A stretch of 64,000 bases of DNA, from positions 62,001 to 126,000 of the forward strand of contig NZ_SDQE01000009.1 in assembly GCF_004153455.1 (NCBI RefSeq), in the 5' to 3' direction. Each line of letters begins with the position of its first letter. Within the stretch, counting starts at the first letter, position 1. The DNA comes from Allopusillimonas ginsengisoli. Its GTDB lineage: Bacteria; Pseudomonadota; Gammaproteobacteria; Burkholderiales; Burkholderiaceae_B. The notes beneath the pieces were generated by a model, which was not told the DNA's origin, did no database searches, and saw only the letters and a program-made list of their open reading frames with translations. This document shows positions 1-64,000 of the stretch, piece after piece. Both the position numbers and the translations under genes were made by a program.

Positions 1-166
1 AGCAGTCGAACGAAATTTTGCAAACTATGCGATGCAGCCAGGCGCGCCAGGCCTTGCGCTGTGCTGGCTCGGCACCTGCCACGGCCATAAGCACCAATAG
101 AAAAAGCGCGCCAGCGCCTAGCGTAGCGGCGGTCACCACAAGCAGAGGAACAAGCAATTGGTTCAT
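1..166 (-). CDS. Partial small membrane protein, running off the left edge
   Basis: Fifty-five codons are visible from an ATG at 166, reading leftward off the window. The first 30 residues form one hydrophobic helix (MNQLLVPLLVVTAATLGAGA...), followed by a basic, Trp-rich segment, as in a small inner-membrane protein with its C-terminal part in the cytoplasm. An AAGGGGG ribosome site lies just upstream of the ATG. I do not recognise a family. The C-terminus is outside the window, so the full length is unknown. Confidence 0.55.
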   Translation of the reverse strand, partial: MNQLLVPLLVVTAATLGAGALFLLVLMAVAGAEPAQRKAWRAWLHRIVCKISFDC

Positions 167-249
167 GTCGCACCCCCTTAGTAATTACCCTGATTCTACG
201 TTAAATCTGCCTGTTTGCGAACTGGGAGATATTCGCGGCCTACAGCAAT

Positions 250-627
250 TTACGCGCCCATTCTCATTACCGCCATTGCCAATCCCATACCAGCAATCGA
301 ACACAGGACCGATACGAGCACATATGCCGCCGCATAAATAAACTGCCCCCGATGCATCAGCGTCATGGCTTCCAGGGAAAATGCCGAAAACGTCGTGAAT
401 CCCCCGAGCACACCGGTCGCCAGAAACAACTGAAACTGACGTGACATCCCGCCCTTTTGCGCCACATATTCGACTAGGACACCCATGAGGATAGACCCGA
501 TGATATTGATCGACATGGTTCCGTATGGAAAACCTCCCAGACTCGCCAGTCTTGCGAAGGCAGTATTCATGGCATGGCGCGCCATGCCGCCAATTCCGGC
601 GCCCAGAAAAACAAGTAGATACCCCAT
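250..627 (-). CDS. crcB: CrcB/Fluc fluoride ion channel
   Basis: A 125-residue, four-helix inner-membrane protein of the CrcB (Fluc) family, which works as a dimer to let fluoride leave the cell. Visible family marks are the GxxGxxxR segment near residues 11-17, the Asn of NIIGS at 41, and the GGFTTFSAF motif at 75-83 that lines the pore. The reading frame stays open to 762, but I start at 627: this gives the usual family length, has GAGGG 5-9 bases upstream, and leaves the fluoride riboswitch at 719-768 in the leader instead of translating it. Fluoride-dependent expression is therefore expected. Confidence 0.93.
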   Translation of the reverse strand: MGYLLVFLGAGIGGMARHAMNTAFARLASLGGFPYGTMSINIIGSILMGVLVEYVAQKGGMSRQFQLFLATGVLGGFTTFSAFSLEAMTLMHRGQFIYAAAYVLVSVLCSIAGMGLAMAVMRMGA

Positions 628-718
628 CAGGCCCTCATGCCATGGTTGACAGGCGTTGCCGAACAAAATATCGGCAGGCAAAGGCCGCAGCTTTCCGCAG
701 ACGCCGTCATCTGTCAAA

Positions 719-768
719 TAGGAGTCATCAGCCAGCATGGCGGTTATGTGGAGGAACCCCATCTCCGC
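719..768 (-). promoter_or_regulatory. Fluoride riboswitch (crcB motif RNA)
   Basis: Read on the minus strand from 768, the RNA has GGAGATGG, then TTCCTCC, then TAACCGCC, then GGCTGATGACTCCTA. These are the conserved blocks of the crcB motif, in the right order: the outer GGAG/CTCC stem, the pseudoknot partners, and the GGCTGATGAC joint. It lies about 90 bases before the crcB start at 627. No U-tract terminator is seen between it and crcB. Short inverted repeats in the spacer (TTTGACAG at 717-710 with CTGTCAA further down, and a GCCGA/TCGGC hairpin) suggest control of translation rather than termination, but that is inference. Confidence 0.93.
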
Positions 769-810
769 ATGTCAGTTTACTCTCGCACAGCGCTAAAAGC
801 TCTGGCCAAA

Positions 811-847
811 GAAAAGCCCCTGAGGCGGCGACAAGACCCTCAGGGGC
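811..847 (-). terminator. Rho-independent terminator, leftward
   Basis: A perfect 10-bp stem (AGCCCCTGAG at 815-824 with CTCAGGGGCT at 838-847) is followed on the minus strand by TTTTC. No gene is recognised upstream on that strand, so it may end an unannotated small transcript or block read-through into crcB. Confidence 0.75.
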
Positions 848-1046
848 TAACTGCGGTTGATAATGGCCGCAGAACCCATATCTTAGGACAGATTCTGCTT
901 CCAAGCATTTGAAAAAGCACCATAATCATTTGATTATCAAACAGGGAAAACCCTAGATTTTTTCCCTCGTCGCAGATCCGGGCCCAGGCGGCTCCTTCCC
1001 CAACAGGGTTGTAGATTAAACGGCCCGTGTTACTCTGGTTTGCATT

Positions 1047-1131
1047 ATCATGCGATGCGCTTTTTACCATCATGCGACGCTTTTACTATCATGCAGCGCA
1101 CTTTTTACTTATCGTGCGGCGCCCTTTTCTT
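1047..1131. repeat. Four degenerate tandem repeats of about 21 bases
   Basis: Four consecutive units start at 1047, 1069, 1088 and 1111, each of the form ATCATGCG-xGCGC-TTTTTACT with substitutions and 1-4 base length changes. The array ends about 20 bases before the TTG start of the acyltransferase gene, so it covers that gene's likely promoter and leader region. Confidence 0.6.
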
Positions 1132-1152
1132 CTTGCCTGATATCGAGCCTAT

Positions 1153-2031
1153 TTGAACTCCCACATCCAGCACCTCATTACCACAGGGCTACTCCGCCTG
1201 CTGTGCGCACTTCCCTATTCATTCGTGGCCTGGCTGGGGGAGCAACTCGGATCCCTGCTTCATTGTATGCCCGGCAAACGTCGACGCATCGTGCAAACAA
1301 ATCTGAAGCTGTGTTTTCCTGACCAAACCGATCTACAACGCCAATTGCTTGGCAAACAGATTTTTCAGCAAGTCATCCGCAGCTATCTGGAACGTGGCCT
1401 GCAATGGTACGGCAGTGCGGCGCGATTGACGGCTCTGACCGAACTACACAGTGCCATTCCTCTGCAGGATACCTATGAGCAGCCTACAATTTTCCTGGGA
1501 TTTCATTTCGCTGCCATCGAAGCTGTATGCATGTATTACTCCACGTTGCACCCTGTGGCTTCGCTCTATAGCCCGATGTCAGACCAGACAACCAATGGCA
1601 TCGCCCACCGCCAGAGGGCGCGCTTCGGAACTGAAATGGTGCCGCGCCACAGTAGCGCGCGAAACACCCTAAGGATACTGCGATCCGGAAAACCCATCAT
1701 GCTCGCCGCAGACATGGATTTTGGATTGCGCGATTCGGTATTCGTCTCATTTTTTGGTGTGCAAGCCTGCACATTGACGTCTGTTTCACGTCTGGCCGCG
1801 CTCAGTGGCGCCAGAGTCGTGCCCTTCGTTGCCGAAGTGCGTGACGGATACCAGGGGTATCGGCTGCGTATTTTTGAACCGCTGGCAAACTTCCCGTCGA
1901 ATGACGTCGCGGCAGATGCGCGCGAAATGAATCGTTTCCTGGAGGCCCAGATCAGACGCATGCCAGACCAGTATTACTGGGTGCATCGCCGATTCAAGCG
2001 GCGCCCGAACGGCGAGAAATCCGTGTATTAA
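1153..2031 (+). CDS. LpxL/HtrB-type lipid A acyltransferase
   Basis: A 292-residue member of the lysophospholipid/lipid A acyltransferase family, which adds secondary acyl chains to lipid A at the inner membrane. There is an N-terminal hydrophobic anchor (about 8-37), a basic segment GKRRRIVQTNL at 41-51, and the catalytic HX4E motif as HFAAIE (His118, Glu123). Length is close to the usual 290-310. The start is TTG at 1153: the frame has a stop at 1138-1140 and no ATG or GTG between, and the ribosome site is weak. A fatty-acyl chain preference (lauroyl, myristoyl or palmitoyl) cannot be read from the sequence. It stands alone, not in an operon. Confidence 0.85.
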   Translation: MNSHIQHLITTGLLRLLCALPYSFVAWLGEQLGSLLHCMPGKRRRIVQTNLKLCFPDQTDLQRQLLGKQIFQQVIRSYLERGLQWYGSAARLTALTELHSAIPLQDTYEQPTIFLGFHFAAIEAVCMYYSTLHPVASLYSPMSDQTTNGIAHRQRARFGTEMVPRHSSARNTLRILRSGKPIMLAADMDFGLRDSVFVSFFGVQACTLTSVSRLAALSGARVVPFVAEVRDGYQGYRLRIFEPLANFPSNDVAADAREMNRFLEAQIRRMPDQYYWVHRRFKRRPNGEKSVY

Positions 2032-2142
2032 AGTCCCAAAGGCGACGTATGCATTGCGGATTCACCAGTGATACGATAGGAGCAGGCAGCCGGTGCAATA
2101 ACGCAAGAGCAAATACGGCATGCTGGAATATAAGGAAGAGAT

Positions 2143-2400
2143 ATGGAGGCGGCGCTTATATTGGGCGTCTACGGTATCGCTTTGATTATCGTGACACTGA
2201 CACTTCACACCAGGCATGTTGTGTTGATTCCCCTGGCCTACATCTGGAGTGCGGATTTCGGAATCGTGCTATTTGCGGTCCAGGAGTTTCTTGTTGATGC
2301 GGACCGAGACATCACGCATATTCTGCTGGCCTTGGCATTCACCGTTTTTGCAGTCTATGTAACCATCAGAAGAAAGTCCGGCAGCTTTGGTCCGCCCTAA
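2143..2400 (+). CDS. Small integral membrane protein, unknown function
   Basis: An 85-residue protein with an excellent ribosome site (AAGGAAGAG before the ATG). Hydrophobicity suggests three membrane segments, roughly 3-21, 27-49 and 57-76, ending in a basic tail RRKSGSFGPP. I do not recognise a family. It lies 112 bases after the acyltransferase on the same strand, so co-transcription is possible but not shown. Confidence 0.65.
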   Translation: MEAALILGVYGIALIIVTLTLHTRHVVLIPLAYIWSADFGIVLFAVQEFLVDADRDITHILLALAFTVFAVYVTIRRKSGSFGPP

Positions 2401-2454
2401 GGAGCTCAAAGCAAGCGCTCGCCAGGCGGAGTGTCTGCAAGTGCCCCTGCACAA

Positions 2455-2490
2455 AAGAAAAAGCCTCTGCGAAGGCGTACCTGCAGAGGC
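2455..2490 (-). terminator. Rho-independent terminator for the leftward gene at 2545-3387
   Basis: Stem GCCTCTGC (2463-2470) pairs with GCAGAGGC (2483-2490). On the minus strand it is followed by TTTTTCTTTTG. On the plus strand the stem is followed by A residues, so it works leftward. Confidence 0.8.
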
Positions 2491-2544
2491 AAAAAACACT
2501 AAGCTCAAATCTTACGTACTACACGCGAAGTATAGTGGAATCCA

Positions 2545-3387
2545 TTACGATTGGCTATCGTTTTCGCTCTTTATCCCTATGCCGGAATTAAGTGCTTTGG
2601 CCTGTATCGCCACTTCGGTCGAAATATTCACCGCCAGCAGGGATAACAGCAACTCAAGATCGGCTTTCAACCCTGCATACTGCGTCGCGACCTCCTGCGC
2701 CTGCCTTGTGAGTGCGTGATCAGCAGCCTTGACTGCAAGATAGCTGGTGGCCTCATAGCGGCCCTCATTAGCCTGATAGGCTTCAATGTAGTCCAGGCGA
2801 TATTGAACGTAGAGCGCCACATTCATCCGGAACGTTTCTATATCCGCATAAATATCGTGTATGGACTGGCCCAGTGCTGAATCCTCAAGCAACGCCAGTT
2901 GATACATGCTCCGTCTATACACTTGGAAGCCATGGCTGCTCAAGGGTATATCGGGAAGACGCTTCCCTTCCGTCAGAGGGTCAAGCAGGTGTTCGAAGGT
3001 GACAAGCCTTTTGCTCAAATAAGACTCAAGCTCAGCGTGAATCGATTTTAGTACCCTCTGATCCTGCGCTCGCTTGGTGTCGGCATCATGTTTTCGTTGG
3101 GCCTCTACTTTGCGCTCACTCATTGCCGCTTGGTGATGCGCTACGCCGATCGCGGCCAAAATGGCGCCGATTGATCCTATCGCCTGCACCCACGCAGCCG
3201 TTACACCACTGGCAACAAATCCACGAAATCCAGGCGACAGCGTGGCAGCGACGCCAATGACAATTATCAGTGCCGATACAATCACCACCCACTCACGCCA
3301 GCCCAGTAATCCCCTTTTAGCGTCTACGTAGCGCACGTCACCTTCGCAATGGGCGAATCCGTGCTGCTCTCCCGAAGGAATGATCAT
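2545..3387 (-). CDS. Two-helix membrane protein with charged cytoplasmic region, unknown function
   Basis: A 280-residue protein whose function I do not recognise. It has two membrane segments, about 33-50 (VVIVSALIIVIGVAATL) and 62-83, then a charged, probably coiled-coil stretch (about 89-115), and a largely helical C-terminal part. The frame extends to 3489, but ATG at 3387 is preferred because GGGGAG lies 6 bases upstream. It ends before a good terminator and looks monocistronic. The two-helix-plus-soluble-domain layout resembles many uncharacterised chromosomal membrane proteins; no catalytic motif is visible. Confidence 0.7.
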   Translation of the reverse strand: MIIPSGEQHGFAHCEGDVRYVDAKRGLLGWREWVVIVSALIIVIGVAATLSPGFRGFVASGVTAAWVQAIGSIGAILAAIGVAHHQAAMSERKVEAQRKHDADTKRAQDQRVLKSIHAELESYLSKRLVTFEHLLDPLTEGKRLPDIPLSSHGFQVYRRSMYQLALLEDSALGQSIHDIYADIETFRMNVALYVQYRLDYIEAYQANEGRYEATSYLAVKAADHALTRQAQEVATQYAGLKADLELLLSLLAVNISTEVAIQAKALNSGIGIKSENDSQS

Positions 3388-3476
3388 GTCCACTCCCCAA
3401 TGTCCGTTGATGCGGGCTGCCAGACATGACGCAACATTTGTCTGACAGCCTGATGATTTTGGACTTATCGACACGG

Positions 3477-3729
3477 CACCGTACGCCATAGAGCGCGCGT
3501 TCCTGAAACTGCCTGTTTATATTCGCTGATGATCAGCATTTGATTCTAAATGGGATACCCACCCGCAGCCAGAGAGAAAACCCTTTCCGCCAAAACGCGT
3601 ACCTCGCCCCGGCTCGCTGCCAAGAAGATCAAACGCTGCGGTGTCGGTCATGATTTGCTTTCCAGGTTTGGCCACGGGTTGCCTCAGGCGATGCGCAGCA
3701 CTGACCGCCGATTCACCGTACGCCATAGA
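3477..3729. repeat. Pair of exact 16-bp direct repeats 237 bp apart
   Basis: CACCGTACGCCATAGA occurs at 3477-3492 and again at 3714-3729. The second copy covers the last codons and stop of the amidohydrolase gene. The 221 bases between them carry no supported gene. This could be the mark of a small duplication, insertion or recombination event. Confidence 0.6.
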
Positions 3730-5461
3730 CCTTGCGGCCGGCAAAATAGGTCGCCAGTACCTGGGTATCCTTCAAAGACTCAACATCGACATCCAGCACA
3801 TCGCGGTCAACAACGATGAAGTCCGCCAACTTCCCTTCCACCAGTGAGCCGATTTGGCTCTCCAGGCCGATGGCCTGCGCGGCGTGGCGAGTATAGGCCA
3901 GTAGCATGTCGGCTCTATCCATACGTTCGGCCGCATTCAGTCCTCCTCCAGGGCCCTGGCGCGTCATCGCGCGATGCATAGCCTCCCAGGGGTTCGGTGT
4001 GGAAATTGGCCAGTCGCTGGCGCCTGCAATGACGGCACCGTGGTCCTGCAAAGACTTGGCGGGGTACTGGCGCATGAATTCCGCTTCACTGATGTAAGGC
4101 TTCACCAGGTCAAGCAAGTAGTTGTCTAATTCTGCCCAGTGCAATTGCATCACGGCGATAACGCCCAGCCGCTCGAAACGCGGATAATCCCTGTCATCCA
4201 CCAACTGAAGATGCGTGATGGAATGGCGGATACCGCTCTCGCGCTTTGTTCGCGCAACCTCAAAGGCATCAAGGGACTCCTGCACCGCGCGATCGCCCAG
4301 CGCATGGATGTGCACCAGCAAGCCGCGTGCGTCCGCCGCGTCCACGAGTGCGCGCCAGCCTTCGGTTTGCAGCAGCAACGCTCCCTGCTTGCCGGAATTG
4401 CGGTACTTGCCCAGCAAGGCCGCGCTTTGCGCGGGATACTCCAAAACGCCATCGGCAAAGATCTTGATGCCCGGCAACGTCAAATTAGGAATACCGAGAA
4501 ATTGCTCGCGCACGGAGGCCAAGTCATCAAGATCGGCCGTGTCGCTCTGCGGGCTCGCAACCAGCAAGGCCGCAACATGTGCTGTCAGCGCGCCGGCTTG
4601 AGCCAATTCGCGGTACGCGGGGAGAATACCTGTGCCAGTACTGCGTGCCCGACGCGAGAATAATGCCTCGCCCGGGCCTGCGTTGGCCGCCGCATCCATC
4701 CAGGCGGTGACGCCATAACGATTGTAGGTTTGCACCGCGAACCTGCCTGCCTCCAACAAGGTGCGTGTATCCGGCTTGGGCAATTGCAGGGTGACCTGAT
4801 CTATACCCGCATCGATGAGAATGCCATTGGGTTCGCCATCGCTGCCGACGCCTATCGCGTGCCGCAGGTGCTTGGCAAGATCCTGTACGTACCGGGCGTC
4901 AATGCTCGCCTTGGCACGCATTGCCCGGTTGGCCCAACCTGTGTGCAAATCGGAGCCCATCAGCAGCAAGGGCTGCGATGCCCACACATCAGTGTCGAAC
5001 GCCTCACTGAGCGCCTGGGGGTTGTCCAATGTACTCGGGTTCACGCCAAAAACAACCAGGGGTCGTTCCGCTCCGTACTGATCCGCTTTCAGCCAGGCCT
5101 GCGCTCGCTGCCTCACCGTTTCAATGTCCAGTTCCGTGTCATTCAGATTTGGCGACTGCGCGGCAAGCCCGGCAATCACCGCATGCGTATGGGCGTCGAT
5201 CAATCCCGGCAAAACCCGCTTGCCTTCGAGATCCACGACATGCGTGCCCGCCCCTTTGCGCGCCAGCACCTCCTCTTGACGACCAATCGCCACGATACGC
5301 CCTTGCTCTACCGCAAATGCTTGCGCAAAAGGCTGAACTTCATCCGCGGTGTACACCTTGGCATTGATGAAAATGCTGTCCGGGGACGCCTGCACCGTGA
5401 CCGACGATAGTGCCAATAGCACGGCAAGCACTTGCGACAACCGTGGTCTGTATGCAAGCAT
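3713..5461 (-). CDS. Secreted amidohydrolase of the YtcJ / amidohydrolase-3 family
   Basis: A 582-residue metal-dependent hydrolase. A signal peptide (hydrophobic about 8-24, cut near VQA-SP) points to the periplasm. The amidohydrolase barrel shows the metal-binding HxH in GLIDAHTHA (His91, His93), a later LVHIHALGDRAV segment, ITHLQ, and the SDWP motif near the C-terminus, the pattern of the YtcJ-like/N-substituted formamide deformylase group. The substrate cannot be told. ATG at 5461 has GGGAGG 7 bases upstream. Its last codons match a 16-bp repeat found again at 3477. An inverted repeat GTAACG-N7-CGTTAC (5494-5512) in the leader could bind a regulator. Confidence 0.88.
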   Translation of the reverse strand: MLAYRPRLSQVLAVLLALSSVTVQASPDSIFINAKVYTADEVQPFAQAFAVEQGRIVAIGRQEEVLARKGAGTHVVDLEGKRVLPGLIDAHTHAVIAGLAAQSPNLNDTELDIETVRQRAQAWLKADQYGAERPLVVFGVNPSTLDNPQALSEAFDTDVWASQPLLLMGSDLHTGWANRAMRAKASIDARYVQDLAKHLRHAIGVGSDGEPNGILIDAGIDQVTLQLPKPDTRTLLEAGRFAVQTYNRYGVTAWMDAAANAGPGEALFSRRARSTGTGILPAYRELAQAGALTAHVAALLVASPQSDTADLDDLASVREQFLGIPNLTLPGIKIFADGVLEYPAQSAALLGKYRNSGKQGALLLQTEGWRALVDAADARGLLVHIHALGDRAVQESLDAFEVARTKRESGIRHSITHLQLVDDRDYPRFERLGVIAVMQLHWAELDNYLLDLVKPYISEAEFMRQYPAKSLQDHGAVIAGASDWPISTPNPWEAMHRAMTRQGPGGGLNAAERMDRADMLLAYTRHAAQAIGLESQIGSLVEGKLADFIVVDRDVLDVDVESLKDTQVLATYFAGRKVYGVR

Positions 5462-5907
5462 GAGCGTTCCTCCCGTTATGACGCATTTTTTTTGTAACGC
5501 TTGTCACGTTACTGATTTGGGGACGAGTGTATCACCGGGACGCACAGCACTACAGCATGGTTGCCGGGGCTCATCCCCGGGAAACAATCCCGCACTATGT
5601 CACCACCACACAGTCCGTGTTGCATGGGCCAGCCACCTACTCACCCGCTGTGGCCACACCGCTCATATTCGATTGCGTGCCAATATTCGTCGAACCCTCC
5701 GTCAACGGCAAACAGGCTTGTTGCTGCGCGCCGCCAGGCGCGCTGCTTGCTGGTCATGAACTCCCTTTCATGTAAATTGTTATAGCGAAAGTTGTTATGG
5801 CGAAAGCAACAATGCCTGAACGCTTAGCTGGTCGGCATGCCGCAAAAAGGCCCGACTTGCGCTACGGCAACAGACGCCTGACCATACTTTCGTTCCAGGA
5901 GAATAGA
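5462..5907. other. Intergenic stretch with inverted and tandem repeats
   Basis: No gene is supported in these 446 bases. Visible structure: an inverted repeat GTAACG/CGTTAC (5494-5512) just upstream of the amidohydrolase ribosome site, a CCGGGG-CTCAT-CCCCGG hairpin near 5564-5580, and a 15-bp tandem repeat at 5777-5806. Promoters for the divergent genes on each side must lie here, but none has clear boxes. Confidence 0.45.
5777..5806. repeat. 15-bp tandem repeat, two copies
   Basis: TTGTTATAGCGAAAG at 5777-5791 is followed at once by TTGTTATGGCGAAAG at 5792-5806, a single mismatch. It sits about 100 bases upstream of the small ORF at 5908. Confidence 0.7.
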
Positions 5908-6114
5908 ATGCCCGACCACGACAGCCCTCCCACACCGCCTAAAGCCAAAAATCCTTTCAAGGCAGTCGGAAAAATTGTCGGTCCCTACGACCACGATCAA
6001 GTACACCCTGGTCCACACGACCCCAATCGCGAACCGCGTACGCGGAACCAACCGGAAAATGGAGAATCCGAGCAGGAGACTGCCGGCAATCAAAATCCTG
6101 GAAGCAAGGTGTAA
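5908..6114 (+). CDS. Small hydrophilic protein, unknown
   Basis: A 68-residue protein that is almost all polar (MPDHDSPPTPPKAKNPFK..., rich in Pro, Asn, Glu and Gly) and probably disordered. The frame opens at 5797, but ATG at 5908 has a good AGGAG 7 bases upstream and gives the likely start. No family recognised. It is the first of several tiny, polar ORFs between 5.9 and 7.3 kb. Confidence 0.5.
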   Translation: MPDHDSPPTPPKAKNPFKAVGKIVGPYDHDQVHPGPHDPNREPRTRNQPENGESEQETAGNQNPGSKV

Positions 6115-6413
6115 GGGTTTACAAAAACCCAGCCCGCTGAGCGTGGACTGTCCTTTCGCTCTGGCGCTGACTGAATATCAAGCATGACTAGCTTTAGTTC
6201 CATAACCAGTCCATACTGAAAACTACATCAACGCGCTAACACGCTCAGGGCTCCCCGCCGCGTATGACGCTTTCTCCCAGAGCCCTGCCCAATTGCACGC
6301 TCAACAGCGTACGGCCTGTATAACTTGTTGCCAAACAAGTGAGGCTCACCGAGGCATCCTTCTCCGACATTCTCACGTCGCTGTGCCTCCAGGCCGAACG
6401 CATGGAGATCACT
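6115..6413. other. Intergenic stretch, one long stem-loop
   Basis: Nothing coding is supported in this stretch of about 300 bases. An 8-bp stem CAGGGCTC ... GAGCCCTG with a loop of about 26 bases lies near 6246-6287 and has no U-tract. Confidence 0.35.
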
Positions 6414-6593
6414 ATGACTAGATTTCATCGAATTGAACCATTCGAGCCGCGTGGACTGCAGACAGCAGATAAGAACAGTCGTCCTTCTCCACCCCTTTCA
6501 CCTGATGAGAAGGTACGCAACAAAAAGCGAGCAGACGAACGACAATATATTCTTCGCCGGCTACGCGAAAGATTTCCTAGTCTGCCTTATTGA
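6414..6593 (+). CDS. Small basic protein, unknown (weak)
   Basis: Fifty-nine residues starting MTRFHRIEPFEPRG and ending in a basic segment RQYILRRLRERF. ATG at 6414 has GGAG 6 bases upstream. In-frame starts exist further up at 6402 and 6339 without better ribosome sites. No family recognised. Coding status rests only on the ribosome site and position in a run of similar tiny ORFs. Confidence 0.35.
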   Translation: MTRFHRIEPFEPRGLQTADKNSRPSPPLSPDEKVRNKKRADERQYILRRLRERFPSLPY

Positions 6594-6860
6594 GTGCCCA
6601 CGGCATCCTCCCCAACTGATGCCAATCAGCCGATGAAGAATCACTGCAGTACGCCTTGCGCGCGCCGGCCTGCAAACCTCTACGTTGCCAGCACGTGAGC
6701 AATCTCTCCGCTCAACGGTACATATTCCTGGTACTCCGCCACGAATGCTCAGATCCAGTTGAACTTGCGTCGTCGACTCCGACGCAAGGACCAAAAGGCT
6801 GGCAGCCACAACGGTTTGTTGGTTCGCGCTGCCACACTTGCGGACCCGCGACGAATTACC

Positions 6861-7037
6861 TTAGCGCTTTGAATCTTCGGGTTTAGTGGCGGTCAGGCTT
6901 TCTTTCGGACTTTCAATCGCATTGTCCTCGTCCACGTTGACATCATCGGCCGTCGAGATATTGGGCCGCGTATCGGGCTTGCGCGGTGAAATGGCCGTAG
7001 GTTTCTCAGCCGGGACGGGGTCTTTCTGCTTGCTCAT
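6861..7037 (-). CDS. Small acidic disordered protein, unknown
   Basis: A 58-residue ORF beginning MSKQKDPVPAEKPTAISPRK, rich in Pro, Asp, Glu, Lys and Thr, with an acidic centre (DDVNVDEDN) and no hydrophobic core. AGGTGG lies 5 bases before the ATG at 7037. Its amino-acid make-up resembles the 68-residue protein at 5908. No known family, and no enzyme function can be inferred. It is easily missed by length cut-offs. Confidence 0.5.
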   Translation of the reverse strand: MSKQKDPVPAEKPTAISPRKPDTRPNISTADDVNVDEDNAIESPKESLTATKPEDSKR

Positions 7038-7178
7038 GTGCCACCTGTCGGGTTAATCCGGCGCACCATCGCGCCGCACTGTACTTCGAAGCAAGCCGCG
7101 TACCTGCGCCTCATCATCAATGCCGATTGTTGTACTCGTCACGGACAGAGGCGCCTTTTTAATTGATTAACAGCATAC

Positions 7179-7343
7179 ATGTACGAAGCGCAGGTCGCAT
7201 TAGAAACACTCCAAGAGGCCATCATTGAGCAGTTGCTACAAGAAAGAAATTCCGATAAAAACCAAAACTTTTCAGAGAGTTCCGCCAAATCTGATTTGCA
7301 TGCAAAAAAAACCAGCCCTCATCAGTCTCGTCGCTCAGTCTAG
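7179..7343 (+). CDS. Possible 54-residue ORF
   Basis: MYEAQVALETLQEAIIEQLL and a polar C-terminal half (54 codons). The N-terminal part would form an amphipathic helix. No ribosome site precedes the ATG at 7179, so this is a weak candidate. The rest of the 7038-7465 interval shows nothing else. Confidence 0.25.
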   Translation: MYEAQVALETLQEAIIEQLLQERNSDKNQNFSESSAKSDLHAKKTSPHQSRRSV

Positions 7344-7465
7344 AACGGCATGAGCCGATTCAACCACCCACACGGCAAATGGTCCAGACATACGCGCACC
7401 TCTCGCCCCCGCACCTAGCCAGTCACGCAAGAACTGTCATGTTTTGGTCACATCAGCAGACTGAC

Positions 7466-7494
7466 AAAGAAAAAGCCGCGTGAATCGCGGCTTT
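7466..7494 (-). terminator. Rho-independent terminator after the tRNA
   Basis: Nine-bp stem AAAGCCGCG/CGCGGCTTT (7472-7480 with 7486-7494) and a 5-base loop. On the minus strand it is followed by TTTTTCTTTG. It lies 27 bases beyond the 3' end of the tRNA gene. Confidence 0.8.
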
Positions 7495-7520
7495 AATGTC
7501 TTGATTTTACTAAGTAATTC

Positions 7521-7599
<79 letters not shown>

Positions 7600-7824
7600 G
7601 AATCAGGCTGCTGCACAGCAGCTTGATAGCCAGCAATTATTACATAAACACGGAAAACCTGCCTAGACGAAAGGATGCCAGATACAGAATCGTCGGCCGG
7701 CGCCGCACAAGAATGAGGGGGCCTTTAGCGTAGAGTCCGCAAGCTGACAGCCACGGCGCAGGCACGCTATTTGCTACCTAGCGTATCAATAACTCAAGAA
7801 ACGCTACTCCTCAGGAGCACTGGC

Positions 7825-8019
7825 ATGTTTTATGACTTCATTCCTTTCATGCTGTACGGGTTGGCCGTGGGGCTTTTTCTGATTCTCGGACTTGTTTACT
7901 GGCTTGACACCGGGAGCCCACGTACAAAGAGCGCCTTATCCAGCACGAGGGCGCTCTATGACATCCCGGTAGGCCAACTGATCTTTCTGCGCATGGGCAT
8001 TCCCGTGGCAGTTGCCTGA
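7825..8019 (+). CDS. Small single-helix membrane protein, unknown
   Basis: Sixty-four residues. Residues 3-27 are one strong hydrophobic helix (FIPFMLYGLAVGLFLILGLV), followed by a polar tail. AGGAG lies 8 bases before the ATG at 7825. The frame opens upstream at 7771 without a ribosome site. It stands alone, followed by a hairpin that could end its transcript. No family recognised. Confidence 0.55.
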   Translation: MFYDFIPFMLYGLAVGLFLILGLVYWLDTGSPRTKSALSSTRALYDIPVGQLIFLRMGIPVAVA

Positions 8020-8056
8020 CCGAAATGCCTGCATGACGCGAAGCATGAGGGGCGCG

Positions 8057-8096
8057 CATCAGGCAGACGAAGGGCCCGCCTGATGTTTCCCTTGTT
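8057..8096 (+). terminator. Possible rightward terminator after the 64-residue protein
   Basis: An 8-bp stem CATCAGGC/GCCTGATG (8057-8064 with 8078-8085), loop of 13, followed by the T-rich TTTCCCTTGTTTACTTT. The tail is interrupted, so this is only moderately likely. Confidence 0.45.
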
Positions 8097-10606
8097 TACT
8101 TTACGGGCAATGCGTAGGCGATGACATCATCGCCTATTTTTGTTCCCAGCGAACCATGGCCTCCCGCTACCACCAGCAGATACTGGCGACCATCCTGACC
8201 CGTGTAGGTCATGGGCGTTGCCTGCCCACCGGCTGGCAGCCGGCTTTCCCACACCTGCTTGCCCGTAGTGACGTTGTAGGCCCGCACGTAGTTGTCCAAG
8301 GTGCCTGACAAGAAGGCTACGCCGCCGGCAGTCATGATCGGCCCGCCCAGCGATGGTACGCCCATGCGGAACCCCAAGGGCAGCGGTGAACTATCCCGAA
8401 CGGTACCGTTCTTGTGCTTCCATGCGATCTTGCCTGTCGTCAGGTCCGCTCCCGCGACGTACCCCCACGGTGGCGCTTGGCACGGAAGTCCCAGCAGCGA
8501 AAGAAATGGATGCAGTTGCACCGCATAAGGCGCGCCAAAATTTTCGTTCAGCGCGGGCAAGCTCCCCTTGGGCGGTGTGCCGCCTTGAACGTACATCGTT
8601 TCGTCATCTTGCCGTGGCACAAGACGCGAAACAAAAGCCAGGTAGGCAGGCGTTGTAAAGGCCACCTGACGCTGAGGATCAACAGCAATCCCTCCCCAGT
8701 TGAATACACCGAAATTTCCGGGATACACCAAGGTTCCCTGCGTGGAGGGTGGCGTAAACCTTCCTTCGTAGTTCAGGCGCTTGAGCGCAATGCGACAAGC
8801 CATTTGATCGAACAGGGTTGCGCCCCACATATCGGCGCCGGTCAGAGGAGGCGGATCAAAGGAAAGTGCTGACACTGGCTGCGTGGGCGCCAATGTTTCT
8901 CCCTCTTCGCCAGCCTGTGGCGCGGCTTTTTCGGTTACCGGCAGCAGTGGTACGCCGGTGCGGCGGTCCAGCACAAACAGCTCGCCCTGCTTGGTCGCCT
9001 GCACCAGCGCTGGAACAGTTTTACCGTTAATGCTCAAATCAATCAGACTGGGCTGTGCTGGTACGTCGTAATCCCATAAATCATGGTGCACCGTCTGGAA
9101 GACCCATCGGACCTTACCGGTATTGACATCTAAGGCCACGACCGAGGATGAGTACTGCTCATCGTAATCACTGCGGTCGGCTCCCCATTGATCCGGCGGT
9201 ACATTGCCCATGGGCACATAGACAAGCCCCAGTTTCTCGTCGACACTGGATATCGACCAACTGTTGGGAGAATTGGCGGTGTAGGTTTGGTCAGGCGCCA
9301 GCGGCGCGGTTGCATCGGGATTGCCGGCATCCCAGTTCCAGACCAGGCCACCGGTATGTGCATCATAAGCACGAATCACGCCGGAGGTTTCTTTGGTCGA
9401 AGCATTGTCCAGCACGGTACCGCCAACGATAATCAACGAACGTGTCACCACCACGGGCGAGGTCGAATAATAGCCTCCCGGTCGTACATTCGGCATATTG
9501 GCCCACAGGTTGATTTGACCCGTGCCCCCGCCAAAATCCTTGCATATCGCACCATCGTCGGGATTCAGGGCGATGATGCGACCGTCGGCCGTCGGCATGA
9601 ACAACATGCTGCGACATTCAGTTGAAACCGGCCCATTCTGCGCCGCAATAGGCTGCCCTTTGGAGGCAGGCGCTGGTTGCAGGGGCGTCATGGCATCGCC
9701 CCCGGTGCCGGACTGATCCGAATAACCTGGCTCTACGAACCGGGGCGCACCCTCAAAATACGATAGGCCGCGGCAGGTCAAGTGCTGCAAAGCCAATTCG
9801 CCCTGAATCTTGGTGTTATAGCGCCATATTTCTTTACCTGTGGTGGCATCAAGCGCTATGACAGACTGATGGGGTGTGCACAGATACAGACGCTCACCGA
9901 TCTTGAGAGGCGTTACCTCAAAGGTGGTCTCTACAGGATCTGTTTCGGTACGCTGTGTATCACCTGTATGAAAATGCCAGGCAACCTCAAGCTTGCCCAC
10001 ATTATCAGGCGTAATCTGTGTGAGCGGCGAATAGCGCTGCCCTGCCCCGGTGCGACCATATGCGTACCACTCGCCGCCTGTCATCGTGCCAGCAGTAGAA
10101 GCGACCTCGGCCCGGGGACCCGGCAACTCGCCATCGATACGATGGGGATCCACAAACCACGAGATAACGGACACTAAAAGAAAGAGCCCAAGCGCCACGA
10201 CAAGTGGGGAACGGGCTCGCCATTCGGCAGACAGGAATCCCGTCACTGCATCCGGATCCTGCGACCTGTCTGTCAGCAACGGACGCAATACCCACGGCGT
10301 CAGAAGCAGCAATCCCAAGACGAACAGCACATTGCCGCGTGCCGCCAAAGGCCACCAGTCCAGCCCTGTTTCCCATAGCGCCCATATCAGCGTCGCCAAT
10401 ACAAGCGCTGCGTATAACCACAATGCCCACACACGGCGCTGATAGAGCAAACCGCCCGTGAACATGAGCGCCATCCCGGCGAGAAGGTAATACCACGACC
10501 CTCCGAGCGCTGCCAACCAGATGCCTCCGATCAGCAGAGCTACCCCAAAAACGAGGCACACTACAGCCAAGACGGTAAGCGTGATACTGCGCCGGATACT
10601 CCGCAT
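8096..10606 (-). CDS. gcd: Membrane-bound PQQ-dependent glucose/quinate/shikimate-type dehydrogenase
   Basis: An 836-residue quinoprotein. Five N-terminal membrane helices (about 8-34, 38-55, 59-77, 91-107, 133-153) anchor a periplasmic eight-bladed PQQ propeller. Typical motifs are GGEWYAYGRTGAGQRYSPL after the anchor, repeated W-motifs, and HHDLWDYDVPAQPSL near 505-518, which carries an acidic residue conserved in this family. The enzyme oxidises a sugar or cyclic polyol in the periplasm and passes electrons to ubiquinone. Glucose, quinate and shikimate types share this layout, so the substrate is not settled. Strong GGAGG before ATG at 10606; that ribosome site can pair with an upstream sequence (see findings). 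It lies 103 bases after the TonB receptor on the same strand. Confidence 0.88.
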   Translation of the reverse strand: MRSIRRSITLTVLAVVCLVFGVALLIGGIWLAALGGSWYYLLAGMALMFTGGLLYQRRVWALWLYAALVLATLIWALWETGLDWWPLAARGNVLFVLGLLLLTPWVLRPLLTDRSQDPDAVTGFLSAEWRARSPLVVALGLFLLVSVISWFVDPHRIDGELPGPRAEVASTAGTMTGGEWYAYGRTGAGQRYSPLTQITPDNVGKLEVAWHFHTGDTQRTETDPVETTFEVTPLKIGERLYLCTPHQSVIALDATTGKEIWRYNTKIQGELALQHLTCRGLSYFEGAPRFVEPGYSDQSGTGGDAMTPLQPAPASKGQPIAAQNGPVSTECRSMLFMPTADGRIIALNPDDGAICKDFGGGTGQINLWANMPNVRPGGYYSTSPVVVTRSLIIVGGTVLDNASTKETSGVIRAYDAHTGGLVWNWDAGNPDATAPLAPDQTYTANSPNSWSISSVDEKLGLVYVPMGNVPPDQWGADRSDYDEQYSSSVVALDVNTGKVRWVFQTVHHDLWDYDVPAQPSLIDLSINGKTVPALVQATKQGELFVLDRRTGVPLLPVTEKAAPQAGEEGETLAPTQPVSALSFDPPPLTGADMWGATLFDQMACRIALKRLNYEGRFTPPSTQGTLVYPGNFGVFNWGGIAVDPQRQVAFTTPAYLAFVSRLVPRQDDETMYVQGGTPPKGSLPALNENFGAPYAVQLHPFLSLLGLPCQAPPWGYVAGADLTTGKIAWKHKNGTVRDSSPLPLGFRMGVPSLGGPIMTAGGVAFLSGTLDNYVRAYNVTTGKQVWESRLPAGGQATPMTYTGQDGRQYLLVVAGGHGSLGTKIGDDVIAYALPVK

Positions 10607-10612
10607 GATTGA

Positions 10613-10688
10613 CCTCCAGGATGCATTGCAATCAAAATTGATAAGTCAATGGATTTCGGATTGCATCAGCAAGTAATGTTCCTGGAGG
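10613..10688 (-). promoter_or_regulatory. Leader hairpin that could hide the gcd ribosome site
   Basis: On the minus strand, CCTCCAGGA near 10688 is an exact complement of TCCTGGAGG (10621-10613), which is the gcd Shine-Dalgarno sequence. Nested inside, TGCAATC (10666-10659 region) pairs with GATTGCA (10633-10627). The stem would cover the ribosome site unless opened. This is a fold predicted by eye. Confidence 0.45.
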
Positions 10689-10709
10689 CCGCGCGGCAAT
10701 AGAGCCGTA

Positions 10710-12782
10710 TCAGTATTCCATGCGCATGCCAAGCATCACCCGGCGGCCCGGCAACGGTGCCGCTCGAGAGACAAATGAAGCGTGGTTGTAGGCAAGTGTG
10801 TTGAGCAAATTGGTCGCGCGCAGATAAATCGAATAATCCATGGCCCCTAAGGTACCGTCGTAGCCCAAGCCTAGATTGACCATGTTGTAGGCAGAGGTTT
10901 CGGCCTCGAAATCAGCAACGCGATTCTGGCGAAATACACGATAGGCTTCGATATTGCCAGTCCATTGATTCCAGCGCGTATTGACCCTGACACCCGCCCG
11001 GGCAGCGGGAATGCGCGGCAGATCTGCACCACTGAACAATTTGCCATGCACCAGATCGCCGAACACGCCAGCTGTCAGATGTCGATTGAAACGGTAGCTG
11101 GCTTCACCTTCGACCCCAGTGAACCGTGCGTTGCGCTGTGTGTATTCAATGAGGCGGAAATCTTCGTAACGATCCAGTGTATTGGCAAAGATGTAGTTTT
11201 TGATGCGATTATGAAAGACTGTTAATGAAAACCTTGCATCGCCCTCCTGCTTGCGCAGGGTGAGATCGATATTACGGGAGGTTTCTGCCGCCAGGCCTGG
11301 GTTGCCCAGCTCGTACGTATTGGTAGCCATATGCAGGCCATTGGCATAGAGTTCCTGGGCGCTTGGCAGGCGCTGCGAGCGTGAGAGCGACACTGCCAAC
11401 GCATACTGAGGCGCAAAGTCCCACACCGCGCCTGCGGAGAAGGACGTGCCGCGCAATCGGGAAGCGGGCTGAGACGAATCTGGGCTGACATTTTGCCAAT
11501 CTTGCCGCGCGCCCAGTTCAAAACGCCAATCGTCCAGATGGTATTGCTCGAGCAAAAATATACCGTTGCTGCGGGTAACCGTTTTGGGCACAAAACGCTC
11601 TTCACCCAGGGCACTGAACGTACTGCGCGCACTTTGCAGACCCAGCACGCCGTGCCAACCCGCAACAGGACGATGTTCCAGTTCGAGCCTGGCGTCGTAG
11701 CCACGGTTCTTGAACGTTGTGGCGACCGTTGTGCCTTCTATTTCGTCATGTTTGTAGTCTGTATATCCGCCACGGAACCTGACGTTGCTGAATCCGGCGA
11801 ATGGATCGCGATACTCGCTGCGCAGATCCAGGCGGCGGGAATCCAGACGGACAAATGGAACGGCATGATCATCATGATCGTGATCGCCATGCGCGTGATC
11901 ATGATGATCATGCTCGTCGTGCTCGTCGTCATGATCGTGACCGCCGCAATGCAGATGTGTGCCATGCGGATGGCAACCTTCGTATTCGTGACTGTGTCCA
12001 GGCAGGCCATATTTGCTGTGTGTCTGGGTGTAGGCAATGCCTGTATAACCGCGGCTGCCTATCCATGAAATCCCGACGCTGCCCGTGTTGCCTTCTTCGT
12101 AGGAACCAGCTACACGGCTGTGTGTCCATCCCGGAACACGATAATCGCCTGAGCGCCGCTTGACGCCTTCGACATGCACCGCCACATTGCCTTCGCCAGC
12201 CGTGACTCCGACGGCGCCGGCGCGCTCACGTGAGCCCGTTGCGCCACGAACCTCGGCAAACCCCTCCACACCCTTTTCTGGAATGGCCTGAGGTATTTTA
12301 TTGTCGACGACATTGACAACACCGCCTATGGCCCCCCCGCCATACAGCAATGTAGATGGGCCGCGAAGGACTTCGATTCGCTGCGCCAGCATGGGCTCGC
12401 TGGTGATGGCATGATCGGGAGATACACCGGAAGCGTCCATCAGTTCTGATCCGCCGGAAAGTACTTTGACGCGTGGCGCTGTTTGCCCGCGTATCGCGGG
12501 GCGGCTGGCACCTGCCCCAAAAGTATCTGCATGCACACCTGGCAGGCTGGACAGCGTGGCGCCCAGCGTGGCCTCACGCGCGACGACCAGCGCAGAACCA
12601 TCCAGCGTTTCCACGGGTACGCTCAACGTGGAAGGCGTCGCGGAAAGCGGATAGGCATTAATCGTGATGGTTTCAAGCCTGGTGACTGCGCTGGCATCAG
12701 GCGACGACGCCGCGTGGGCGACTCCGCCAGCACCAAAGGCAAAAGCCAGAGCGGCCGTCAATGCATTTACTTTGATAAGCAC
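10710..12782 (-). CDS. TonB-dependent outer-membrane receptor, His-rich, probably zinc (ZnuD-like)
   Basis: About 690 residues from GTG at 12782 (ribosome site AAGGGG). The frame continues to 12917, but the GTG start is directly followed by a proper signal peptide (LIKVNALTAALAFAFGAGGVAHA). The plug domain shows VETLDG, GASRPAIRGQTAPRV and LRGPSTLLYGGGAIGGVVNVVD. The 22-strand barrel ends in a C-terminal aromatic residue (MRMEY). A loop at about residues 262-306 is packed with His and Asp (GHDHDDEHDEHDHHDHAHGD), as in zinc receptors of the ZnuD group. A Zur-like palindrome lies 37-52 bases upstream of the start. Together these point to zinc uptake. Nickel or another metal cannot be excluded. 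Confidence 0.88.
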   Translation of the reverse strand: MLIKVNALTAALAFAFGAGGVAHAASSPDASAVTRLETITINAYPLSATPSTLSVPVETLDGSALVVAREATLGATLSSLPGVHADTFGAGASRPAIRGQTAPRVKVLSGGSELMDASGVSPDHAITSEPMLAQRIEVLRGPSTLLYGGGAIGGVVNVVDNKIPQAIPEKGVEGFAEVRGATGSRERAGAVGVTAGEGNVAVHVEGVKRRSGDYRVPGWTHSRVAGSYEEGNTGSVGISWIGSRGYTGIAYTQTHSKYGLPGHSHEYEGCHPHGTHLHCGGHDHDDEHDEHDHHDHAHGDHDHDDHAVPFVRLDSRRLDLRSEYRDPFAGFSNVRFRGGYTDYKHDEIEGTTVATTFKNRGYDARLELEHRPVAGWHGVLGLQSARSTFSALGEERFVPKTVTRSNGIFLLEQYHLDDWRFELGARQDWQNVSPDSSQPASRLRGTSFSAGAVWDFAPQYALAVSLSRSQRLPSAQELYANGLHMATNTYELGNPGLAAETSRNIDLTLRKQEGDARFSLTVFHNRIKNYIFANTLDRYEDFRLIEYTQRNARFTGVEGEASYRFNRHLTAGVFGDLVHGKLFSGADLPRIPAARAGVRVNTRWNQWTGNIEAYRVFRQNRVADFEAETSAYNMVNLGLGYDGTLGAMDYSIYLRATNLLNTLAYNHASFVSRAAPLPGRRVMLGMRMEY

Positions 12783-12818
12783 TTGCTTCCCCTTGTTTGA
12801 ACACAATTTACAAAAACG

Positions 12819-12834
12819 TAATGTTATAACATCA
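12819..12834. promoter_or_regulatory. Zur-like operator between the TonB receptor and the BenE-type gene
   Basis: TAATGTTATAACATCA contains the perfect 12-bp palindrome ATGTTATAACAT (12821-12832), which matches the core of proteobacterial Zur boxes (GAAATGTTATANTATAACATTTC). It is in the shared intergenic region, about 40 bases from the receptor start and 85 bases from the BenE-type start. A second inverted repeat, GGACA-AACA-TGTCC (12855-12868), lies closer to the BenE-type gene. Confidence 0.7.
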
Positions 12835-12917
12835 CATTCCCTTTTTTCAAACAAGGACAAACATGTCCGTGCTAGGATAGCCCCCTCTCGATAATTGCCA
12901 GAAGAATCGGAACTCAC

Positions 12918-14075
12918 GTGAGCAACTGGTTAAAGATTTCGCACATTTCTGCCGGCTTCATCGCGGTGCTGGTTGGCTACTCAAGTTCTGTCGCTATTAT
13001 TTTCCAGGCGGCCAATGCGGCCGGCGCAACACCATCGCAACTGAATTCATGGATGTGGGCGCTTGGCATAGGAATGGGACTTAGCTGCATAGGCCTCTCG
13101 CTTCGCTACCGCAGCCCCGTCCTGACAGCGTGGTCTACGCCGGGCGCTGCGCTGCTTGCCACCAGCCTCACTGGGCTCACCATGGGTCAAGCCACGGGCG
13201 TATTCCTGTTTTCCTCGGTACTGATTCTGCTCAGTGGCATAACCGGCTGGTTTCAGAAGCTGATGCAATATATGCCGCGGCACATTGCAGCCGCGATGCT
13301 GGCAGGTATCCTGCTGCGCTTTGGCATGGACTTGTTCTCCGCCATGCAGACCCAACTCACATTGGTACTCATTATGTTCGCCACGTTCCTGGTGGGGCGC
13401 GTCATGTTGCCTCGCTATACCGTACCTCTGGCTCTGGCGACCGGCATTGTCAGCGCAGGGCTGCTTGGCCTGCTCCATCTTGAGCAACTGTCGTGGGCGC
13501 CCGCAATGCCTGTGTTCATGAAGCCGGAGTTTTCCCTATCCGCCATGATCGGCGTGGGCATTCCCTTATTCATTGTCACCATGACATCGCAGAACGTCCC
13601 AGGTCTTGCTGTATTGCGCGCAAATGGATATCAGACACCCGCCTCTCCGCTTATTGGCTGGACGGGCGCCCTCGGTGTGGTGCTGGCGCCGTTCGGCGGG
13701 TTCGCCTTTAATCTGGCTGCCATTACGGCAGCCATCTGCATGAGTCGCGACGCTGATGCCGATCCCGCACAGCGCTACAAAGCATCTGTATGGGCGGGGA
13801 TGTTCTACCTGCTCACAGGTATATTCGGGGCGGCGGTCGTCGCCCTGTTCGCAGCCTTTCCTTCCGAGTTGATTGCCGCTATCGCGGGTCTGGCCTTGAT
13901 CGGCACCATTGGCAACAGCTTGAGCGCAGCCCTGGAAGACGCAAATGGCCGCGAGGCGGCACTGGTTACGTTTTTATGCACCACATCAGGTGTCACCATC
14001 CTTGGCGTAGGCAGCGCCTTCTGGGGGCTGGTGTTCGGCATGGCGGTTCACGCACTGATACGGCGTAAACAATAG
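12918..14075 (+). CDS. BenE-family membrane transporter
   Basis: A 385-residue polytopic membrane protein with about 10-12 helices. It matches the BenE (benzoate:H+ symporter) family in layout and in its N-terminal FIAVLVGYSSSVAIIFQAANA segment and GVPLF/TMTSQNVPG region. Start is GTG at 12918 with a weak ribosome site. No benzoate-catabolism genes lie nearby, so benzoate as substrate is only a family guess. It is transcribed divergently from the TonB receptor and shares the region holding the Zur-like box. It converges on pxpA, with a TGTGCTC/GAGCACA hairpin (14113-14131) between them. Confidence 0.85.
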   Translation: MSNWLKISHISAGFIAVLVGYSSSVAIIFQAANAAGATPSQLNSWMWALGIGMGLSCIGLSLRYRSPVLTAWSTPGAALLATSLTGLTMGQATGVFLFSSVLILLSGITGWFQKLMQYMPRHIAAAMLAGILLRFGMDLFSAMQTQLTLVLIMFATFLVGRVMLPRYTVPLALATGIVSAGLLGLLHLEQLSWAPAMPVFMKPEFSLSAMIGVGIPLFIVTMTSQNVPGLAVLRANGYQTPASPLIGWTGALGVVLAPFGGFAFNLAAITAAICMSRDADADPAQRYKASVWAGMFYLLTGIFGAAVVALFAAFPSELIAAIAGLALIGTIGNSLSAALEDANGREAALVTFLCTTSGVTILGVGSAFWGLVFGMAVHALIRRKQ

Positions 14076-14139
14076 CCGCCGAAGGCTGGCCATGCCGTCC
14101 GCCACCCTTGCCTGTGCTCCGGCTGAGCACAGCAAGCAG

Positions 14140-14904
14140 TTATCCACCAACTGTCTTGACCTCCACGCCTGCTTCTGCAAGCGCTCGTCTTAGGGTGCGA
14201 GCAAAATCCACAGCGCCCGGTTGATCACCGTGTATACAGAGCGTGTCCGGGTTGACTTCGATGTCGTCACCTTGCATTGTCTTTACCCGCCCTTCCGTTA
14301 CCATGCGCAATACCTGGCGAACAGACTCGTCAACGTCTTCTATCATTGCACCGGGCTGCGTGCGCGGAGTCAGGCTGCCATCTTGCTGGTAACTGCGATC
14401 TGCGAATACCTCCTGCGCAACGGCAAGGCCCGCGGCACGCCCTGCTTCGACCTGAACACTGGCTGCCAGCGCATACAGTATCAATGATGGATCGACGTCA
14501 TGAACAGCCTGCGCAATCGCGGCGGCAAGCGCCTTGTCTTTGGCGGCCATGTTATACAGTGCGCCGTGCGCCTTGACATGATGCAACCTGGCGCCCTGAC
14601 TGGCAGCCACCGCCGCCAGGGCGCCGACCTGGACAACCACAATATCGTAGGCTTCATCGGGCCGTAAGCTGAGATTGCGACGCCCAAAACCCGCCAGATC
14701 CGCCAGGCCGGGATGCGCACCAAGCGCAACACCATGCTTTAGCGCTGCGGCGACTGTCGTACGCATAATGGCGGGGTCGCCCGCATGAAATCCACAGGCA
14801 ATATTGGCGGATGTAACGTGAGGCAATACTTCTGCATCATGCCCCATGGTCCATGCGCCAAAGCTTTCGCCCATGTCGCAATTGAGATCTATTGTCCAGG
14901 CCAT
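14140..14904 (-). CDS. pxpA: 5-oxoprolinase subunit A (LamB/YcsF family)
   Basis: A 254-residue protein of the PxpA family, which with PxpB and PxpC cleaves 5-oxoproline to glutamate using ATP. Family marks are the N-terminal DLNCDMGESFGAW, ANIACGFHAGDP, GAHPGLADLAGFGRR, HHVKAHGALYN, EVFADRSY, and CIHGDQPGAV near the end. Length is normal (about 250). pxpB and pxpC are not in this window, whereas they are commonly in the same operon. It ends 64 bases from the BenE-type gene, which is transcribed towards it. Confidence 0.92.
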   Translation of the reverse strand: MAWTIDLNCDMGESFGAWTMGHDAEVLPHVTSANIACGFHAGDPAIMRTTVAAALKHGVALGAHPGLADLAGFGRRNLSLRPDEAYDIVVVQVGALAAVAASQGARLHHVKAHGALYNMAAKDKALAAAIAQAVHDVDPSLILYALAASVQVEAGRAAGLAVAQEVFADRSYQQDGSLTPRTQPGAMIEDVDESVRQVLRMVTEGRVKTMQGDDIEVNPDTLCIHGDQPGAVDFARTLRRALAEAGVEVKTVGG

Positions 14905-15025
14905 GGTCTTGTTCTCCAGTAATCGCCCGTTGGCAAGCGCGACAGAGCAATTCCCCGTGTTTACTTGCCCTGTAGTTTATCTCATGCGGAAAATCGGGCC
15001 GATACGAAACGCCGGCCTTCCAACG

Positions 15026-15574
15026 TTAGAATCGCCGCACCCATTGCGCATAGGCGCTGATGAATTTTTCAAGCAGCGCCTGGCCTGTTTCCAGTAGATC
15101 GCCAGCGGGATCAAAAAGCTTGTCTGCCTGCCCCAGATAGGCCTCGGGATTGGGCATGCAATAAACGTTCAGGCAGGCCAGCGACTGTCGCACTTGTGCG
15201 CTCGCGGCGAAGCCACCCACCATGGACGGCGATGCACTGATGATTGCACTGGGCTTGCCGGACCATACACTTTTGCCATAAGGGCGTGATCCAATATCGA
15301 TCGCATTTTTCAGGGCGGCGGGCATCGCCCGGTTGTGTTCTGGCGTCACGAACAATACGCCGTCCGCCGACTTGATGCGCTCCCGAAAGGCCGTGTAGGC
15401 AGTCGGCGACTCTTCATCGTAATCCTGGTTATACAGGGGCAGTTGGCCAATTTCGATGATATCAAGGGACAGGCCAGACGGCGCAAGCGTCTGCAGATTG
15501 ATTGCAATCTTCCGGTTGATCGAATCTTTGCGCAAGCTTCCCACCAGCACAGCGATATTACGAATCTGATCCAT
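15026..15574 (-). CDS. NADPH-dependent FMN reductase (ChrR-like)
   Basis: A 182-residue flavodoxin-fold oxidoreductase. The N-terminal VLVGSLRKDSINRKIA binds FMN phosphate, and VTPEHNRAMPAALKNAIDIGSRP is the second family signature. Members reduce FMN, quinones or chromate with NAD(P)H. ATG at 15574 (GGAAAG upstream) is preferred over the earlier in-frame start at 15652, as it starts directly at the first strand. Its physiological substrate is unknown. Confidence 0.87.
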   Translation of the reverse strand: MDQIRNIAVLVGSLRKDSINRKIAINLQTLAPSGLSLDIIEIGQLPLYNQDYDEESPTAYTAFRERIKSADGVLFVTPEHNRAMPAALKNAIDIGSRPYGKSVWSGKPSAIISASPSMVGGFAASAQVRQSLACLNVYCMPNPEAYLGQADKLFDPAGDLLETGQALLEKFISAYAQWVRRF

Positions 15575-15692
15575 GTTCTGCTTTCCTTTGAGACAACGAA
15601 AAAATACGCCCATACCGTCCGATGTGCGGCTTCGCTGACTGAATCCGCGCAACCACTATAGCCCGTTATGTCACATCGCCGGAGATACCCGC

Positions 15693-15719
15693 AAAAACGG
15701 CGACCTGAGTCGCCGTTTT
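15693..15719 (-). terminator. Rho-independent terminator of the rpsU-dnaG-rpoD operon
   Basis: Perfect 11-bp stem AAAACGGCGAC (15694-15704) / GTCGCCGTTTT (15709-15719) with a CTGA loop, followed by TTTTTGC on the minus strand. It lies 55 bases after the rpoD stop. Confidence 0.85.
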
Positions 15720-15773
15720 GCTTATCGCCAAGCCAGGCCCGCATGGAAAGCGAGCCCGCCAGAACACGCAGCG

Positions 15774-18023
15774 CTATTGGCCTTCGAGAAAGCTCTTGAG
15801 CTTGTCGGCCCTGCTGGGGTGGCGCAGCTTGCGCAAAGCCTTGGCTTCTATTTGACGAATGCGCTCACGCGTTACATCAAACTGCTTGCCAACTTCTTCG
15901 AGGGTTTGGTCTGTGCTCATTTCGATACCAAAACGCATGCGCAATACCTTGGCCTCGCGCGGCGTGAGCGAATCCAGCACCTCCTTGACCACATCCCGCA
16001 TGGAACCATGCAATGCCCATTCGGAAGGCGACAACGTGCCTGTATCCTCGATGAAGTCGCCCAGGTGCGAATCGTCGTCATCACCGATCGGCGTTTCCAT
16101 CGAAATGGGTTCCTTGGCGATCTTGAGGATCTTGCGAACCTTATCTTCAGGCATGTCCATCTTCTGGGCCAGCGTTGCCGGATCAGGTTCGGCGCCTGTT
16201 TCCTGCAGGATCTGGCGATTGATACGATTCATCTTGTTGATGGTTTCGATCATATGCACCGGAATCCGGATGGTGCGCGCCTGATCAGCAATGGACCGTG
16301 TAATGGCCTGGCGTATCCACCATGTTGCATAGGTGGAAAACTTGTAGCCACGACGGTACTCGAACTTGTCCACCGCCTTCATCAAGCCGATATTGCCTTC
16401 CTGGATGAGATCCAGAAACTGCAGGCCCCGATTGGTGTACTTCTTGGCAATCGAAATGACCAAGCGCAGATTGGCCTCGGTCATTTCGCGCTTGGCCTTG
16501 CGAGCCTTGGCCTCGCCAGTGGCCATGCGCTTGTTGACGTCTTTCAGGTCTTTGAGCGGAAGCACGACGCTAGTTTGCAGATCGATGAGCTTTTGCTGCA
16601 GCTCCTGCACGGCTGGCACGTGGCGCTCAAGCGTTTCCGAATAAGGGTGGCCTGCGGAGACTTCGGTCAGCACCCACTCAAGATTGGTTTCGTTGCCGGG
16701 AAACACCTTGATGAAATGGGCGCGCGGCATGCCCGCGCGGTCTACGCAGGTATGCAGTACCGCGCGCTCGAGTGCGCGCACCTGACCCACTTGCTCACGC
16801 AGCGTATCAGCGAGCTTCTCGACCATTTTTGCGGTAAAACGGACGCCCATCAGTTCGTTGAGAATCGCTTCTTGAGCCTGGATGTACTCCTGCGCCTGGT
16901 AGCCGTCCTGCTCGAAGGACTTGCGCATTCTGTCGAACCATTGGCCAATCACCTCGAATTTCTTGAGCGAAGTGGTACGCAAATATTCGAGCTGCTTGCT
17001 GCTCATCCCGCCAGCAGGGCCATCCTCGTTTTCGTCATTGTCGACCGACACGCCAGCGCCGGCATACTCCTCGCCTTCCTGGTCGATAAGGCCATCGACG
17101 ATCTCGTCTATCTGCGCCTGACCGTCACGAACACGCTGCACATACTGCAGGATTTCGTTGACGGTGGTCGGGCAGGCGGCGATCGCCATGACCATATGCT
17201 TCAAGCCGTCTTCGATGCGCTTGGCAATTTCAATTTCGCCTTCCCGCGTGAGCAGCTCGACCGTTCCCATTTCCCGCATGTACATGCGGACGGGATCAGT
17301 CGTCCGGCCAAAGTCGGAATCAACCGTCGTCAGCGCAGCTTCGGCTTCGTCCTCGACATCGTCATCGCTGGACGCTACCGGCGCGTTATCGCTCATGAGC
17401 AGCGTTTCGGCATCTGGCGCCTGGTCATAGACCGAGATGCCCATATCGCTAAACGTACTGATGATGCCGTCTATGGCTTCTGCATCGACCAGATCGTCTG
17501 GCAAGTGGTCGTTGATTTCGCCGTACGTGAGGTAACCGCGATCCTTGCCCAGCTTGATAAGTACTTTTAGCCGGTTGCGGCGCGCTTCCTGCTCTTCAGG
17601 CGTCATCTGGTTGCGCGAGGGCACATCCTTGTCGCCTTTTGCCCGCTTGCCGCGCTTGGGCAAAGGCTTGAGATCAGGAATGACTTCCGCGTTGTCGTTG
17701 TCATCATCGTTAAAATCAGCGGCGTCGTTGTTGGCATTCTTGGCTGGGCGGCCAGGACGGCGGCCCGTGGAACCGGCGCGCGGCTTGGCCGGCCCCTTGG
17801 CCTTGGCCGTTTGGGCGCTGCTTGCCTTGGCCGACTTGCGTGCCGGCTTGACCGCCGCTTCAGTAGCCACTTTTTTGGCGGCGCGCTTGGCCGGCGCCTT
17901 GGGTGCATCGGTTCCCCCTGCCTGCACGGCCGTCTTGTCGGCGCCTTTAGCCGCCGCGAGCGTTTTGGCTTTCGGTGCAGCCTGCTCGGCTGCCTTGGAG
18001 GTTTTACCAGTCACTTTGGTCAT
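15774..18023 (-). CDS. rpoD: RNA polymerase primary sigma factor (sigma-70)
   Basis: About 749 residues. Region 1.2-2 shows [18 protein letters not shown], and region 2 shows [20 protein letters not shown] then [17 protein letters not shown]. Region 3 and the region 4.2 helix-turn-helix ([20 protein letters not shown]) complete it. The first ~110 residues are a Lys/Ala/Pro-rich extension before region 1.1, and a long acidic insert follows region 1.2, which makes it longer than the 613 residues of E. coli. ATG at 18023 has GGAAG upstream; the frame itself opens earlier. It is the last gene of the macromolecular-synthesis operon and ends in a strong terminator. Confidence 0.96.
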
Positions 18024-18264
18024 AGTCGCTTCCGTAGACACAGATACGCGCTGCAGGCCATTCAACCTGGCGCACACTGCAGGGCAAACTTATTTCACGC
18101 TACTGACAAGCCTTCATGTGAAGCACCGACACCGACCCTCGCCTCCCCTATGCTGGATAACCCATCCTTGGCTTATTGATATATGCAAGGCAAATGGGGC
18201 TGGCGGGGCCGCGCACCCGAGAACACCGTTATGGCATATCGTTACCGCGCGAAAACTCTCTATT

Positions 18265-20313
18265 TTACCGCACTTGAGACGTAGAGGCATTAGAAAGCAA
18301 TGCAATCCGTCTCGTCAATTCTTGATACCGCTTTTGGGAGGGCAGGTCACTCAAGCCAGTCTGTATCAACGCCGACTGCTCGGCTTTGATGGCTTCAAGC
18401 TCTATGCGCCGCAAAGCGTCGTTCCATTCCGATTGAGGGTCAGGCAATTCCTCCTGGGCGAGCAATTCAGGCGTCAGGGACGCCAAAACGCCGGCAAGGT
18501 CTGTGCCTGGATCTGCAGCCTGCAGCAAAGCACCTGCGTGACGCGCACCGCTCATATTTGCCAATGTAATCAAGTCTCTTACCAGGACAAGATGGGGGCC
18601 ATGGTGCAGAATTTCAAGCTGCTGATCTCCCAGGGTGCCCACCAACTCGGGATGCGCCAGCAAAAGCCTCAACAGACGCTTGGCCATGGGTGTCACGGCC
18701 CGTGCAGCGCCGCTTCGACGCCCGCTGCTTTCCTGTCCGCCCGCGCGATGGCGCCCTCCCGAGCTGTATCCGCCTCCCTTTGCCGGCCTTCGACCTCCGG
18801 TTTCGGGAAACGCAGGCGCAAACCCTTCCGCGGGCGCCATATCGGGTGCGGAAGAATAGTCCCCCACGCCAAAATCAGGCGCATCGTCCATGAAACCCGG
18901 CGGCTCATCGTAAAAGCGCTCGCCTGTACTTCCAGGCGCAGATTGCGGCGCATCAAAACCTTGCTTGCGCGCGATAGGCACCAGCCCGTCCGACGCCGGC
19001 TCGGAAGGCGCTGCCGGCATCGGCATCTCGGCCAGCATTCTGCCCAGCTCTTCGGGCGTGAGCATGACCATGCGCGCAAACTCGCGCTCGATCTGCAGCC
19101 TGAGATTACCTTCCGGCATCAAGGCCAGCAAAGGCTTGGCTTCATGCACGCAGGCGGCACGCCCCTCAGCCTCATCCATTGCATGATGGGAGGCCAGCTC
19201 TTCAAGCATAAAGCGGGAAAGCGGTACCGCTTCGGATGCGGTTGCCTTGAAAGCCTCTGCCCCAAACTCACGGATATAGGAATCGGGATCGTGATCCGCA
19301 GGCAAAAACAGAAACCGCATGGAGATGTCGTCGCGCACCAGCGGCAGACAGGTTGTCAGTGCTCGCCACGCAGCGCGTCTTCCTGCTTTGTCTCCGTCAA
19401 AACTGAAAACGATCTTGTCGCTGGCCCTCAGCAATTTCTGAATATGAAACGGCGTCGTGGCAGTGCCAAGCGTGGCGACTGCATTCGCCACGCCATGCTG
19501 CGCCAAGCCCACCACATCCATATAGCCTTCGACCACCAGCACGAAGCCTTCGCTTCGTATACCGGCCCGCCCCTCCCACAGCCCGTAGAGCTCGTGCCCT
19601 TTGGAGAACAGATTTGTTTCAGGCGAGTTCAGGTATTTAGGCTCGCCCTTGCCGATAATCCGCCCGCCAAACCCGATGAGGTTCCCGCGCGTATTGCGTA
19701 TGGGGAACATGATCCGTTCACGAAACCGATCGTAACGGCGCCCTTCCTCAGATTCGATCACCAGTCCGGACTCTACCAGGACGGGGTCTTCGTACTGCGG
19801 GAAAACGGCAGCCAGGCCCCGCCTATCGTTGCCGGACCATCCCAGGCCAAACCGGGCTGCGGTCTCGCCCGACAAGCCGCGTTGCTTGAGGTAGCGTATG
19901 GCGCTTTGCGATTCCTTGAGCTGTCGAACGTAATGGGCCTGGGTCATATCCAGCACCTGCTGATGGCGAGAGACCTCTTCCTTGCGACGCTTGTCCGCGG
20001 CTCTTTGCCGAGGAGAGCGAGGCTCTTCGGGCACAGACATCCCTGTGCTGGCGGCCAGCGAACGGACGGCTTCAGGAAAACTGGCGCCGGTATGCTCCAT
20101 CAAAAACGTGATGGCGCTGCCGTGCGCACCACATCCAAAGCAGTGATAGAACTGCTTGGTGGGGCTTACGGTGAAAGAAGGGCTTTTTTCGTTGTGAAAG
20201 GGGCAAAGGCCAAGTAAATTGGCCCCACCCTTGCGTAGCTGTACATAGCGTCCGACAACGTCGACCACGTCGACACGGGCGAGCAGCTCTTGGACAAAGG
20301 ACTCAGGTATCAT
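18265..20313 (-). CDS. dnaG: DNA primase
   Basis: A 682-residue primase that makes the RNA primers for replication. The N-terminal zinc-binding domain has Cys37, His40, Cys58 and Cys61 (CPFH and CFGC). The Toprim domain carries VVEGYMDVVGLAQHG and FSFDGDKAGRRA. A Gly/Pro/Ser-rich linker (roughly 430-535) joins it to the C-terminal helicase-binding domain, explaining the length beyond the 581 residues of E. coli. It lies between rpsU and rpoD, with 154 bases to rpsU and 241 bases to rpoD, where an extra rpoD promoter could sit. Confidence 0.96.
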   Translation of the reverse strand: MIPESFVQELLARVDVVDVVGRYVQLRKGGANLLGLCPFHNEKSPSFTVSPTKQFYHCFGCGAHGSAITFLMEHTGASFPEAVRSLAASTGMSVPEEPRSPRQRAADKRRKEEVSRHQQVLDMTQAHYVRQLKESQSAIRYLKQRGLSGETAARFGLGWSGNDRRGLAAVFPQYEDPVLVESGLVIESEEGRRYDRFRERIMFPIRNTRGNLIGFGGRIIGKGEPKYLNSPETNLFSKGHELYGLWEGRAGIRSEGFVLVVEGYMDVVGLAQHGVANAVATLGTATTPFHIQKLLRASDKIVFSFDGDKAGRRAAWRALTTCLPLVRDDISMRFLFLPADHDPDSYIREFGAEAFKATASEAVPLSRFMLEELASHHAMDEAEGRAACVHEAKPLLALMPEGNLRLQIEREFARMVMLTPEELGRMLAEMPMPAAPSEPASDGLVPIARKQGFDAPQSAPGSTGERFYDEPPGFMDDAPDFGVGDYSSAPDMAPAEGFAPAFPETGGRRPAKGGGYSSGGRHRAGGQESSGRRSGAARAVTPMAKRLLRLLLAHPELVGTLGDQQLEILHHGPHLVLVRDLITLANMSGARHAGALLQAADPGTDLAGVLASLTPELLAQEELPDPQSEWNDALRRIELEAIKAEQSALIQTGLSDLPSQKRYQELTRRIALLSNASTSQVR

Positions 20314-20398
20314 TGAAGCCCTCGCCGTAGCGTAAGACAGGATTCCTGGAATCTGGCGATGGCGTCATGCCATTTACCTAGGCACTTTAGACTTGATG

Positions 20399-20436
20399 CT
20401 GCGGATGGCGGTGTTATGGCATCGCTCGATCCGCAG
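20399..20436 (-). other. Stem-loop between rpsU and dnaG
   Basis: CTGCGGAT (20399-20406) pairs with ATCCGCAG (20429-20436), no U-tract. In this operon such a structure could act in attenuation or RNA processing between rpsU and dnaG; that role is inferred from the known E. coli operon. Confidence 0.35.
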
Positions 20437-20467
20437 TCAGCCCGGGCGTACCTCGCCCTAGCGTAAA

Positions 20468-20680
20468 TCAATACAGGCGTGGAGGCAGTTGCTGGCTGCG
20501 AATACGCTTGTAATGGCGCTTGACGGCGGCAGCATGCTTGCGCTTGCGCTCAGCCGTTGGCTTTTCGTAGAACTCGCGCGAACGCAGTTCAGTCAGGAGG
20601 CCATTTTTTTCAATGGTGCGCTTGAAGCGGCGCAGAGCAGCTTCAAACGGCTCGTTTTCTTTCAGACGAACAATAGGCAT
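20468..20680 (-). CDS. rpsU: 30S ribosomal protein bS21
   Basis: A 70-residue, very basic ribosomal protein of the 30S platform, with the family's [20 protein letters not shown] start and an [20 protein letters not shown] tail. It is the first gene of the rpsU-dnaG-rpoD operon. A promoter-like pair lies 18-46 bases upstream of its start. Confidence 0.97.
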
Positions 20681-20697
20681 GTAATCCAGAGCCTTGC

Positions 20698-20726
20698 AGG
20701 TTAAAAATTAGTAGGTAATACGTCAA
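20698..20726 (-). promoter_or_regulatory. Probable rpsU operon promoter
   Basis: TTGACG (20726-20721) and TAACCT (20703-20698) on the minus strand, 17 bases apart. The -35 is strong and the -10 is weak. Confidence 0.4.
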
Positions 20727-20828
20727 CCGATGATTTTATCATGAATAAGCCTGCCTTTAAACAGGCAATCCACGCGATCCAGCCTGGACACTACTGGTTT
20801 TCAGCAAATAACAACAAATCAAGCACTA

Positions 20829-21371
20829 TCAGCCCCGCTCGCCCTTGCGCACCCAGGATTCGAGTTGATGCGGGCGCAGACTATCATAATCCTCGAAAGG
20901 CTGGTGTATCCAGGGATTGGTGGGCAGCTTCTCGACAAAGTAATCGGGCGTTGCGTGCGAATGGCCCTTCCACCACAGAACGGCGGTACGCAGTTCTGTA
21001 ATGGCGGGAAACTGTGTAATCAAATGGTCTCGCACCCGATTGAAGGTCATTCCGGTATCCACCATGTCGTCTACCAGCAACACCTTACCGTCTAGCGTAC
21101 CACGGGTAATGGTAATGAACTGGGCAATATCGAGTTGCCCTTGCTGGGTGCCGGCAGCCTCGCGATAGCTGCTGGTGGCCAGAATACCCAAAGGCATATC
21201 GTAAATGCGCGACAGGACGTCTCCTACGCGTACGCCGCCGCGCGCCAGACAGAGGATTTTGTCGAACTGCCAGCCCGATTCGTGAACGGCAAGCGCCAGC
21301 TTTTCGATCAGGCGATGATATTGATCCCAACTGACCCAGAGGTCGCGTTCAGTGCTTGACGGCACATTCAT
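20829..21371 (-). CDS. Hypoxanthine/guanine/xanthine-type phosphoribosyltransferase
   Basis: A 180-residue type I phosphoribosyltransferase. The PRPP-binding loop is VLLVDDMVDTGMTF, preceded by ILCLARGGVRVGDVLSR, as in purine salvage enzymes of the Gpt group. It turns a purine base and PRPP into the nucleotide. The preferred base cannot be told. The longer frame begins with TTG at 21398; ATG at 21371 (MNVPSSTERDLW) is preferred, although neither has a strong ribosome site. It lies after purA on the same strand, so purine synthesis and salvage are side by side. Confidence 0.85.
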   Translation of the reverse strand: MNVPSSTERDLWVSWDQYHRLIEKLALAVHESGWQFDKILCLARGGVRVGDVLSRIYDMPLGILATSSYREAAGTQQGQLDIAQFITITRGTLDGKVLLVDDMVDTGMTFNRVRDHLITQFPAITELRTAVLWWKGHSHATPDYFVEKLPTNPWIHQPFEDYDSLRPHQLESWVRKGERG

Positions 21372-21471
21372 GAGGCTGTCATCCCAGTATGTTTGCAAGG
21401 GCGTAATAATAAACCCGTACGCCGCTGGAGGAAAGCCGGCGTATCATGCAAGCACCTTTGGGATCACCCGT

Positions 21472-22851
<1,380 letters not shown>

Positions 22852-24015
22852 CTAGTGTATCCCTTTTACTGTCCATGCACCGTCGACCTGCACCAGCTCA
22901 CGATCGACGATGAATTCGTCCAGCCGGTGTGGTTGCCCTGGAAGCATTTGCACCACGATTTCGCCTTGCGCGCGCAGGGAGCGCAAAGCCTGTACAAGTT
23001 TGGCATCGGTGCCCCAGGGGGCACGTATAGCCTTGGCTGCGTGAGCCGGTGGCAGACCTGAAGACAGTTTGCGCAGGTCCAGACTGAAACCCGTTGCCGG
23101 ACGGGCGCGACCAAATGCCCGGCCCACCCCGTCGTAACGACCGCCGCGCACCAGTGCGTCGTGCCAACCTTGGGCATAGATGGAAAACATGACCCCCGAA
23201 TGGTACCCATAGCCGCTGGACACATCAGCAAGGTCTATGGAGAAATCATGATCTGGCAACGCCGACACCAAGGCATCAAGTTCATCCAGTGCATGGTGCA
23301 GCGCCGGCAATCCTGGCAAAACCTTGCGGGCTCTGGCGGTAACGTCGGCGTTGCCGTAGAGTGCGGCCAGCGCAAGCAGCGCATCGATGCTGTCGGGCTT
23401 GGCCTCGGGGCAACGCTCCGAAAGTGCGGTCAATCCGGGAACATCCTTGGCACCGAGCAAATCGAAGATGTCTTCTGCGAAGTTGGCCAGCGCGGGATCT
23501 GCATCGATAATGGCGCGCGGCACGCCAGGATGGTTGAGGTCGACACGCGCGGTGGACAGCCCGGCCCGATGCACGCTTTCGAGCGCCAGCTCTATGGCTT
23601 CGATGTCGGCTTCAAAACCCGCATGACCGAATACCTCGACCCCAATCTGCAGGAGCTCGCGGTCGGACAACAGGCCGTTGGGGCGGGCATGGAATACCGG
23701 ACCACAATAGCAAAGGCGGGTGACGCCTTCACGATTGAGCAGGTGCGCATCAATACGCGACACTTGAGGCGTCATGTCAGCCCGCACACCCAAGGTGCGG
23801 CCGGAAAGCTGATCGACCAGCTTGCAGGTGCGCAGATTGAGATCGGCCCCGCCAGCGGACAGCAGCGAATCCAGGTACTCGACCAAAGGAGGGGCAACCA
23901 GCTCATAACCATAAGTACGGTAGAGATCCAGCAGGACGCGTCGCAACTCTTCAATGCGGCGCGCCTCGGCAGGCAAGATATCTGCCAGGTGCTCTGGCAA
24001 CAACCATGTGGACAT
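22852..24015 (-). CDS. hisZ: ATP phosphoribosyltransferase regulatory subunit
   Basis: A 387-residue HisRS-like protein that lacks tRNA synthetase activity and forms a complex with the short HisG to give the first enzyme of histidine synthesis. It has the class II motif 2 region ([29 protein letters not shown]) and [10 protein letters not shown]. Two adjacent ATGs (24018, 24015) are possible; [15 protein letters not shown] at 24015 fits relatives. A further frame extension upstream includes the terminator and is not used. hisG is not in the window. Confidence 0.93.
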
Positions 24016-24050
24016 CATGCAGTCCCGATAAAAACTAGGCGGACTAAGCC

Positions 24051-24091
24051 AAACAAAAAGCGACCTGGGGCGTAAGCCCGCCAAGTCGCTT
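24051..24091 (-). terminator. Rho-independent terminator after hflC
   Basis: Stem AAGCGAC (24058-24064) / GTCGCTT (24085-24091), with an inner GGGC/GCCC pair, followed on the minus strand by TTTTTGTTTGG. It separates the hfq-hflX-hflK-hflC run from hisZ. A second perfect 10-bp stem, GTCATGCCGC/GCGGCATGAC (24187-24222), lies just after the hflC stop without a U-tract. Confidence 0.7.
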
Positions 24092-24229
24092 GCGGAAAAG
24101 GTAATCAAAACTTACGCGTTAGTATAAACGAATAAGCGATGAGAGTGAAAGGGCGGGCCCGCCGGCATTCGCCGGCATAGCGGCCTGTCATGCCGCGCGC
24201 CGTATAAGACGTGCGGCATGACCGCAACA

Positions 24230-25129
24230 TCAGGGCGTTGCCGGGGCCGTGTCGTCGCCCTGCCCTGTTGCCGAATTCCAGAATTTGAAGAACTCGGACT
24301 TGGGACTGAGGACCATGGTTCCCTTGCCATCGGCAAACGCCGATTCGTAGGCATCCAGGCTCTTGTACAGCCTGAAGAACTCGGGATTCTTGCCATAGGC
24401 TGCCGAATAGACCGATGCCGCCTTGGCATCGCCTTCGCCTCGAACCTGCTGGGCCTGGACATACGCCTTGGCGAGAATTTCCTGGCGTTCACGATCAGCC
24501 TGAGCGCGGATGCGCTCGCTGTCCGCCGTCCCGGATGCGCGCAGGCGGTTGGCCTCCTGCTTGCGCTCTGCCTCCATGCGGCGGTAAACCGACTCGGAAA
24601 TCTCAGGGGCAAAGTCGATACGGCGCAGGCGTACGTCGATGACCTCCACGCCCAGCGGTTTGGCGCGCACCGCCACATTTTCCAACACCTCGCGCATGAT
24701 GGTGTCACGCTCGTTGGCCACGACTTCCTTGACGGTACGGACGTTGACCGAGGCATTCAGCGCATCCCGGATCTGTGCAGTGAGGCGTTCGACGGCAGCA
24801 CGATCGTTTGCACCGAACGTGACATAGAACAGGCGTGGATCGGAAATGCGCCATTTCACGAAAGAATCGATCAGGAGGTTTTTCTTTTCTGCTGTCTGGA
24901 TACGCTCAGGATCGTTGTTTTCGATGGTTTGGAGACGCTTGTCGAGCCGGACCACGTTCTCGAAGGGAGGAGGAAACTTGAAATAAAGGCCGGGCTCGGT
25001 GATGGTTTCGCGCACCTCGCCCAAGGCAAACACGAGGGCAGCGTCGCGCTCTCGCACGATAAAAACGCAGGACGAAAGCACCGCCAGCACGATGACAAGG
25101 CCAATTAACACTGGAAAGAAACGTTGCAT
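24230..25129 (-). CDS. hflC: FtsH protease modulator HflC
   Basis: A 299-residue SPFH/band-7 protein with one N-terminal membrane helix (about 6-24) and a periplasmic prohibitin domain, followed by a coiled coil with the typical EAERKQEANRLRASG and ADRERQEILAKAY segments. It forms a large complex with HflK around the FtsH protease and limits its work on membrane proteins. Nine bases separate its start from the hflK stop. Confidence 0.96.
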   Translation of the reverse strand: MQRFFPVLIGLVIVLAVLSSCVFIVRERDAALVFALGEVRETITEPGLYFKFPPPFENVVRLDKRLQTIENNDPERIQTAEKKNLLIDSFVKWRISDPRLFYVTFGANDRAAVERLTAQIRDALNASVNVRTVKEVVANERDTIMREVLENVAVRAKPLGVEVIDVRLRRIDFAPEISESVYRRMEAERKQEANRLRASGTADSERIRAQADRERQEILAKAYVQAQQVRGEGDAKAASVYSAAYGKNPEFFRLYKSLDAYESAFADGKGTMVLSPKSEFFKFWNSATGQGDDTAPATP

Positions 25130-25138
25130 CTGGACCTC

Positions 25139-26470
25139 TTAACGCGAATACGGATTCACAGCCAGGGATGGCGTCTGGGAAGCACCGGCCTGAGAGGCGG
25201 GACGACTTGCGGCGGGCCTGGATGTTGAATTCGAAGAAGACTGGCTTGCGGCTGCGGCCGCTGTGGCAGCGGTATTGGTATCAGACCCATTGCCGGACCC
25301 GACAGTATCCTTTGCTGCCTGGTTCATGATTTTGTCCAGCGGCAGATACAGCATATTGTTGCTGGCATCGGTATCGATCATGACCTTGCCGGCATCCTTG
25401 AGGATTTCCTGCATGGTCGCGAGGTACATGCGCTGACGCGTGATCTCGGGCGCCTTGGCATACTCGGTTTCGACACTGGTGAAACGCGCGGTATCACCCT
25501 CGGCGCCACCCACGATACGGGCGCGATAACCTTCGGCATCCTGGATCATGCGCGCGACCTGCCCCTGAGCCTCAGGAAGCACTTTGCTGGCATAGGCGTT
25601 ACCCTCGTTGATCAGGCGTTCGCGATCCTGGCCTGCCTTGACCGCATCGTCAAACGCCGCTTGCACCTGCTCGGGCGGCTGCACGTTCTGGATCGCAACC
25701 GTGCTGATCTGAATACCGGTTTCGTAGCGATCGAGAATGCTTTGCGCCAGCTTCTGCACTTCGGTGGCGACTTCCGTACGCCCGGAATACAGCACAAAAT
25801 CCATGGGCTTCTTGCCGACGATTTCGCGCATGGCGGTTTCGGCCGCCTGGCGGACGGATTCATCCGGCTGACTGGTCTTGAAGAGGTAGTCGGGCGCGCC
25901 CGTGGGCATCAGCCGGTACTGCACAACAAATTGCAAATCAACAATGTTTTCGTCTGTTGTCAGCATGAGCGACTCGGGGAGCACTTTATTGCGCGACGTG
26001 CCGCGGAAGCCCACCTCGAAAGTACGCAGTTGCGAGATATTGACCATCTGATGGCTTTCGACGGGATACGGCAGGCGCCATTGCAGGCCGGGATTGAGCG
26101 TTTTGGTGTATTGACCAAAACGGGTCACCACTGCAACCTGGCCTTCCTGCACGATCATGAAGCCACTGGCTAGCCAAAGCGCAACAACAATGGCGATAAT
26201 GACGCCAACAGCCTTGGGCGACCCTTTGGGAAACTGCACACCGCCCCCGCCGGGGCCATTATCGCCGCCGCCGAAACGATTGCCGCCACGCTTGGGCTTG
26301 CGCCCAAACAGGGAGGACAGGCGATTGTTGAAATCGCGCCAGACTTCGTCCAGATCTGGAGGGCCATCGTTCTGATTCGGGCGGCGAGGTGGTTCCGAAC
26401 CGTTGTTGTTGCTGCCGCCACGGCCCCAGCCAGGATCATTCAGATTGAAGATTTTCGATAGTAAACGCAT
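25139..26470 (-). CDS. hflK: FtsH protease modulator HflK
   Basis: A 443-residue partner of HflC. The start MRLLSKIFNLNDPGWGRGG is followed by a Gly/Pro/Asn-rich cytoplasmic segment, a membrane helix near 95-115, the band-7 domain and a coiled coil. The C-terminus is Ser/Ala-rich and low in complexity. ATG at 26470 with GGGAA upstream is chosen; the frame opens earlier inside hflX. hflX and hflK overlap by 35 bases, so their translation is probably coupled. Confidence 0.95.
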   Translation of the reverse strand: MRLLSKIFNLNDPGWGRGGSNNNGSEPPRRPNQNDGPPDLDEVWRDFNNRLSSLFGRKPKRGGNRFGGGDNGPGGGGVQFPKGSPKAVGVIIAIVVALWLASGFMIVQEGQVAVVTRFGQYTKTLNPGLQWRLPYPVESHQMVNISQLRTFEVGFRGTSRNKVLPESLMLTTDENIVDLQFVVQYRLMPTGAPDYLFKTSQPDESVRQAAETAMREIVGKKPMDFVLYSGRTEVATEVQKLAQSILDRYETGIQISTVAIQNVQPPEQVQAAFDDAVKAGQDRERLINEGNAYASKVLPEAQGQVARMIQDAEGYRARIVGGAEGDTARFTSVETEYAKAPEITRQRMYLATMQEILKDAGKVMIDTDASNNMLYLPLDKIMNQAAKDTVGSGNGSDTNTAATAAAAASQSSSNSTSRPAASRPASQAGASQTPSLAVNPYSR

Positions 26471-27548
26471 TATTTCCCGCGATTTGACCTGATTCGACGA
26501 TTGCCCCACGCAAACCGTCCAAACCCAGGCGCCCCAAGGCGCCCACAAAAACTCGTGCAATCGTACCATGTTCGTTACGTTCTACACGCGGCTCATATCC
26601 GGCCTGGTCTATTTTGTTGTAGACCAAAATGCGCGGAATTTCGTCGGCGCCGATATCGGCCAGCACCTTGTTGACTTCGGCAACCTGCTCGTCGCGTTGG
26701 GGGCTCGATGCATCCACGACATGTAACAACAGATCAGCTTGAACCGTTTCCTCTAGCGTAGCTCGGAAAGCGGCGATTAATGTTGGCGGCAGATCGCGAA
26801 TAAAACCTACCGTATCGGAAACGACCACCTGTCCGGCCCCTTCTATCCAGACCCGACGGGTGGTGGTATCCAGCGTAGCAAAGAGTTGGTCCGCCGCATA
26901 GGCGTCGGCGCGCGTAAGCGCGTTGAACAAGGTGGACTTGCCCGCGTTGGTATAGCCTACCAGGGATACGGACAGTGTGCTGCCCCTGGATCGCGCGCGC
27001 CGTTGGGTGGCACGCTGACGCTGCACCCTGGCCAGACGCGAACGCAGCAGGCGCACCTTGTCCCCGATCATGCGGCGATCCATCTCGAGCTGAGATTCCC
27101 CCGGCCCCCGCATGCCTATGCCACCCCGCTGCCGCTCAAGGTGACTCCACATGCGTGTTAAGCGCGTGGACAAGTGCTGCAGCTGGGCCAGTTCGACTTG
27201 CAGCTTACCTTCGTGGCTCTTGGCGCGCAAAGCAAAAATATCAAGAATCAGCGCTACCCGATCTACGACACGGCGCTCGAGCCGTCTTTCGAGGTTGCGC
27301 TGTTGAGCCGGGCTGAGCGGCTGGTCGAACAACACGATTTCGGCATCGGCTTCGTCCGCCAGCAGCACGGCTTCCTCAACCTTGCCGGAACCGATGAAAT
27401 ACGCAGCATCGGGGCGCGATCGACGCACGTTCATCATGGCGGCGATATCCGCCCCCGCCCCTCTGGCAAGCATGACGAACTCTTCGGCGTGAGCCGCGTA
27501 ATCGGGCTCGCCCTGGTCGACACTGATGACTAGGACCTTCATGCCCAT
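26436..27548 (-). CDS. hflX: Ribosome-associated GTPase HflX
   Basis: A 370-residue GTPase that binds 50S subunits and splits stalled ribosomes. The N-terminal HflX domain contains FDQPLSPAQQRNLERRL and GGIGMRGPGESQLEMDRR. The G domain has the P-loop GYTNAGKST, the DTVGF (G3) and NKID (G4) motifs. GAGG lies 7 bases before ATG at 27548, though an ATG two codons later is also possible. Genes follow the conserved order hfq-hflX-hflK-hflC. Confidence 0.96.
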   Translation of the reverse strand: MGMKVLVISVDQGEPDYAAHAEEFVMLARGAGADIAAMMNVRRSRPDAAYFIGSGKVEEAVLLADEADAEIVLFDQPLSPAQQRNLERRLERRVVDRVALILDIFALRAKSHEGKLQVELAQLQHLSTRLTRMWSHLERQRGGIGMRGPGESQLEMDRRMIGDKVRLLRSRLARVQRQRATQRRARSRGSTLSVSLVGYTNAGKSTLFNALTRADAYAADQLFATLDTTTRRVWIEGAGQVVVSDTVGFIRDLPPTLIAAFRATLEETVQADLLLHVVDASSPQRDEQVAEVNKVLADIGADEIPRILVYNKIDQAGYEPRVERNEHGTIARVFVGALGRLGLDGLRGAIVESGQIAGNNAFTIENLQSE

Positions 27549-27565
27549 GCATGGCCCTCAAACGA

Positions 27566-27595
27566 AAGACCCGCCGGCGCGAAGCGCACGGCGGG
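27566..27595 (-). terminator. Hairpin between hfq and hflX
   Basis: A long stem CCCGCCG-GCGC around a TTCG tetraloop (27570-27595), followed on the minus strand by TCTTTCGTTTG. It could partly end hfq transcripts and so make hfq more abundant than hflX. Read-through is likely because the U-tract is broken. Confidence 0.5.
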
Positions 27596-27620
27596 CGTTT
27601 CGGCGGACTGATCGCAAGTA

Positions 27621-27857
27621 TTAATCAGCAGATTCATCCACCTGAAAATTGACGGGACGTGCTGGAACAACGGTGGAAATGGCGTGCTTGTACACCATTT
27701 GCGTGACGGTGTTGCGCAGCAAAACGACATATTGATCGAATGACTCTACCTGACCTTGCAGCTTGATCCCGTTCACCAGGTAGATGGAAACGGGTACGTG
27801 GTCTTTGCGCAGGGCGTTTAGGAATGGATCTTGTAGTGTTTGCCCTTTGTTGCTCAT
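27621..27857 (-). CDS. hfq: RNA chaperone Hfq
   Basis: A 78-residue Sm-like protein that forms hexamers and pairs small RNAs with mRNAs. Both Sm motifs are clear: [25 protein letters not shown] and [11 protein letters not shown]. The disordered C-terminal tail is short. First gene of the hfq-hflX-hflK-hflC group. Confidence 0.98.
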
Positions 27858-27981
27858 TGGCTAGGCTCCAATTGTTTGTTTTTAAGGTGGTTTGGTGAAA
27901 GTATGTACTTTACAGGGTTTTCCCGATGATCGCACGATGATTGGGCAAAAATATCTCCCGATACCGAAAAAAACAAAGCAC

Positions 27982-29055
27982 TTATTTCACAATACCGGAC
28001 AGCACTTTACATAGACGCGCACAGTCGTCAGGAGTTCCCACCGTAATGCGTAAAAACTGATCTATTCTGGGCTGTCTGAAATGTCGCACCAGAATACGCT
28101 GATCCCGCAAGGCGCGAGAGAGGTCGGCCGCATCGTGTCGCGGGTGGCGGGCAAACACAAAATTGGTCTTGCTGGGCAAAACTTCGAAGCCAAGCGCTGT
28201 GAGATTGTGCGTCAAGGTCTCGCGTGTCGCGACGACAGCCTGGCACGTCTGGTTGAAATAGTCGGTATCTTCAATGGCAGCAATGGCACCTGCCTGAGCC
28301 AGCGTGTCCAGGGGATAGGAGTTGAAGCTGTCCTTGACCCTCACCAGCCCTTCGACAATCTCCGGACTGGCCATGGCGTAACCTACGCGCAAGCCTGCAA
28401 GCGAGCGCGATTTGGACAGAGTGTGAACCACAACCAGATTGGGGCAGGTTTTGAGCAGGCTAACGCTGGATTCGCAACCGAAATCCACATAAGCCTCGTC
28501 GACCACGACGGGGGTATCCGGATTGGCACGAGCGATGGACTCGACGTCAGATAAGGAAATGGCAATCCCTGTTGGCGCGTTGGGATTGGAAAAAATGATG
28601 CCGGCCGGCGGCTTGGCGTGCGGCCCGGTGTAATCTGCCGGATTCAGTGCGTAATCGTCGGCCAGGGGCACCAATTGCACAGGGATGCGAAACAGCGCGC
28701 AAAAGCTGCGATAAAAGCTGTAGGTTATGTCAGGCAGCCACAGGCTGCGCCCTTCGTGCCGGAACAAGCCATTGAAGACGTGGGCAAGCACCTCGTCGGA
28801 ACCATTACCCACAAACACCTGATTGCGATCCAGTCCATAAAGGCGGGCAATGGCGTCCCGGAGCGCGATACTTTCGTTATCCGGGTACAGCTTGAGCCTG
28901 TCCCCCGCCGCCGCCCGTATCGCTTCGATCGCCTTGGGCGACGGACCATACGGGTTTTCGTTGGTATTGAGCTTGAGCAGATCGGCGATCTTGGGTTGCT
29001 CACCTGCGACGTAAGGTGACAGATCGGATACAAGGTCGCTCCAGTAACGGCTCAC
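27982..29055 (-). CDS. hisC: Histidinol-phosphate aminotransferase
   Basis: A 357-residue PLP enzyme of histidine synthesis. [14 protein letters not shown] and [11 protein letters not shown] are family signatures, and the PLP-binding lysine is in [18 protein letters not shown]. Start is GTG at 29055, overlapping the der stop by one base (TAGTG), so translation is probably coupled. It is not in a his operon here. Confidence 0.93.
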
Positions 29056-30518
29056 TACGCCCCCTGAATGTAAGGATTGTGGGATGACTTGAACTCTATG
29101 CGCAAGGGCGTGCCATCCAGTTTGAATGCGCTGCGAAAACGGGTTTCAAGATAGCGCCGATAGGAATCCGGCACGGCATCCAGCGCGTTGCCATGAACGA
29201 TGATGAGTGGCGGATTCTGCCCACCCTGGTGGGCGTAACGCATCTTGGGCCGGAATATGCCCTTGCGTGGCGGCGGCTGCTGCTCGACCGAGGCCTGCAG
29301 CTCCCGGGTGAGGCGCGGGGTGGAGAGTTTGGAAAAAGCAGCGGCGTGTGCAGCCTTGACAGACTTGATGAGGGCGTTCACGCCCTGGCCCTTGATGGCG
29401 GAGACGGTGTGCATCCGCGCAAACGACAGAAACCGGAGTTTGCGCTCGAAGTCGCGCAGTACCATCTCGCGCTGGTGGGCGTCGACGTTATCCCATTTGT
29501 TGATGGCGACAACCAGCGCCCTGCCCGTTTCCAGCACAAATCCGGCAATGTGGGCATCCTGGTCGGAAATTCCGTTTTCCGCATCCAGCATCAAGAGCAC
29601 GACATTGCAGGCTTCGATGGCCTGCAAGGTCTTGATCACCGAAAACTTTTCTATGGCCTCAAATACCTTGCCGCGGCGCCGGAGACCGGCCGTGTCGATC
29701 AGGGTAAAGGCTGTGCCGCCCCGGTCGAATTCGATCTCGATCGCGTCTCGCGTCGTACCCGGCAGGTCGAATGCAATAACGCGTTCCTCGCCCAGCAGTG
29801 TATTGATGAGCGTTGATTTGCCTACATTGGGCCGCCCGACGATGGCCAGCTTGATGCGATGCGTGACCGCAGCCCCCCCTTCGCCTGGAACGTCGCTGGC
29901 GTCAGCCGCCGCGTCATCGCCATCAGGCTGTTCGACGGACTCGGGCAACTGCGAATCGGGCACGAAGGCGTCAGCATCCGCCTCGATATCCTGGTCGCCC
30001 TCTTCAGGCTTGTCGAGAAAAGACAGGGCGTCTGTGATCAGATCCACCACGCCATCACCGTGAGAAGCGGAAATGGGAACCGGCTCGCCCAGGCCAAGCT
30101 CGTAGAACTCGGCCATCGACGTACCGTAACGCATGCCCTCAGCCTTGTTGACGGCCAGTACGACTCTCTGCCCGCTTTTTCGGAGCAACTGGGCGATCTC
30201 GTGATCGTGCGCGTTGACGCCTGCCCGGGCATCCACCAGAAAAATGACGACATCGGACTCGGCGATTGCCTGCCGTGTTTGTCTGGCCATTTCGAGCAGG
30301 ATACCGTCTTTGGCCACCGGCTCGAAACCGCCCGTGTCAACGGCAATGAATGGGTGGTCGCCCACCCGGCCTTCGCCATAATGACGATCGCGGGTCAGGC
30401 CAGAGAAATCCGCCACCAGCGCAGCACGCGAGCGCGTGATGCGGTTGAACAGGGTGGATTTACCCACATTGGCCCGCCCTACCAGGGCAACGACCGGTTT
30501 GAATGCAAGATTGCTCAA
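29055..30518 (-). CDS. der: Ribosome-assembly GTPase Der (EngA)
   Basis: A 487-residue protein with two G domains in tandem followed by a KH-like domain, needed for 50S assembly. The first P-loop is GRANVGKS (14-21; Ala where Pro is usual), the second GRPNVGKS. The linker between the domains is long and acidic (about 175-215). Start is TTG at 30518: it overlaps the bamB stop as TTGA, and no other start lies before the first P-loop. Confidence 0.95.
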
Positions 30519-31672
30519 TTGACACCAACCAAAACCAGATTACCGTTGCCCGTCTGAATCAGCACACCGCGCGTGGTACCGATCAGCGGCGAAACGATAG
30601 GCCCGCCGCCCACGTTGACGCGCCCCAAAAGGCGGCCGTCCTCGCGCGACAGGAAATGTACATAACCATCCAGGTCGCCGACCGCCACAGCCTGCACAAC
30701 GACGGCAGGTTGCGACAGCTTGCGATTGCGCAGGGCGTCCTGCTTCCAGACCGGTTGCCCGTCGACCAGGTTGAAGGCATGAACAACGTCATGCCTGTCC
30801 GACGCATACACGTGCACGTTATCGCTGGCCAATCCAGTATGGCTTGAGAAAGGCTGCTCCCACACCGGCCGGCCGCCCTGCGAAACATCGAAACACACGA
30901 TGCGCCCTTGATAGGCAGCCCCGCACAGCAGCGGCCCCTGTACCTGAGGCGTACCAACCACATCGCGGATGCGCTCCAGATCGGTAGCGCCCTGGGAATT
31001 GGACACGGCGCCTTCCCATCGAACCCCACCATCGGCGCTATCAATAAGCATCAAGCGTCCATTGGGCAAGCCAGAAATAACCATACCCTGGAAAACCAGC
31101 ATCTGCATATTGGTTTTGAGCGCCAGCGCAGGGCCTGGGCGCTGGACTTCCCAGCGAGGCTCACCGGTGGCGGCATCAAACGCCTGGATGCGGTAATCGC
31201 TGCTGCGAACGACGACCACGCCATCGCCGACGGCAGGCGGAATATTGACCGCGCTGGTCGCTTTGGCACGCCACCTTTCAGCGCCCTGGTCATCAAACGC
31301 GATAACGGTGCCATCGGACGCTGCGACGGCCGTGATGATGCCATCTGAACCGACGCCGGCCGAAAGCTTCATTCCGGCATCTGAACGCCACTGAATGGCG
31401 CCGGTGCCAAGATCGAGCTTGGCCACGCTTCCGTTGGGCGTGGCGGTGTAGACAGCATCGCCAACCACGGTTGGCGCAAAGCCATAGCCCCCGCCGCTGC
31501 CGACCGAAACGTTCCAGGCAACCGTCGCGGAAACGCCCGGCGCGTATTCTGTGAGTTCGGCGGGCTCGTAACGATCATCCGAACTGGAAAACATGGAACA
31601 ACCGGCAAGGGCTGTCAGGCTCAGCACCAGGACAGCTGCCCGCAATACACGACGAGATACAGTTGTTTGCAT
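30515..31672 (-). CDS. bamB: Outer-membrane assembly lipoprotein BamB
   Basis: A 385-residue lipoprotein of the BAM complex, which inserts beta-barrel proteins into the outer membrane. The signal peptide ends in the lipobox LAGC (Cys25). The rest is an eight-bladed propeller with repeated DxxTGxxxW-type turns (for example [11 protein letters not shown]). Its stop overlaps the der start; three bases separate it from the yfgM-like gene upstream. Confidence 0.95.
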
Positions 31673-31675
31673 AAA

Positions 31676-32311
31676 TCAGGTTCCACTTAAAGCATCAATT
31701 TTCAGCTGAATGATCTGGGCAGCGGCGTTGCCATCCAGGGCTTTCAGCGCGCTTTCCCATGCAGCCTTGGCCTCATCGCGCTTGCCCTGGGCAAGCAGGA
31801 TGTCGCCACGCCTGTCATCGTAAAGACCGGCAAAGGGCTGCGGCGGATTGCCCAGCTGAGCCAAGGCCTGGTCGTATTGTTGCTGTTGAAGCAGAACGCC
31901 AGCCAGTCTCAGCCTGGCAAGAGGCGCCAACGCCGGATCCGCGCCATGCTGCACCAGCCATTCCAGCTGCTCGCGAGCGCCATCGAGATCGCCACGCTTT
32001 TCGAGAGCCTCCGCAGCAACCAGCACGCCACGCGAGGTATAACCGGAACCGGAAAAATCATTGCGCAAGGTGGTGCTGGCGGCCTTGATGCGCGCAACGG
32101 CATCATCCCCTTGCTGGCTGGAGGCATTTTCCAGCGCCTCGAAGTAGCCCATGGCCTGGTTGCTTTTGTGACCTTCGTACCATTGCCAGCCGCGCCATCC
32201 CAGCACGCCGGCCACTACGATGAACACCAGCACCACGCACAAGGTTCCATAGCGCTCCCACCATGCGCGCAAGGCGTCCAGTTTTTCCTGTTCTTCTAAA
32301 TCGTATGCCAT
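31676..32311 (-). CDS. YfgM-like tetratricopeptide protein of the inner membrane
   Basis: A 211-residue protein with a cytoplasmic N-terminus (MAYDLEEQEKLDALRAWWERYG), one membrane helix (about 23-41) and a periplasmic TPR region ending in GLYDDRRGDILLAQGKRDEAKAAWESAL. E. coli YfgM works with PpiD at the SecYEG translocon. It sits between hisS and bamB, as in many relatives, four bases from each. Confidence 0.9.
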   Translation of the reverse strand: MAYDLEEQEKLDALRAWWERYGTLCVVLVFIVVAGVLGWRGWQWYEGHKSNQAMGYFEALENASSQQGDDAVARIKAASTTLRNDFSGSGYTSRGVLVAAEALEKRGDLDGAREQLEWLVQHGADPALAPLARLRLAGVLLQQQQYDQALAQLGNPPQPFAGLYDDRRGDILLAQGKRDEAKAAWESALKALDGNAAAQIIQLKIDALSGT

Positions 32312-32314
32312 GCT

Positions 32315-33607
32315 TCAAACCCTGTTTTTCAACTCTGTTACCAAACTATCGAGGCGTATTGTTTCCTGCTGAGGCTGCTCTTCTCCCGCAGGTTCACGCA
32401 GCCATTTAATGCTGGCGCTGGCCGACGCAAGCTCATCATCGCCCAAAATCACCGCTACCCGGGCACCACTGGCATCAGCACGCTTGAACTGCGCCTTGAA
32501 GCTGCTTCCCGGACCGGCATGAACGATGACACGCAATCCAGCATCGCGCAAGGCCTCGGCCAGCAAGGCGGCACGCCGCTGCGCGGGTTCGCCCTGATGC
32601 ACCATGTAGACGTCACATTCGGGCCGCACCGTTTCGCCGGCAACCTGAGAGCACAAGTCCAGCAGACGCTCAATGCCTATGGCAAAGCCGATGGCGGGGG
32701 CGGACTTGCCGCCAAGCAACTCAATCAGCCCATCATAACGCCCGCCACCGCACACCGTGCCCTGGGCACCCAGACGGTCGGTCACCCACTCGAAAACCGT
32801 AAGATTGTAGTAATCGAGTCCGCGAACCAGCCTGGGGTTCAGCGTATAGGAAATACCGGCATCGCGCAGGCGCTCGCAGACACCCTCGAAGTGCGCCCGC
32901 GATTGCTCGCCCAGGAAGTCAAAGAGCTTGGGCGCGTTATTGGCCATTTCCTGCATCGCCGGATTCTTGGTGTCGAGTACACGTAGCGGATTCGTGTGCA
33001 TGCGCCGTTGCGCCTCTTCGTCCAGAATGCTCCGGTGTTTCTCCAGATGTTCGATCAACGCTGCGCGGTGCGCGGCGCGTTCGTCGGCCTGCCCGAGAGA
33101 ATTGAGTTCGAGCCGGATGTCGGTCAGCCCCAGTATTTTCCATAAGCGGGCCAGCATCACAATCAGTTCCGCATCGATGTCCGGGCCCGCAAACCCCAAG
33201 GCCTCGACATCGATCTGATGGAACTGCCGGTAACGGCCGCGTTGCGGTTTTTCGTGGCGGAACACAGGCCCCATCGCGTATACGCGATGGGCGCGATCGT
33301 AGAGCAGATTGTGCTCGATGGTGGCCCGCACCATGCCAGCGGTGAATTCGGGCCGCATGGTGAGCTGCTCGTCGTTCAGCGCATCCGTAAAGGAATACAT
33401 TTCTTTTTCGACGATATCGGTGACCTCGCCGATACCGCGCGTAAACAAACGCGTTTGCTCCAGCACCGGAGTGCGCATAGTGCGGTAACCGTAGGAAGCC
33501 AGCCACTCGCGAACGGTAGCTTCGAGGTTTTCCCAGGAGGCGCCCCCATCCGGGAGCACATCTTTCATGCCTGTAAGGGCTCGGACCTTCTTGAACGATG
33601 ATGTCAT
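32315..33607 (-). CDS. hisS: Histidyl-tRNA synthetase
   Basis: A 430-residue class II synthetase that charges tRNA-His. Motif 2 is in [29 protein letters not shown], the histidine-A box is [15 protein letters not shown], and motif 3 is [11 protein letters not shown]. An anticodon-binding domain closes the protein. It lies between ispG and the yfgM-like gene in a conserved order. Confidence 0.97.
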
Positions 33608-33631
33608 AGTGATAATAGGTGTTGCGCGCGG

Positions 33632-34933
33632 CTAGCCGCGACCCGAGTATTTTTGCGCGCCAGACCCGTAACGTCTTTCGACGTAGTCTTCGACGATAGC
33701 CTGAAACTCAACGGCAATGTGATCGCCTTTGAGGGTGACCGTGCGCTCGCCATCAACGAATACGGGCGCGGAAGGTATTTCGCCTGTGCCTGGCAGGCTG
33801 ATGCCAATATCGGCATGCCGGCTTTCGCCCGGGCCGTTGACCACGCAGCCCATGACCGCCACATTCATGGTTTCCACCCCGGGATAACGTGTTTTCCAGA
33901 TGGGCATCTGGTCTCGCAAAAACGTCTGAATATCGTTGGCCAGCTCCTGAAACACCGTGCTGCTGGTTCTCCCGCAACCGGGACACGCCACGACGAGCGG
34001 CGTGAAGGCACGCAAGCCCATGCTTTGCAGGATTTCCTGCGCCACGATGACCTCACGGCGGCGATCGCCGCCCGGCTCGGGCGTGAGCGAAATGCGTATG
34101 GTGTCGCCAATGCCCTGCTGGAGCAGGACCGCGAGCGCCGCCGTGGACGCCACGATACCCTTGCTGCCCATGCCAGCCTCGGTCAAGCCCAGGTGCAAGG
34201 GATAGTCGCAGCGTGCAGAGAGGTCTTTATAGACGGTGATCAAGTCCTGCACATGGCTGACCTTGCAGGACAGAACAATGGCGTTGGGGTCCAGCCCAAG
34301 CTCCTCCGCCCGACGGGCATTGGTAATGGCAGACACCACCAGTGCATCGCGCATGACAGCCTGCGCTTCCCAGGGCTCGGCACGCTTGTTGTTGTCATCC
34401 ATCATGCGTGCCATCAGCTCATGATCAAGACTGCCCCAGTTCACGCCTATGCGCACAGGTTTCTCGTAGCGGCAGGCCACCTCGATCATCTGCGCGAAAT
34501 TATCATCTCTTTTTTTGCCGCCACCCATGTTGCCGGGATTGATCCGGTACTTGGACAAGGCCTGGGCGCATTCCGGGAATTGCGCCAACAGCTTGTGGCC
34601 GTTGTAATGAAAATCGCCAACCAATGGCACGGCCACGTTCATGCGATCCAATTGCTCGCGGATCGCCGGCACTTCTCGCGCGGCCTCGGGGGTATTGACG
34701 GTGATGCGCACCAGTTCGGAACCCGCCTGCGCCAGTTCCTTGACCTGTATCGCTGTCGCAATGGCATCGGCAGTATCGGTGTTGGTCATGGACTGAACCA
34801 CGACAGGCGCCCCCCCGCCAACCCGTACCTTGTGATCGCCCCAGCGCACGATCGCCGCGCGCGTGTGCCGCCTTGCGGCGGCTCCAACGGATAAGGGATT
34901 GCCCGCGGGAAACGGGCCTGTAGTATCAGTCAT
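33632..34933 (-). CDS. ispG: 4-hydroxy-3-methylbut-2-enyl-diphosphate synthase
   Basis: A 433-residue iron-sulfur enzyme (GcpE) of the MEP route to isoprenoids. It has the TIM-barrel part and a C-terminal [4Fe-4S] domain with CPGCGRTSS and CVVNGPGE, and the VGDFHYNGH and [13 protein letters not shown] segments. Its start overlaps the rodZ-like stop by 8 bases, so translation is probably coupled. Confidence 0.97.
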
Positions 34934-35480
34934 TTTTCAGAGATTTGAGCCAATCAAATACCAGCCATGAGTCCGGTATCCAGCCACGCTCGACAGCATA
35001 AAAACCGGCAACGAACAACAGGATCAGAATGATGACGAGCCAGCCCCAGGGCCGTGAGACGGGCTCCCCATGCAAGGGAACGTCGGAAGTGCTGAGTGAT
35101 GCCGCACTGGTTACAGATGCTTCGCGGGGGTTGGTATCACCGACCTGATGGTCCAGCATCGACAACAGCGCCGGAACATCCGCTTCGAGGAAACGGGCAT
35201 AGTTTTTCACGAACCCGCGCAGCGAAACACCCCTGGGAAGGCGATCCCACTGCTCCGTCTCGAGCGCTTCGATCTGGCGAGATGAAAATTTGAGCCGGCT
35301 TGAGACCTCGCCCCGACTGATGCCGCGCGCCTCGCGCATGGATCGGAGGGCCGCGCCAATGCCGGCCGACTCAGGATGGCCGGCAGCCTGGGCTGACTGC
35401 CGGGCTAGAGAGGGATCTTCTGCCGCCTCGGGCAGCGGTGCTTGGGGTTTGGCTTCTTCTCTAAGCAAAGGCTGATTCAT
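34926..35480 (-). CDS. Short RodZ-like helix-turn-helix membrane protein
   Basis: A 184-residue protein with a Cro/C1-type HTH (about 41-110: [20 protein letters not shown] ... [12 protein letters not shown]), one membrane helix (145-163), and only about 20 residues beyond it. RodZ of E. coli (337 residues) uses the HTH to hold MreB and has a long periplasmic domain, which is missing here. Order ndk-rlmN-rodZ-ispG-hisS is the usual one for rodZ. The assignment rests on the HTH, the helix and the context. Confidence 0.82.
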
Positions 35481-36649
35481 CCGCGCTCCTGATTGATGGT
35501 GATGACGGCACGATCCGGCAGACGCTCGCTGATACGCGTGCGATCCTTGACCTCGCCCGCCAACTGTCCACAGGCCGCGGCAATATCGTCGCCCCGCGTC
35601 TTGCGTACTGTTGTGACGACGCCGCCGTCCATCAGGCGCTGGGCGAACAGGCGAACGCGCGTAGCCGGAGAACGTGTCAACCCCGACTGCGGGAAGGGAT
35701 TAAATGGTATCAGGTTGAACTTGCATCGCACCTGACGGGCGATGTCCAGCAGCTCTTTGGCATGCTGATCACTGTCGTTCACGCCATCGAGCATAATGTA
35801 CTCGAAAGTGATGAAATCTCGCGGCGCATGCTCAAGATAGCGATTGCACGCATCAAGCAATTCGGCCAATGGGTACTTTTTGTTCAGGGGCACCAGCCTG
35901 TCCCGCAGCGCGTCGTTGGGCGCATGCAATGATACGGCCAGCGCTACGGGGCAGTCGCGGCCCAGCCTGTCCATCATGGGTACGACACCAGAGGTGGAAA
36001 CCGTGACGCGGCGCCGCGAAAGCCCATAGGCATTGTCATCCAGCATGAGCCGCAATGCACCCAGCACCTGATCGTAGTTCAGCAGCGGCTCGCCCATGCC
36101 CATCATGACCACGTTGCTGATCACACGATCGGGCGCGGCGGCTGCGCCAGCCTCGCCTATCCGGGCGTGCTCGCGATCTGCCTCGATCGCGCGCCGTGCA
36201 TACCATAACTGGCCGATGATCTCGGCGGTGGTGAGGTTCCGATTGAAACCCTGGTAACCCGTGGAACAGAAGGGGCAGGCCACCGTGCACCCAGCCTGGC
36301 TGGAAATGCACAGGGTGCCTCGATCATCTTCGGGAATGAACACGGCTTCGACCGCATTGTTGCGACCTACATCGAACAGCCACTTGCGCGTACCGTCCGT
36401 GGAGCGCTGCTCTGTTGCCACGGCAGGCGCCTTAATGGCGCAATGCCCGGCAAGCTGCTCGCGAAACACACGGGCGAGGTCGGTCATTTCGTCGAAGGAA
36501 TCGGCACCGCGCTGGTGTATCCAGCGTTGCAATTGCCTGGCACGAAAAGGCTTGCCGCCCCACTGGCCGACCAGCTCGGCCAGCGCGGCGCTATCCATGC
36601 CAAGAAGATTGACCGGTTCGGCCGATGCCGTGACGGTAGGACGTTGCAT
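35477..36649 (-). CDS. rlmN: 23S rRNA / tRNA adenine-C2 methyltransferase RlmN
   Basis: A 390-residue radical-SAM enzyme that methylates A2503 of 23S rRNA and A37 of some tRNAs. The cluster motif CTVACPFC gives Cys121, Cys125 and Cys128; the [14 protein letters not shown] and GVVPMMDRL segments are conserved. ATG at 36649 is preferred; a GTG at 36664 just after the ndk stop is possible and would add five residues. Neither has a clear ribosome site. Confidence 0.96.
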
Positions 36650-36667
36650 AATGGCTGTTCGCACCGG

Positions 36668-37093
36668 TTAGCGGCTGTGGATGTTGCTTTCGGGGAAGAA
36701 GAACGCGATTTCCACGGCGGCAGTTTCGGCGGCATCCGAGCCATGAACGGCGTTGGCGTCGATGCTGTCGGCGAAATCAGCGCGGATGGTGCCTGCGTCA
36801 GCTTTCTTGGGGTCTGTGGCGCCCATCAGATCACGGTTTGTCTGGATCGCGCTTTCGCCTTCGAGCACTTGCACAAAAACGGGGCCCGACACCATGAAAT
36901 CGACCAGATCCTTGAAAAAAGGACGTTCTTTATGAACGGCGTAGAAACGCTCGGCCTCGTCGCGAGACAGCTGCTGCATGCGAGCGGCGATGACTTTCAA
37001 ACCAGCCTGCTCGAAGCGGGCGACGATCTGGCCGATGACATTCTTGGCAACGGCGTCGGGTTTAATGATGGAAAGGGTGCGTTCAATAGCCAT
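36668..37093 (-). CDS. ndk: Nucleoside-diphosphate kinase
   Basis: A 141-residue enzyme that balances nucleoside triphosphates. The phosphohistidine is His117 in [21 protein letters not shown] is the family start. Normal length. First gene of the long ndk-rlmN-rodZ-ispG-hisS-yfgM-bamB-der-hisC run. Confidence 0.98.
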
Positions 37094-37360
37094 GGATAAT
37101 CCAAAAGAGAGAGTATGTGCCTGCCTTGGGTTTTCGTTGCGCGAGCCGACGAAAATGCCGCCCGCACCCCGAAAAAAGGCTCAGACCGTGGGTTGCTAAA
37201 ATGGTTTCTTCAATAAAAACAATAACTTTGACAAAGTTTATGTTAACCGGGCATTTTAACATGCCCTAGCCTGGCAACTCCATCATAAAATAACGGGTTC
37301 ATGTTTCATATATAGTCGGGCTTTCTCCGCCCGGCAACCGCTCGCTTCCATTCGTACACC

Positions 37361-40234
37361 ATGACTTCCAATTCTGCTACAAGCCACCCCGACCAACTCT
37401 CCAAAAGCTTTGAACCACAAGATCTCGAATCGCGCTGGTACGCCGAATGGGAGGCGCGCGGCTATTTTCGTGGCGGAAAGCATGTCAACGCTTCGGCGCA
37501 TGATGGCGGCCAGCCCTTCGTGATCCAGTTCCCACCCCCCAATGTCACGGGCACGCTGCATATGGGCCATGCCTTCAATCAGACGGTGATGGACGGGTTG
37601 GTGCGCTATCACCGCATGCGCGGAGACGACACCGTGTTTATCCCGGGCACGGACCATGCCGGGATCGCTACCCAGATCGTGGTGGAGCGCCAGCTCGACG
37701 CGCAGAACGTATCGCGCCATGATCTGGGCCGGGAAAAATTCATCGAAAAAGTCTGGGACTGGAAACAGCAGTCCGGCAGCGCCATTACCGAACAGTTCCG
37801 GCGGCTCGGCTCCTCCTGCGACTGGGAGCGCGAATACTTCACCATGGACAGCAACCTGTCGCGCGGCGTGGTCGAAACCTTTGTACGCCTGCATGAACAG
37901 GGCCTCATCTATCGGGGCAAGCGCCTGGTCAACTGGGATCCTGTGCTGGGCACTGCCGTCTCCGATCTCGAGGTTGTCAGCGAAGAAGAAGATGGCTTCA
38001 TGTGGGAAATCCGTTACCCGCTGACCACGCCTAGCGGCGATCTCCAGCACCTGGTGGTGGCCACGACCCGCCCCGAAACCATGCTGGGCGACGTGGCCGT
38101 CATGGTGCACCCCCAAGACGAGCGCTATGCGCATCTGATCGGCCAGTCTGTCACCTTGCCACTGGTCGGGCGCGAAATTCCCGTCATTGCAGATGATTAT
38201 GTCGACCGCGAATTCGGAACCGGCGTCGTCAAGGTCACACCCGCCCACGACTTCAATGACTACGCCGTGGGTCAGCGGCATGGCCTGGACATGATCAGCA
38301 TCCTGACACTGGATGCAAAAGTATCTGACAACGCGCCGCAGGCCTATCGCGGCCTTGACCGTTTCGAAGCCCGCAAGCAGATCGTGGCCGATCTGGAAGC
38401 CCAGGGCGCGCTGCAAAGCGTCAAGCCTCACAAATTGATGGTGCCCCGTGGCGACCGCACCAGTACTGTCATTGAGCCGATGCTGACCGATCAGTGGTTT
38501 GTCGCCATGAGCAAGCCGGCACCCGCCGGCACCGAGCATCCCGGCAAAAGCATCACCGATGTTGCGCTCGAGGTGGTGGCAGATGGCCGCATCAAGTTCT
38601 ACCCCGAAAATTGGACCACGACCTACAACCAGTGGCTGGAAAAAATTCAGGACTGGTGCATTTCGCGGCAACTATGGTGGGGTCACCAAATCCCTGCCTG
38701 GTACGCTGAAGACGGCCAGATATTCGTAGCCCGCAACGAGGCCGAAGCGCGAGAAAAAGCTGCGCAGGCGGGCGTTACCGGCCCACTGACCCGCGATCCG
38801 GATGTTCTGGATACCTGGTTCTCGTCTGCACTAGTGCCTTTTACCGACCTGGGCTGGCCCGAGCAAACGCCAGATCTGGCCCGATACCTGCCCTCCAGCG
38901 TGCTGGTGACTGGCTTTGACATCATTTTCTTCTGGGTTGCACGCATGGTCATGATGAGCATGCACATGACAGGCCAGGTGCCTTTCCATACTGTTTATGT
39001 GCATGGCCTGGTCTGCGACATGGACGGCAAGAAAATGAGCAAGTCCAAAGGCAATACCATCGATCCGGTCGACCTCATCGAAGGCATCAGCCTGGACGCG
39101 CTGCTCGAAAAACGGACCACCGGGCTGATGAACCCCAAGCAGGCGGCCAGCATACGCAAAAAGACCAGCAAGGATTACCCCGAGGGATTTCCGGCCTACG
39201 GCACTGACGCCCTGCGTTTCACCATGGCTGCCTATGCCACGCTGGGCCGCAACATCAACTTCGACCTGAAGCGCTGCGAAGGCTATCGCAACTTCTGCAA
39301 CAAGCTCTGGAACGCGACCCGTTTTGTGCTGATGAACACCGAGGGCCATGCCCTGAGCTCGGACACCGCGGTTATTGACGGCCAGCCGGTTGCCGCCGAG
39401 CTGAGCGTTGCCGATCGCTGGATCTTCAGCCAATTGCAACGCCTGGAGTCAGACGTAGAAAAAGGCTTCGCAGACTATCGCTTCGACAACATCGCCAATG
39501 CCATCTACCATTTCGTGTGGGACGAGTACTGCGACTGGTATGTGGAACTGGCCAAGGTTCAGATCCAGCATGGCACGCCTGCCCAGCAACTTGGCACGCG
39601 ACGCACGCTGATCCGCGTACTGGAATCGGTATTGCGCCTGGCTCACCCCATCATACCGTTCATCACTGAAGAACTTTGGCAAAAGGTGTCGCTGGTTGCG
39701 GGGGCGCGCCATGAATCCGACATCACCAGCATTTGCGTGCAGCCCTACCCTAAATCGAACAGCGACTACCTGGACGAGGATGCAGAAGCCCGCATCGCAG
39801 AGCTCAAGGCCCAGGTCGATGCCGTTCGCGCACTGCGCGGCGAGATGGGGCTGTCTCCCGCTCAGCGCGTTCCGCTTGTCGCTCAGGGCGACGCAATCAC
39901 CCTGTCCAGCAACAGCATGTACCTGACTGCCCTGGCCAAACTGGAAGGCGTGGAAGTTGTTTCGCAACTGCCGGATGTCGGCGCGCCCGTCCAGATCGTG
40001 GGCACCACACAGTTGATGCTGCATGTAGAAATCGATGTCGAGGCCGAACGTGCACGCTTGGGCAAGGAAATCGAGCGGCTGGAGAAAGAAATCGCCAAGG
40101 CCCAGGGCAAGCTGGCCAATGCCAGCTTTGTTCAGCGTGCCCCGGCGGCCGTCGTCGAGCAGGAAAAAATCCGTATGGCCCAGTTTGGCGAAACACTGTC
40201 CAAGGTGCAGGCGCAAGTGGCCCGTCTGGGGTAA
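37361..40234 (+). CDS. valS: Valyl-tRNA synthetase
   Basis: A 957-residue class I synthetase. The HIGH motif is HMGH (67-70 in [12 protein letters not shown]) and KMSKS is near 558-562 ([10 protein letters not shown]). The editing domain shows [14 protein letters not shown] and TPAHDFND. The C-terminal coiled coil begins near 900 ([14 protein letters not shown]). The only large plus-strand gene in the central part; it converges on trmD with 149 bases between and no clear terminator. The 267-base gap to ndk holds the divergent promoters. Confidence 0.98.
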
Positions 40235-40383
40235 TGGCAAGCGGCGCGGAAATCACATGGCGCCCGAGTTGTCCGGATACAGCCTCTGGTAGTGCCTGTT
40301 CAGCCATTGGCCTTGCTCGGCCACCGTTCAACCAACAGCCTCTCGGGGTGTCTTTCAGCCCTTCGCGCCGGACGCTACCACAC

Positions 40384-41223
40384 TCATTGGTCAGCCTGTG
40401 GCGGCAGGTCGGCCAAAGACTGCAGGAATTGTTCGTCGGCCTTTGAAAGTTGCCCGGTCTCGCGGGCACTCTGAATCAAATCAGGCCGTCGCGCGGCCGT
40501 CAGCCTCAATGATTGCCGACGACGCCAGACAGCGATATTGGCGTGATGCCCCGACAATAATTCGGGCGGCACCGGCATGCCGTGATACACCTCGGGGCGC
40601 GTGTAATGCGGACTATCGAGCAAGCCGGTCAGCGCGGTATTGAACGAATCCTGGGCCGCCGAGCCAGCGTCGTTGAGCGCACCCGGCAGTAATCGTACAG
40701 CCGCATCCATCATGGCCAATGCAGCGACCTCCCCGCCAGAGAGGACAAAATCGCCCAGCGATACCTCATGCGTTACACACCGGTCAACAAAGCGCTGGTC
40801 GATGCCTTCGTAACGGCCGCAAATGAGTATGGCGCCCTGGCCTTCGGCCAGGCCTTGCGCCATGCGCTGATCAAATCGCTTGCCAGTGGGGCTCATCAGC
40901 ATGACAGGCGTGCCGTCTTGCTGCCGCCTGTTCGCCAAGGCAAGATCTGGTTCAGAAGCATCCCCCATTACAGCCAGGCCATTGCTGGCCCTATCCTGAA
41001 GCACAGCCGTGACGGCCTGCTCCAGCGGGTCTGCCAGCATAACCATGCCGGGCCCACCACCATAAGGGCGATCATCCACCGTGCGATGCGCATCGTGCGT
41101 GAAGTCGCGCGGATTCCAGGTTTTTAATGACCACAGGGCTTGTTTGTGAGCGCGACCTGAGATGCCGAGATCTCGGAGTATGGAAAACATATCCGGGAAA
41201 AGCGTAATGACATCGAAACGCAT
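40384..41223 (-). CDS. trmD: tRNA (guanine-N1)-methyltransferase
   Basis: A 279-residue SPOUT methyltransferase that makes m1G37 in tRNAs and so prevents frameshifts. [13 protein letters not shown] is the usual start and [27 protein letters not shown] and [13 protein letters not shown] line the trefoil knot. ATG at 41223 has AGGA upstream; the frame opens 8 codons earlier. In many relatives rplS follows; here the next gene is valS on the other strand. Confidence 0.97.
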
Positions 41224-41325
41224 GGGACATCCTGGCTTAAATGGCACCCGGGCGGGCAGCCCTTGTTAAACGAGCTCATCAGGCCGGTTCCAACCATGCC
41301 AACGCCAAGGGAATTGCCCGCGAGG

Positions 41326-41946
41326 TTAGAGATCCACTGGCCAATTGCTGTAAAGGCGCTTATTGGAAAGATCGACAGTATGCACATGTGCAGCAACAAA
41401 AGGCACCAGTTCTTCGAGCGGCCTGCCCTTGGCGCTGAGCAGCGGCTGCAGAACCCCACTGTCATCAGCCTTGTGCCGCACCACACGCAAAATACCGTGC
41501 GCGCCATTGTCAACGACGTCTTGCACAATACCGATCAATGCGGGCTGGCCCTCGTGTTCGCCGAACACGCTGCAGCCAATCAAGTCTATCCAATAGTATT
41601 CATCTTCGTCGGACGACGGAAAATCGGCGCGGGACACCCAGACCGTGTAGGCTTTGAAAGCCTCGGCGACATCCCGGTCGGTATTGGCGTCGAGCTGCGC
41701 AACCACCGTCGCGCCCTGGGGGCGGCTGGCTGTGACCCGCATGGGTCGGGCAAGCGGCAAAGCGCCCGTACTCCCGGGGGGGACGGGCGCTCTGAGCCAC
41801 CAGATATCACCAGAGAGCAAGGCCTCGCCACCAGGCGAATGCGGTTGAACCTTGACCCAACCACGCACCCCATAGGCGGACACAATCCGCCCCAGCTCTA
41901 CCAGATCTGCTGGCGCCTTGTCGGACACTGAGGCTGCGCTTGCCAT
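41326..41946 (-). CDS. rimM: Ribosome maturation factor RimM
   Basis: A 206-residue protein that binds uS19 and helps mature the 30S head. The N-terminal beta-barrel begins LVELGRIVSAYGVRGWVKVQ; the C-terminal PRC domain has DEYYWIDLIGCSVFGE and VDLSNKRLYSNWPVD. Between rpsP and trmD, as usual. Confidence 0.96.
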   Translation of the reverse strand: MASAASVSDKAPADLVELGRIVSAYGVRGWVKVQPHSPGGEALLSGDIWWLRAPVPPGSTGALPLARPMRVTASRPQGATVVAQLDANTDRDVAEAFKAYTVWVSRADFPSSDEDEYYWIDLIGCSVFGEHEGQPALIGIVQDVVDNGAHGILRVVRHKADDSGVLQPLLSAKGRPLEELVPFVAAHVHTVDLSNKRLYSNWPVDL

Positions 41947-42014
41947 GGGAACCGTAACGGCACGGATTGGCTCACGCTGGGCGCACGAGCCTATCAGTGC
42001 CGCAACCTTGCCGT

Positions 42015-42269
42015 TCAGGCAGCGGCGTTGGCCGAGAATTGCTTGACCAGACGGGCAACGGCCGGCGACAGCTGGGCGCCGTTTTCGGTCCAGTATTGAA
42101 CACGATCAAGCGCAAGGCGCAGGTTTTCGGTGCCTTCGGTAGCGACAGGGTTGTAAAAGCCCACGCGCTCGATAAAGCGGCCATCGCGGCGGTTACGCGA
42201 ATCGGCTGCCACAACGTTGTAAAACGGACGCTTCTTCGAGCCGCCACGGGCCAGACGAATCACAACCAT
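42015..42269 (-). CDS. rpsP: 30S ribosomal protein bS16
   Basis: An 84-residue protein: [20 protein letters not shown] is the family start. It leads the rpsP-rimM-trmD operon, and a good promoter lies 35-64 bases upstream of its ATG. Confidence 0.97.
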
Positions 42270-42303
42270 GGTAATCCTTTGAAAATACGGTGAAAAACAA
42301 GAG

Positions 42304-42333
42304 ATTCTAGCATTGTTTTGCGAGGCATCGCAA
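42304..42333 (-). promoter_or_regulatory. Probable rpsP operon promoter
   Basis: TTGCGA (42333-42328) and TAGAAT (42309-42304) on the minus strand, 18 bases apart. Both boxes match sigma-70 consensus at 4-5 of 6 positions. Confidence 0.55.
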
Positions 42334-42413
42334 ACCCTTTACCCATATGTGACCAGCCAACAGGCAAAAAGCAACATACTCGCAACACACCCACGAATCA
42401 ATACGATAAAAAC

Positions 42414-42668
42414 CTAACGGCGTCGAAGAAAATGAAGAGCACTGTCGCCTTGATCCAACTGCGCCTCCAGGACGTTGCCGGTTTGGCGGGAAAACGCTTC
42501 AAAATCACGAACGGCATGTGGATCCGTGGTGATGACCTTGAGGATCTGGCCGCTGTGCAATTGGGCCAGCGCTTTTTTTGCCCTCAAGATAGGCAGCGGA
42601 CACTTCAATCCTGAAGCATCTACTTCCAGATCAAAATCGGGCATTGCATCAGAGGAAGAGATTGTCAT
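42414..42668 (-). CDS. TusA/SirA-family sulfur carrier
   Basis: An 84-residue TusA-like protein: LEVDASGLKCPLPILRAKKAL carries the sulfur-binding Cys23 and the CPxP motif. Such proteins pass persulfide sulfur to tRNA thiolation or other routes. It lies 11 bases after alaS on the same strand, so the two are probably co-transcribed. Confidence 0.9.
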   Translation of the reverse strand: MTISSSDAMPDFDLEVDASGLKCPLPILRAKKALAQLHSGQILKVITTDPHAVRDFEAFSRQTGNVLEAQLDQGDSALHFLRRR

Positions 42669-42679
42669 GACACTCGCTC

Positions 42680-45301
42680 TCAGGCCAGACGCTCGCGCAC
42701 CCAGGGCTCGACGCTGGCAGTGGCCCCAGGCAACGCCGCAGCGTCGGTGCCGCCACCCATGGCCATCTCTGGCCGGCCGCCGCCCTTGCCACCCACCTGC
42801 GCCGCTACCATGCCAACCAGATCGCCCGCCTTGACTTTACCGGCGAGATCGCCAGTGACCCCTGCGACCAGGCTGATCTTGTCATCGGCCACTGTTGCCA
42901 GCAGCACTACGGCAGATTTGAGCTTGTCCTTGAGCTGATCCACCATGCCCCGCAATGCTTTTGGATCCGCGCCGTTGACGTTGGCCACCAACAGCCGTGC
43001 ATCGCCTGGCAGGACAATCGCCTTTGCGGCAAGATCACTACCCGCCGAGGCGGCAAGCTTCGATTTGGCTTGTTCGAGTTCCCGCTCAAGCGTCTTAACC
43101 TGGTTTTGCATGAAGACGATGCGATCAGGCAGCTCGGCTGGCTGCGTGCGCAGCAGGCCTGCTACGCGCAGAAGCGTGTCGTTGGTTTGCTGAACCCATT
43201 TGACGGCGTTTTCACCCGTAATGGCCTCTATGCGCCGAACGCCCGCTGCCACCCCCCCTTCGGAAATAATCTTAAACAGGCCGATATCGCCTGTTCGAGC
43301 CACGTGCGTGCCACCGCAGAGTTCGCGCGAGAAACCGATATCCAGCACACGCACGGTATCGCCATATTTTTCGCCAAACAGTGCCATGGCGCCGCCCTGA
43401 ACGGCTTCGTCGTAGGGCATGACGCGTGCCGCCGTAGCACGGTTGGCCAGCACTTCATCGTTGACGATACGCTCGACCTCTGCAATTTGCTCTGCGCTCA
43501 TGGGCGCATCATGCGCGAAGTCGAAACGTGTTTTATCCGCATCAACCAGTGAGCCTCGCTGCTGCACATGCCCGCCCAGCACTTCGCGCAAGGCCTTGTG
43601 CATCAGATGCGTGGCGGAGTGATTACGCACGATGCGCGCACGCTGCGCCGCATCCACACGCGCATCGACGGTATCTCCCACCGACAGCGACCCTTCCAGC
43701 AAGCCGCCATGGTGACCGAATACGCCATTCTGTATTTTTTGCGTGTCATCGACCCGAAAACGCACGCCGCCGGATTCAAGTACGCCTGTATCACCCACCT
43801 GGCCGCCCGATTCAGCGTAGAACGGCGTGGCGTCAAGCACAACAATGGCGTTCTGACCCGCCTGGATTGTTCCAACGGATGTGCCCTCTACATACAGGGC
43901 GGTGACTTTGCCCAGCCCCTGCAAATGTTCATAACCATCGAAACGTGTTTCGGCGCCGGTATATACGAGGTTGCCCGCTGCCTTGAACTTGCCCGCCGCG
44001 CGCGCCTGCTGGCGTTGATGGTCCATGGCGGTTTCAAATCCGTCGTGATCGACCTGAACATTACGCTCCCGGCAGATGTCCGCAGTGAGATCCACAGGAA
44101 AACCATAAGTGTCGTACAGCGTGAACAGGGTTTGACCATCCAGCACGCCATTCTCGGGAACCGTCGCCAGGGCGGCATCGAGTATCTTGATGCCGTGCTC
44201 AAGCGTTTCACTGAAACGTTCTTCTTCTTGACGCAATACCTGTTCGACCCGCGCCTGCTGCCCATTCAATTCGGGGTAGGCGTCCCCCATCTGCAAGACC
44301 AGATCGGCCACAAGCCGATGAAAAAACAGCCCCGACTGGCCCAACTTGTGGCCATGGCGCAACGCGCGACGGATAATGCGGCGAAGCACATAGCCACGAC
44401 CCTCGTTGCTCGGAATAACCCCATCTACGATCAGAAAGCTGCAGGCGCGAATATGGTCGGCGATGACCTTGAGGGAATTATTGCTCAGGTCGGTGGTGGC
44501 CGTTTCGCGCGCGGCCGCCTTGATCAGCGCCTGAAACAGATCAATTTCGTAGTTGGAGTGCACATGCTGCAGAACAGCGGCAATCCGCTCCAGCCCCATG
44601 CCCGTATCCACGCACGGGCGGGGCAAAGGCGTCATGTTGCCTTGCGCGTCGCGCTCGAACTGCATGAACACAAGGTTCCAGATCTCGATAAAGCGGTCGC
44701 CGTCTTCTTCCGGAGATCCGGGGGGACCGCCCCAGATTTCGGGGCCATGGTCGTAAAAGACTTCGGAACAGGGACCACAAGGCCCTGTATCAGCCATCTG
44801 CCAGAAGTTGTCCGAGGCATAACGAGCCCCCTTGTTGTCGCCGATACGGATGATACGCTCACGCGGCACACCGATTTCGTTGGCCCAGATGTCGTAAGCC
44901 TCATCGTCTTCTTGATAAACAGTGACAGTGAGCTTGTCTGCCGGCAGCTTATAGACGGTGGTAAGCAGCTCCCACGCGTAATGGATCGCATCGCGCTTGA
45001 AATAATCGCCAAAGCTGAAATTACCCAGCATTTCGAAAAAAGTGTGGTGGCGGGCCGTATAGCCGACATTTTCAAGGTCGTTATGCTTGCCGCCTGCGCG
45101 CACACAGCGCTGCGAGCTGGTCGCGCGTTCATAAGACCGGGTTTCCTTGCCCGTGAATACGTCCTTGAACTGCACCATTCCTGCGTTGGTAAACAGCAAG
45201 GTGGGATCGTTGCCTGGCACCAGCGACGAAGATGGTACCTGCTGATGCCCCTTCGATTCGAAGAAAGACAGAAACTTCTGACGTATTTCGGAGGTTTTCA
45301 T
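42680..45301 (-). CDS. alaS: Alanyl-tRNA synthetase
   Basis: An 873-residue class II synthetase. The catalytic core is at the N-terminus ([10 protein letters not shown]-type start, [14 protein letters not shown], and [13 protein letters not shown]). The editing domain has the zinc site HSATHLMH and CGGTH, and the C-terminal C-Ala ends with [16 protein letters not shown] clear promoter (see 45335-45362) lies between it and the pilus operon. Confidence 0.98.
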
Positions 45302-45334
45302 TGGAGAAAAACGAACATTTAAAGGTAACCGTTA

Positions 45335-45362
45335 ATTATAGAGGGTGTTTACGCAGTCGCAA
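45335..45362 (-). promoter_or_regulatory. Probable alaS promoter
   Basis: TTGCGA (45362-45357) and a perfect TATAAT (45340-45335) on the minus strand, 16 bases apart, 34 bases before the alaS ATG and just after the pilV stop at 45371. Confidence 0.65.
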
Positions 45363-45370
45363 CAAACACC

Positions 45371-46396
45371 TCAATTCAGGCACAGATAGCGTCGGGTGAT
45401 GCCCAGGGAGAACAGTTGTGGCCCAGACTCCGCGACCTGAAAGGCATGTGACCAGGGCGGGCACGCACATCTGCCCGTATATTTGTTGGCTGTCGTGCCG
45501 GGCCCCGTGCAATTCGTAATGCTGTTGTGCACATAGCCACCCGCCACGCCTTGCACCGCAGGCTGCCATACCCCATCGACGCAGCCAAGCAATCCCGCAT
45601 GAGTTTGAAACGCAAGTGCCCCTTCCTTGTCGCATCGAACGCCCGCCACACTGCGCGCATGCAGACGGATATGCCCTTCAACCTGTATATCCGACCTCGC
45701 AAGCACATTATCCTGGACCGTCAATGGGCCCTGAAAGTCCGGATCACGGGTATCCCGCACGCGAAGGAAATCGCCTGCCGCGTCGTGCCTCACACTCAAT
45801 GCGACCGTACCTGGCAATAAGGCCGGCCCATGCCACGAAGGATTGCGCAGCGTAAATGCTGATCCCCGCAGCAGATTGGAATGCCTGGAGCTGACCCACC
45901 CGCCCAGGCCTTCAGCCGCCATCAGCCATTGCGCGACGCTCTGCTCATCCACACGTCCCGAACGCGCATCGACCAAGGGACGTTCGCTGTGAACAATCGC
46001 CTCTAGCCTGCAATCGGCTCCAGGGCACACGCCATCGCGCAGGACACGCACGACAGCAGCCCCCTGCCCTGTCTGCAATGGGAAAGACGCTGGCAAAAAG
46101 CCATAGGCCTTGAGCTCCGCCAGCGTGGGGGTTGACCAGTCTGCGAAACCCGCCGGGACAAGCGCTGTTGTCATCTCGGCGTGGCGAATGGCTTCGCCAT
46201 AGCGCTTCAGGTATTGCCTGGCGCCATCGCGTACCATCAGCATCCACTTTGCGTTGGCCTGTAGACCTGTATCCCTGACGGCAGTGGCCAGCGCGTGGGC
46301 ACCCCACACGGCCAACAAGGTGGCAATCAGCGCCGCGACGGTGAGCTCCAACAGAACGAACCCCTTCTGGGCAGGCATGATTCGAAACGCCATCAT
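45371..46396 (-). CDS. pilV: PilV-type minor pilin / thin-pilus tip adhesin
   Basis: A 341-residue prepilin-like protein of the PilV group that caps type IVb thin pili and binds recipient cells. The leader KG is followed by FVLLELTVAALIATLLAV (Phe+1, Glu+5), the prepilin peptidase pattern. The N-terminal shufflon-constant domain and the later CDKEGALAFQTHAGLLGC segment match the conserved parts of R64 PilV; the last ~60 residues (with several Cys) would be the receptor-binding tip. Its ATG at 46396 overlaps the pilS stop (ATGA). Unlike R64 there is no recombinase next to it and no visible inverted segments. Confidence 0.85.
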   Translation of the reverse strand: MMAFRIMPAQKGFVLLELTVAALIATLLAVWGAHALATAVRDTGLQANAKWMLMVRDGARQYLKRYGEAIRHAEMTTALVPAGFADWSTPTLAELKAYGFLPASFPLQTGQGAAVVRVLRDGVCPGADCRLEAIVHSERPLVDARSGRVDEQSVAQWLMAAEGLGGWVSSRHSNLLRGSAFTLRNPSWHGPALLPGTVALSVRHDAAGDFLRVRDTRDPDFQGPLTVQDNVLARSDIQVEGHIRLHARSVAGVRCDKEGALAFQTHAGLLGCVDGVWQPAVQGVAGGYVHNSITNCTGPGTTANKYTGRCACPPWSHAFQVAESGPQLFSLGITRRYLCLN

Positions 46397-46956
46397 CCAA
46401 TGCCGAATATAAAAGTGTTGCTATTGCCCCGGCCGCAATGCGCCCGGGCTGCCATTGCGTTGAAAGGGACCTGCTCTGCCTTGACCACCTTTGCTGCCCT
46501 TCCTTCCGCCTCAATGGATATGGTGTCAGCCACCCTTTGCATCACCGAGGCAATCGAAGGGCATGCAGCATCATTGACACGTGTGAGCGTAATGGCAAAT
46601 GCGCCACCGCCAACGCGTTCCGCTACCCGGACTTCGCCCTTATCGCCCAAGCCGTGCAATATGCGCATCCCTGCGCCGGTACCGAGTACTGAAAACACGC
46701 TGGAATCACGGACCGAGTGGGCGAACAGTGCTGTGTCAATGCCTCGATAAGGCGCGGGATCAACACCCATGGCGTTAACCTTGGCTTGAACGATAAAGCG
46801 TGCCAGCCCCTCCCCTACTTTGGGGACTTTGCTTTCGATCACGTAATGACCGATAGCGGGAATTCCAGTAATGGCGAGCAGCAGGATGACGGCCATTGCC
46901 ACGGAAATCTCCAGTAACGAAAAACCACGTTGAAACGCTTTGCCAATAGACTGCAT
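46393..46956 (-). CDS. pilS: PilS-type major pilin of a type IVb pilus
   Basis: A 187-residue prepilin. The short leader (MQSIGKAFQRG) is cut before FSLLEISVAMAVILLLA, giving Phe+1 and Glu+5. A pair of Cys near the C-terminus (in AACPS and RAHCGRG) can form the D-loop disulfide. ATG at 46956 with GGGAG 6 bases upstream is chosen. The mature length (about 176) fits type IVb pilins; the leader is shorter than in R64. It lies after pilR and overlaps pilV. Confidence 0.85.
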   Translation of the reverse strand: MQSIGKAFQRGFSLLEISVAMAVILLLAITGIPAIGHYVIESKVPKVGEGLARFIVQAKVNAMGVDPAPYRGIDTALFAHSVRDSSVFSVLGTGAGMRILHGLGDKGEVRVAERVGGGAFAITLTRVNDAACPSIASVMQRVADTISIEAEGRAAKVVKAEQVPFNAMAARAHCGRGNSNTFIFGIG

Positions 46957-46985
46957 GCAGACTCCCAATAAGTAATGTTCCAGCG

Positions 46986-48101
46986 CTATTGGCTGGCATA
47001 AAAAAGCATGAGCGCGTGCCGCATCTCATCGATGACGGCGTAGTGCCAAAGCCCCAACCCCAGGATGCAGATCAGGACCCCAAGCAACAAGAGCCAACGC
47101 AACGCCTGCGCCTGGCGTTCAGCCACATCCAGCGCCTGCCGCCTGAGCCGGTCGGTGCCCAGCGACAGCCCGGCATGCAAACCGCGAGCGCAGATCATGT
47201 CCGCCAGGAACCAATATTGGTCACGATCGAGCATCCCTGTATCGAAACTGCTCGCCCCTGTCTGGCCGGCATCGACTCGCGCACGGATGGCAGCAAGGCG
47301 AGAGGCGATCCACGGCGACGCACCGAAAGACAAGGAGCTGAGCGCCGAACGCAGACGAGTTGGGGCCACATCATCATCGCCAAGCAAGATGGCGAGCAGC
47401 GCCAGCAAGCGCAAGCCGTGCACATGCCGGTACAGACGCCAACAGCCGTGGCGATCAAGCCAGTTGCGAAGTCTTCCCGTCAGGCTGGGAAGAGACCACA
47501 GGCACCATGCCCATCCGGACATGGCCAGCGTCATCACGATCATCCAGTTGTTGTGCACCTGCCGGGCCAAAGCCAGCAGCCCCAGCGTCAACCTGCCATA
47601 GTCCTCCGGCGGCAAGACAGCAAAAGCCTGTACCAGTCGGGGCGCTGTCCACCACGGTACGGCCAGCAACGTGCACCACAGCAAAGCCATGGCCACAGCG
47701 GCTGACCAGAGCGCAGTGGAGAAAATACGACGCATCCGCCCCGTAAGCCTGCTCGCCTGCGATAGTGCTGCGAGCACCCGAACCAGCGCATTATTCCCCG
47801 CGGCCTGGGCGCTGCGTATCACCACGAGCTCATCGTCGGGAAAGCAGTGGCGCCAAGTCACGTACAGATCACCGCCACTAGCCTGGTAGACCTGCAGCCA
47901 ATGCGCGGACAACCGTCCTCTGCATGTTTTCTGGCTATAGCGAGCGGCATCCTGGGCGAAGATTTCTCTCAGCGTTCGACTGCCTTTCATCCCCGACAGC
48001 AAGGCGCTGAGATAATCGCAGTAATCTCCGCGCATACGGCGAAATCGACGGCAGTCAAGAATATGCTGAACACGACGGGCGTACGCAAGATAATTCATCA
48101 T
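46986..48101 (-). CDS. pilR: PilR-type inner-membrane pilus assembly protein (GspF/TcpE family)
   Basis: A 371-residue protein of the GspF/PilC group that forms the inner-membrane platform for pilus assembly. Several membrane helices are seen, about 130-152, 190-210, 225-240, and a last one (WLLLLGVLICILGLGL) near the C-terminus. ATG at 48101 overlaps the pilQ stop (ATGA) and has GAGGGG 6 bases upstream. The N-terminal half is basic (RRFRRMRGDYCDYLSALL). Confidence 0.83.
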   Translation of the reverse strand: MMNYLAYARRVQHILDCRRFRRMRGDYCDYLSALLSGMKGSRTLREIFAQDAARYSQKTCRGRLSAHWLQVYQASGGDLYVTWRHCFPDDELVVIRSAQAAGNNALVRVLAALSQASRLTGRMRRIFSTALWSAAVAMALLWCTLLAVPWWTAPRLVQAFAVLPPEDYGRLTLGLLALARQVHNNWMIVMTLAMSGWAWCLWSLPSLTGRLRNWLDRHGCWRLYRHVHGLRLLALLAILLGDDDVAPTRLRSALSSLSFGASPWIASRLAAIRARVDAGQTGASSFDTGMLDRDQYWFLADMICARGLHAGLSLGTDRLRRQALDVAERQAQALRWLLLLGVLICILGLGLWHYAVIDEMRHALMLFYASQ

Positions 48102-49852
48102 GAGTACCCCTCGTCGCATGGCCGGACCGCGGGTGGGGCCGCAACCCGCGGCATTGGCTGGCGCGGCTGCTGAACAATGCTACGTTGGTTCATCGCATCA
48201 ACGAGGCCACGTGTTTCAAACGCATGAAAGCGTAACTCGATGTCGCGTGGATCGACCAAGCCCAGGAAGGCCTTGGCAACGGCACAATCCATGGCTGTCT
48301 GAACTGCGTGCGGGGATAGCGCCGGCTCGATGATCTCGGCGACGAGTACCCGCCCTGCATAGCCGTAGAGATCGGGAATTCCGCTCTGGCGGCATTCAGG
48401 ACAACCTTCCGTGTTCCGGATGCGCAAGGCATCAAGCCCGCCCCCATACAGGCGCTGAACGAGAGTCAGCCATGTACGCCACTGCGCAGCGCTGCGCCAC
48501 GCGCCTCCGGGATGACGGCCACCCTTGTCCTGCAGGATGCTGGCAGGTTGAGCGCAGTGCCCGCACAGGGCAGGCAGCAAGGCTTGGTAAACCAGTAGCT
48601 TGAGCACCCCGTGCATGGCAAGAAAATCAGAAGGTACGCCGATGAAATCAGACGCAAGGCGTGCGGGAATCAATGCCGCAGAAGGAGCATGAACAGTGGT
48701 GTAAACATTGACACCGGATGCGGCCAGATCAACGAAGGCCCGCCCAGTTTCCCGGTCTCTTATTTCGCCCAGCAACACGTCGCTCATGGCGGATCTTTTC
48801 AGGGCCCTGAGTTTGCTGCCATAAGCAGTGTGGGCCGTTTCATCCAGATTGCGCAGGATGGAGCTTTGTATGGCGCCAGGAATTGAATATTCAACGGGAT
48901 CTTCCAGCGTAAGTACCTTGCGGTGCGGCGCCAGTGTACATATCAGGGCGGCAAGCGAGGTTGACTTGCCTGAACCCACAGTGCCGGCGAATATGACAGC
49001 ACCACCCTGCGATAGCAGCACCCGCTGAATTTGATCCAATTGATCGGGCAGGTAACCCAACCCGGCAAGCCCGGCCCGCAGCCGCGTGGTATCTCGTGGC
49101 AACACCCTCAGGCAGACACTGGGACCGGCATCTGCTGCCACGGATGCCCAGCGCAATACATGGCGTTTGCCGTCCAGGCTGACTTCAAGATTGCCTTGCT
49201 GTTCGCGGAACGGGTCGAATACAGCGCCGTTGCCGCCACGAACGTCCATCCATGCGACAGCCAGCATATCCATGAGGGTACGGGTGGGCATATGGAGGAA
49301 TCTGTGTGGCGCCACATAGCGTCCCGATACCGTGTATTTAATTTCGGATTCGTCTTCTGTCAGGCGCACATTGAGATGGATGTCGCTTGCGTGATGTCGC
49401 ACAGCCCAGGCGACCAAATCATGAAAGGCCGCAACCAGCGCGGTTCTCGTTTGCTCCGGACGTTGCGTCAACGCGGAACCGGCAACGATCTGCTGGTGCT
49501 CGTGGCGGCTGATCGCCAACAGCAGTGGGGCTGGTACCACATAGCGGGCCGGCGTAGCCGCTGCATACCCCGCCTGCACAATGCGCTGAGCGAGTTCGTC
49601 GGCCTGGTCGCTGCCCACATGTTCTGCCAGGGCAAAGATGGCGACGCAGGTATCTTCCATCAGTACCGGCACCATGCGTCCGGTAAGCGCGACAACATTC
49701 AGTTCACTCGCCAGGGAGCGCACAACCGCGTTCGGCAGGAGCGCAAGCTCTTGCGTGCTGCTTACCACCCGGGCCTGCGCGGTATCGAAACGTGCCGCGG
49801 AACGCGATTGCCTGGTACGCCCCGGGCCGCGTGCGAGTATCCTGAAGATCAT
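48098..49852 (-). CDS. pilQ: PilQ-type pilus assembly ATPase (type II/IV secretion family)
   Basis: A 584-residue ATPase that drives thin-pilus extension. The P-loop is AGTVGSGKSTS near 288-297; LLGEIRDRETGRAF (about 355-367) holds the Walker B/arginine region. Four Cys (CGHC near 431 and CPEC near 483) are the zinc site typical of GspE. Segment ASDIHLNVR at the start of the core is also typical. Start ATG 49852 overlaps the pilP stop (ATGA); the in-frame extension upstream lies inside pilP. Confidence 0.88.
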   Translation of the reverse strand: MIFRILARGPGRTRQSRSAARFDTAQARVVSSTQELALLPNAVVRSLASELNVVALTGRMVPVLMEDTCVAIFALAEHVGSDQADELAQRIVQAGYAAATPARYVVPAPLLLAISRHEHQQIVAGSALTQRPEQTRTALVAAFHDLVAWAVRHHASDIHLNVRLTEDESEIKYTVSGRYVAPHRFLHMPTRTLMDMLAVAWMDVRGGNGAVFDPFREQQGNLEVSLDGKRHVLRWASVAADAGPSVCLRVLPRDTTRLRAGLAGLGYLPDQLDQIQRVLLSQGGAVIFAGTVGSGKSTSLAALICTLAPHRKVLTLEDPVEYSIPGAIQSSILRNLDETAHTAYGSKLRALKRSAMSDVLLGEIRDRETGRAFVDLAASGVNVYTTVHAPSAALIPARLASDFIGVPSDFLAMHGVLKLLVYQALLPALCGHCAQPASILQDKGGRHPGGAWRSAAQWRTWLTLVQRLYGGGLDALRIRNTEGCPECRQSGIPDLYGYAGRVLVAEIIEPALSPHAVQTAMDCAVAKAFLGLVDPRDIELRFHAFETRGLVDAMNQRSIVQQPRQPMPRVAAPPAVRPCDEGYS

Positions 49853-50334
49853 CGAGGCTCCCGAAAATCCGGATGCAGGCACAAAGTGTGCGGTGTTTCG
49901 GCGTTCATCAACCGAACGCACGACTTGCTGATGCCTTCCAGAACATAGGCCACCTCTGGATTGCGGCGACCCATGGCCTGGGGCTGGCCTTGCATGTACA
50001 GGTAGTGGTTGCCGTCTATGTCAACCTGTGCCACCAGACGATGACCTGTTCCGTAGATCGCCACCAACCTTGGGCCTGACGTCTGCGTGGATACGACGCG
50101 GGCCACCTCGCTGTGGCTCGCACCCTGTATTGTGGCGAATCCTGTGGTGGAGGCGGCGCCAGCCTGAATTGCTTCCCGCCGCATGAGTTCGCGCACCGAC
50201 AATTGATCTTCAATGATTTGCTCATGCAAGGCCTCGGTCGCTGCGGCAAGCACTGACACGGGTATCAGGCAAAGCAGAAAAGCCATGCACCGCTGCACCC
50301 ACTTAGCGGCTTTCAATCGCGTGTTTTGATTCAT
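49849..50334 (-). CDS. pilP: PilP-type periplasmic pilus protein
   Basis: A 161-residue protein with a signal peptide (AFLLCLIPVSVLA about 18-30) and a small periplasmic domain. PilP of R64 is a pilus accessory protein needed for thin-pilus formation. Start ATG at 50334 has GGAG 7 bases upstream and overlaps the end of pilO by 32 bases. The sequence is less conserved than in its neighbours; the call leans on position, size and the signal peptide. Confidence 0.75.
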   Translation of the reverse strand: MNQNTRLKAAKWVQRCMAFLLCLIPVSVLAAATEALHEQIIEDQLSVRELMRREAIQAGAASTTGFATIQGASHSEVARVVSTQTSGPRLVAIYGTGHRLVAQVDIDGNHYLYMQGQPQAMGRRNPEVAYVLEGISKSCVRLMNAETPHTLCLHPDFREPR

Positions 50335-51652
50335 AAAGCTCTCCTTCGAGCGTGAGAAGAAAACGGCTCCGTTTCGTATCGGGCGCATCTATTGCCTGCA
50401 CACGAAGCATGGCGGTGGACCACCCCATGAAGGCCGCGTGATCCACCAGCAGGCTGGCGGATCGCAATGGCCCTTCTATCCTTATCGCGCGTTGCCGAAA
50501 CTGCGATGCAAGGTCACCCGCGGCTTGTGCCGGAGAGGAATGCGTGGACACCGAGGCCACCGGCATCGGTTGCCCGACCTGTAAGTGCGTGAATAGGGCC
50601 TGCAGTCCTTGCAGAGCGCTCAGCAGATGGCGATCGTTATGCACCGGCGACATCGGCCTGGCGTGCTGCAGCAGTATGCCGGGCGCATCGGTTTGCCAAT
50701 CGGCCGTGGCTTCGTCCAGAGACACAAACGAGATGCGCCATGCTGACGGCGCATGTTGCAACAAGGCTTCGTTAGTTGCCTCGGCGCGTTCTCGCCGATA
50801 CCGCGCGACACAATGCCAGCTCAACGCATGTGCCTGGCACTGAGACCATGTCAGGGCCCATCCACCGGGATTGGTCGGCAATGCGTGGAAGATGCCCAGC
50901 AGGGACTGTAGGCCGGTGATGCCGTGCACCACTGGGGATGCCGTGGGCAGCATGGCGTCTGAGGAAGGTGTCAGCCATGATGTGGCCGGTTCTTTGTGGC
51001 TGAGCGGATCCATCTGATAACTGCCCGCATTGAGTCTGGCGGCGCAGAACACCAGGATAAACATGAGCCCAAGGCCAAGTTGTGTGCTGATACTCATCTG
51101 GCGCCAGTTGGACAAATAGAGCAACTGACTGTGCGCCCCCGTGTGCTGCGTGAGCGCATCCAGGCCAGGGACGGCCGGTACGGCGCCCTCCCCCGGTGTG
51201 ACCAGATGCGGATATGCCAGCTTGAGTTCGGCCATTGCAGCCAGGGCAGCTGCGGCATCGACGTACAACCTGTCTGTGCGAGCGACCACGACACCTTCGT
51301 GCACGGCGATCAGCCATAACAAGCCAGGCGAAACCTCGATGAGTGCGGCAACTGTCCCTGTCGGAAATTGGCGGGCGAACAGCATGGCCGCCGAATGCAA
51401 GATGCTGTCTGATGGTGCAGGCGCGGGCTTGGCATTGCGGGACACGCGCGTATGGTTTCTGCCCCGATGTTGCGGCAGCGTGACCACGCCGACCGCGCCG
51501 GCGGCATGCCCGATTGCAATCATATGAGTAGCCCGATGGCGGCGCGCCAGACGCCTGGCTGCGCGCGCCCCGCCCTCATCCAGCAGTGCAAACCATTCCA
51601 GGCCTAAGACAAGGCTGACTTTGCCTACCTGTAGAACAAGCGCTTCTGTCAT
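50303..51652 (-). CDS. pilO: PilO-type pilus accessory protein
   Basis: A 449-residue protein with one membrane helix (about 190-207, TQLGLGLMFILVFCAARL) between a cytoplasmic N-terminal domain (actin-like fold in the PilO/PilM class, with VSLVLGLEWFALL at the start) and a periplasmic C-terminal domain. R64 PilO (about 430 residues) has the same layout. It follows pilN by seven bases. Confidence 0.8.
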   Translation of the reverse strand: MTEALVLQVGKVSLVLGLEWFALLDEGGARAARRLARRHRATHMIAIGHAAGAVGVVTLPQHRGRNHTRVSRNAKPAPAPSDSILHSAAMLFARQFPTGTVAALIEVSPGLLWLIAVHEGVVVARTDRLYVDAAAALAAMAELKLAYPHLVTPGEGAVPAVPGLDALTQHTGAHSQLLYLSNWRQMSISTQLGLGLMFILVFCAARLNAGSYQMDPLSHKEPATSWLTPSSDAMLPTASPVVHGITGLQSLLGIFHALPTNPGGWALTWSQCQAHALSWHCVARYRRERAEATNEALLQHAPSAWRISFVSLDEATADWQTDAPGILLQHARPMSPVHNDRHLLSALQGLQALFTHLQVGQPMPVASVSTHSSPAQAAGDLASQFRQRAIRIEGPLRSASLLVDHAAFMGWSTAMLRVQAIDAPDTKRSRFLLTLEGELYESKHAIESR

Positions 51653-51659
51653 ACTGACC

Positions 51660-53333
51660 TCAGAACCCTTCTTCGACCTGAGCCGTCACGATGATGACTG
51701 TAGTCAGCTGTTGACTGGACACCTTGTCGCTTCCGCCCAGGGCAAGCGGCATGCCGGGATTCAGCCGACGATTAGTGGTTTCGTGGCGCATATGATCGAA
51801 GCCTGAAATCAGGACCGGCTGCCCAGGCTGCAGCGCAAGCTGCTGCACGATGCCATTGCCGTCTATCGTTATTTGCTGTAGCTGCAAGGGGTTGCCTTTA
51901 TCGCCGAAGGTAACCGAGCGCAACGGCTGGGCAACGGTATTGTCATACGCAACCGAGAGCAGTATTAAGCCGTTTTCCTGCGCATCAGGGATGAGCGTGA
52001 GCAGGGACCCGACGGTTTGCTCTCGCTGCCCCACCGACACACTGGGCATCGCCATGGGAGTAGCCGGTGGGAGCGACACGGTTTCGACTTTATCGATGTA
52101 GGAGAACGTGGTGCGCACTGCGTGCGTAACTGGCCGGCGGTTGAGCGTGAGAACAGGAACCCTGCTGTGCCGCACAACCTGCCCGATCTCGCCCAATGCC
52201 TTGATAATGGCTTCTGAGCCAGAGAATCGGCCAAACGTCGCGCTTGCGCCAAGACTTGAAGCGCCAGCTGCCAGGCCTGAGGAAGAACCTGCCATCACGG
52301 CACTTCTGGCGCTGTTGAAGATGAGTTCCCAGTTAAGACCGGCTTCGGCATTATCGTGCGCCTGGACGACAAGCTCTTCGAACACGAGGCGTACGCGGCG
52401 CGTCAGTGCACGGTTTTCTTGCTCCAGATACACGGCAATCCGGTTCAGGACTTCGGGCGTATCGGTGACAACAATGCTGGCACTGGTATCCGGCGCGATG
52501 GACATCACGCCTGCCCTGGATAGAAACGCCTCGATCCGCGCACGCAGCGAAGCCATGACATTGCTTTCGCCGCTGTCCAGTTGTGTGCGAGACGTGCCAA
52601 CAAACCCCTCGACCTGATCGCCGCCCTGCTGTCCGAGCGAAGCCTGAACATTGGCGTTGAGCGTGAGTGCGCGAACGTTGAACACACGCGTTTCCGTCCG
52701 GTAAAACTCGATGCGGCCATGCTCATAGCGCCACAACACGCCAAGACGAGCGCATAGCCTGTCCAGCAACCTGGGCAAGGGCTCCGGGTCGCCATCAAGA
52801 TCGGCATGCCGAGGAGCCGCCACGACACCTTCCGCATCGCCGGTAGCAGACAGCCTGGGCAGAAAGGCTTCGAGTGGCAGCAAGGCATCTGGCCTGACGT
52901 GGACGGGAATAGCAGTGATGGCGGTAATACGGCGCGCAATGGCAGGCAGATCCAGGGGCCCATCCCCGAACAGCAAGGTAGTGTGAACGTCAGCCCGCAA
53001 CACTGCCGGCAGGGTCACGTCGCGTGAGAGCGCCTGTGCGCGTCCGACCAGCCATGGACGGGCAACTTCCTGTGCCGCCCGCCGGGCGGCTGGATCAGCC
53101 GCCGCGTCTTCGAAAGCCTTGTGTCCGGCCTGGACGCTGGACTGCGAGGCACGAAACAGCGAGGATGCAAGCCTTGAGCGATCAGCCAACGCGCAAGCGC
53201 CAAGGTTGCCAGACAGTAGGACGACGATGAACATCCTGAGAATGGGCGAACCACTGCGCCAGGTTCCGGAAGCAGAAAGTGTCATAGAAGGGACTGCGCC
53301 ATGCATGAGGGTGAACAGATAGGAAGCCGCCAT
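51660..53333 (-). CDS. pilN: PilN-type outer-membrane secretin lipoprotein
   Basis: A 557-residue secretin that forms the pilus channel. The lipobox is LGAC (Cys47 from the start used here). A periplasmic domain near 85-200 (VHVRPDALLPLEAFL) is followed by the C-terminal secretin domain, with GDKGNPLQLQQITIDG and GFDHMRHET near its end. Start ATG at 53333 overlaps the pilL stop as TGATG, suggesting coupling; a start at 53285 or 53234 would give a shorter signal peptide with no better ribosome site. Confidence 0.85.
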   Translation of the reverse strand: MAASYLFTLMHGAVPSMTLSASGTWRSGSPILRMFIVVLLSGNLGACALADRSRLASSLFRASQSSVQAGHKAFEDAAADPAARRAAQEVARPWLVGRAQALSRDVTLPAVLRADVHTTLLFGDGPLDLPAIARRITAITAIPVHVRPDALLPLEAFLPRLSATGDAEGVVAAPRHADLDGDPEPLPRLLDRLCARLGVLWRYEHGRIEFYRTETRVFNVRALTLNANVQASLGQQGGDQVEGFVGTSRTQLDSGESNVMASLRARIEAFLSRAGVMSIAPDTSASIVVTDTPEVLNRIAVYLEQENRALTRRVRLVFEELVVQAHDNAEAGLNWELIFNSARSAVMAGSSSGLAAGASSLGASATFGRFSGSEAIIKALGEIGQVVRHSRVPVLTLNRRPVTHAVRTTFSYIDKVETVSLPPATPMAMPSVSVGQREQTVGSLLTLIPDAQENGLILLSVAYDNTVAQPLRSVTFGDKGNPLQLQQITIDGNGIVQQLALQPGQPVLISGFDHMRHETTNRRLNPGMPLALGGSDKVSSQQLTTVIIVTAQVEEGF

Positions 53334-54250
53334 CACGACGCCCTGACTGGACTGGCATTGCGATCGCACGCTTGGGCATAGGGAACGATGCGCAATACCT
53401 TGTTTGAATAGAAGCAGGGTTGCAGCGGACGATCTGCCAGCTCTGTGGCGGCGACCAATTCCTGGACTGCAGTTTTGAAATCTGGTTCGAACACCGCGGA
53501 AGCTGTAAGCGGGATATCAACATCGACGGCCCAATGCTCGGGGGCGAATACCCATCCGGCCAGTTGCGCCCAACGGGCGAGTGCGAGCCGCATATTGGTA
53601 TCGGAGGGATTGACCGAATAAGTCGGCGTTGCTTCTGCATTCAGTGCCGGAAAGCTGGCTGCCGTCAGCGCCGTGGCGAGGCCATGGGCCGGTGCTGGGG
53701 GATGTGCCAGCGTTGACGCGGCTGACCCGGTTGGCGGGGCCGCGTGGGCGGAAGCTGCTGCCCGGACAGAGGGCGTTGCCGATGACGGGGCGATCGCCTG
53801 CGGCGCATCTGGTTCGGGCAAGGCCCCGCCTGCTGCTGCAGGCACGACGGCGTCTGAAACGCCTTGCGCTGCGACGGGAACGCCCCCCTTGCGCCTGATA
53901 TGGCTTTGCAGATGGCCGCCACGCAGAACGAGTTCAGGCCATACGCCGGGGAGCACAAGATAAGCGCCTTCGCGGCGGTAATGCACCGGTCTGTCGCCGG
54001 CCGATGTACGTTCGAAAATGGCAGGAATCGCCTGGCCATGGTTGAACTGCAGCCACGTGCGCCGGCCGTCGTCGAATACCTGCAGCGGCGCTACAGCTCT
54101 GCTGCCGGACAACTGCCAATCGAAACTGAACGTGGCTGCGGGCGAGACGGAGGGCAAGAACGGCAGCGGCCGCAAAGCGGACATGCCGGGCGACAAGGCG
54201 CAGGCAGGCAACAAGGAAACAAGCAACAAGACAAACAACAAGCGAGGCAT
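53333..54250 (-). CDS. pilL: PilL-type lipoprotein: VirB9-like part plus TcpQ domain
   Basis: A 305-residue lipoprotein (lipobox LPAC, Cys17). Residues ~40-100 resemble the VirB9/TrbG N-terminal fold (FDWQLSGSRAVAPLQVFDDG...). A Pro/Ala-rich linker (about 125-200) leads to a TcpQ-like domain near 215-295 (NMRLALARWAQLAGWVFAPEHWAVDV), as in R64 and ICE PilL. Start ATG at 54250 fits the lipoprotein signal; its ribosome site is weak. It is the first gene of the pilus operon, so a promoter should lie between 54251 and 54485. Confidence 0.8.
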   Translation of the reverse strand: MPRLLFVLLLVSLLPACALSPGMSALRPLPFLPSVSPAATFSFDWQLSGSRAVAPLQVFDDGRRTWLQFNHGQAIPAIFERTSAGDRPVHYRREGAYLVLPGVWPELVLRGGHLQSHIRRKGGVPVAAQGVSDAVVPAAAGGALPEPDAPQAIAPSSATPSVRAAASAHAAPPTGSAASTLAHPPAPAHGLATALTAASFPALNAEATPTYSVNPSDTNMRLALARWAQLAGWVFAPEHWAVDVDIPLTASAVFEPDFKTAVQELVAATELADRPLQPCFYSNKVLRIVPYAQACDRNASPVRAS

Positions 54251-54485
54251 GATACGTATCCAGAAAGACAAACGCGTCGTCGATCAACGTGGACCGTTAT
54301 CCTGCCTGCACCCAACTCCTCGTGCCAGACTGGCTTATACGAACGGAGCTTTTTATCTCTGCGCTTCAGCAGCCGCGGAGGGCCCGGACCCCACAGATGC
54401 GCCCGGCACAGCAGATAGGTGAGCACAGGGGTGATAGACCGCCGGCTCACCGCTCCATGGTGAGCACACGCGCATCGGGATCATG
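54251..54485. other. Pilus operon leader region
   Basis: No gene is supported here. A small inverted repeat GCTCAC/GTGAGC lies near 54446-54466. A pilus-operon promoter is expected but no clear -35/-10 pair is seen on the minus strand. Confidence 0.35.
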
Positions 54486-54524
54486 CAAAAAAACGCTTCG
54501 CAGGCGGCCGCCCAAGAAGCGTTT
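54486..54524 (-). terminator. Rho-independent terminator after the UgpB-like gene
   Basis: Stem AAACGCTT (54491-54498) / AAGCGTTT (54517-54524), followed on the minus strand by a run of seven T. It separates the dadA/ugpB-like unit from the pilus operon. Confidence 0.85.
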
Positions 54525-54594
54525 GTCTTTCTGAGGCGGCGCGCCCGGATTGAATCGGTCGCGCATTGCCTCAGGCAATCAAGTATTGATCCTG

Positions 54595-55923
54595 CTATTT
54601 TGCGCCAATCAATTGGCTGGCTTGCGCCGCTGCGGTCTTGAGCGCCGTGACAGCCGGCTCCTTACCGTTTAGCGCGTTATCGAGCGTATCGCGAAACATG
54701 GCGCGAATACGAGGGTAGTTGTCGATGCGAAAGCCGCGACTGCTGTCGCTGGGCGACTTTTCGTAGGCAGCGACCAGGTTTTTCCAGTCTCCCAGGTTCT
54801 TGTAGTAACTGTTATCTGTTTGCTGGAAAGCCTGCTGCGTCAGTGGAAGATAACCTGTCTCCTGGTACCAGCGCGCTGCCTGCTCGGGCTGTGCCAGCCA
54901 GGCCAGAAAGGCTGCACTGGCCGCATCGCTGTCCTTGGCGTGGCCCGAGGTGGCCCACAGCGCAGAGCCGCCCACAAACGGGTTGCCCGGATTGCTGGTG
55001 ACCTGCGGGTAATACGGCAAGCCAGTGACAGCAAAATCAAGTACGCGGGTGCTCCGGAACCAGCCCAGATTGCTGGACGTGGACATCAATACAGCGCATT
55101 CGTTATTGGCAAACCGCTTGGTGGCGACCTGATCGAACTCCGGCTTGACCATGAGTTCGCTACGCACCCAGCTAATCATCATGGAAAGGTGGCGTATGTA
55201 CATGACATCGAAACTGAAGGCAGGCTTGCCCTTGCCTTTCAGGCCGTTGCTATTGCTGACAAAAAGCTGGTTATTGACGGCGGCCAGGTTCTCCAGATTA
55301 ATGGAAACCGGCTGATCGGAGGTCAGCGGGCATTTGCGCGAGCCGTTGTTGGCCAGCGTAACCAACTGGGCCTGCAATTCGTTCCAGGCGCGCGAGGGCG
55401 CCGTGGACTGCAGGCCCGCCTTTTTGAACGAAGACAGGTTGTAGAACATGACGGGCACATCCACCATGTAAGGGAAGGCAACCAATCGCCCGCTGTTGTC
55501 GCGCGCGAAGGTGTTTTTCTCTGACAGGAACCACTTGGCGTTCTTGATGGGATGCTTGGCCAGCAACGAATACATCGGCAAGATGTCTTTGCGCTTGGCC
55601 ATTTCGTCAGGCGTACGGTCGTCGTCCAGTTGCACCAGTTGCGGACGATCGGAAGCCTTCTTGATACCGGCCAGAGCAGACTCTATGGCGGTTTCGCTGT
55701 CATAGGATTTGAGGCGGACGTCGACGTCTTTCTGGCTGCGATTGAAATCCTTGACCAGCTTTTCGAATACCCCTTGGTTATGGCCGCTGAGCGTATGCCA
55801 AACCTGGATGTCGGTGGCGGCCGATACGACGCCAGATGAACAGAGGAGCACACCCGCCCCCAACCATGCGAGCCTGCGACCAGCGCCAGGCGCACCGCAC
55901 AACCGATGTTGCTTCATAGACAT
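54595..55923 (-). CDS. UgpB-like periplasmic solute-binding protein
   Basis: A 442-residue ABC-transport binding protein of family 1, closest in layout to UgpB (sn-glycerol-3-phosphate): DIQVWHTLSGHNQGVFEKLV at the mature start and WARYQETGYLPLTQQAF-type segment near the end. Signal peptide 1-35 with cut VSA-A. AGGTTGAC lies directly before the ATG at 55923, one base after the dadA stop, so it is probably coupled to dadA. No ABC permease or ATPase genes lie near, so the substrate is uncertain. Confidence 0.85.
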   Translation of the reverse strand: MSMKQHRLCGAPGAGRRLAWLGAGVLLCSSGVVSAATDIQVWHTLSGHNQGVFEKLVKDFNRSQKDVDVRLKSYDSETAIESALAGIKKASDRPQLVQLDDDRTPDEMAKRKDILPMYSLLAKHPIKNAKWFLSEKNTFARDNSGRLVAFPYMVDVPVMFYNLSSFKKAGLQSTAPSRAWNELQAQLVTLANNGSRKCPLTSDQPVSINLENLAAVNNQLFVSNSNGLKGKGKPAFSFDVMYIRHLSMMISWVRSELMVKPEFDQVATKRFANNECAVLMSTSSNLGWFRSTRVLDFAVTGLPYYPQVTSNPGNPFVGGSALWATSGHAKDSDAASAAFLAWLAQPEQAARWYQETGYLPLTQQAFQQTDNSYYKNLGDWKNLVAAYEKSPSDSSRGFRIDNYPRIRAMFRDTLDNALNGKEPAVTALKTAAAQASQLIGAK

Positions 55924-55924
55924 G

Positions 55925-57178
55925 TCAACCTAAAAAAGGAAATTCGGGTTCGGGCAGGCGACCGGAAATGAGATCGGCCAAAGCGCGGCCAGAACCCGCG
56001 CCCATAGTCCAACCCAAGGCACCATGCCCGGTGTTCAGGTAAAGGTTACGGATTTTAGTCCTACCAATGAGCGGTACACTGGAAGGTGTAGAAGGACGTA
56101 GGCCCGACCAGAATCGTACATTAGCAAAATCAAGGCCGGTTGGGAACAAATCCCGAGCCTGGCGCAACATATTATCGCAACGGATTGTATTCAGGTTGCG
56201 GGAATACCCCGCCAGTTCAGCGGTGCCGGCCATTCGAATATGGTTGCCCAGGCGGGTGTACACGACCTTATTGCGGCTGTCGGTAAGGCTGACGGTCGGT
56301 GCGGCGGAATTGTCAACAATATCAAACGTAGCCGAATAGCCCTTGGTGGGGTATACCCGGCAGGCAATGCCAAGTGGCCTGAGAAAGTGTGGCGTATAAG
56401 CGCCCAGGGCTGCCACATAGGCGTCGCCCGTCACACGCTGATACAAGCCATCCGCGTCAATGACCTCTGCCCCTGTTACGGCACCGCCTTGCGACAGCAG
56501 CCGGCTGAGCCGGGTGTTGTAACGGAATTCGACGCCCGCCTGCGCAGCTCGGGCGGCCAGCTCGAGAGTGAACAAGTGAGCGTCGCCTGTTTCGTCTCCC
56601 GCCGTGAAGTCACCCCCGACAATGCGGCTGCGGGCAGGCGCCAGCGCGGGTTCCAGCGCAACGATTTCATCCGGCGAGACGATCCGGCGATCAATGCCGA
56701 AATCCCGCAATATGCCTGTCATATCCTGAGACGATTCGAATTCTTCTTGATCGCGATAGAAGCTGAGGATGCCGGATTCGGAATGCTGGTACTCGATACC
56801 CAGTTCCCGCCGCATGGCCTGCAAAGTGGCGCGGCTGTATTCAGACAGGCGCAGCATGGAGCGGGTGTTGGCCAGGGTGCGGCCTGGCAGGCACTCTCTC
56901 AGAAACAATAGACTCCATATCCATTGCTGAGGATCCAGGCGCGGCCTGAACAATAGGGGTGCATCTTCGCGGGTTAGCCAGCGCAGCAGGCGTAGCGGCG
57001 CATGCGGATTGGCCCAGGGCTGCGAGTAGGACACGCAGATCTGTCCACCATTGGCCCGGCTGGTCCCCTGGGCGGGACCACTGGCGCGATCGATAACAAC
57101 GACATCATGACCAGCCTGATTAAGCCACCATGCGGTGCATACGCCTATGATTCCGCTGCCCAGTACCACTACTTTCAT
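55925..57178 (-). CDS. dadA: D-amino acid dehydrogenase, small subunit-type FAD enzyme
   Basis: A 417-residue FAD-dependent oxidoreductase of the DadA group, which oxidises D-amino acids to keto acids at the inner membrane. The dinucleotide-binding motif is GSGIIGVCTAWWL (7-19), and the C-terminal NTGHGALGWTMGAGSGRALADLI completes the FAD site. Length is normal. It lies between the ferredoxin-NAD reductase (69 bases upstream) and the UgpB-like gene (1 base downstream). Confidence 0.92.
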   Translation of the reverse strand: MKVVVLGSGIIGVCTAWWLNQAGHDVVVIDRASGPAQGTSRANGGQICVSYSQPWANPHAPLRLLRWLTREDAPLLFRPRLDPQQWIWSLLFLRECLPGRTLANTRSMLRLSEYSRATLQAMRRELGIEYQHSESGILSFYRDQEEFESSQDMTGILRDFGIDRRIVSPDEIVALEPALAPARSRIVGGDFTAGDETGDAHLFTLELAARAAQAGVEFRYNTRLSRLLSQGGAVTGAEVIDADGLYQRVTGDAYVAALGAYTPHFLRPLGIACRVYPTKGYSATFDIVDNSAAPTVSLTDSRNKVVYTRLGNHIRMAGTAELAGYSRNLNTIRCDNMLRQARDLFPTGLDFANVRFWSGLRPSTPSSVPLIGRTKIRNLYLNTGHGALGWTMGAGSGRALADLISGRLPEPEFPFLG

Positions 57179-57247
57179 GGTCTACCCCTTTTGTCGCTGA
57201 TTGGTCGCTTCGCGCGCGGGCCTGTCGAACGGCCACTGCCTGCCCTA

Positions 57248-58282
57248 CTAGACCGCATCGGCCTCGGTCGTGAAGGCGTCGGCGTAGAACTCGTCTTCGG
57301 ACAACCCAGCCTGCGCGCAAAAATCGCGCCGGGCACTGTCCACCATGACCGGTGCGCCACAGGCATATACCTGATGGCCCGACAGGTCTGGGATGTCCTT
57401 CAACACGGCAAGATGGACAAAACCATTGCGGCCGCTCCATGCGTCCTCGGGAAGAGCCTCGGAAATCACAGGGACATAGCTGAAGTTCGGCATGGTCTCG
57501 GCCCACTGCCTGGCTATCGCGTCCATGTAAAGATCGGCGGGCCGGCGCCCCCCCCAATAGAGGACAGCCTGGCGCTGCGAGCCTGTCGCGATCATGCGTT
57601 CGACAATGGCTTTGATGGGCGCGAAACCCGTACCGCTGGCCAGAAACACCACCGGCTTGTCGCTGTCTTCTCGCAGGAAGAAGGAGCCAAACGGCCCTTC
57701 GACACGCTGGATTTCGCGCACCTTCATCTGCGTTTCGCCCGCACCGAATACATGGTCGGTGAATGCCCCGCCAGCCATGTGACGGATGTGGAGTTCGACA
57801 AGATTGTTGTCCGCGGGCGGACTGGCCATCGAATAGCTGCGGCGACGCCCGTCGCGCATGATGAATTCAAGATACTGTCCGGCGTAGTAGCGAAAAGGGT
57901 CTGCCGCAGGCAGTTGCAGCTTGATGACCATGACATCGTCTGCGACCTTATCCAGCGCCATGACGCGAGCGGGCATTTTGCGTATCTGGATGTCGCTGGC
58001 CATACGGATTTCGTGCGCTTCGATCTGCAGATCGGACGTGGGCCTGGCCTGGCAGAACAGCGTGTAGCCCTGATCCAGGTCTTCCGGCGGCAGGATATGG
58101 GCGGGATTAGGCCCCGCTTCGTACGAGCCCGAAAGCACTTTGCCCTTGCAAGTGGAGCACGCGCCATTGCGACAGCTGTAAGGCAGGACGATATCTGCGG
58201 CCAGGGCGGCATCCAGCACGGTTTGGCCCTCTTCGACCTGGAACTCGTGCTTGCTTGGGAAAACGGTTACCTTGAAACTCAT
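57248..58282 (-). CDS. 2Fe-2S / FAD / NAD(P)H reductase (ferredoxin-NADP reductase type)
   Basis: A 344-residue protein combining a plant-type [2Fe-2S] domain (Cys37, Cys42, Cys45, Cys77), an FAD domain with RRSYSMA (147-153), and an NAD-binding domain (SGTGFAPIKAIVE). Such proteins are often named CDP-6-deoxy-delta-3,4-glucoseen reductase by similarity, but in this group the partner is unknown. It likely moves electrons from NAD(P)H to an oxygenase, or works alone. Downstream of parC by 98 bases. Confidence 0.85.
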   Translation of the reverse strand: MSFKVTVFPSKHEFQVEEGQTVLDAALAADIVLPYSCRNGACSTCKGKVLSGSYEAGPNPAHILPPEDLDQGYTLFCQARPTSDLQIEAHEIRMASDIQIRKMPARVMALDKVADDVMVIKLQLPAADPFRYYAGQYLEFIMRDGRRRSYSMASPPADNNLVELHIRHMAGGAFTDHVFGAGETQMKVREIQRVEGPFGSFFLREDSDKPVVFLASGTGFAPIKAIVERMIATGSQRQAVLYWGGRRPADLYMDAIARQWAETMPNFSYVPVISEALPEDAWSGRNGFVHLAVLKDIPDLSGHQVYACGAPVMVDSARRDFCAQAGLSEDEFYADAFTTEADAV

Positions 58283-58380
58283 AAGCCTGCTTTATTGAAG
58301 TACGACAGAAAAATAGGGCCATTTTAAGCTGATCGGCAAAAGCGGGGAGCCGCGAGCGCCCCCCGTCGCGCCGTGCCCGG

Positions 58381-60693
58381 CTATGCGCGATGCAATCTTG
58401 CGCCCTTGACCTTGACGTCGAGCAGTTTGCCCTTGCGCGCACGCTTGCCGATATACTCGCCCAGCGCCTGCAACTCCAGCGCGATGACAGTGTGCTTGTT
58501 GCGATAGATGCCATGCACCTGCATGCCCTGCGGCCCTGCCGCTACCCATTGGTCAAGGCTGTCGCCTGCATCCAGTCCCATGAGTATGGTGCCGCGCCCA
58601 CCCCCAGACAATTTCTTGAGCTCGACCAGCTCCACCACCAGGAAGCGGCCTTTTTTCGCCATCATGGCCAAATGGGTATCCGCTTGCTGCAGCAACAGCG
58701 GCTTGAGCATCACATCGCCTTTTTCAAGACTGATGAACTGCTTGCCAGCGCGCTGCCGTGTGGTGAGATCCTTGAGCATCGTGATGAAGCCATAGCCTGA
58801 CCGCGTGCCGAGCACATAGCGGCGCTGTGCATCGCCCGCCACCATATGCACAATGTGCGCGCCAGGCTCGAGTTCTATCATGGACGTGACTGGCTGACCG
58901 TCTCCGCGCGCCGAAGGCAGGCTCGCCACAGCCACCGTGTAGACCCGGCCGCGATCCGAAATCGCCACGAGATCATCCGTGCTCCGACACTCAATCGCGT
59001 CGTAGAGCGCATCGCCGGTCTTGAAGCCGAACTGCGACGCATCGTGCCCATGGCCCTGACGCGACCGCAGCCAACCCTTTTGGGAAATAATGACGGTGAC
59101 AGGCTCTTCGACCACTTTGACTTCCATGACGGCGCGCTCGGCCTCTTCGATCAGCGTGCGGCGGTCATCGCCATAGGTTTTTGCGTCGGACTCGATTTCC
59201 TTGATCATCAGACGCTTGAAAGCGCGCGGATTATCCAGCAGCTCCTGCAGGCCCGCCTGCTCATCGCGCCGGGTGGCCAGCTCTTTCTCGATCTTGAAGC
59301 CTTCGAGCCTTGCCAACTGACGCAGTCGCATTTCGAGAATATCCTCGGCCTGCCGCTCGGACAGCTCGAAACGCGCCATCAACGCGGGGCCAGGCTCGTC
59401 GGATTCGCGTATGGTCTGGATCACCTCGTCGACGTTGAGATAGACCACCATCCGCCCTTCCAGCACATGGATGCGGTCGGTGACCTTGTCCAGGCGGAAA
59501 CGGGTGCGACGCGTCATGGTGTGTGCCCGGAATTCCAACCACTCGGTCAGTACCCGGCGCAGCGCGCGCTGGCCCGGACGGCCGTCGGTGCCGATGCAAA
59601 CCAGATTGATCGGCACGCTGCTTTCCATGCTGGTTTGCGTCAGCAGCATATTGACGAACTCGTTGCGATCGATACGGCTGGTCTTGGGCTCGAACACCAG
59701 ACGCACGGCCGCCTCTTTGCCCGATTCGTCGCGCACGGCATCGAGCATGCCCAGCACCAGCGCCTTGGTTTGCTGCTGGTCGGCACTCAGGCTCTTCTTG
59801 CCGGCTTTGATCTTGGGATTGCTGCGGTCCTCGATCTCTTCGAGAATTTTCTGTGCGGACGCGCCAGGCGGCAGCTCGGTCACGACCAGCTGCCATTGTC
59901 CTCGCGCCAGTTCTTCGAACTTCCAGCGTGCCCTCGCCTTGATCGAGCCGCGGCCTGTATCGTAGATACTGGCGATATCTTCGGCAGGCGAAATGATCTG
60001 TCCGCCGCCGGCGAAGTCAGGCCCGGGCACCATCTGGTAGAGATCTTCGTCTGACAGGCGCGGGTCGCGAATGAGGGCCACGCAGGCCTGGGCGACTTCG
60101 CGCAGATTGTGCGAGGGTATCTCGGTTGCCATGCCGACCGCGATCCCGGATGCGCCATTGAGCAGCATGATGGGCAAGCGGGCCGGCAACTGCAACGGCT
60201 CTTGCTGGCTGCCGTCATAGTTGGCGGCAAAATCCACCGTGCCTTCGTCCAGCTCGTCGAGCAGCAAACGAGCGAAAGGCGTCAACCGCGCTTCGGTATA
60301 CCGCATCGCGGCGGCGTTGTCGCCATCGCGCGAGCCGAAATTGCCGTGCCCGTCGACCAGCGGGTACCGCAGCGTAAAGCTCTGCGCCATCCGCACCATG
60401 GCATCGTAGGCGGCCTGGTCGCCATGGGGATGATATTTACCCAGCACATCGCCGACCACGCGCGCCGACTTGACCGGTTTGGCGCCCGCCGCCAGCCCCA
60501 TCGCCTGCATCGCGTACAGAATGCGGCGCTGCACTGGCTTTTGCCCGTCGGTTACGTCCGGGAGCGCCCGGCCGCGGACAACGGATACCGCGTAATCCAG
60601 GTAAGCCTGCTCGGCGTAATGGGCAAGGGTAATGCCTTCGCCGCCATCGCCGGCGTCGCCCTGGTCAAAAAGACCTGGTTGTGTACTATCCAT
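58381..60693 (-). CDS. parC: DNA topoisomerase IV subunit A
   Basis: A 770-residue subunit that cuts and rejoins DNA to unlink replicated chromosomes. The catalytic Tyr132 is in [12 protein letters not shown]. The quinolone region reads [15 protein letters not shown], so the residue aligned with E. coli Ser80 is Gln93, and that aligned with Glu84 is Asp97. It follows parE by 16 bases. Confidence 0.97.
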
Positions 60694-60709
60694 GATTCAT
60701 ATTCCGGTT

Positions 60710-62671
60710 TTAAACGTCGACGTCGGCAAGGTTGCCTTTTTCTTCGAGCCACGAACGGCGCTGGGCTGACTCGCCCTTGCCCATCAGCATGTCGAACATG
60801 CGTGTGGTGGCTTCAATGCCCGGCTCGCCGTAAACCACGGGCATCAGGCGCCGTGTGTCGGGATTCATGGTGGTATCCCACAGCTGTTCGGCGCTCATTT
60901 CACCCAGCCCCTTGAATCGGCTGATGCTCCAGGCGCCTTCGCGCACGCCTTCGCTGCGCAGCTTTTCCTGCGCCGCTTCGAGCTCGGCCTGATCCAGGCA
61001 ATAAAGCTTGCGAGCCGGCCGCTTGCCTGCCGCCGGCACATCGACACGGAACAACGGCGGACGCGCGACATACACATTGCCGGCTTCGACCAGCTTGGGA
61101 AAATGCCGGAAAAACAGCGTGAGGAGCAATACCTGAATATGCGAGCCATCGACGTCGGCATCGGACAGAATGCAGACACGCCCATAGCGCAGGCTGGAAA
61201 GATCGGGATTATCGCCAGGGCCGTGCGGATCCACGCCAATGGCCACAGCAATATCATGGATTTCGTTGTTGGCAAAGAGACGGTCGCGATCCACCTCCCA
61301 GGAGTTCAACACCTTGCCGCGCAAAGGCAGGATGGCCTGAAACTCCTTGTCGCGCCCCATTTTCGCCGAGCCGCCGGCAGAATCGCCCTCGACCAGAAAA
61401 ATCTCGGTCATGGCGGGATCGCTGGATTCGCAGTCGGTCAGCTTGCCTGGCAACACGGCCACGCCGGAGCTTTTGCGTTTCTCGACCTTCTGGGCGGAGC
61501 GAGCCCGGGCCTGGGCCTGCCGAATGGCAATCTCGGCCAGCTTGCGCCCGTACTCGACATTGGCATTGAGCCACAGGTCCAGGGCATTCTTGACATAGCC
61601 GCTGACCAGCCTGACGGCATCCCGGCTGTTGAGTTTTTCCTTGATCTGGCCCTGGAACTGCGGATCAAGCACTTTGGCCGACAACACAAAGCTGGCCCGG
61701 GCAAAGACATCGTCGGCCAGCAGCTTCACCCCTTTGGGCACCAGCGAATGCAGCTCGGCGAAAGCTTTGACCGCGCTGAACAGGCCGTCGCGCAGGCCGG
61801 CCTCATGGGTACCGCCCGCCGTGGTGGATATGAGGTTGACATAGGATTCGCGCAGCACCTGGCCATCCGCCGTCCAGGCAACCACCCACTGCGCGCCCTC
61901 GCCTGCCGCGAATGACTCGTCGTCGTCACCCGCGTACTGCTTGCCCTCGAAAACCGGAATGATTTTCTCGGTGCCATCAAGCGCTTCGTCGAGATAGCCT
62001 CGCAAGCCCTCTTGATAGTGCCATTCGCGCACTTCGCCGGTCTTTTCCAGCGTCAGCGAGACTTTGATGCCATTGAGCAACACGGCTTTGCTGCGCAGGG
62101 CATGCACCAACTCTGGCACAGGGATGGCCGCACTGTCGAAATATTTTGGATCTGGCCAAACGCGCACCACCGTGCCGGACTTTCGGCGCGGCGCCGTATC
62201 CACTTGCTGCAGCGGTGTCTGGACATCGCCCCCGGCAAACACCAGCTCGTGCACGGCCCCATCGCGCCAGACGCGAACCTCGAGGCGACGCGAAAGCGCG
62301 TTGGTTACCGACACGCCCACGCCGTGCAGGCCGCCGGAAAATGCATAGGCGCCCCCTTGCTTCTTGTCAAACTTGCCGCCTGCGTGCAGCCGGGTAAAGA
62401 CCAGCTCCACCACCGGGGCATGCTCTTCGGGATGCAGGCCGACAGGAATGCCCCGCCCGTCATCCTGCACCGAGACGCTGCCATCGGTGTGCAGCGTGAC
62501 GCCAATCTGGCTGCCGAAGCCAGCCAGCGCCTCGTCTGCCGCGTTGTCAATGACCTCCTGAATGATATGAAGAGGATTGTCGGTACGGGTATACATGCCA
62601 GGCCGTTGCCGGACAGGCTCCAGGCCCTTGAGTACCCGTATGGATGCTTCGTCGTAACGTGGTATAGCCAA
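60710..62671 (-). CDS. parE: DNA topoisomerase IV subunit B
   Basis: A 653-residue GHKL ATPase partner of ParC. ATP-binding motifs are EVIDNAADEALAG, DDGRGIPVGLH and SGGLHGVGVSVTNAL; the Toprim domain has EGDSAGGSAK and LSDADVDGSHI. It starts ATG 62671 and faces trxA across 221 bases. Confidence 0.97.
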   Translation of the reverse strand: MAIPRYDEASIRVLKGLEPVRQRPGMYTRTDNPLHIIQEVIDNAADEALAGFGSQIGVTLHTDGSVSVQDDGRGIPVGLHPEEHAPVVELVFTRLHAGGKFDKKQGGAYAFSGGLHGVGVSVTNALSRRLEVRVWRDGAVHELVFAGGDVQTPLQQVDTAPRRKSGTVVRVWPDPKYFDSAAIPVPELVHALRSKAVLLNGIKVSLTLEKTGEVREWHYQEGLRGYLDEALDGTEKIIPVFEGKQYAGDDDESFAAGEGAQWVVAWTADGQVLRESYVNLISTTAGGTHEAGLRDGLFSAVKAFAELHSLVPKGVKLLADDVFARASFVLSAKVLDPQFQGQIKEKLNSRDAVRLVSGYVKNALDLWLNANVEYGRKLAEIAIRQAQARARSAQKVEKRKSSGVAVLPGKLTDCESSDPAMTEIFLVEGDSAGGSAKMGRDKEFQAILPLRGKVLNSWEVDRDRLFANNEIHDIAVAIGVDPHGPGDNPDLSSLRYGRVCILSDADVDGSHIQVLLLTLFFRHFPKLVEAGNVYVARPPLFRVDVPAAGKRPARKLYCLDQAELEAAQEKLRSEGVREGAWSISRFKGLGEMSAEQLWDTTMNPDTRRLMPVVYGEPGIEATTRMFDMLMGKGESAQRRSWLEEKGNLADVDV

Positions 62672-62827
62672 TTTGTTCCCAGAATTCGTGTGATTGAATG
62701 CGCTATTTTACGGAGTATGCGAACCGGCGCAGTCTGCGCGACTAAGCGCAGAGTGGTATGCTTGTCGAAAAACAGCAACGCAACAGGGGCAGTCACTGCC
62801 CAAACAGGCCGCATTGCATACGATACA

Positions 62828-62857
62828 TTGTGCAATTGCCCTGCCATCACGTATAGT
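62828..62857 (+). promoter_or_regulatory. Possible trxA promoter
   Basis: TTGTGC (62828-62833) and TATAGT (62852-62857), 18 bases apart, 35 bases before the trxA ATG. Confidence 0.5.
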
Positions 62858-62892
62858 TTTCTTATACCACCCCATTCTTTTTTCTTTTTATC

Positions 62893-63219
62893 ATGAGCGA
62901 ATCCATCAAACACGTGAGCGATGCCTCGTTTGAGGCAGACGTCATCAACTCAGACCTTCCCGTCCTGGTCGACTACTGGGCATCCTGGTGTGGCCCCTGC
63001 AAAATGATTGCGCCACTGCTGGACGAAGCCGCCAAACAATACGCTGGCCGTGTTATCATTGCCAAGGTCAATGTCGACGACAACCCCGACACCGCAGCCA
63101 ACTTTGGTGTCCGTGGCATCCCCACCCTCATGCTATTCAAAAACGGCAAAGCAGCCGCGACAAAGGTGGGCGCATTGTCTAAATCGCAACTCAACGCGTT
63201 CCTGGACGAATCCCTGTAA
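62893..63219 (+). CDS. trxA: Thioredoxin 1
   Basis: A 108-residue thioredoxin with the redox site WCGPC (32-36) and the cis-Pro in RGIPTLML. It reduces disulfides in the cytosol. The ATG at 62893 has a pyrimidine-rich leader (TTCTTTTTTCTTTTTATC) but no Shine-Dalgarno sequence. rho follows by 75 bases, a common order in proteobacteria. Confidence 0.97.
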
Positions 63220-63294
63220 AAACATGTTGTTTTTTGCGCGCGACCCTTTTCTGGGCTCGCCACCACTTGCAAATACCCCGCCTCCTCTTCTCAC

Positions 63295-64000
63295 ATGCAT
63301 CTCAACGAATTAAAAACACAGCACGTCTCCAAGCTGCTGGAACTCGCCGCCGAACTGGAGATCGACAACGCCAGCCGGCTGCGCAAGCAGGAGCTCATGT
63401 TTGCCATCATGAAGCGGCGCGCCAAACAAGGCGAGCAGATCTTCGGTGACGGGGTGCTGGAAGTACTCCCCGATGGCTTTGGCTTCTTGCGCTCGCCCGA
63501 AACCTCCTACCTGGCCAGTACGGACGACATCTACATCTCGCCCTCGCAGATCCGGCGCTTCAATTTGCATACCGGCGACTCGATCGAGGGTGAAGTCCGT
63601 ACGCCCAAGGATGGCGAACGCTATTTTGCACTGGTCAAGGTTGACAAGGTCAACGGCATGCAGCCCGAAGCGATCAAGCATCGGATCATGTTCGAAAACC
63701 TGACGCCTCTGCATCCAGATGAAGTCATGACGCTCGAGCGCAGCATCAAGAGCGAAGAAAACATCACCGGCCGCATCCTGGATATCTTTGCGCCGCTGGG
63801 CAAAGGCCAGCGCGCGCTGATCGTCGCCAGCCCGAAATCGGGCAAAACGGTCATGATGCAGCATATCGCGCACGCCATCACCACCAATTATCCGGACGCC
63901 TTCATGATCGTCCTGCTGGTCGACGAGCGCCCTGAAGAGGTCACAGAAATGCAGCGCACGGTGCGCGGCGAAGTCGTCGCCTCCACCTTCGACGAACCCG
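63295..64000 (+). CDS. rho: Transcription termination factor Rho (partial, 5' part)
   Basis: Codons 1-235 are visible; the gene runs off the right edge. [20 protein letters not shown] is the family start, the cold-shock RNA-binding part shows [30 protein letters not shown], and the P-loop [17 protein letters not shown] is present. The hexamer unwinds RNA to stop transcription. No Shine-Dalgarno precedes the ATG at 63295 (CTCCTCTTCTCACATG). Confidence 0.97.

Follow-up and report, generated by a model that had tools for sequence, protein, structure and literature searches.

A chromosomal R64/PAPI-1-class type IVb pilus operon of the Alcaligenaceae and its predicted PilL lipoprotein, a fusion of a VirB9 C-terminal domain with TcpQ

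Introduction

In R64, the thin-pilus genes include those for the PilU peptidase, the PilT transglycosylase and PilM, which are not universal in the R64/PAPI-1 class of type IVb pili. This class is best known for the stabilization of mating pairs (PMC9045228, PMC5297154), a role that the R64, TP114 and PAPI-1 pili have in cis. Authors who searched one Alcaligenaceae genome for other pili described nothing beyond Tad genes and dispersed genes of type IVa (PMC6461280). Literature searches, mainly of freely available papers, returned none that was recognized as describing the pil locus, the TcpQ-VirB9 pairing or the lone lipoprotein considered below. Here, an operon of this class is described from a chromosomal stretch of 64,000 nt, referred to as the window.

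Results

The pil operon comprises eight genes on the minus strand of the window (45371-54250), and all eight ORFs are open. Its features, with functions as predicted by homology, are as follows.

45335..45362, minus strand: promoter-like sequence, TTGCGA-16-TATAAT, within the 69 bp between pilV and alaS (consensus scan, 1 found versus 0.1 expected)
45371..46396, minus strand: pilV, minor tip pilin, leader QKG/FVLLE (hhalign R64 PilV 98.5%, 121 columns; conserved Cys)
46393..46956, minus strand: pilS, major prepilin with two conserved Cys and the leader QRG/FSLLE (above the cut-offs of PF08805 and N_methyl)
46986..48101, minus strand: pilR, inner-membrane platform protein (T2SSF 24.8 bits, cut-off 25.2; hhalign R64 PilR 98.9%, 333 columns)
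48098..49852, minus strand: pilQ, assembly ATPase (PF00437 E 9.6e-43; hhalign R64 PilQ 99.9%)
49849..50334, minus strand: pilP-like gene for a small protein with a signal-peptide-like start (TIGR03021 22.1 bits, cut-off 34.65; position)
50303..51652, minus strand: pilO, inner-membrane alignment protein of the PilO2 type (hhalign R64 PilO 77%, 380 columns)
51660..53333, minus strand: pilN, outer-membrane secretin (TIGR02520 E 1.2e-58, below cut-off; hhalign R64 PilN 99.9%, 424 columns)
53333..54250, minus strand: pilL, LLPAC lipoprotein-like signal, CagX (residues 39-119) and TcpQ (residues 210-289) with a linker of low conservation between them
54485..54535 (approximate, by eye), minus strand: terminator-like hairpin followed by TTTTTTT, 3' of the ugpB-like gene and between that gene and pilL

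The original prediction had described a compact operon between housekeeping genes, and both points were borne out. The genes are joined by TGATG at pilL/pilN and by ATGA overlaps at pilP/pilQ, pilQ/pilR and pilS/pilV; alaS lies on one side, and a UgpB-like gene and an oxidoreductase gene lie on the other. The UgpB-like neighbor scored 207 bits with NCBIfam PRK10974, below the cut-off of 411, and the oxidoreductase was read as DadA-like from its translation alone. The GC content of the operon (0.57-0.62) falls inside the window range of 0.52-0.62. Given the promoter-like site in the pilV-alaS gap, a consensus match that is by itself no functional evidence, alaS probably has its own promoter. 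The terminator-like hairpin was missed by a simple scan of 54200-54650.

The eight operon products were compared with 11 R64 Pil proteins by profile-profile alignment (hhalign). For seven of the eight (PilL, PilN, PilO, PilQ, PilR, PilS and PilV), the best R64 match was the namesake, in agreement with the predicted R64 gene order; the values for PilL and PilS were 66% (67 columns) and 54.5%, respectively, and PilS exceeded the cut-offs for PF08805 and PF07963. The remaining product, PilP, gave no match to R64 PilP (0.1%) and fell below the TIGR03021 cut-off, and a homologue was absent by tblastn with the window query from 13 of 64 related loci, including L070 and the short L104. No operon product matched R64 PilM, PilT or PilU by hhalign (best 7.5%). 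The class assignment of PilN rests on its hhalign match of 99.9%, the TIGR02520 score being 198.9 bits against a cut-off of 287.65. The profiles of PilV and PilQ, a mismatch of which would have counted against the original prediction, matched R64 PilV (98.5%) and R64 PilQ (99.9%, with a T2SSE match). Among the families that it had named, TcpQ, the TIGR02520 secretin (below cut-off) and PilS were recovered, whereas the shufflon-N profile did not match PilV and neither PilO nor PilV matched any Pfam family at E 0.01. PF10671 (TcpQ) was over cut-off in PilL, upstream of pilN, and was found in all 61 family rows scanned.

Several motifs are near-invariant in relatives, namely the PilQ Walker A sequence GTVGSGKS at 290 together with one CxxC pair at 430 and another at 484, the Cys of the LGAC lipobox of PilN, and PilS residues G15, E20, C136 and C178 (numbered from the longer TTG-start ORF). 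The predicted model of PilV had no significant structural match in the PDB (best 9iuf, probability 0.44), so the designation of PilV as an adhesin rests on homology and position. A hypervariable PilV tip is not supported: the C-terminal part is somewhat less conserved than the remainder of the protein, but the two overlap in conservation. With these profile matches, and with the operon conserved among relatives, chance need not be considered for the gene order. As judged from sequence, the products constitute an R64/PAPI-1-class type IVb pilus set, with weaker matches for PilO and PilS and with PilP unconfirmed.

Homologues of transfer genes were sought by tblastn in 65 targets (the window and 64 related loci). 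Homologues of VirB4, VirB6, VirB8, VirB10, DotD, DotC-like, TraE, TraF, TraH, TraI and Rci were each found in 0 of the 65, and the window matches to the TraJ and VirB9 queries were pilQ and pilL themselves. The predicted lack of visible transfer genes at the operon is thus upheld for the searched set. Likewise, R64 PilI, PilM, PilT, PilU and the shufflon recombinase had no tblastn homologue in the window; R64 queries against the 64 related loci found PilU and PilM in none and PilT in one (L082). No shufflon was seen, the pilV stop being 69 bp from alaS with no inverted-repeat array there and no Rci in the 65 targets. As had also been predicted, att features and an integrase were not detected: no direct-repeat pair of at least 16 nt brackets the operon, and inspection by eye found no integrase among the ORFs of 42000-58000. 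None of eight genome matches was a PilB/PilT-type ATPase over cut-off. The best candidate for the leader peptidase is unlinked, a 233-amino acid PF01478 protein encoded elsewhere in the genome.

The window PilL matched Pfam CagX (PF03524) with 58.8 bits (cut-off 34.2) and TcpQ with 68.8 bits. Given that the CagX match begins at profile position 114 of 198, it covers the C-terminal part of the profile; the VirB9 N-terminal domain is absent from PilL, and neither VirB8 nor VirB10 had a tblastn match in the window. An AF2 model of residues 41-120 had pLDDT values of 93-97 per ten-residue block, and all 12 PDB matches returned for PilL by Foldseek at E < 0.001 were T4SS core-complex entries by title. 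CagX was present in the PilL of 57 of 61 family members, and the plasmid PilL proteins contained TcpQ only (9 of 9 scanned). Restriction of the CagX-TcpQ fusion to the family was ruled out by its presence in four genomes of three other families, with CagX at 53.1 bits in L136, over cut-off, and at 20.9-30.6 bits in L141, L142 and L143, below cut-off; in L142, virB8-9-10 lie just upstream. PilL is, by its predicted domains and signal, a lipoprotein that fuses a VirB9 C-terminal domain to TcpQ.

PilN was found in all five genomes of the genus, including the one analyzed here, and in 195 of 250 Alcaligenaceae genomes, 170 of these at E < 1e-50 and 25 weakly, the latter being perhaps other secretins. 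Given that at least 55 of the 250 lack PilN, the pilus is dispensable. A search of 399 genomes of the order gave no PilN match outside the family better than 3e-37 at 31% identity. Among 64 non-duplicate chromosomal loci, ugpB lay within the fetched stretch in 55, alaS in 44, both in 41 and neither in 6. The identity of PilN to that of the window tracks the identity of neighboring genes (r 0.74-0.78, n 47-61, duplicates included).

In PilN and PilQ trees, the chromosomal copies of the family group together, with plasmid copies adjoining as nearest outgroups. Achromobacter plasmid copies were nested among chromosomal ones in these two trees with modest support and lay outside the chromosomal clade in the concatenated tree (SH 80). 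The chromosome may have gained the genes from pA82-type plasmids, or the reverse may have occurred. Given that plasmid copies are the nearest outgroups, an old conjugative ancestor followed by vertical inheritance in the Alcaligenaceae appears likely. The original suggestion of a domesticated element is plausible, being in keeping with the plasmid outgroups and the T4SS domain of PilL, but a lone insertion does not fit an old, family-wide locus, at which no att sites would be expected. A core locus with tra genes beside it had been put forward as an outcome that would count against the prediction; the locus did prove family-wide, but tra genes of the searched set were not found.

The VirB9-like half of PilL also occurs as a lone gene, mostly near alaS, in 30 family genomes that lack the pilus. 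Its dN/dS was 0.06-0.15 in genera g40 and g22, 0.16-0.28 in two other genera and 0.29-0.71 in g4, where constraint is weak and the gene may be decaying; this set leaves out L167 and L186, in which the ORF was not found, and saturation of dS affected 7 of the 15 g22 pairs and 3 of the 6 g23 pairs, with several finite dS values above 2. The low values in g40 and g22 disfavor a functionless remnant there. A part of a T4SS is disfavored because 32 of 33 genomes had only one match to the PilL alignment at 1e-15, a threshold that would miss weaker VirB9 genes, some of these genomes having a second match at 1e-10. A helper of the pil pilus is ruled out, as those genomes contain no PilN match. The VirB9-type domain of PilL and its lone form in pilus-less relatives had both escaped the original prediction.

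The lone VirB9-like lipoprotein probably has a pilus-independent role. The odds are about even that the N-terminal half of PilL represents an outer-membrane lipoprotein in its own right, with the VirB9 C-terminal-domain fold and selected near alaS in the Alcaligenaceae with or without the pilus, and that this envelope component has a partner that is neither the pil pilus nor a T4SS. The Tad secretin would be one example of a partner, given that each of the tested g22 and g23 genomes has just one secretin, roughly as large as that of Tad. A different history would have the fusion made on site: the family ancestor carried only the lone gene beside alaS, the pil operon was inserted downstream and its TcpQ gene was fused, the lipoprotein being the conserved part and the pilus the addition. 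The constraint on the lone genes of g40 and g22 accords with this order of events, as does a rooted AlaS tree in which g14, g40, g22 and g23 (lone gene and no pilus in 15 of 17 rows) are sister (93/96) to the pilus clade (94/90). However, a single early loss fits that tree equally well, and its root is not firm, one outgroup row falling inside the family and the joining node having weak SH support (92/44). The CagX-TcpQ fusion, moreover, already exists outside the family (L136, L141, L142 and L143), in L142 with virB8-9-10 upstream, so the fused form is probably the older. Given its presence in L136 and L143 in particular, fusion on site is considered rather unlikely.

Discussion

The reading that we favor, and hold to be quite probable, is that the operon encodes the assembly machine, apart from a prepilin peptidase, of a chromosomal R64/PAPI-1-class type IVb pilus that was inherited vertically in the Alcaligenaceae after an old acquisition from a conjugative element and that serves attachment and aggregation. 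PilS would be cleaved by the unlinked leader peptidase and polymerized by PilQ and PilR, with PilO and PilP as a periplasmic link, and the fiber would exit through the PilN secretin. Lipidated PilL may anchor and brace this secretin, its TcpQ domain binding PilN (as TcpQ homology suggests) and its VirB9-type β-sandwich supplying a ring in the outer membrane comparable to the one in a T4SS core complex. PilV would cap the fiber as an adhesin of fixed specificity. Given that no PilT-type motor was found, any retraction would proceed via PilQ or pilin incorporation.

The most likely functions of the pilus are aggregation and attachment to surfaces or to cells, and not the transfer of DNA. The pilus could instead aid conjugation in trans by steadying mating pairs on behalf of ICEs or plasmids with a T4SS of their own; homologues of 44-45% identity lie beside DotD/TraH, DotC-like (a label given here) and TraJ-like genes on Achromobacter plasmids, and this genome has further VirB9-like matches elsewhere. 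Such a role is nevertheless unlikely, since the operon is present in most family genomes with no transfer genes of the searched set beside it, a retention that is hard to account for if only other replicons benefit. A DNA-uptake (competence) pilus, perhaps the sole type IV pilus besides Tad in the genome, is more doubtful still: no PilB/PilT-type ATPase exceeded the cut-off, hence there is no sign of a type IVa competence pilus, but the same result leaves the pilus with no PilT-type retraction ATPase, and the R64/PAPI-1 class is not known to serve DNA uptake. That the operon is an island of recent acquisition, or one that still moves, is highly improbable despite the homologous operons on large plasmids, because the neighbors are common across the family, the GC content is within the window range, and flanking repeats, Rci and integrase were not found; recent insertion is refuted by the same location in distant genera.

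In this family, a class of pilus familiar mainly from plasmids and genomic islands appears as an ancestral organelle encoded on the chromosome, usually at one spot, and it is apparently little recognized. PilL, in joining a T4SS core-complex domain to the secretin partner of a type IV pilus, offers a testable link between two machines, and the lone VirB9-like lipoprotein, a small protein of the cell envelope that at least two genera conserve, would be easy to test by deletion.

Compared with the R64 (IncI1) thin pilus (pilI-V), the locus is alike in the order L-N-O-P-Q-R-S-V but is chromosomal and without PilI, PilM, PilT, PilU, the shufflon recombinase and tra genes of the searched set; R64 PilL lacks the VirB9-type domain that is present in the window PilL. 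The nearest plasmid copies, on Achromobacter MPF_I plasmids (pA82 and relatives), share the gene order, a PilN of 44-45% identity and a PilL with TcpQ, but there pil lies beside DotD/TraH and TraJ-like genes, and PilL has no CagX match (L113, L114 and L124). Genome G462 (L142), from another family of the order, also has a CagX-TcpQ PilL (CagX 30.6 bits versus the cut-off of 34.2), followed by pilN, pilQ and pilR (tblastn), pilS (Pfam) and ORFs positioned where pilO, pilP and pilV would be expected. Its PilN is only 23% identical, its pil genes are directly downstream of those for VirB4, VirB6, VirB8, VirB9 and VirB10, and a transglycosylase gene is also present. The N-terminal half of PilL shares the CagX domain and fold with the C-terminal domain of T4SS VirB9 proteins (TrwF, TraO, X. 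citri VirB9 and CagX). PilL differs from these in that it lacks the VirB9 N-terminal domain and has a TcpQ domain and a lipobox-like signal of its own. Earlier reports describe an X. citri VirB7 joined to an N0 domain (PMC3093366) and an RcpA secretin that carries a VirB9 N-domain (PMC10499894). These proteins likewise contain modules common to T4SS core complexes and secretin systems, the pairing in PilL being that of a VirB9 C-terminal domain with TcpQ.

Identity of the operon and its products

Inspection of the open reading frames and joints bore out the eight genes, their order and the overlapping joints of the original prediction. The window lies on contig C33 of a 4.5-Mb genome, and the features discussed are as follows.

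45371-54250, minus strand: pilL-N-O-P-Q-R-S-V, with alaS on the pilV side and a ugpB-like gene and a dadA-like oxidoreductase gene on the pilL side
54261-54278 and 54516-54533: arms of an 18-nt inverted repeat (94%) that spans the pilL upstream region; one of them reaches into the terminator-like hairpin of the ugpB-like gene
712-775, minus strand: fluoride riboswitch aptamer (RF01734, 54.6 bits), near the window start

Given that a promoter-like site for alaS lies inside the 69-bp gap behind pilV, and that the ugpB-like gene ends in a hairpin and seven T (read by eye), the pil operon is probably a transcription unit of its own.

The profile search that had been proposed gave Pfam/NCBIfam backing to PilL (TcpQ), PilN, PilQ, PilR and PilS, with PilN and PilR scoring below their own cut-offs. 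Because several pil families are without good profiles, each window protein was aligned with its relatives and the alignments were compared with eleven Pil proteins of R64, the IncI1 plasmid that serves as reference for the type IVb thin pilus. The R64 namesake was the top match for seven of the eight proteins; PilP had no namesake match in this comparison. The PilQ motifs (Walker A, GEIRD and two CxxC pairs) are near-invariant among relatives, prepilin leaders are present in both PilS and PilV, and the lipobox Cys is retained by PilN.

Two PF01478 matches were found in the genome. One has a TadA-like ATPase match ∼6 kb away; the other, a 233-aa protein near a moaC-like gene with a confirmed A24 domain, is a candidate for PilS processing. 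None of the eight TIGR01420 matches in the genome exceeded the cut-off for a PilB/PilT-type ATPase: the best sits in a cluster read as T2SS and another, on C33, in a tad-like cluster (both named from translations, not HMM), and one is PilQ itself. Beside the unlinked prepilin peptidase on contig C11, three similar lipoprotein-like ORFs (locus L039, 10615-12399, 13265-14389 and 15252-17087) carry DPNNP- or GDP-type repeats and are separated by MarR-like ORFs (all named by eye).

PilL joins a VirB9-type domain to TcpQ

Window PilL matches CagX, the C-terminal part of VirB9, over residues 39-119 (58.8 bits) and TcpQ over residues 210-289. The AF2 model reached a pLDDT of 93-97 per block over residues 41-120, the remainder being poorer (mean 66 overall). 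A Foldseek search with PilL returned twelve PDB chains at E < 0.001, all T4SS core-complex entries by title, followed by a Xanthomonas VirB7 with an N0 domain (0.015).

An alignment of 61 PilL rows was assembled from the window and 60 of the 64 non-duplicate chromosomal loci of the family Alcaligenaceae (L068, L070, L083 and L104 left out); at E ≤ 0.01, TcpQ was found in 61/61 and CagX in 57/61. Eighteen PilL-type proteins from beyond the alaS-type loci were also scanned (L134 and L144 left out). TcpQ stood alone in 14, including all nine plasmid PilL (R64 among them), both Achromobacter second copies and three proteins of other families (L132, L133 and L135). Both domains were present in four PilL of other families, with CagX scoring 53.1 bits in L136, over the cut-off, and 30.6, 24.4 and 20.9 bits, below it, in L142, L143 and L141. 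PilL was matched by 416 records of the plasmid collection, none spanning more than 80% of its length. The CagX-TcpQ fusion probably predates the family. The fused PilL of L136 (genome G297, another family of the order) has two TcpQ stretches.

At L142 (G462), genes for VirB4, VirB6, VirB8, VirB9 and VirB10 lie directly upstream of the fused PilL gene, and a transglycosylase gene and pil genes lie downstream, in one run. This arrangement makes a T4SS neighbour gene a plausible source of the VirB9-type domain. Several genomes of the order have two CagX matches ∼2 kb apart.

Lone N-half genes in genomes without the pilus

When the family was searched with the PilL alignment, 223 of 250 genomes matched at 1e-10. 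Close inspection of 33 genomes with a partial-looking PilL match or without PilN revealed an N-half-only match in 31, or 30 after setting aside G155, where the contig stops 42 bases past the match and may cut a full gene; the remaining two were G049 (full-length PilL) and G153 (two pieces). alaS was present in the 1.5-kb flank of 20 of 28 printed N-half loci, two of them differently arranged (L177, ∼0.8 kb off alaS; L179, divergent from alaS); the other eight comprised four with ugpB or ascD (G155 included) and four with neither. A lone VirB9-like gene can persist away from alaS, as at L139 (G017, genus g14), where it lies near rho-, trxA- and parE-like genes (by eye).

The 21 printed lone ORFs start with a lipoprotein-like signal and end shortly past the CagX domain, which was matched by 3/3 lone ORFs scanned (one over the cut-off, two below). 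Pairwise dN/dS for the lone gene was 0.08-0.15 in genus g40 (6 pairs), 0.06-0.14 in g22 (8 of 15 pairs, the rest saturated), 0.16-0.28 in g23 (3 of 6 pairs), 0.25 in g15 (1 pair) and 0.29-0.71 in g4 (10 pairs).

A rooted AlaS tree was built from 81 rows, after removal of seven duplicates and one split AlaS. In the pilus clade, 45 rows were fused, 9 were lone and 1 had neither form; the sister clade comprised 15 lone rows and 2 with neither form. The tree requires eight fused/lone changes. Two of the 45 fused rows (G076 and G049) have a full PilL with a weak PilN match or none. This pattern indicates that the pilus has been lost several times with the N-half kept, and that both have been lost at least once. 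The deep state, fused or lone, is ambiguous; the root is itself uncertain, given that one of the outgroup rows groups with two family rows and that support at the node uniting the two clades is 92/44.

At least one secretin was found in 22/22 lone-gene genomes tested, and exactly one in all 11 genomes of g22 and g23, with open frames of 467-523 aa, which we take to be the size of Tad secretins. This single secretin is a hint, and the only clue, to a partner of the lone lipoprotein.

Distribution and plasmid relatives

PilN was found in 5/5 genomes of the genus (its own included), in 195/250 family genomes at E ≤ 0.001 (on our reading of the matches, 170 below 1e-50 and 25 weak) and in 67/399 genomes of the order, where the best match outside the family was no better than 3e-37. 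The alaS-dadA interval was compared among relatives, as had been proposed, at 64 loci: 56 picked from listed places and 15 from a protein search, of which six duplicated the 56 and L112, with neither flank, was dropped. ugpB lay within the stretch in 55/64 loci, alaS in 44/64, both in 41/64 and neither in 6/64, and the alaS-to-pilV match distance was 47-778 bp wherever both were seen, with one exception of 3,106. Most loci keep most operon genes open; a pilP tblastn match was absent in 13/64, only pilL and pilN were seen at L070, pilO and pilS were short at L088, and L068, L104 and L107 are cut by contig ends. The identity of PilN to that of the window tracks the identities of alaS, ugpB, dadA and ascD (r 0.74-0.78, duplicates included), as expected under vertical descent.

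Eight genomes of genus g2 (G076, G098, G117, G135, G151, G166, G179 and G190) have full-length PilL (E 1e-74 to 1e-82) and only weak PilN matches, a pattern that would fit divergence or replacement of the secretin. Second, diverged operon copies occur at L130 (G048) and L131 (G007), with PilN at 39-41% to the window; each genome also holds a closer copy.

PilN tblastn on plasmids matched 2,796 records. None reached 60% identity; Achromobacter plasmids ranked first (44-45%), ahead of those from Variovorax and Polaromonas. In the Achromobacter plasmids of pA82 type the operon comes after DotD/TraH, DotC-like (our name) and TraJ-like genes; in Polaromonas pPNAP01 it is set among VirB-type genes. 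In all three trees (PilN, PilQ and concatenated) the family chromosomal copies formed one group. The plasmid copies of Achromobacter, together with the second copies, branched at the base of this group or within it; outside it lay the Variovorax, Polaromonas and Burkholderia copies and, in the PilN and PilQ trees, R64. With plasmid copies as neighbours and outgroups of the grouped chromosomal copies, the pattern fits an old entry of the operon out of a conjugative element.

Proposed working of the pilus

Nineteen T4SS, transfer and R64 Pil proteins were run by tblastn against 65 targets (the window and the 64 loci). In line with the first description of the window, VirB4, VirB6, VirB8, VirB10, DotD, DotC-like, TraE, TraF, TraH and TraI each matched 0/65 targets, as did Rci, PilI, PilM and PilU. 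The R64 PilT transglycosylase query matched 1/65 targets, at L082 (G053, 17243-17542), near the pil operon. The TraJ and VirB9 queries matched many targets, their window matches being pilQ and pilL. Given that the shufflon and the transfer genes of the searched set are absent, the window pilus is most likely a contact or attachment pilus.

The general scheme of type IVb assembly is established for the R64, TCP and PAPI-1 pili, and assembly of the window pilus would run by it. TCP parts of the scheme are summarised in PMC7616799. Here, PilL would be a lipid-anchored brace of PilN, and its VirB9-type domain would contribute a ring; the analogy is with modules that T4SS and secretin systems have in common (PMC3093366, PMC10499894 and PMC13170226). 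In other systems, PilV of the IncI2 plasmid TP114 is the adhesin by which recipient cells are selected (PMC9045228), a PilV2 fusion of PAPI-1 was employed in LPS-binding tests (PMC5297154), and roles in adhesion and twitching have been associated with a type IVB pilin of Burkholderia (PMC9558350). The operon as such belongs to a known type of system, found here in a setting that has been underappreciated; what is new is the architecture of PilL and the survival of its N-half.
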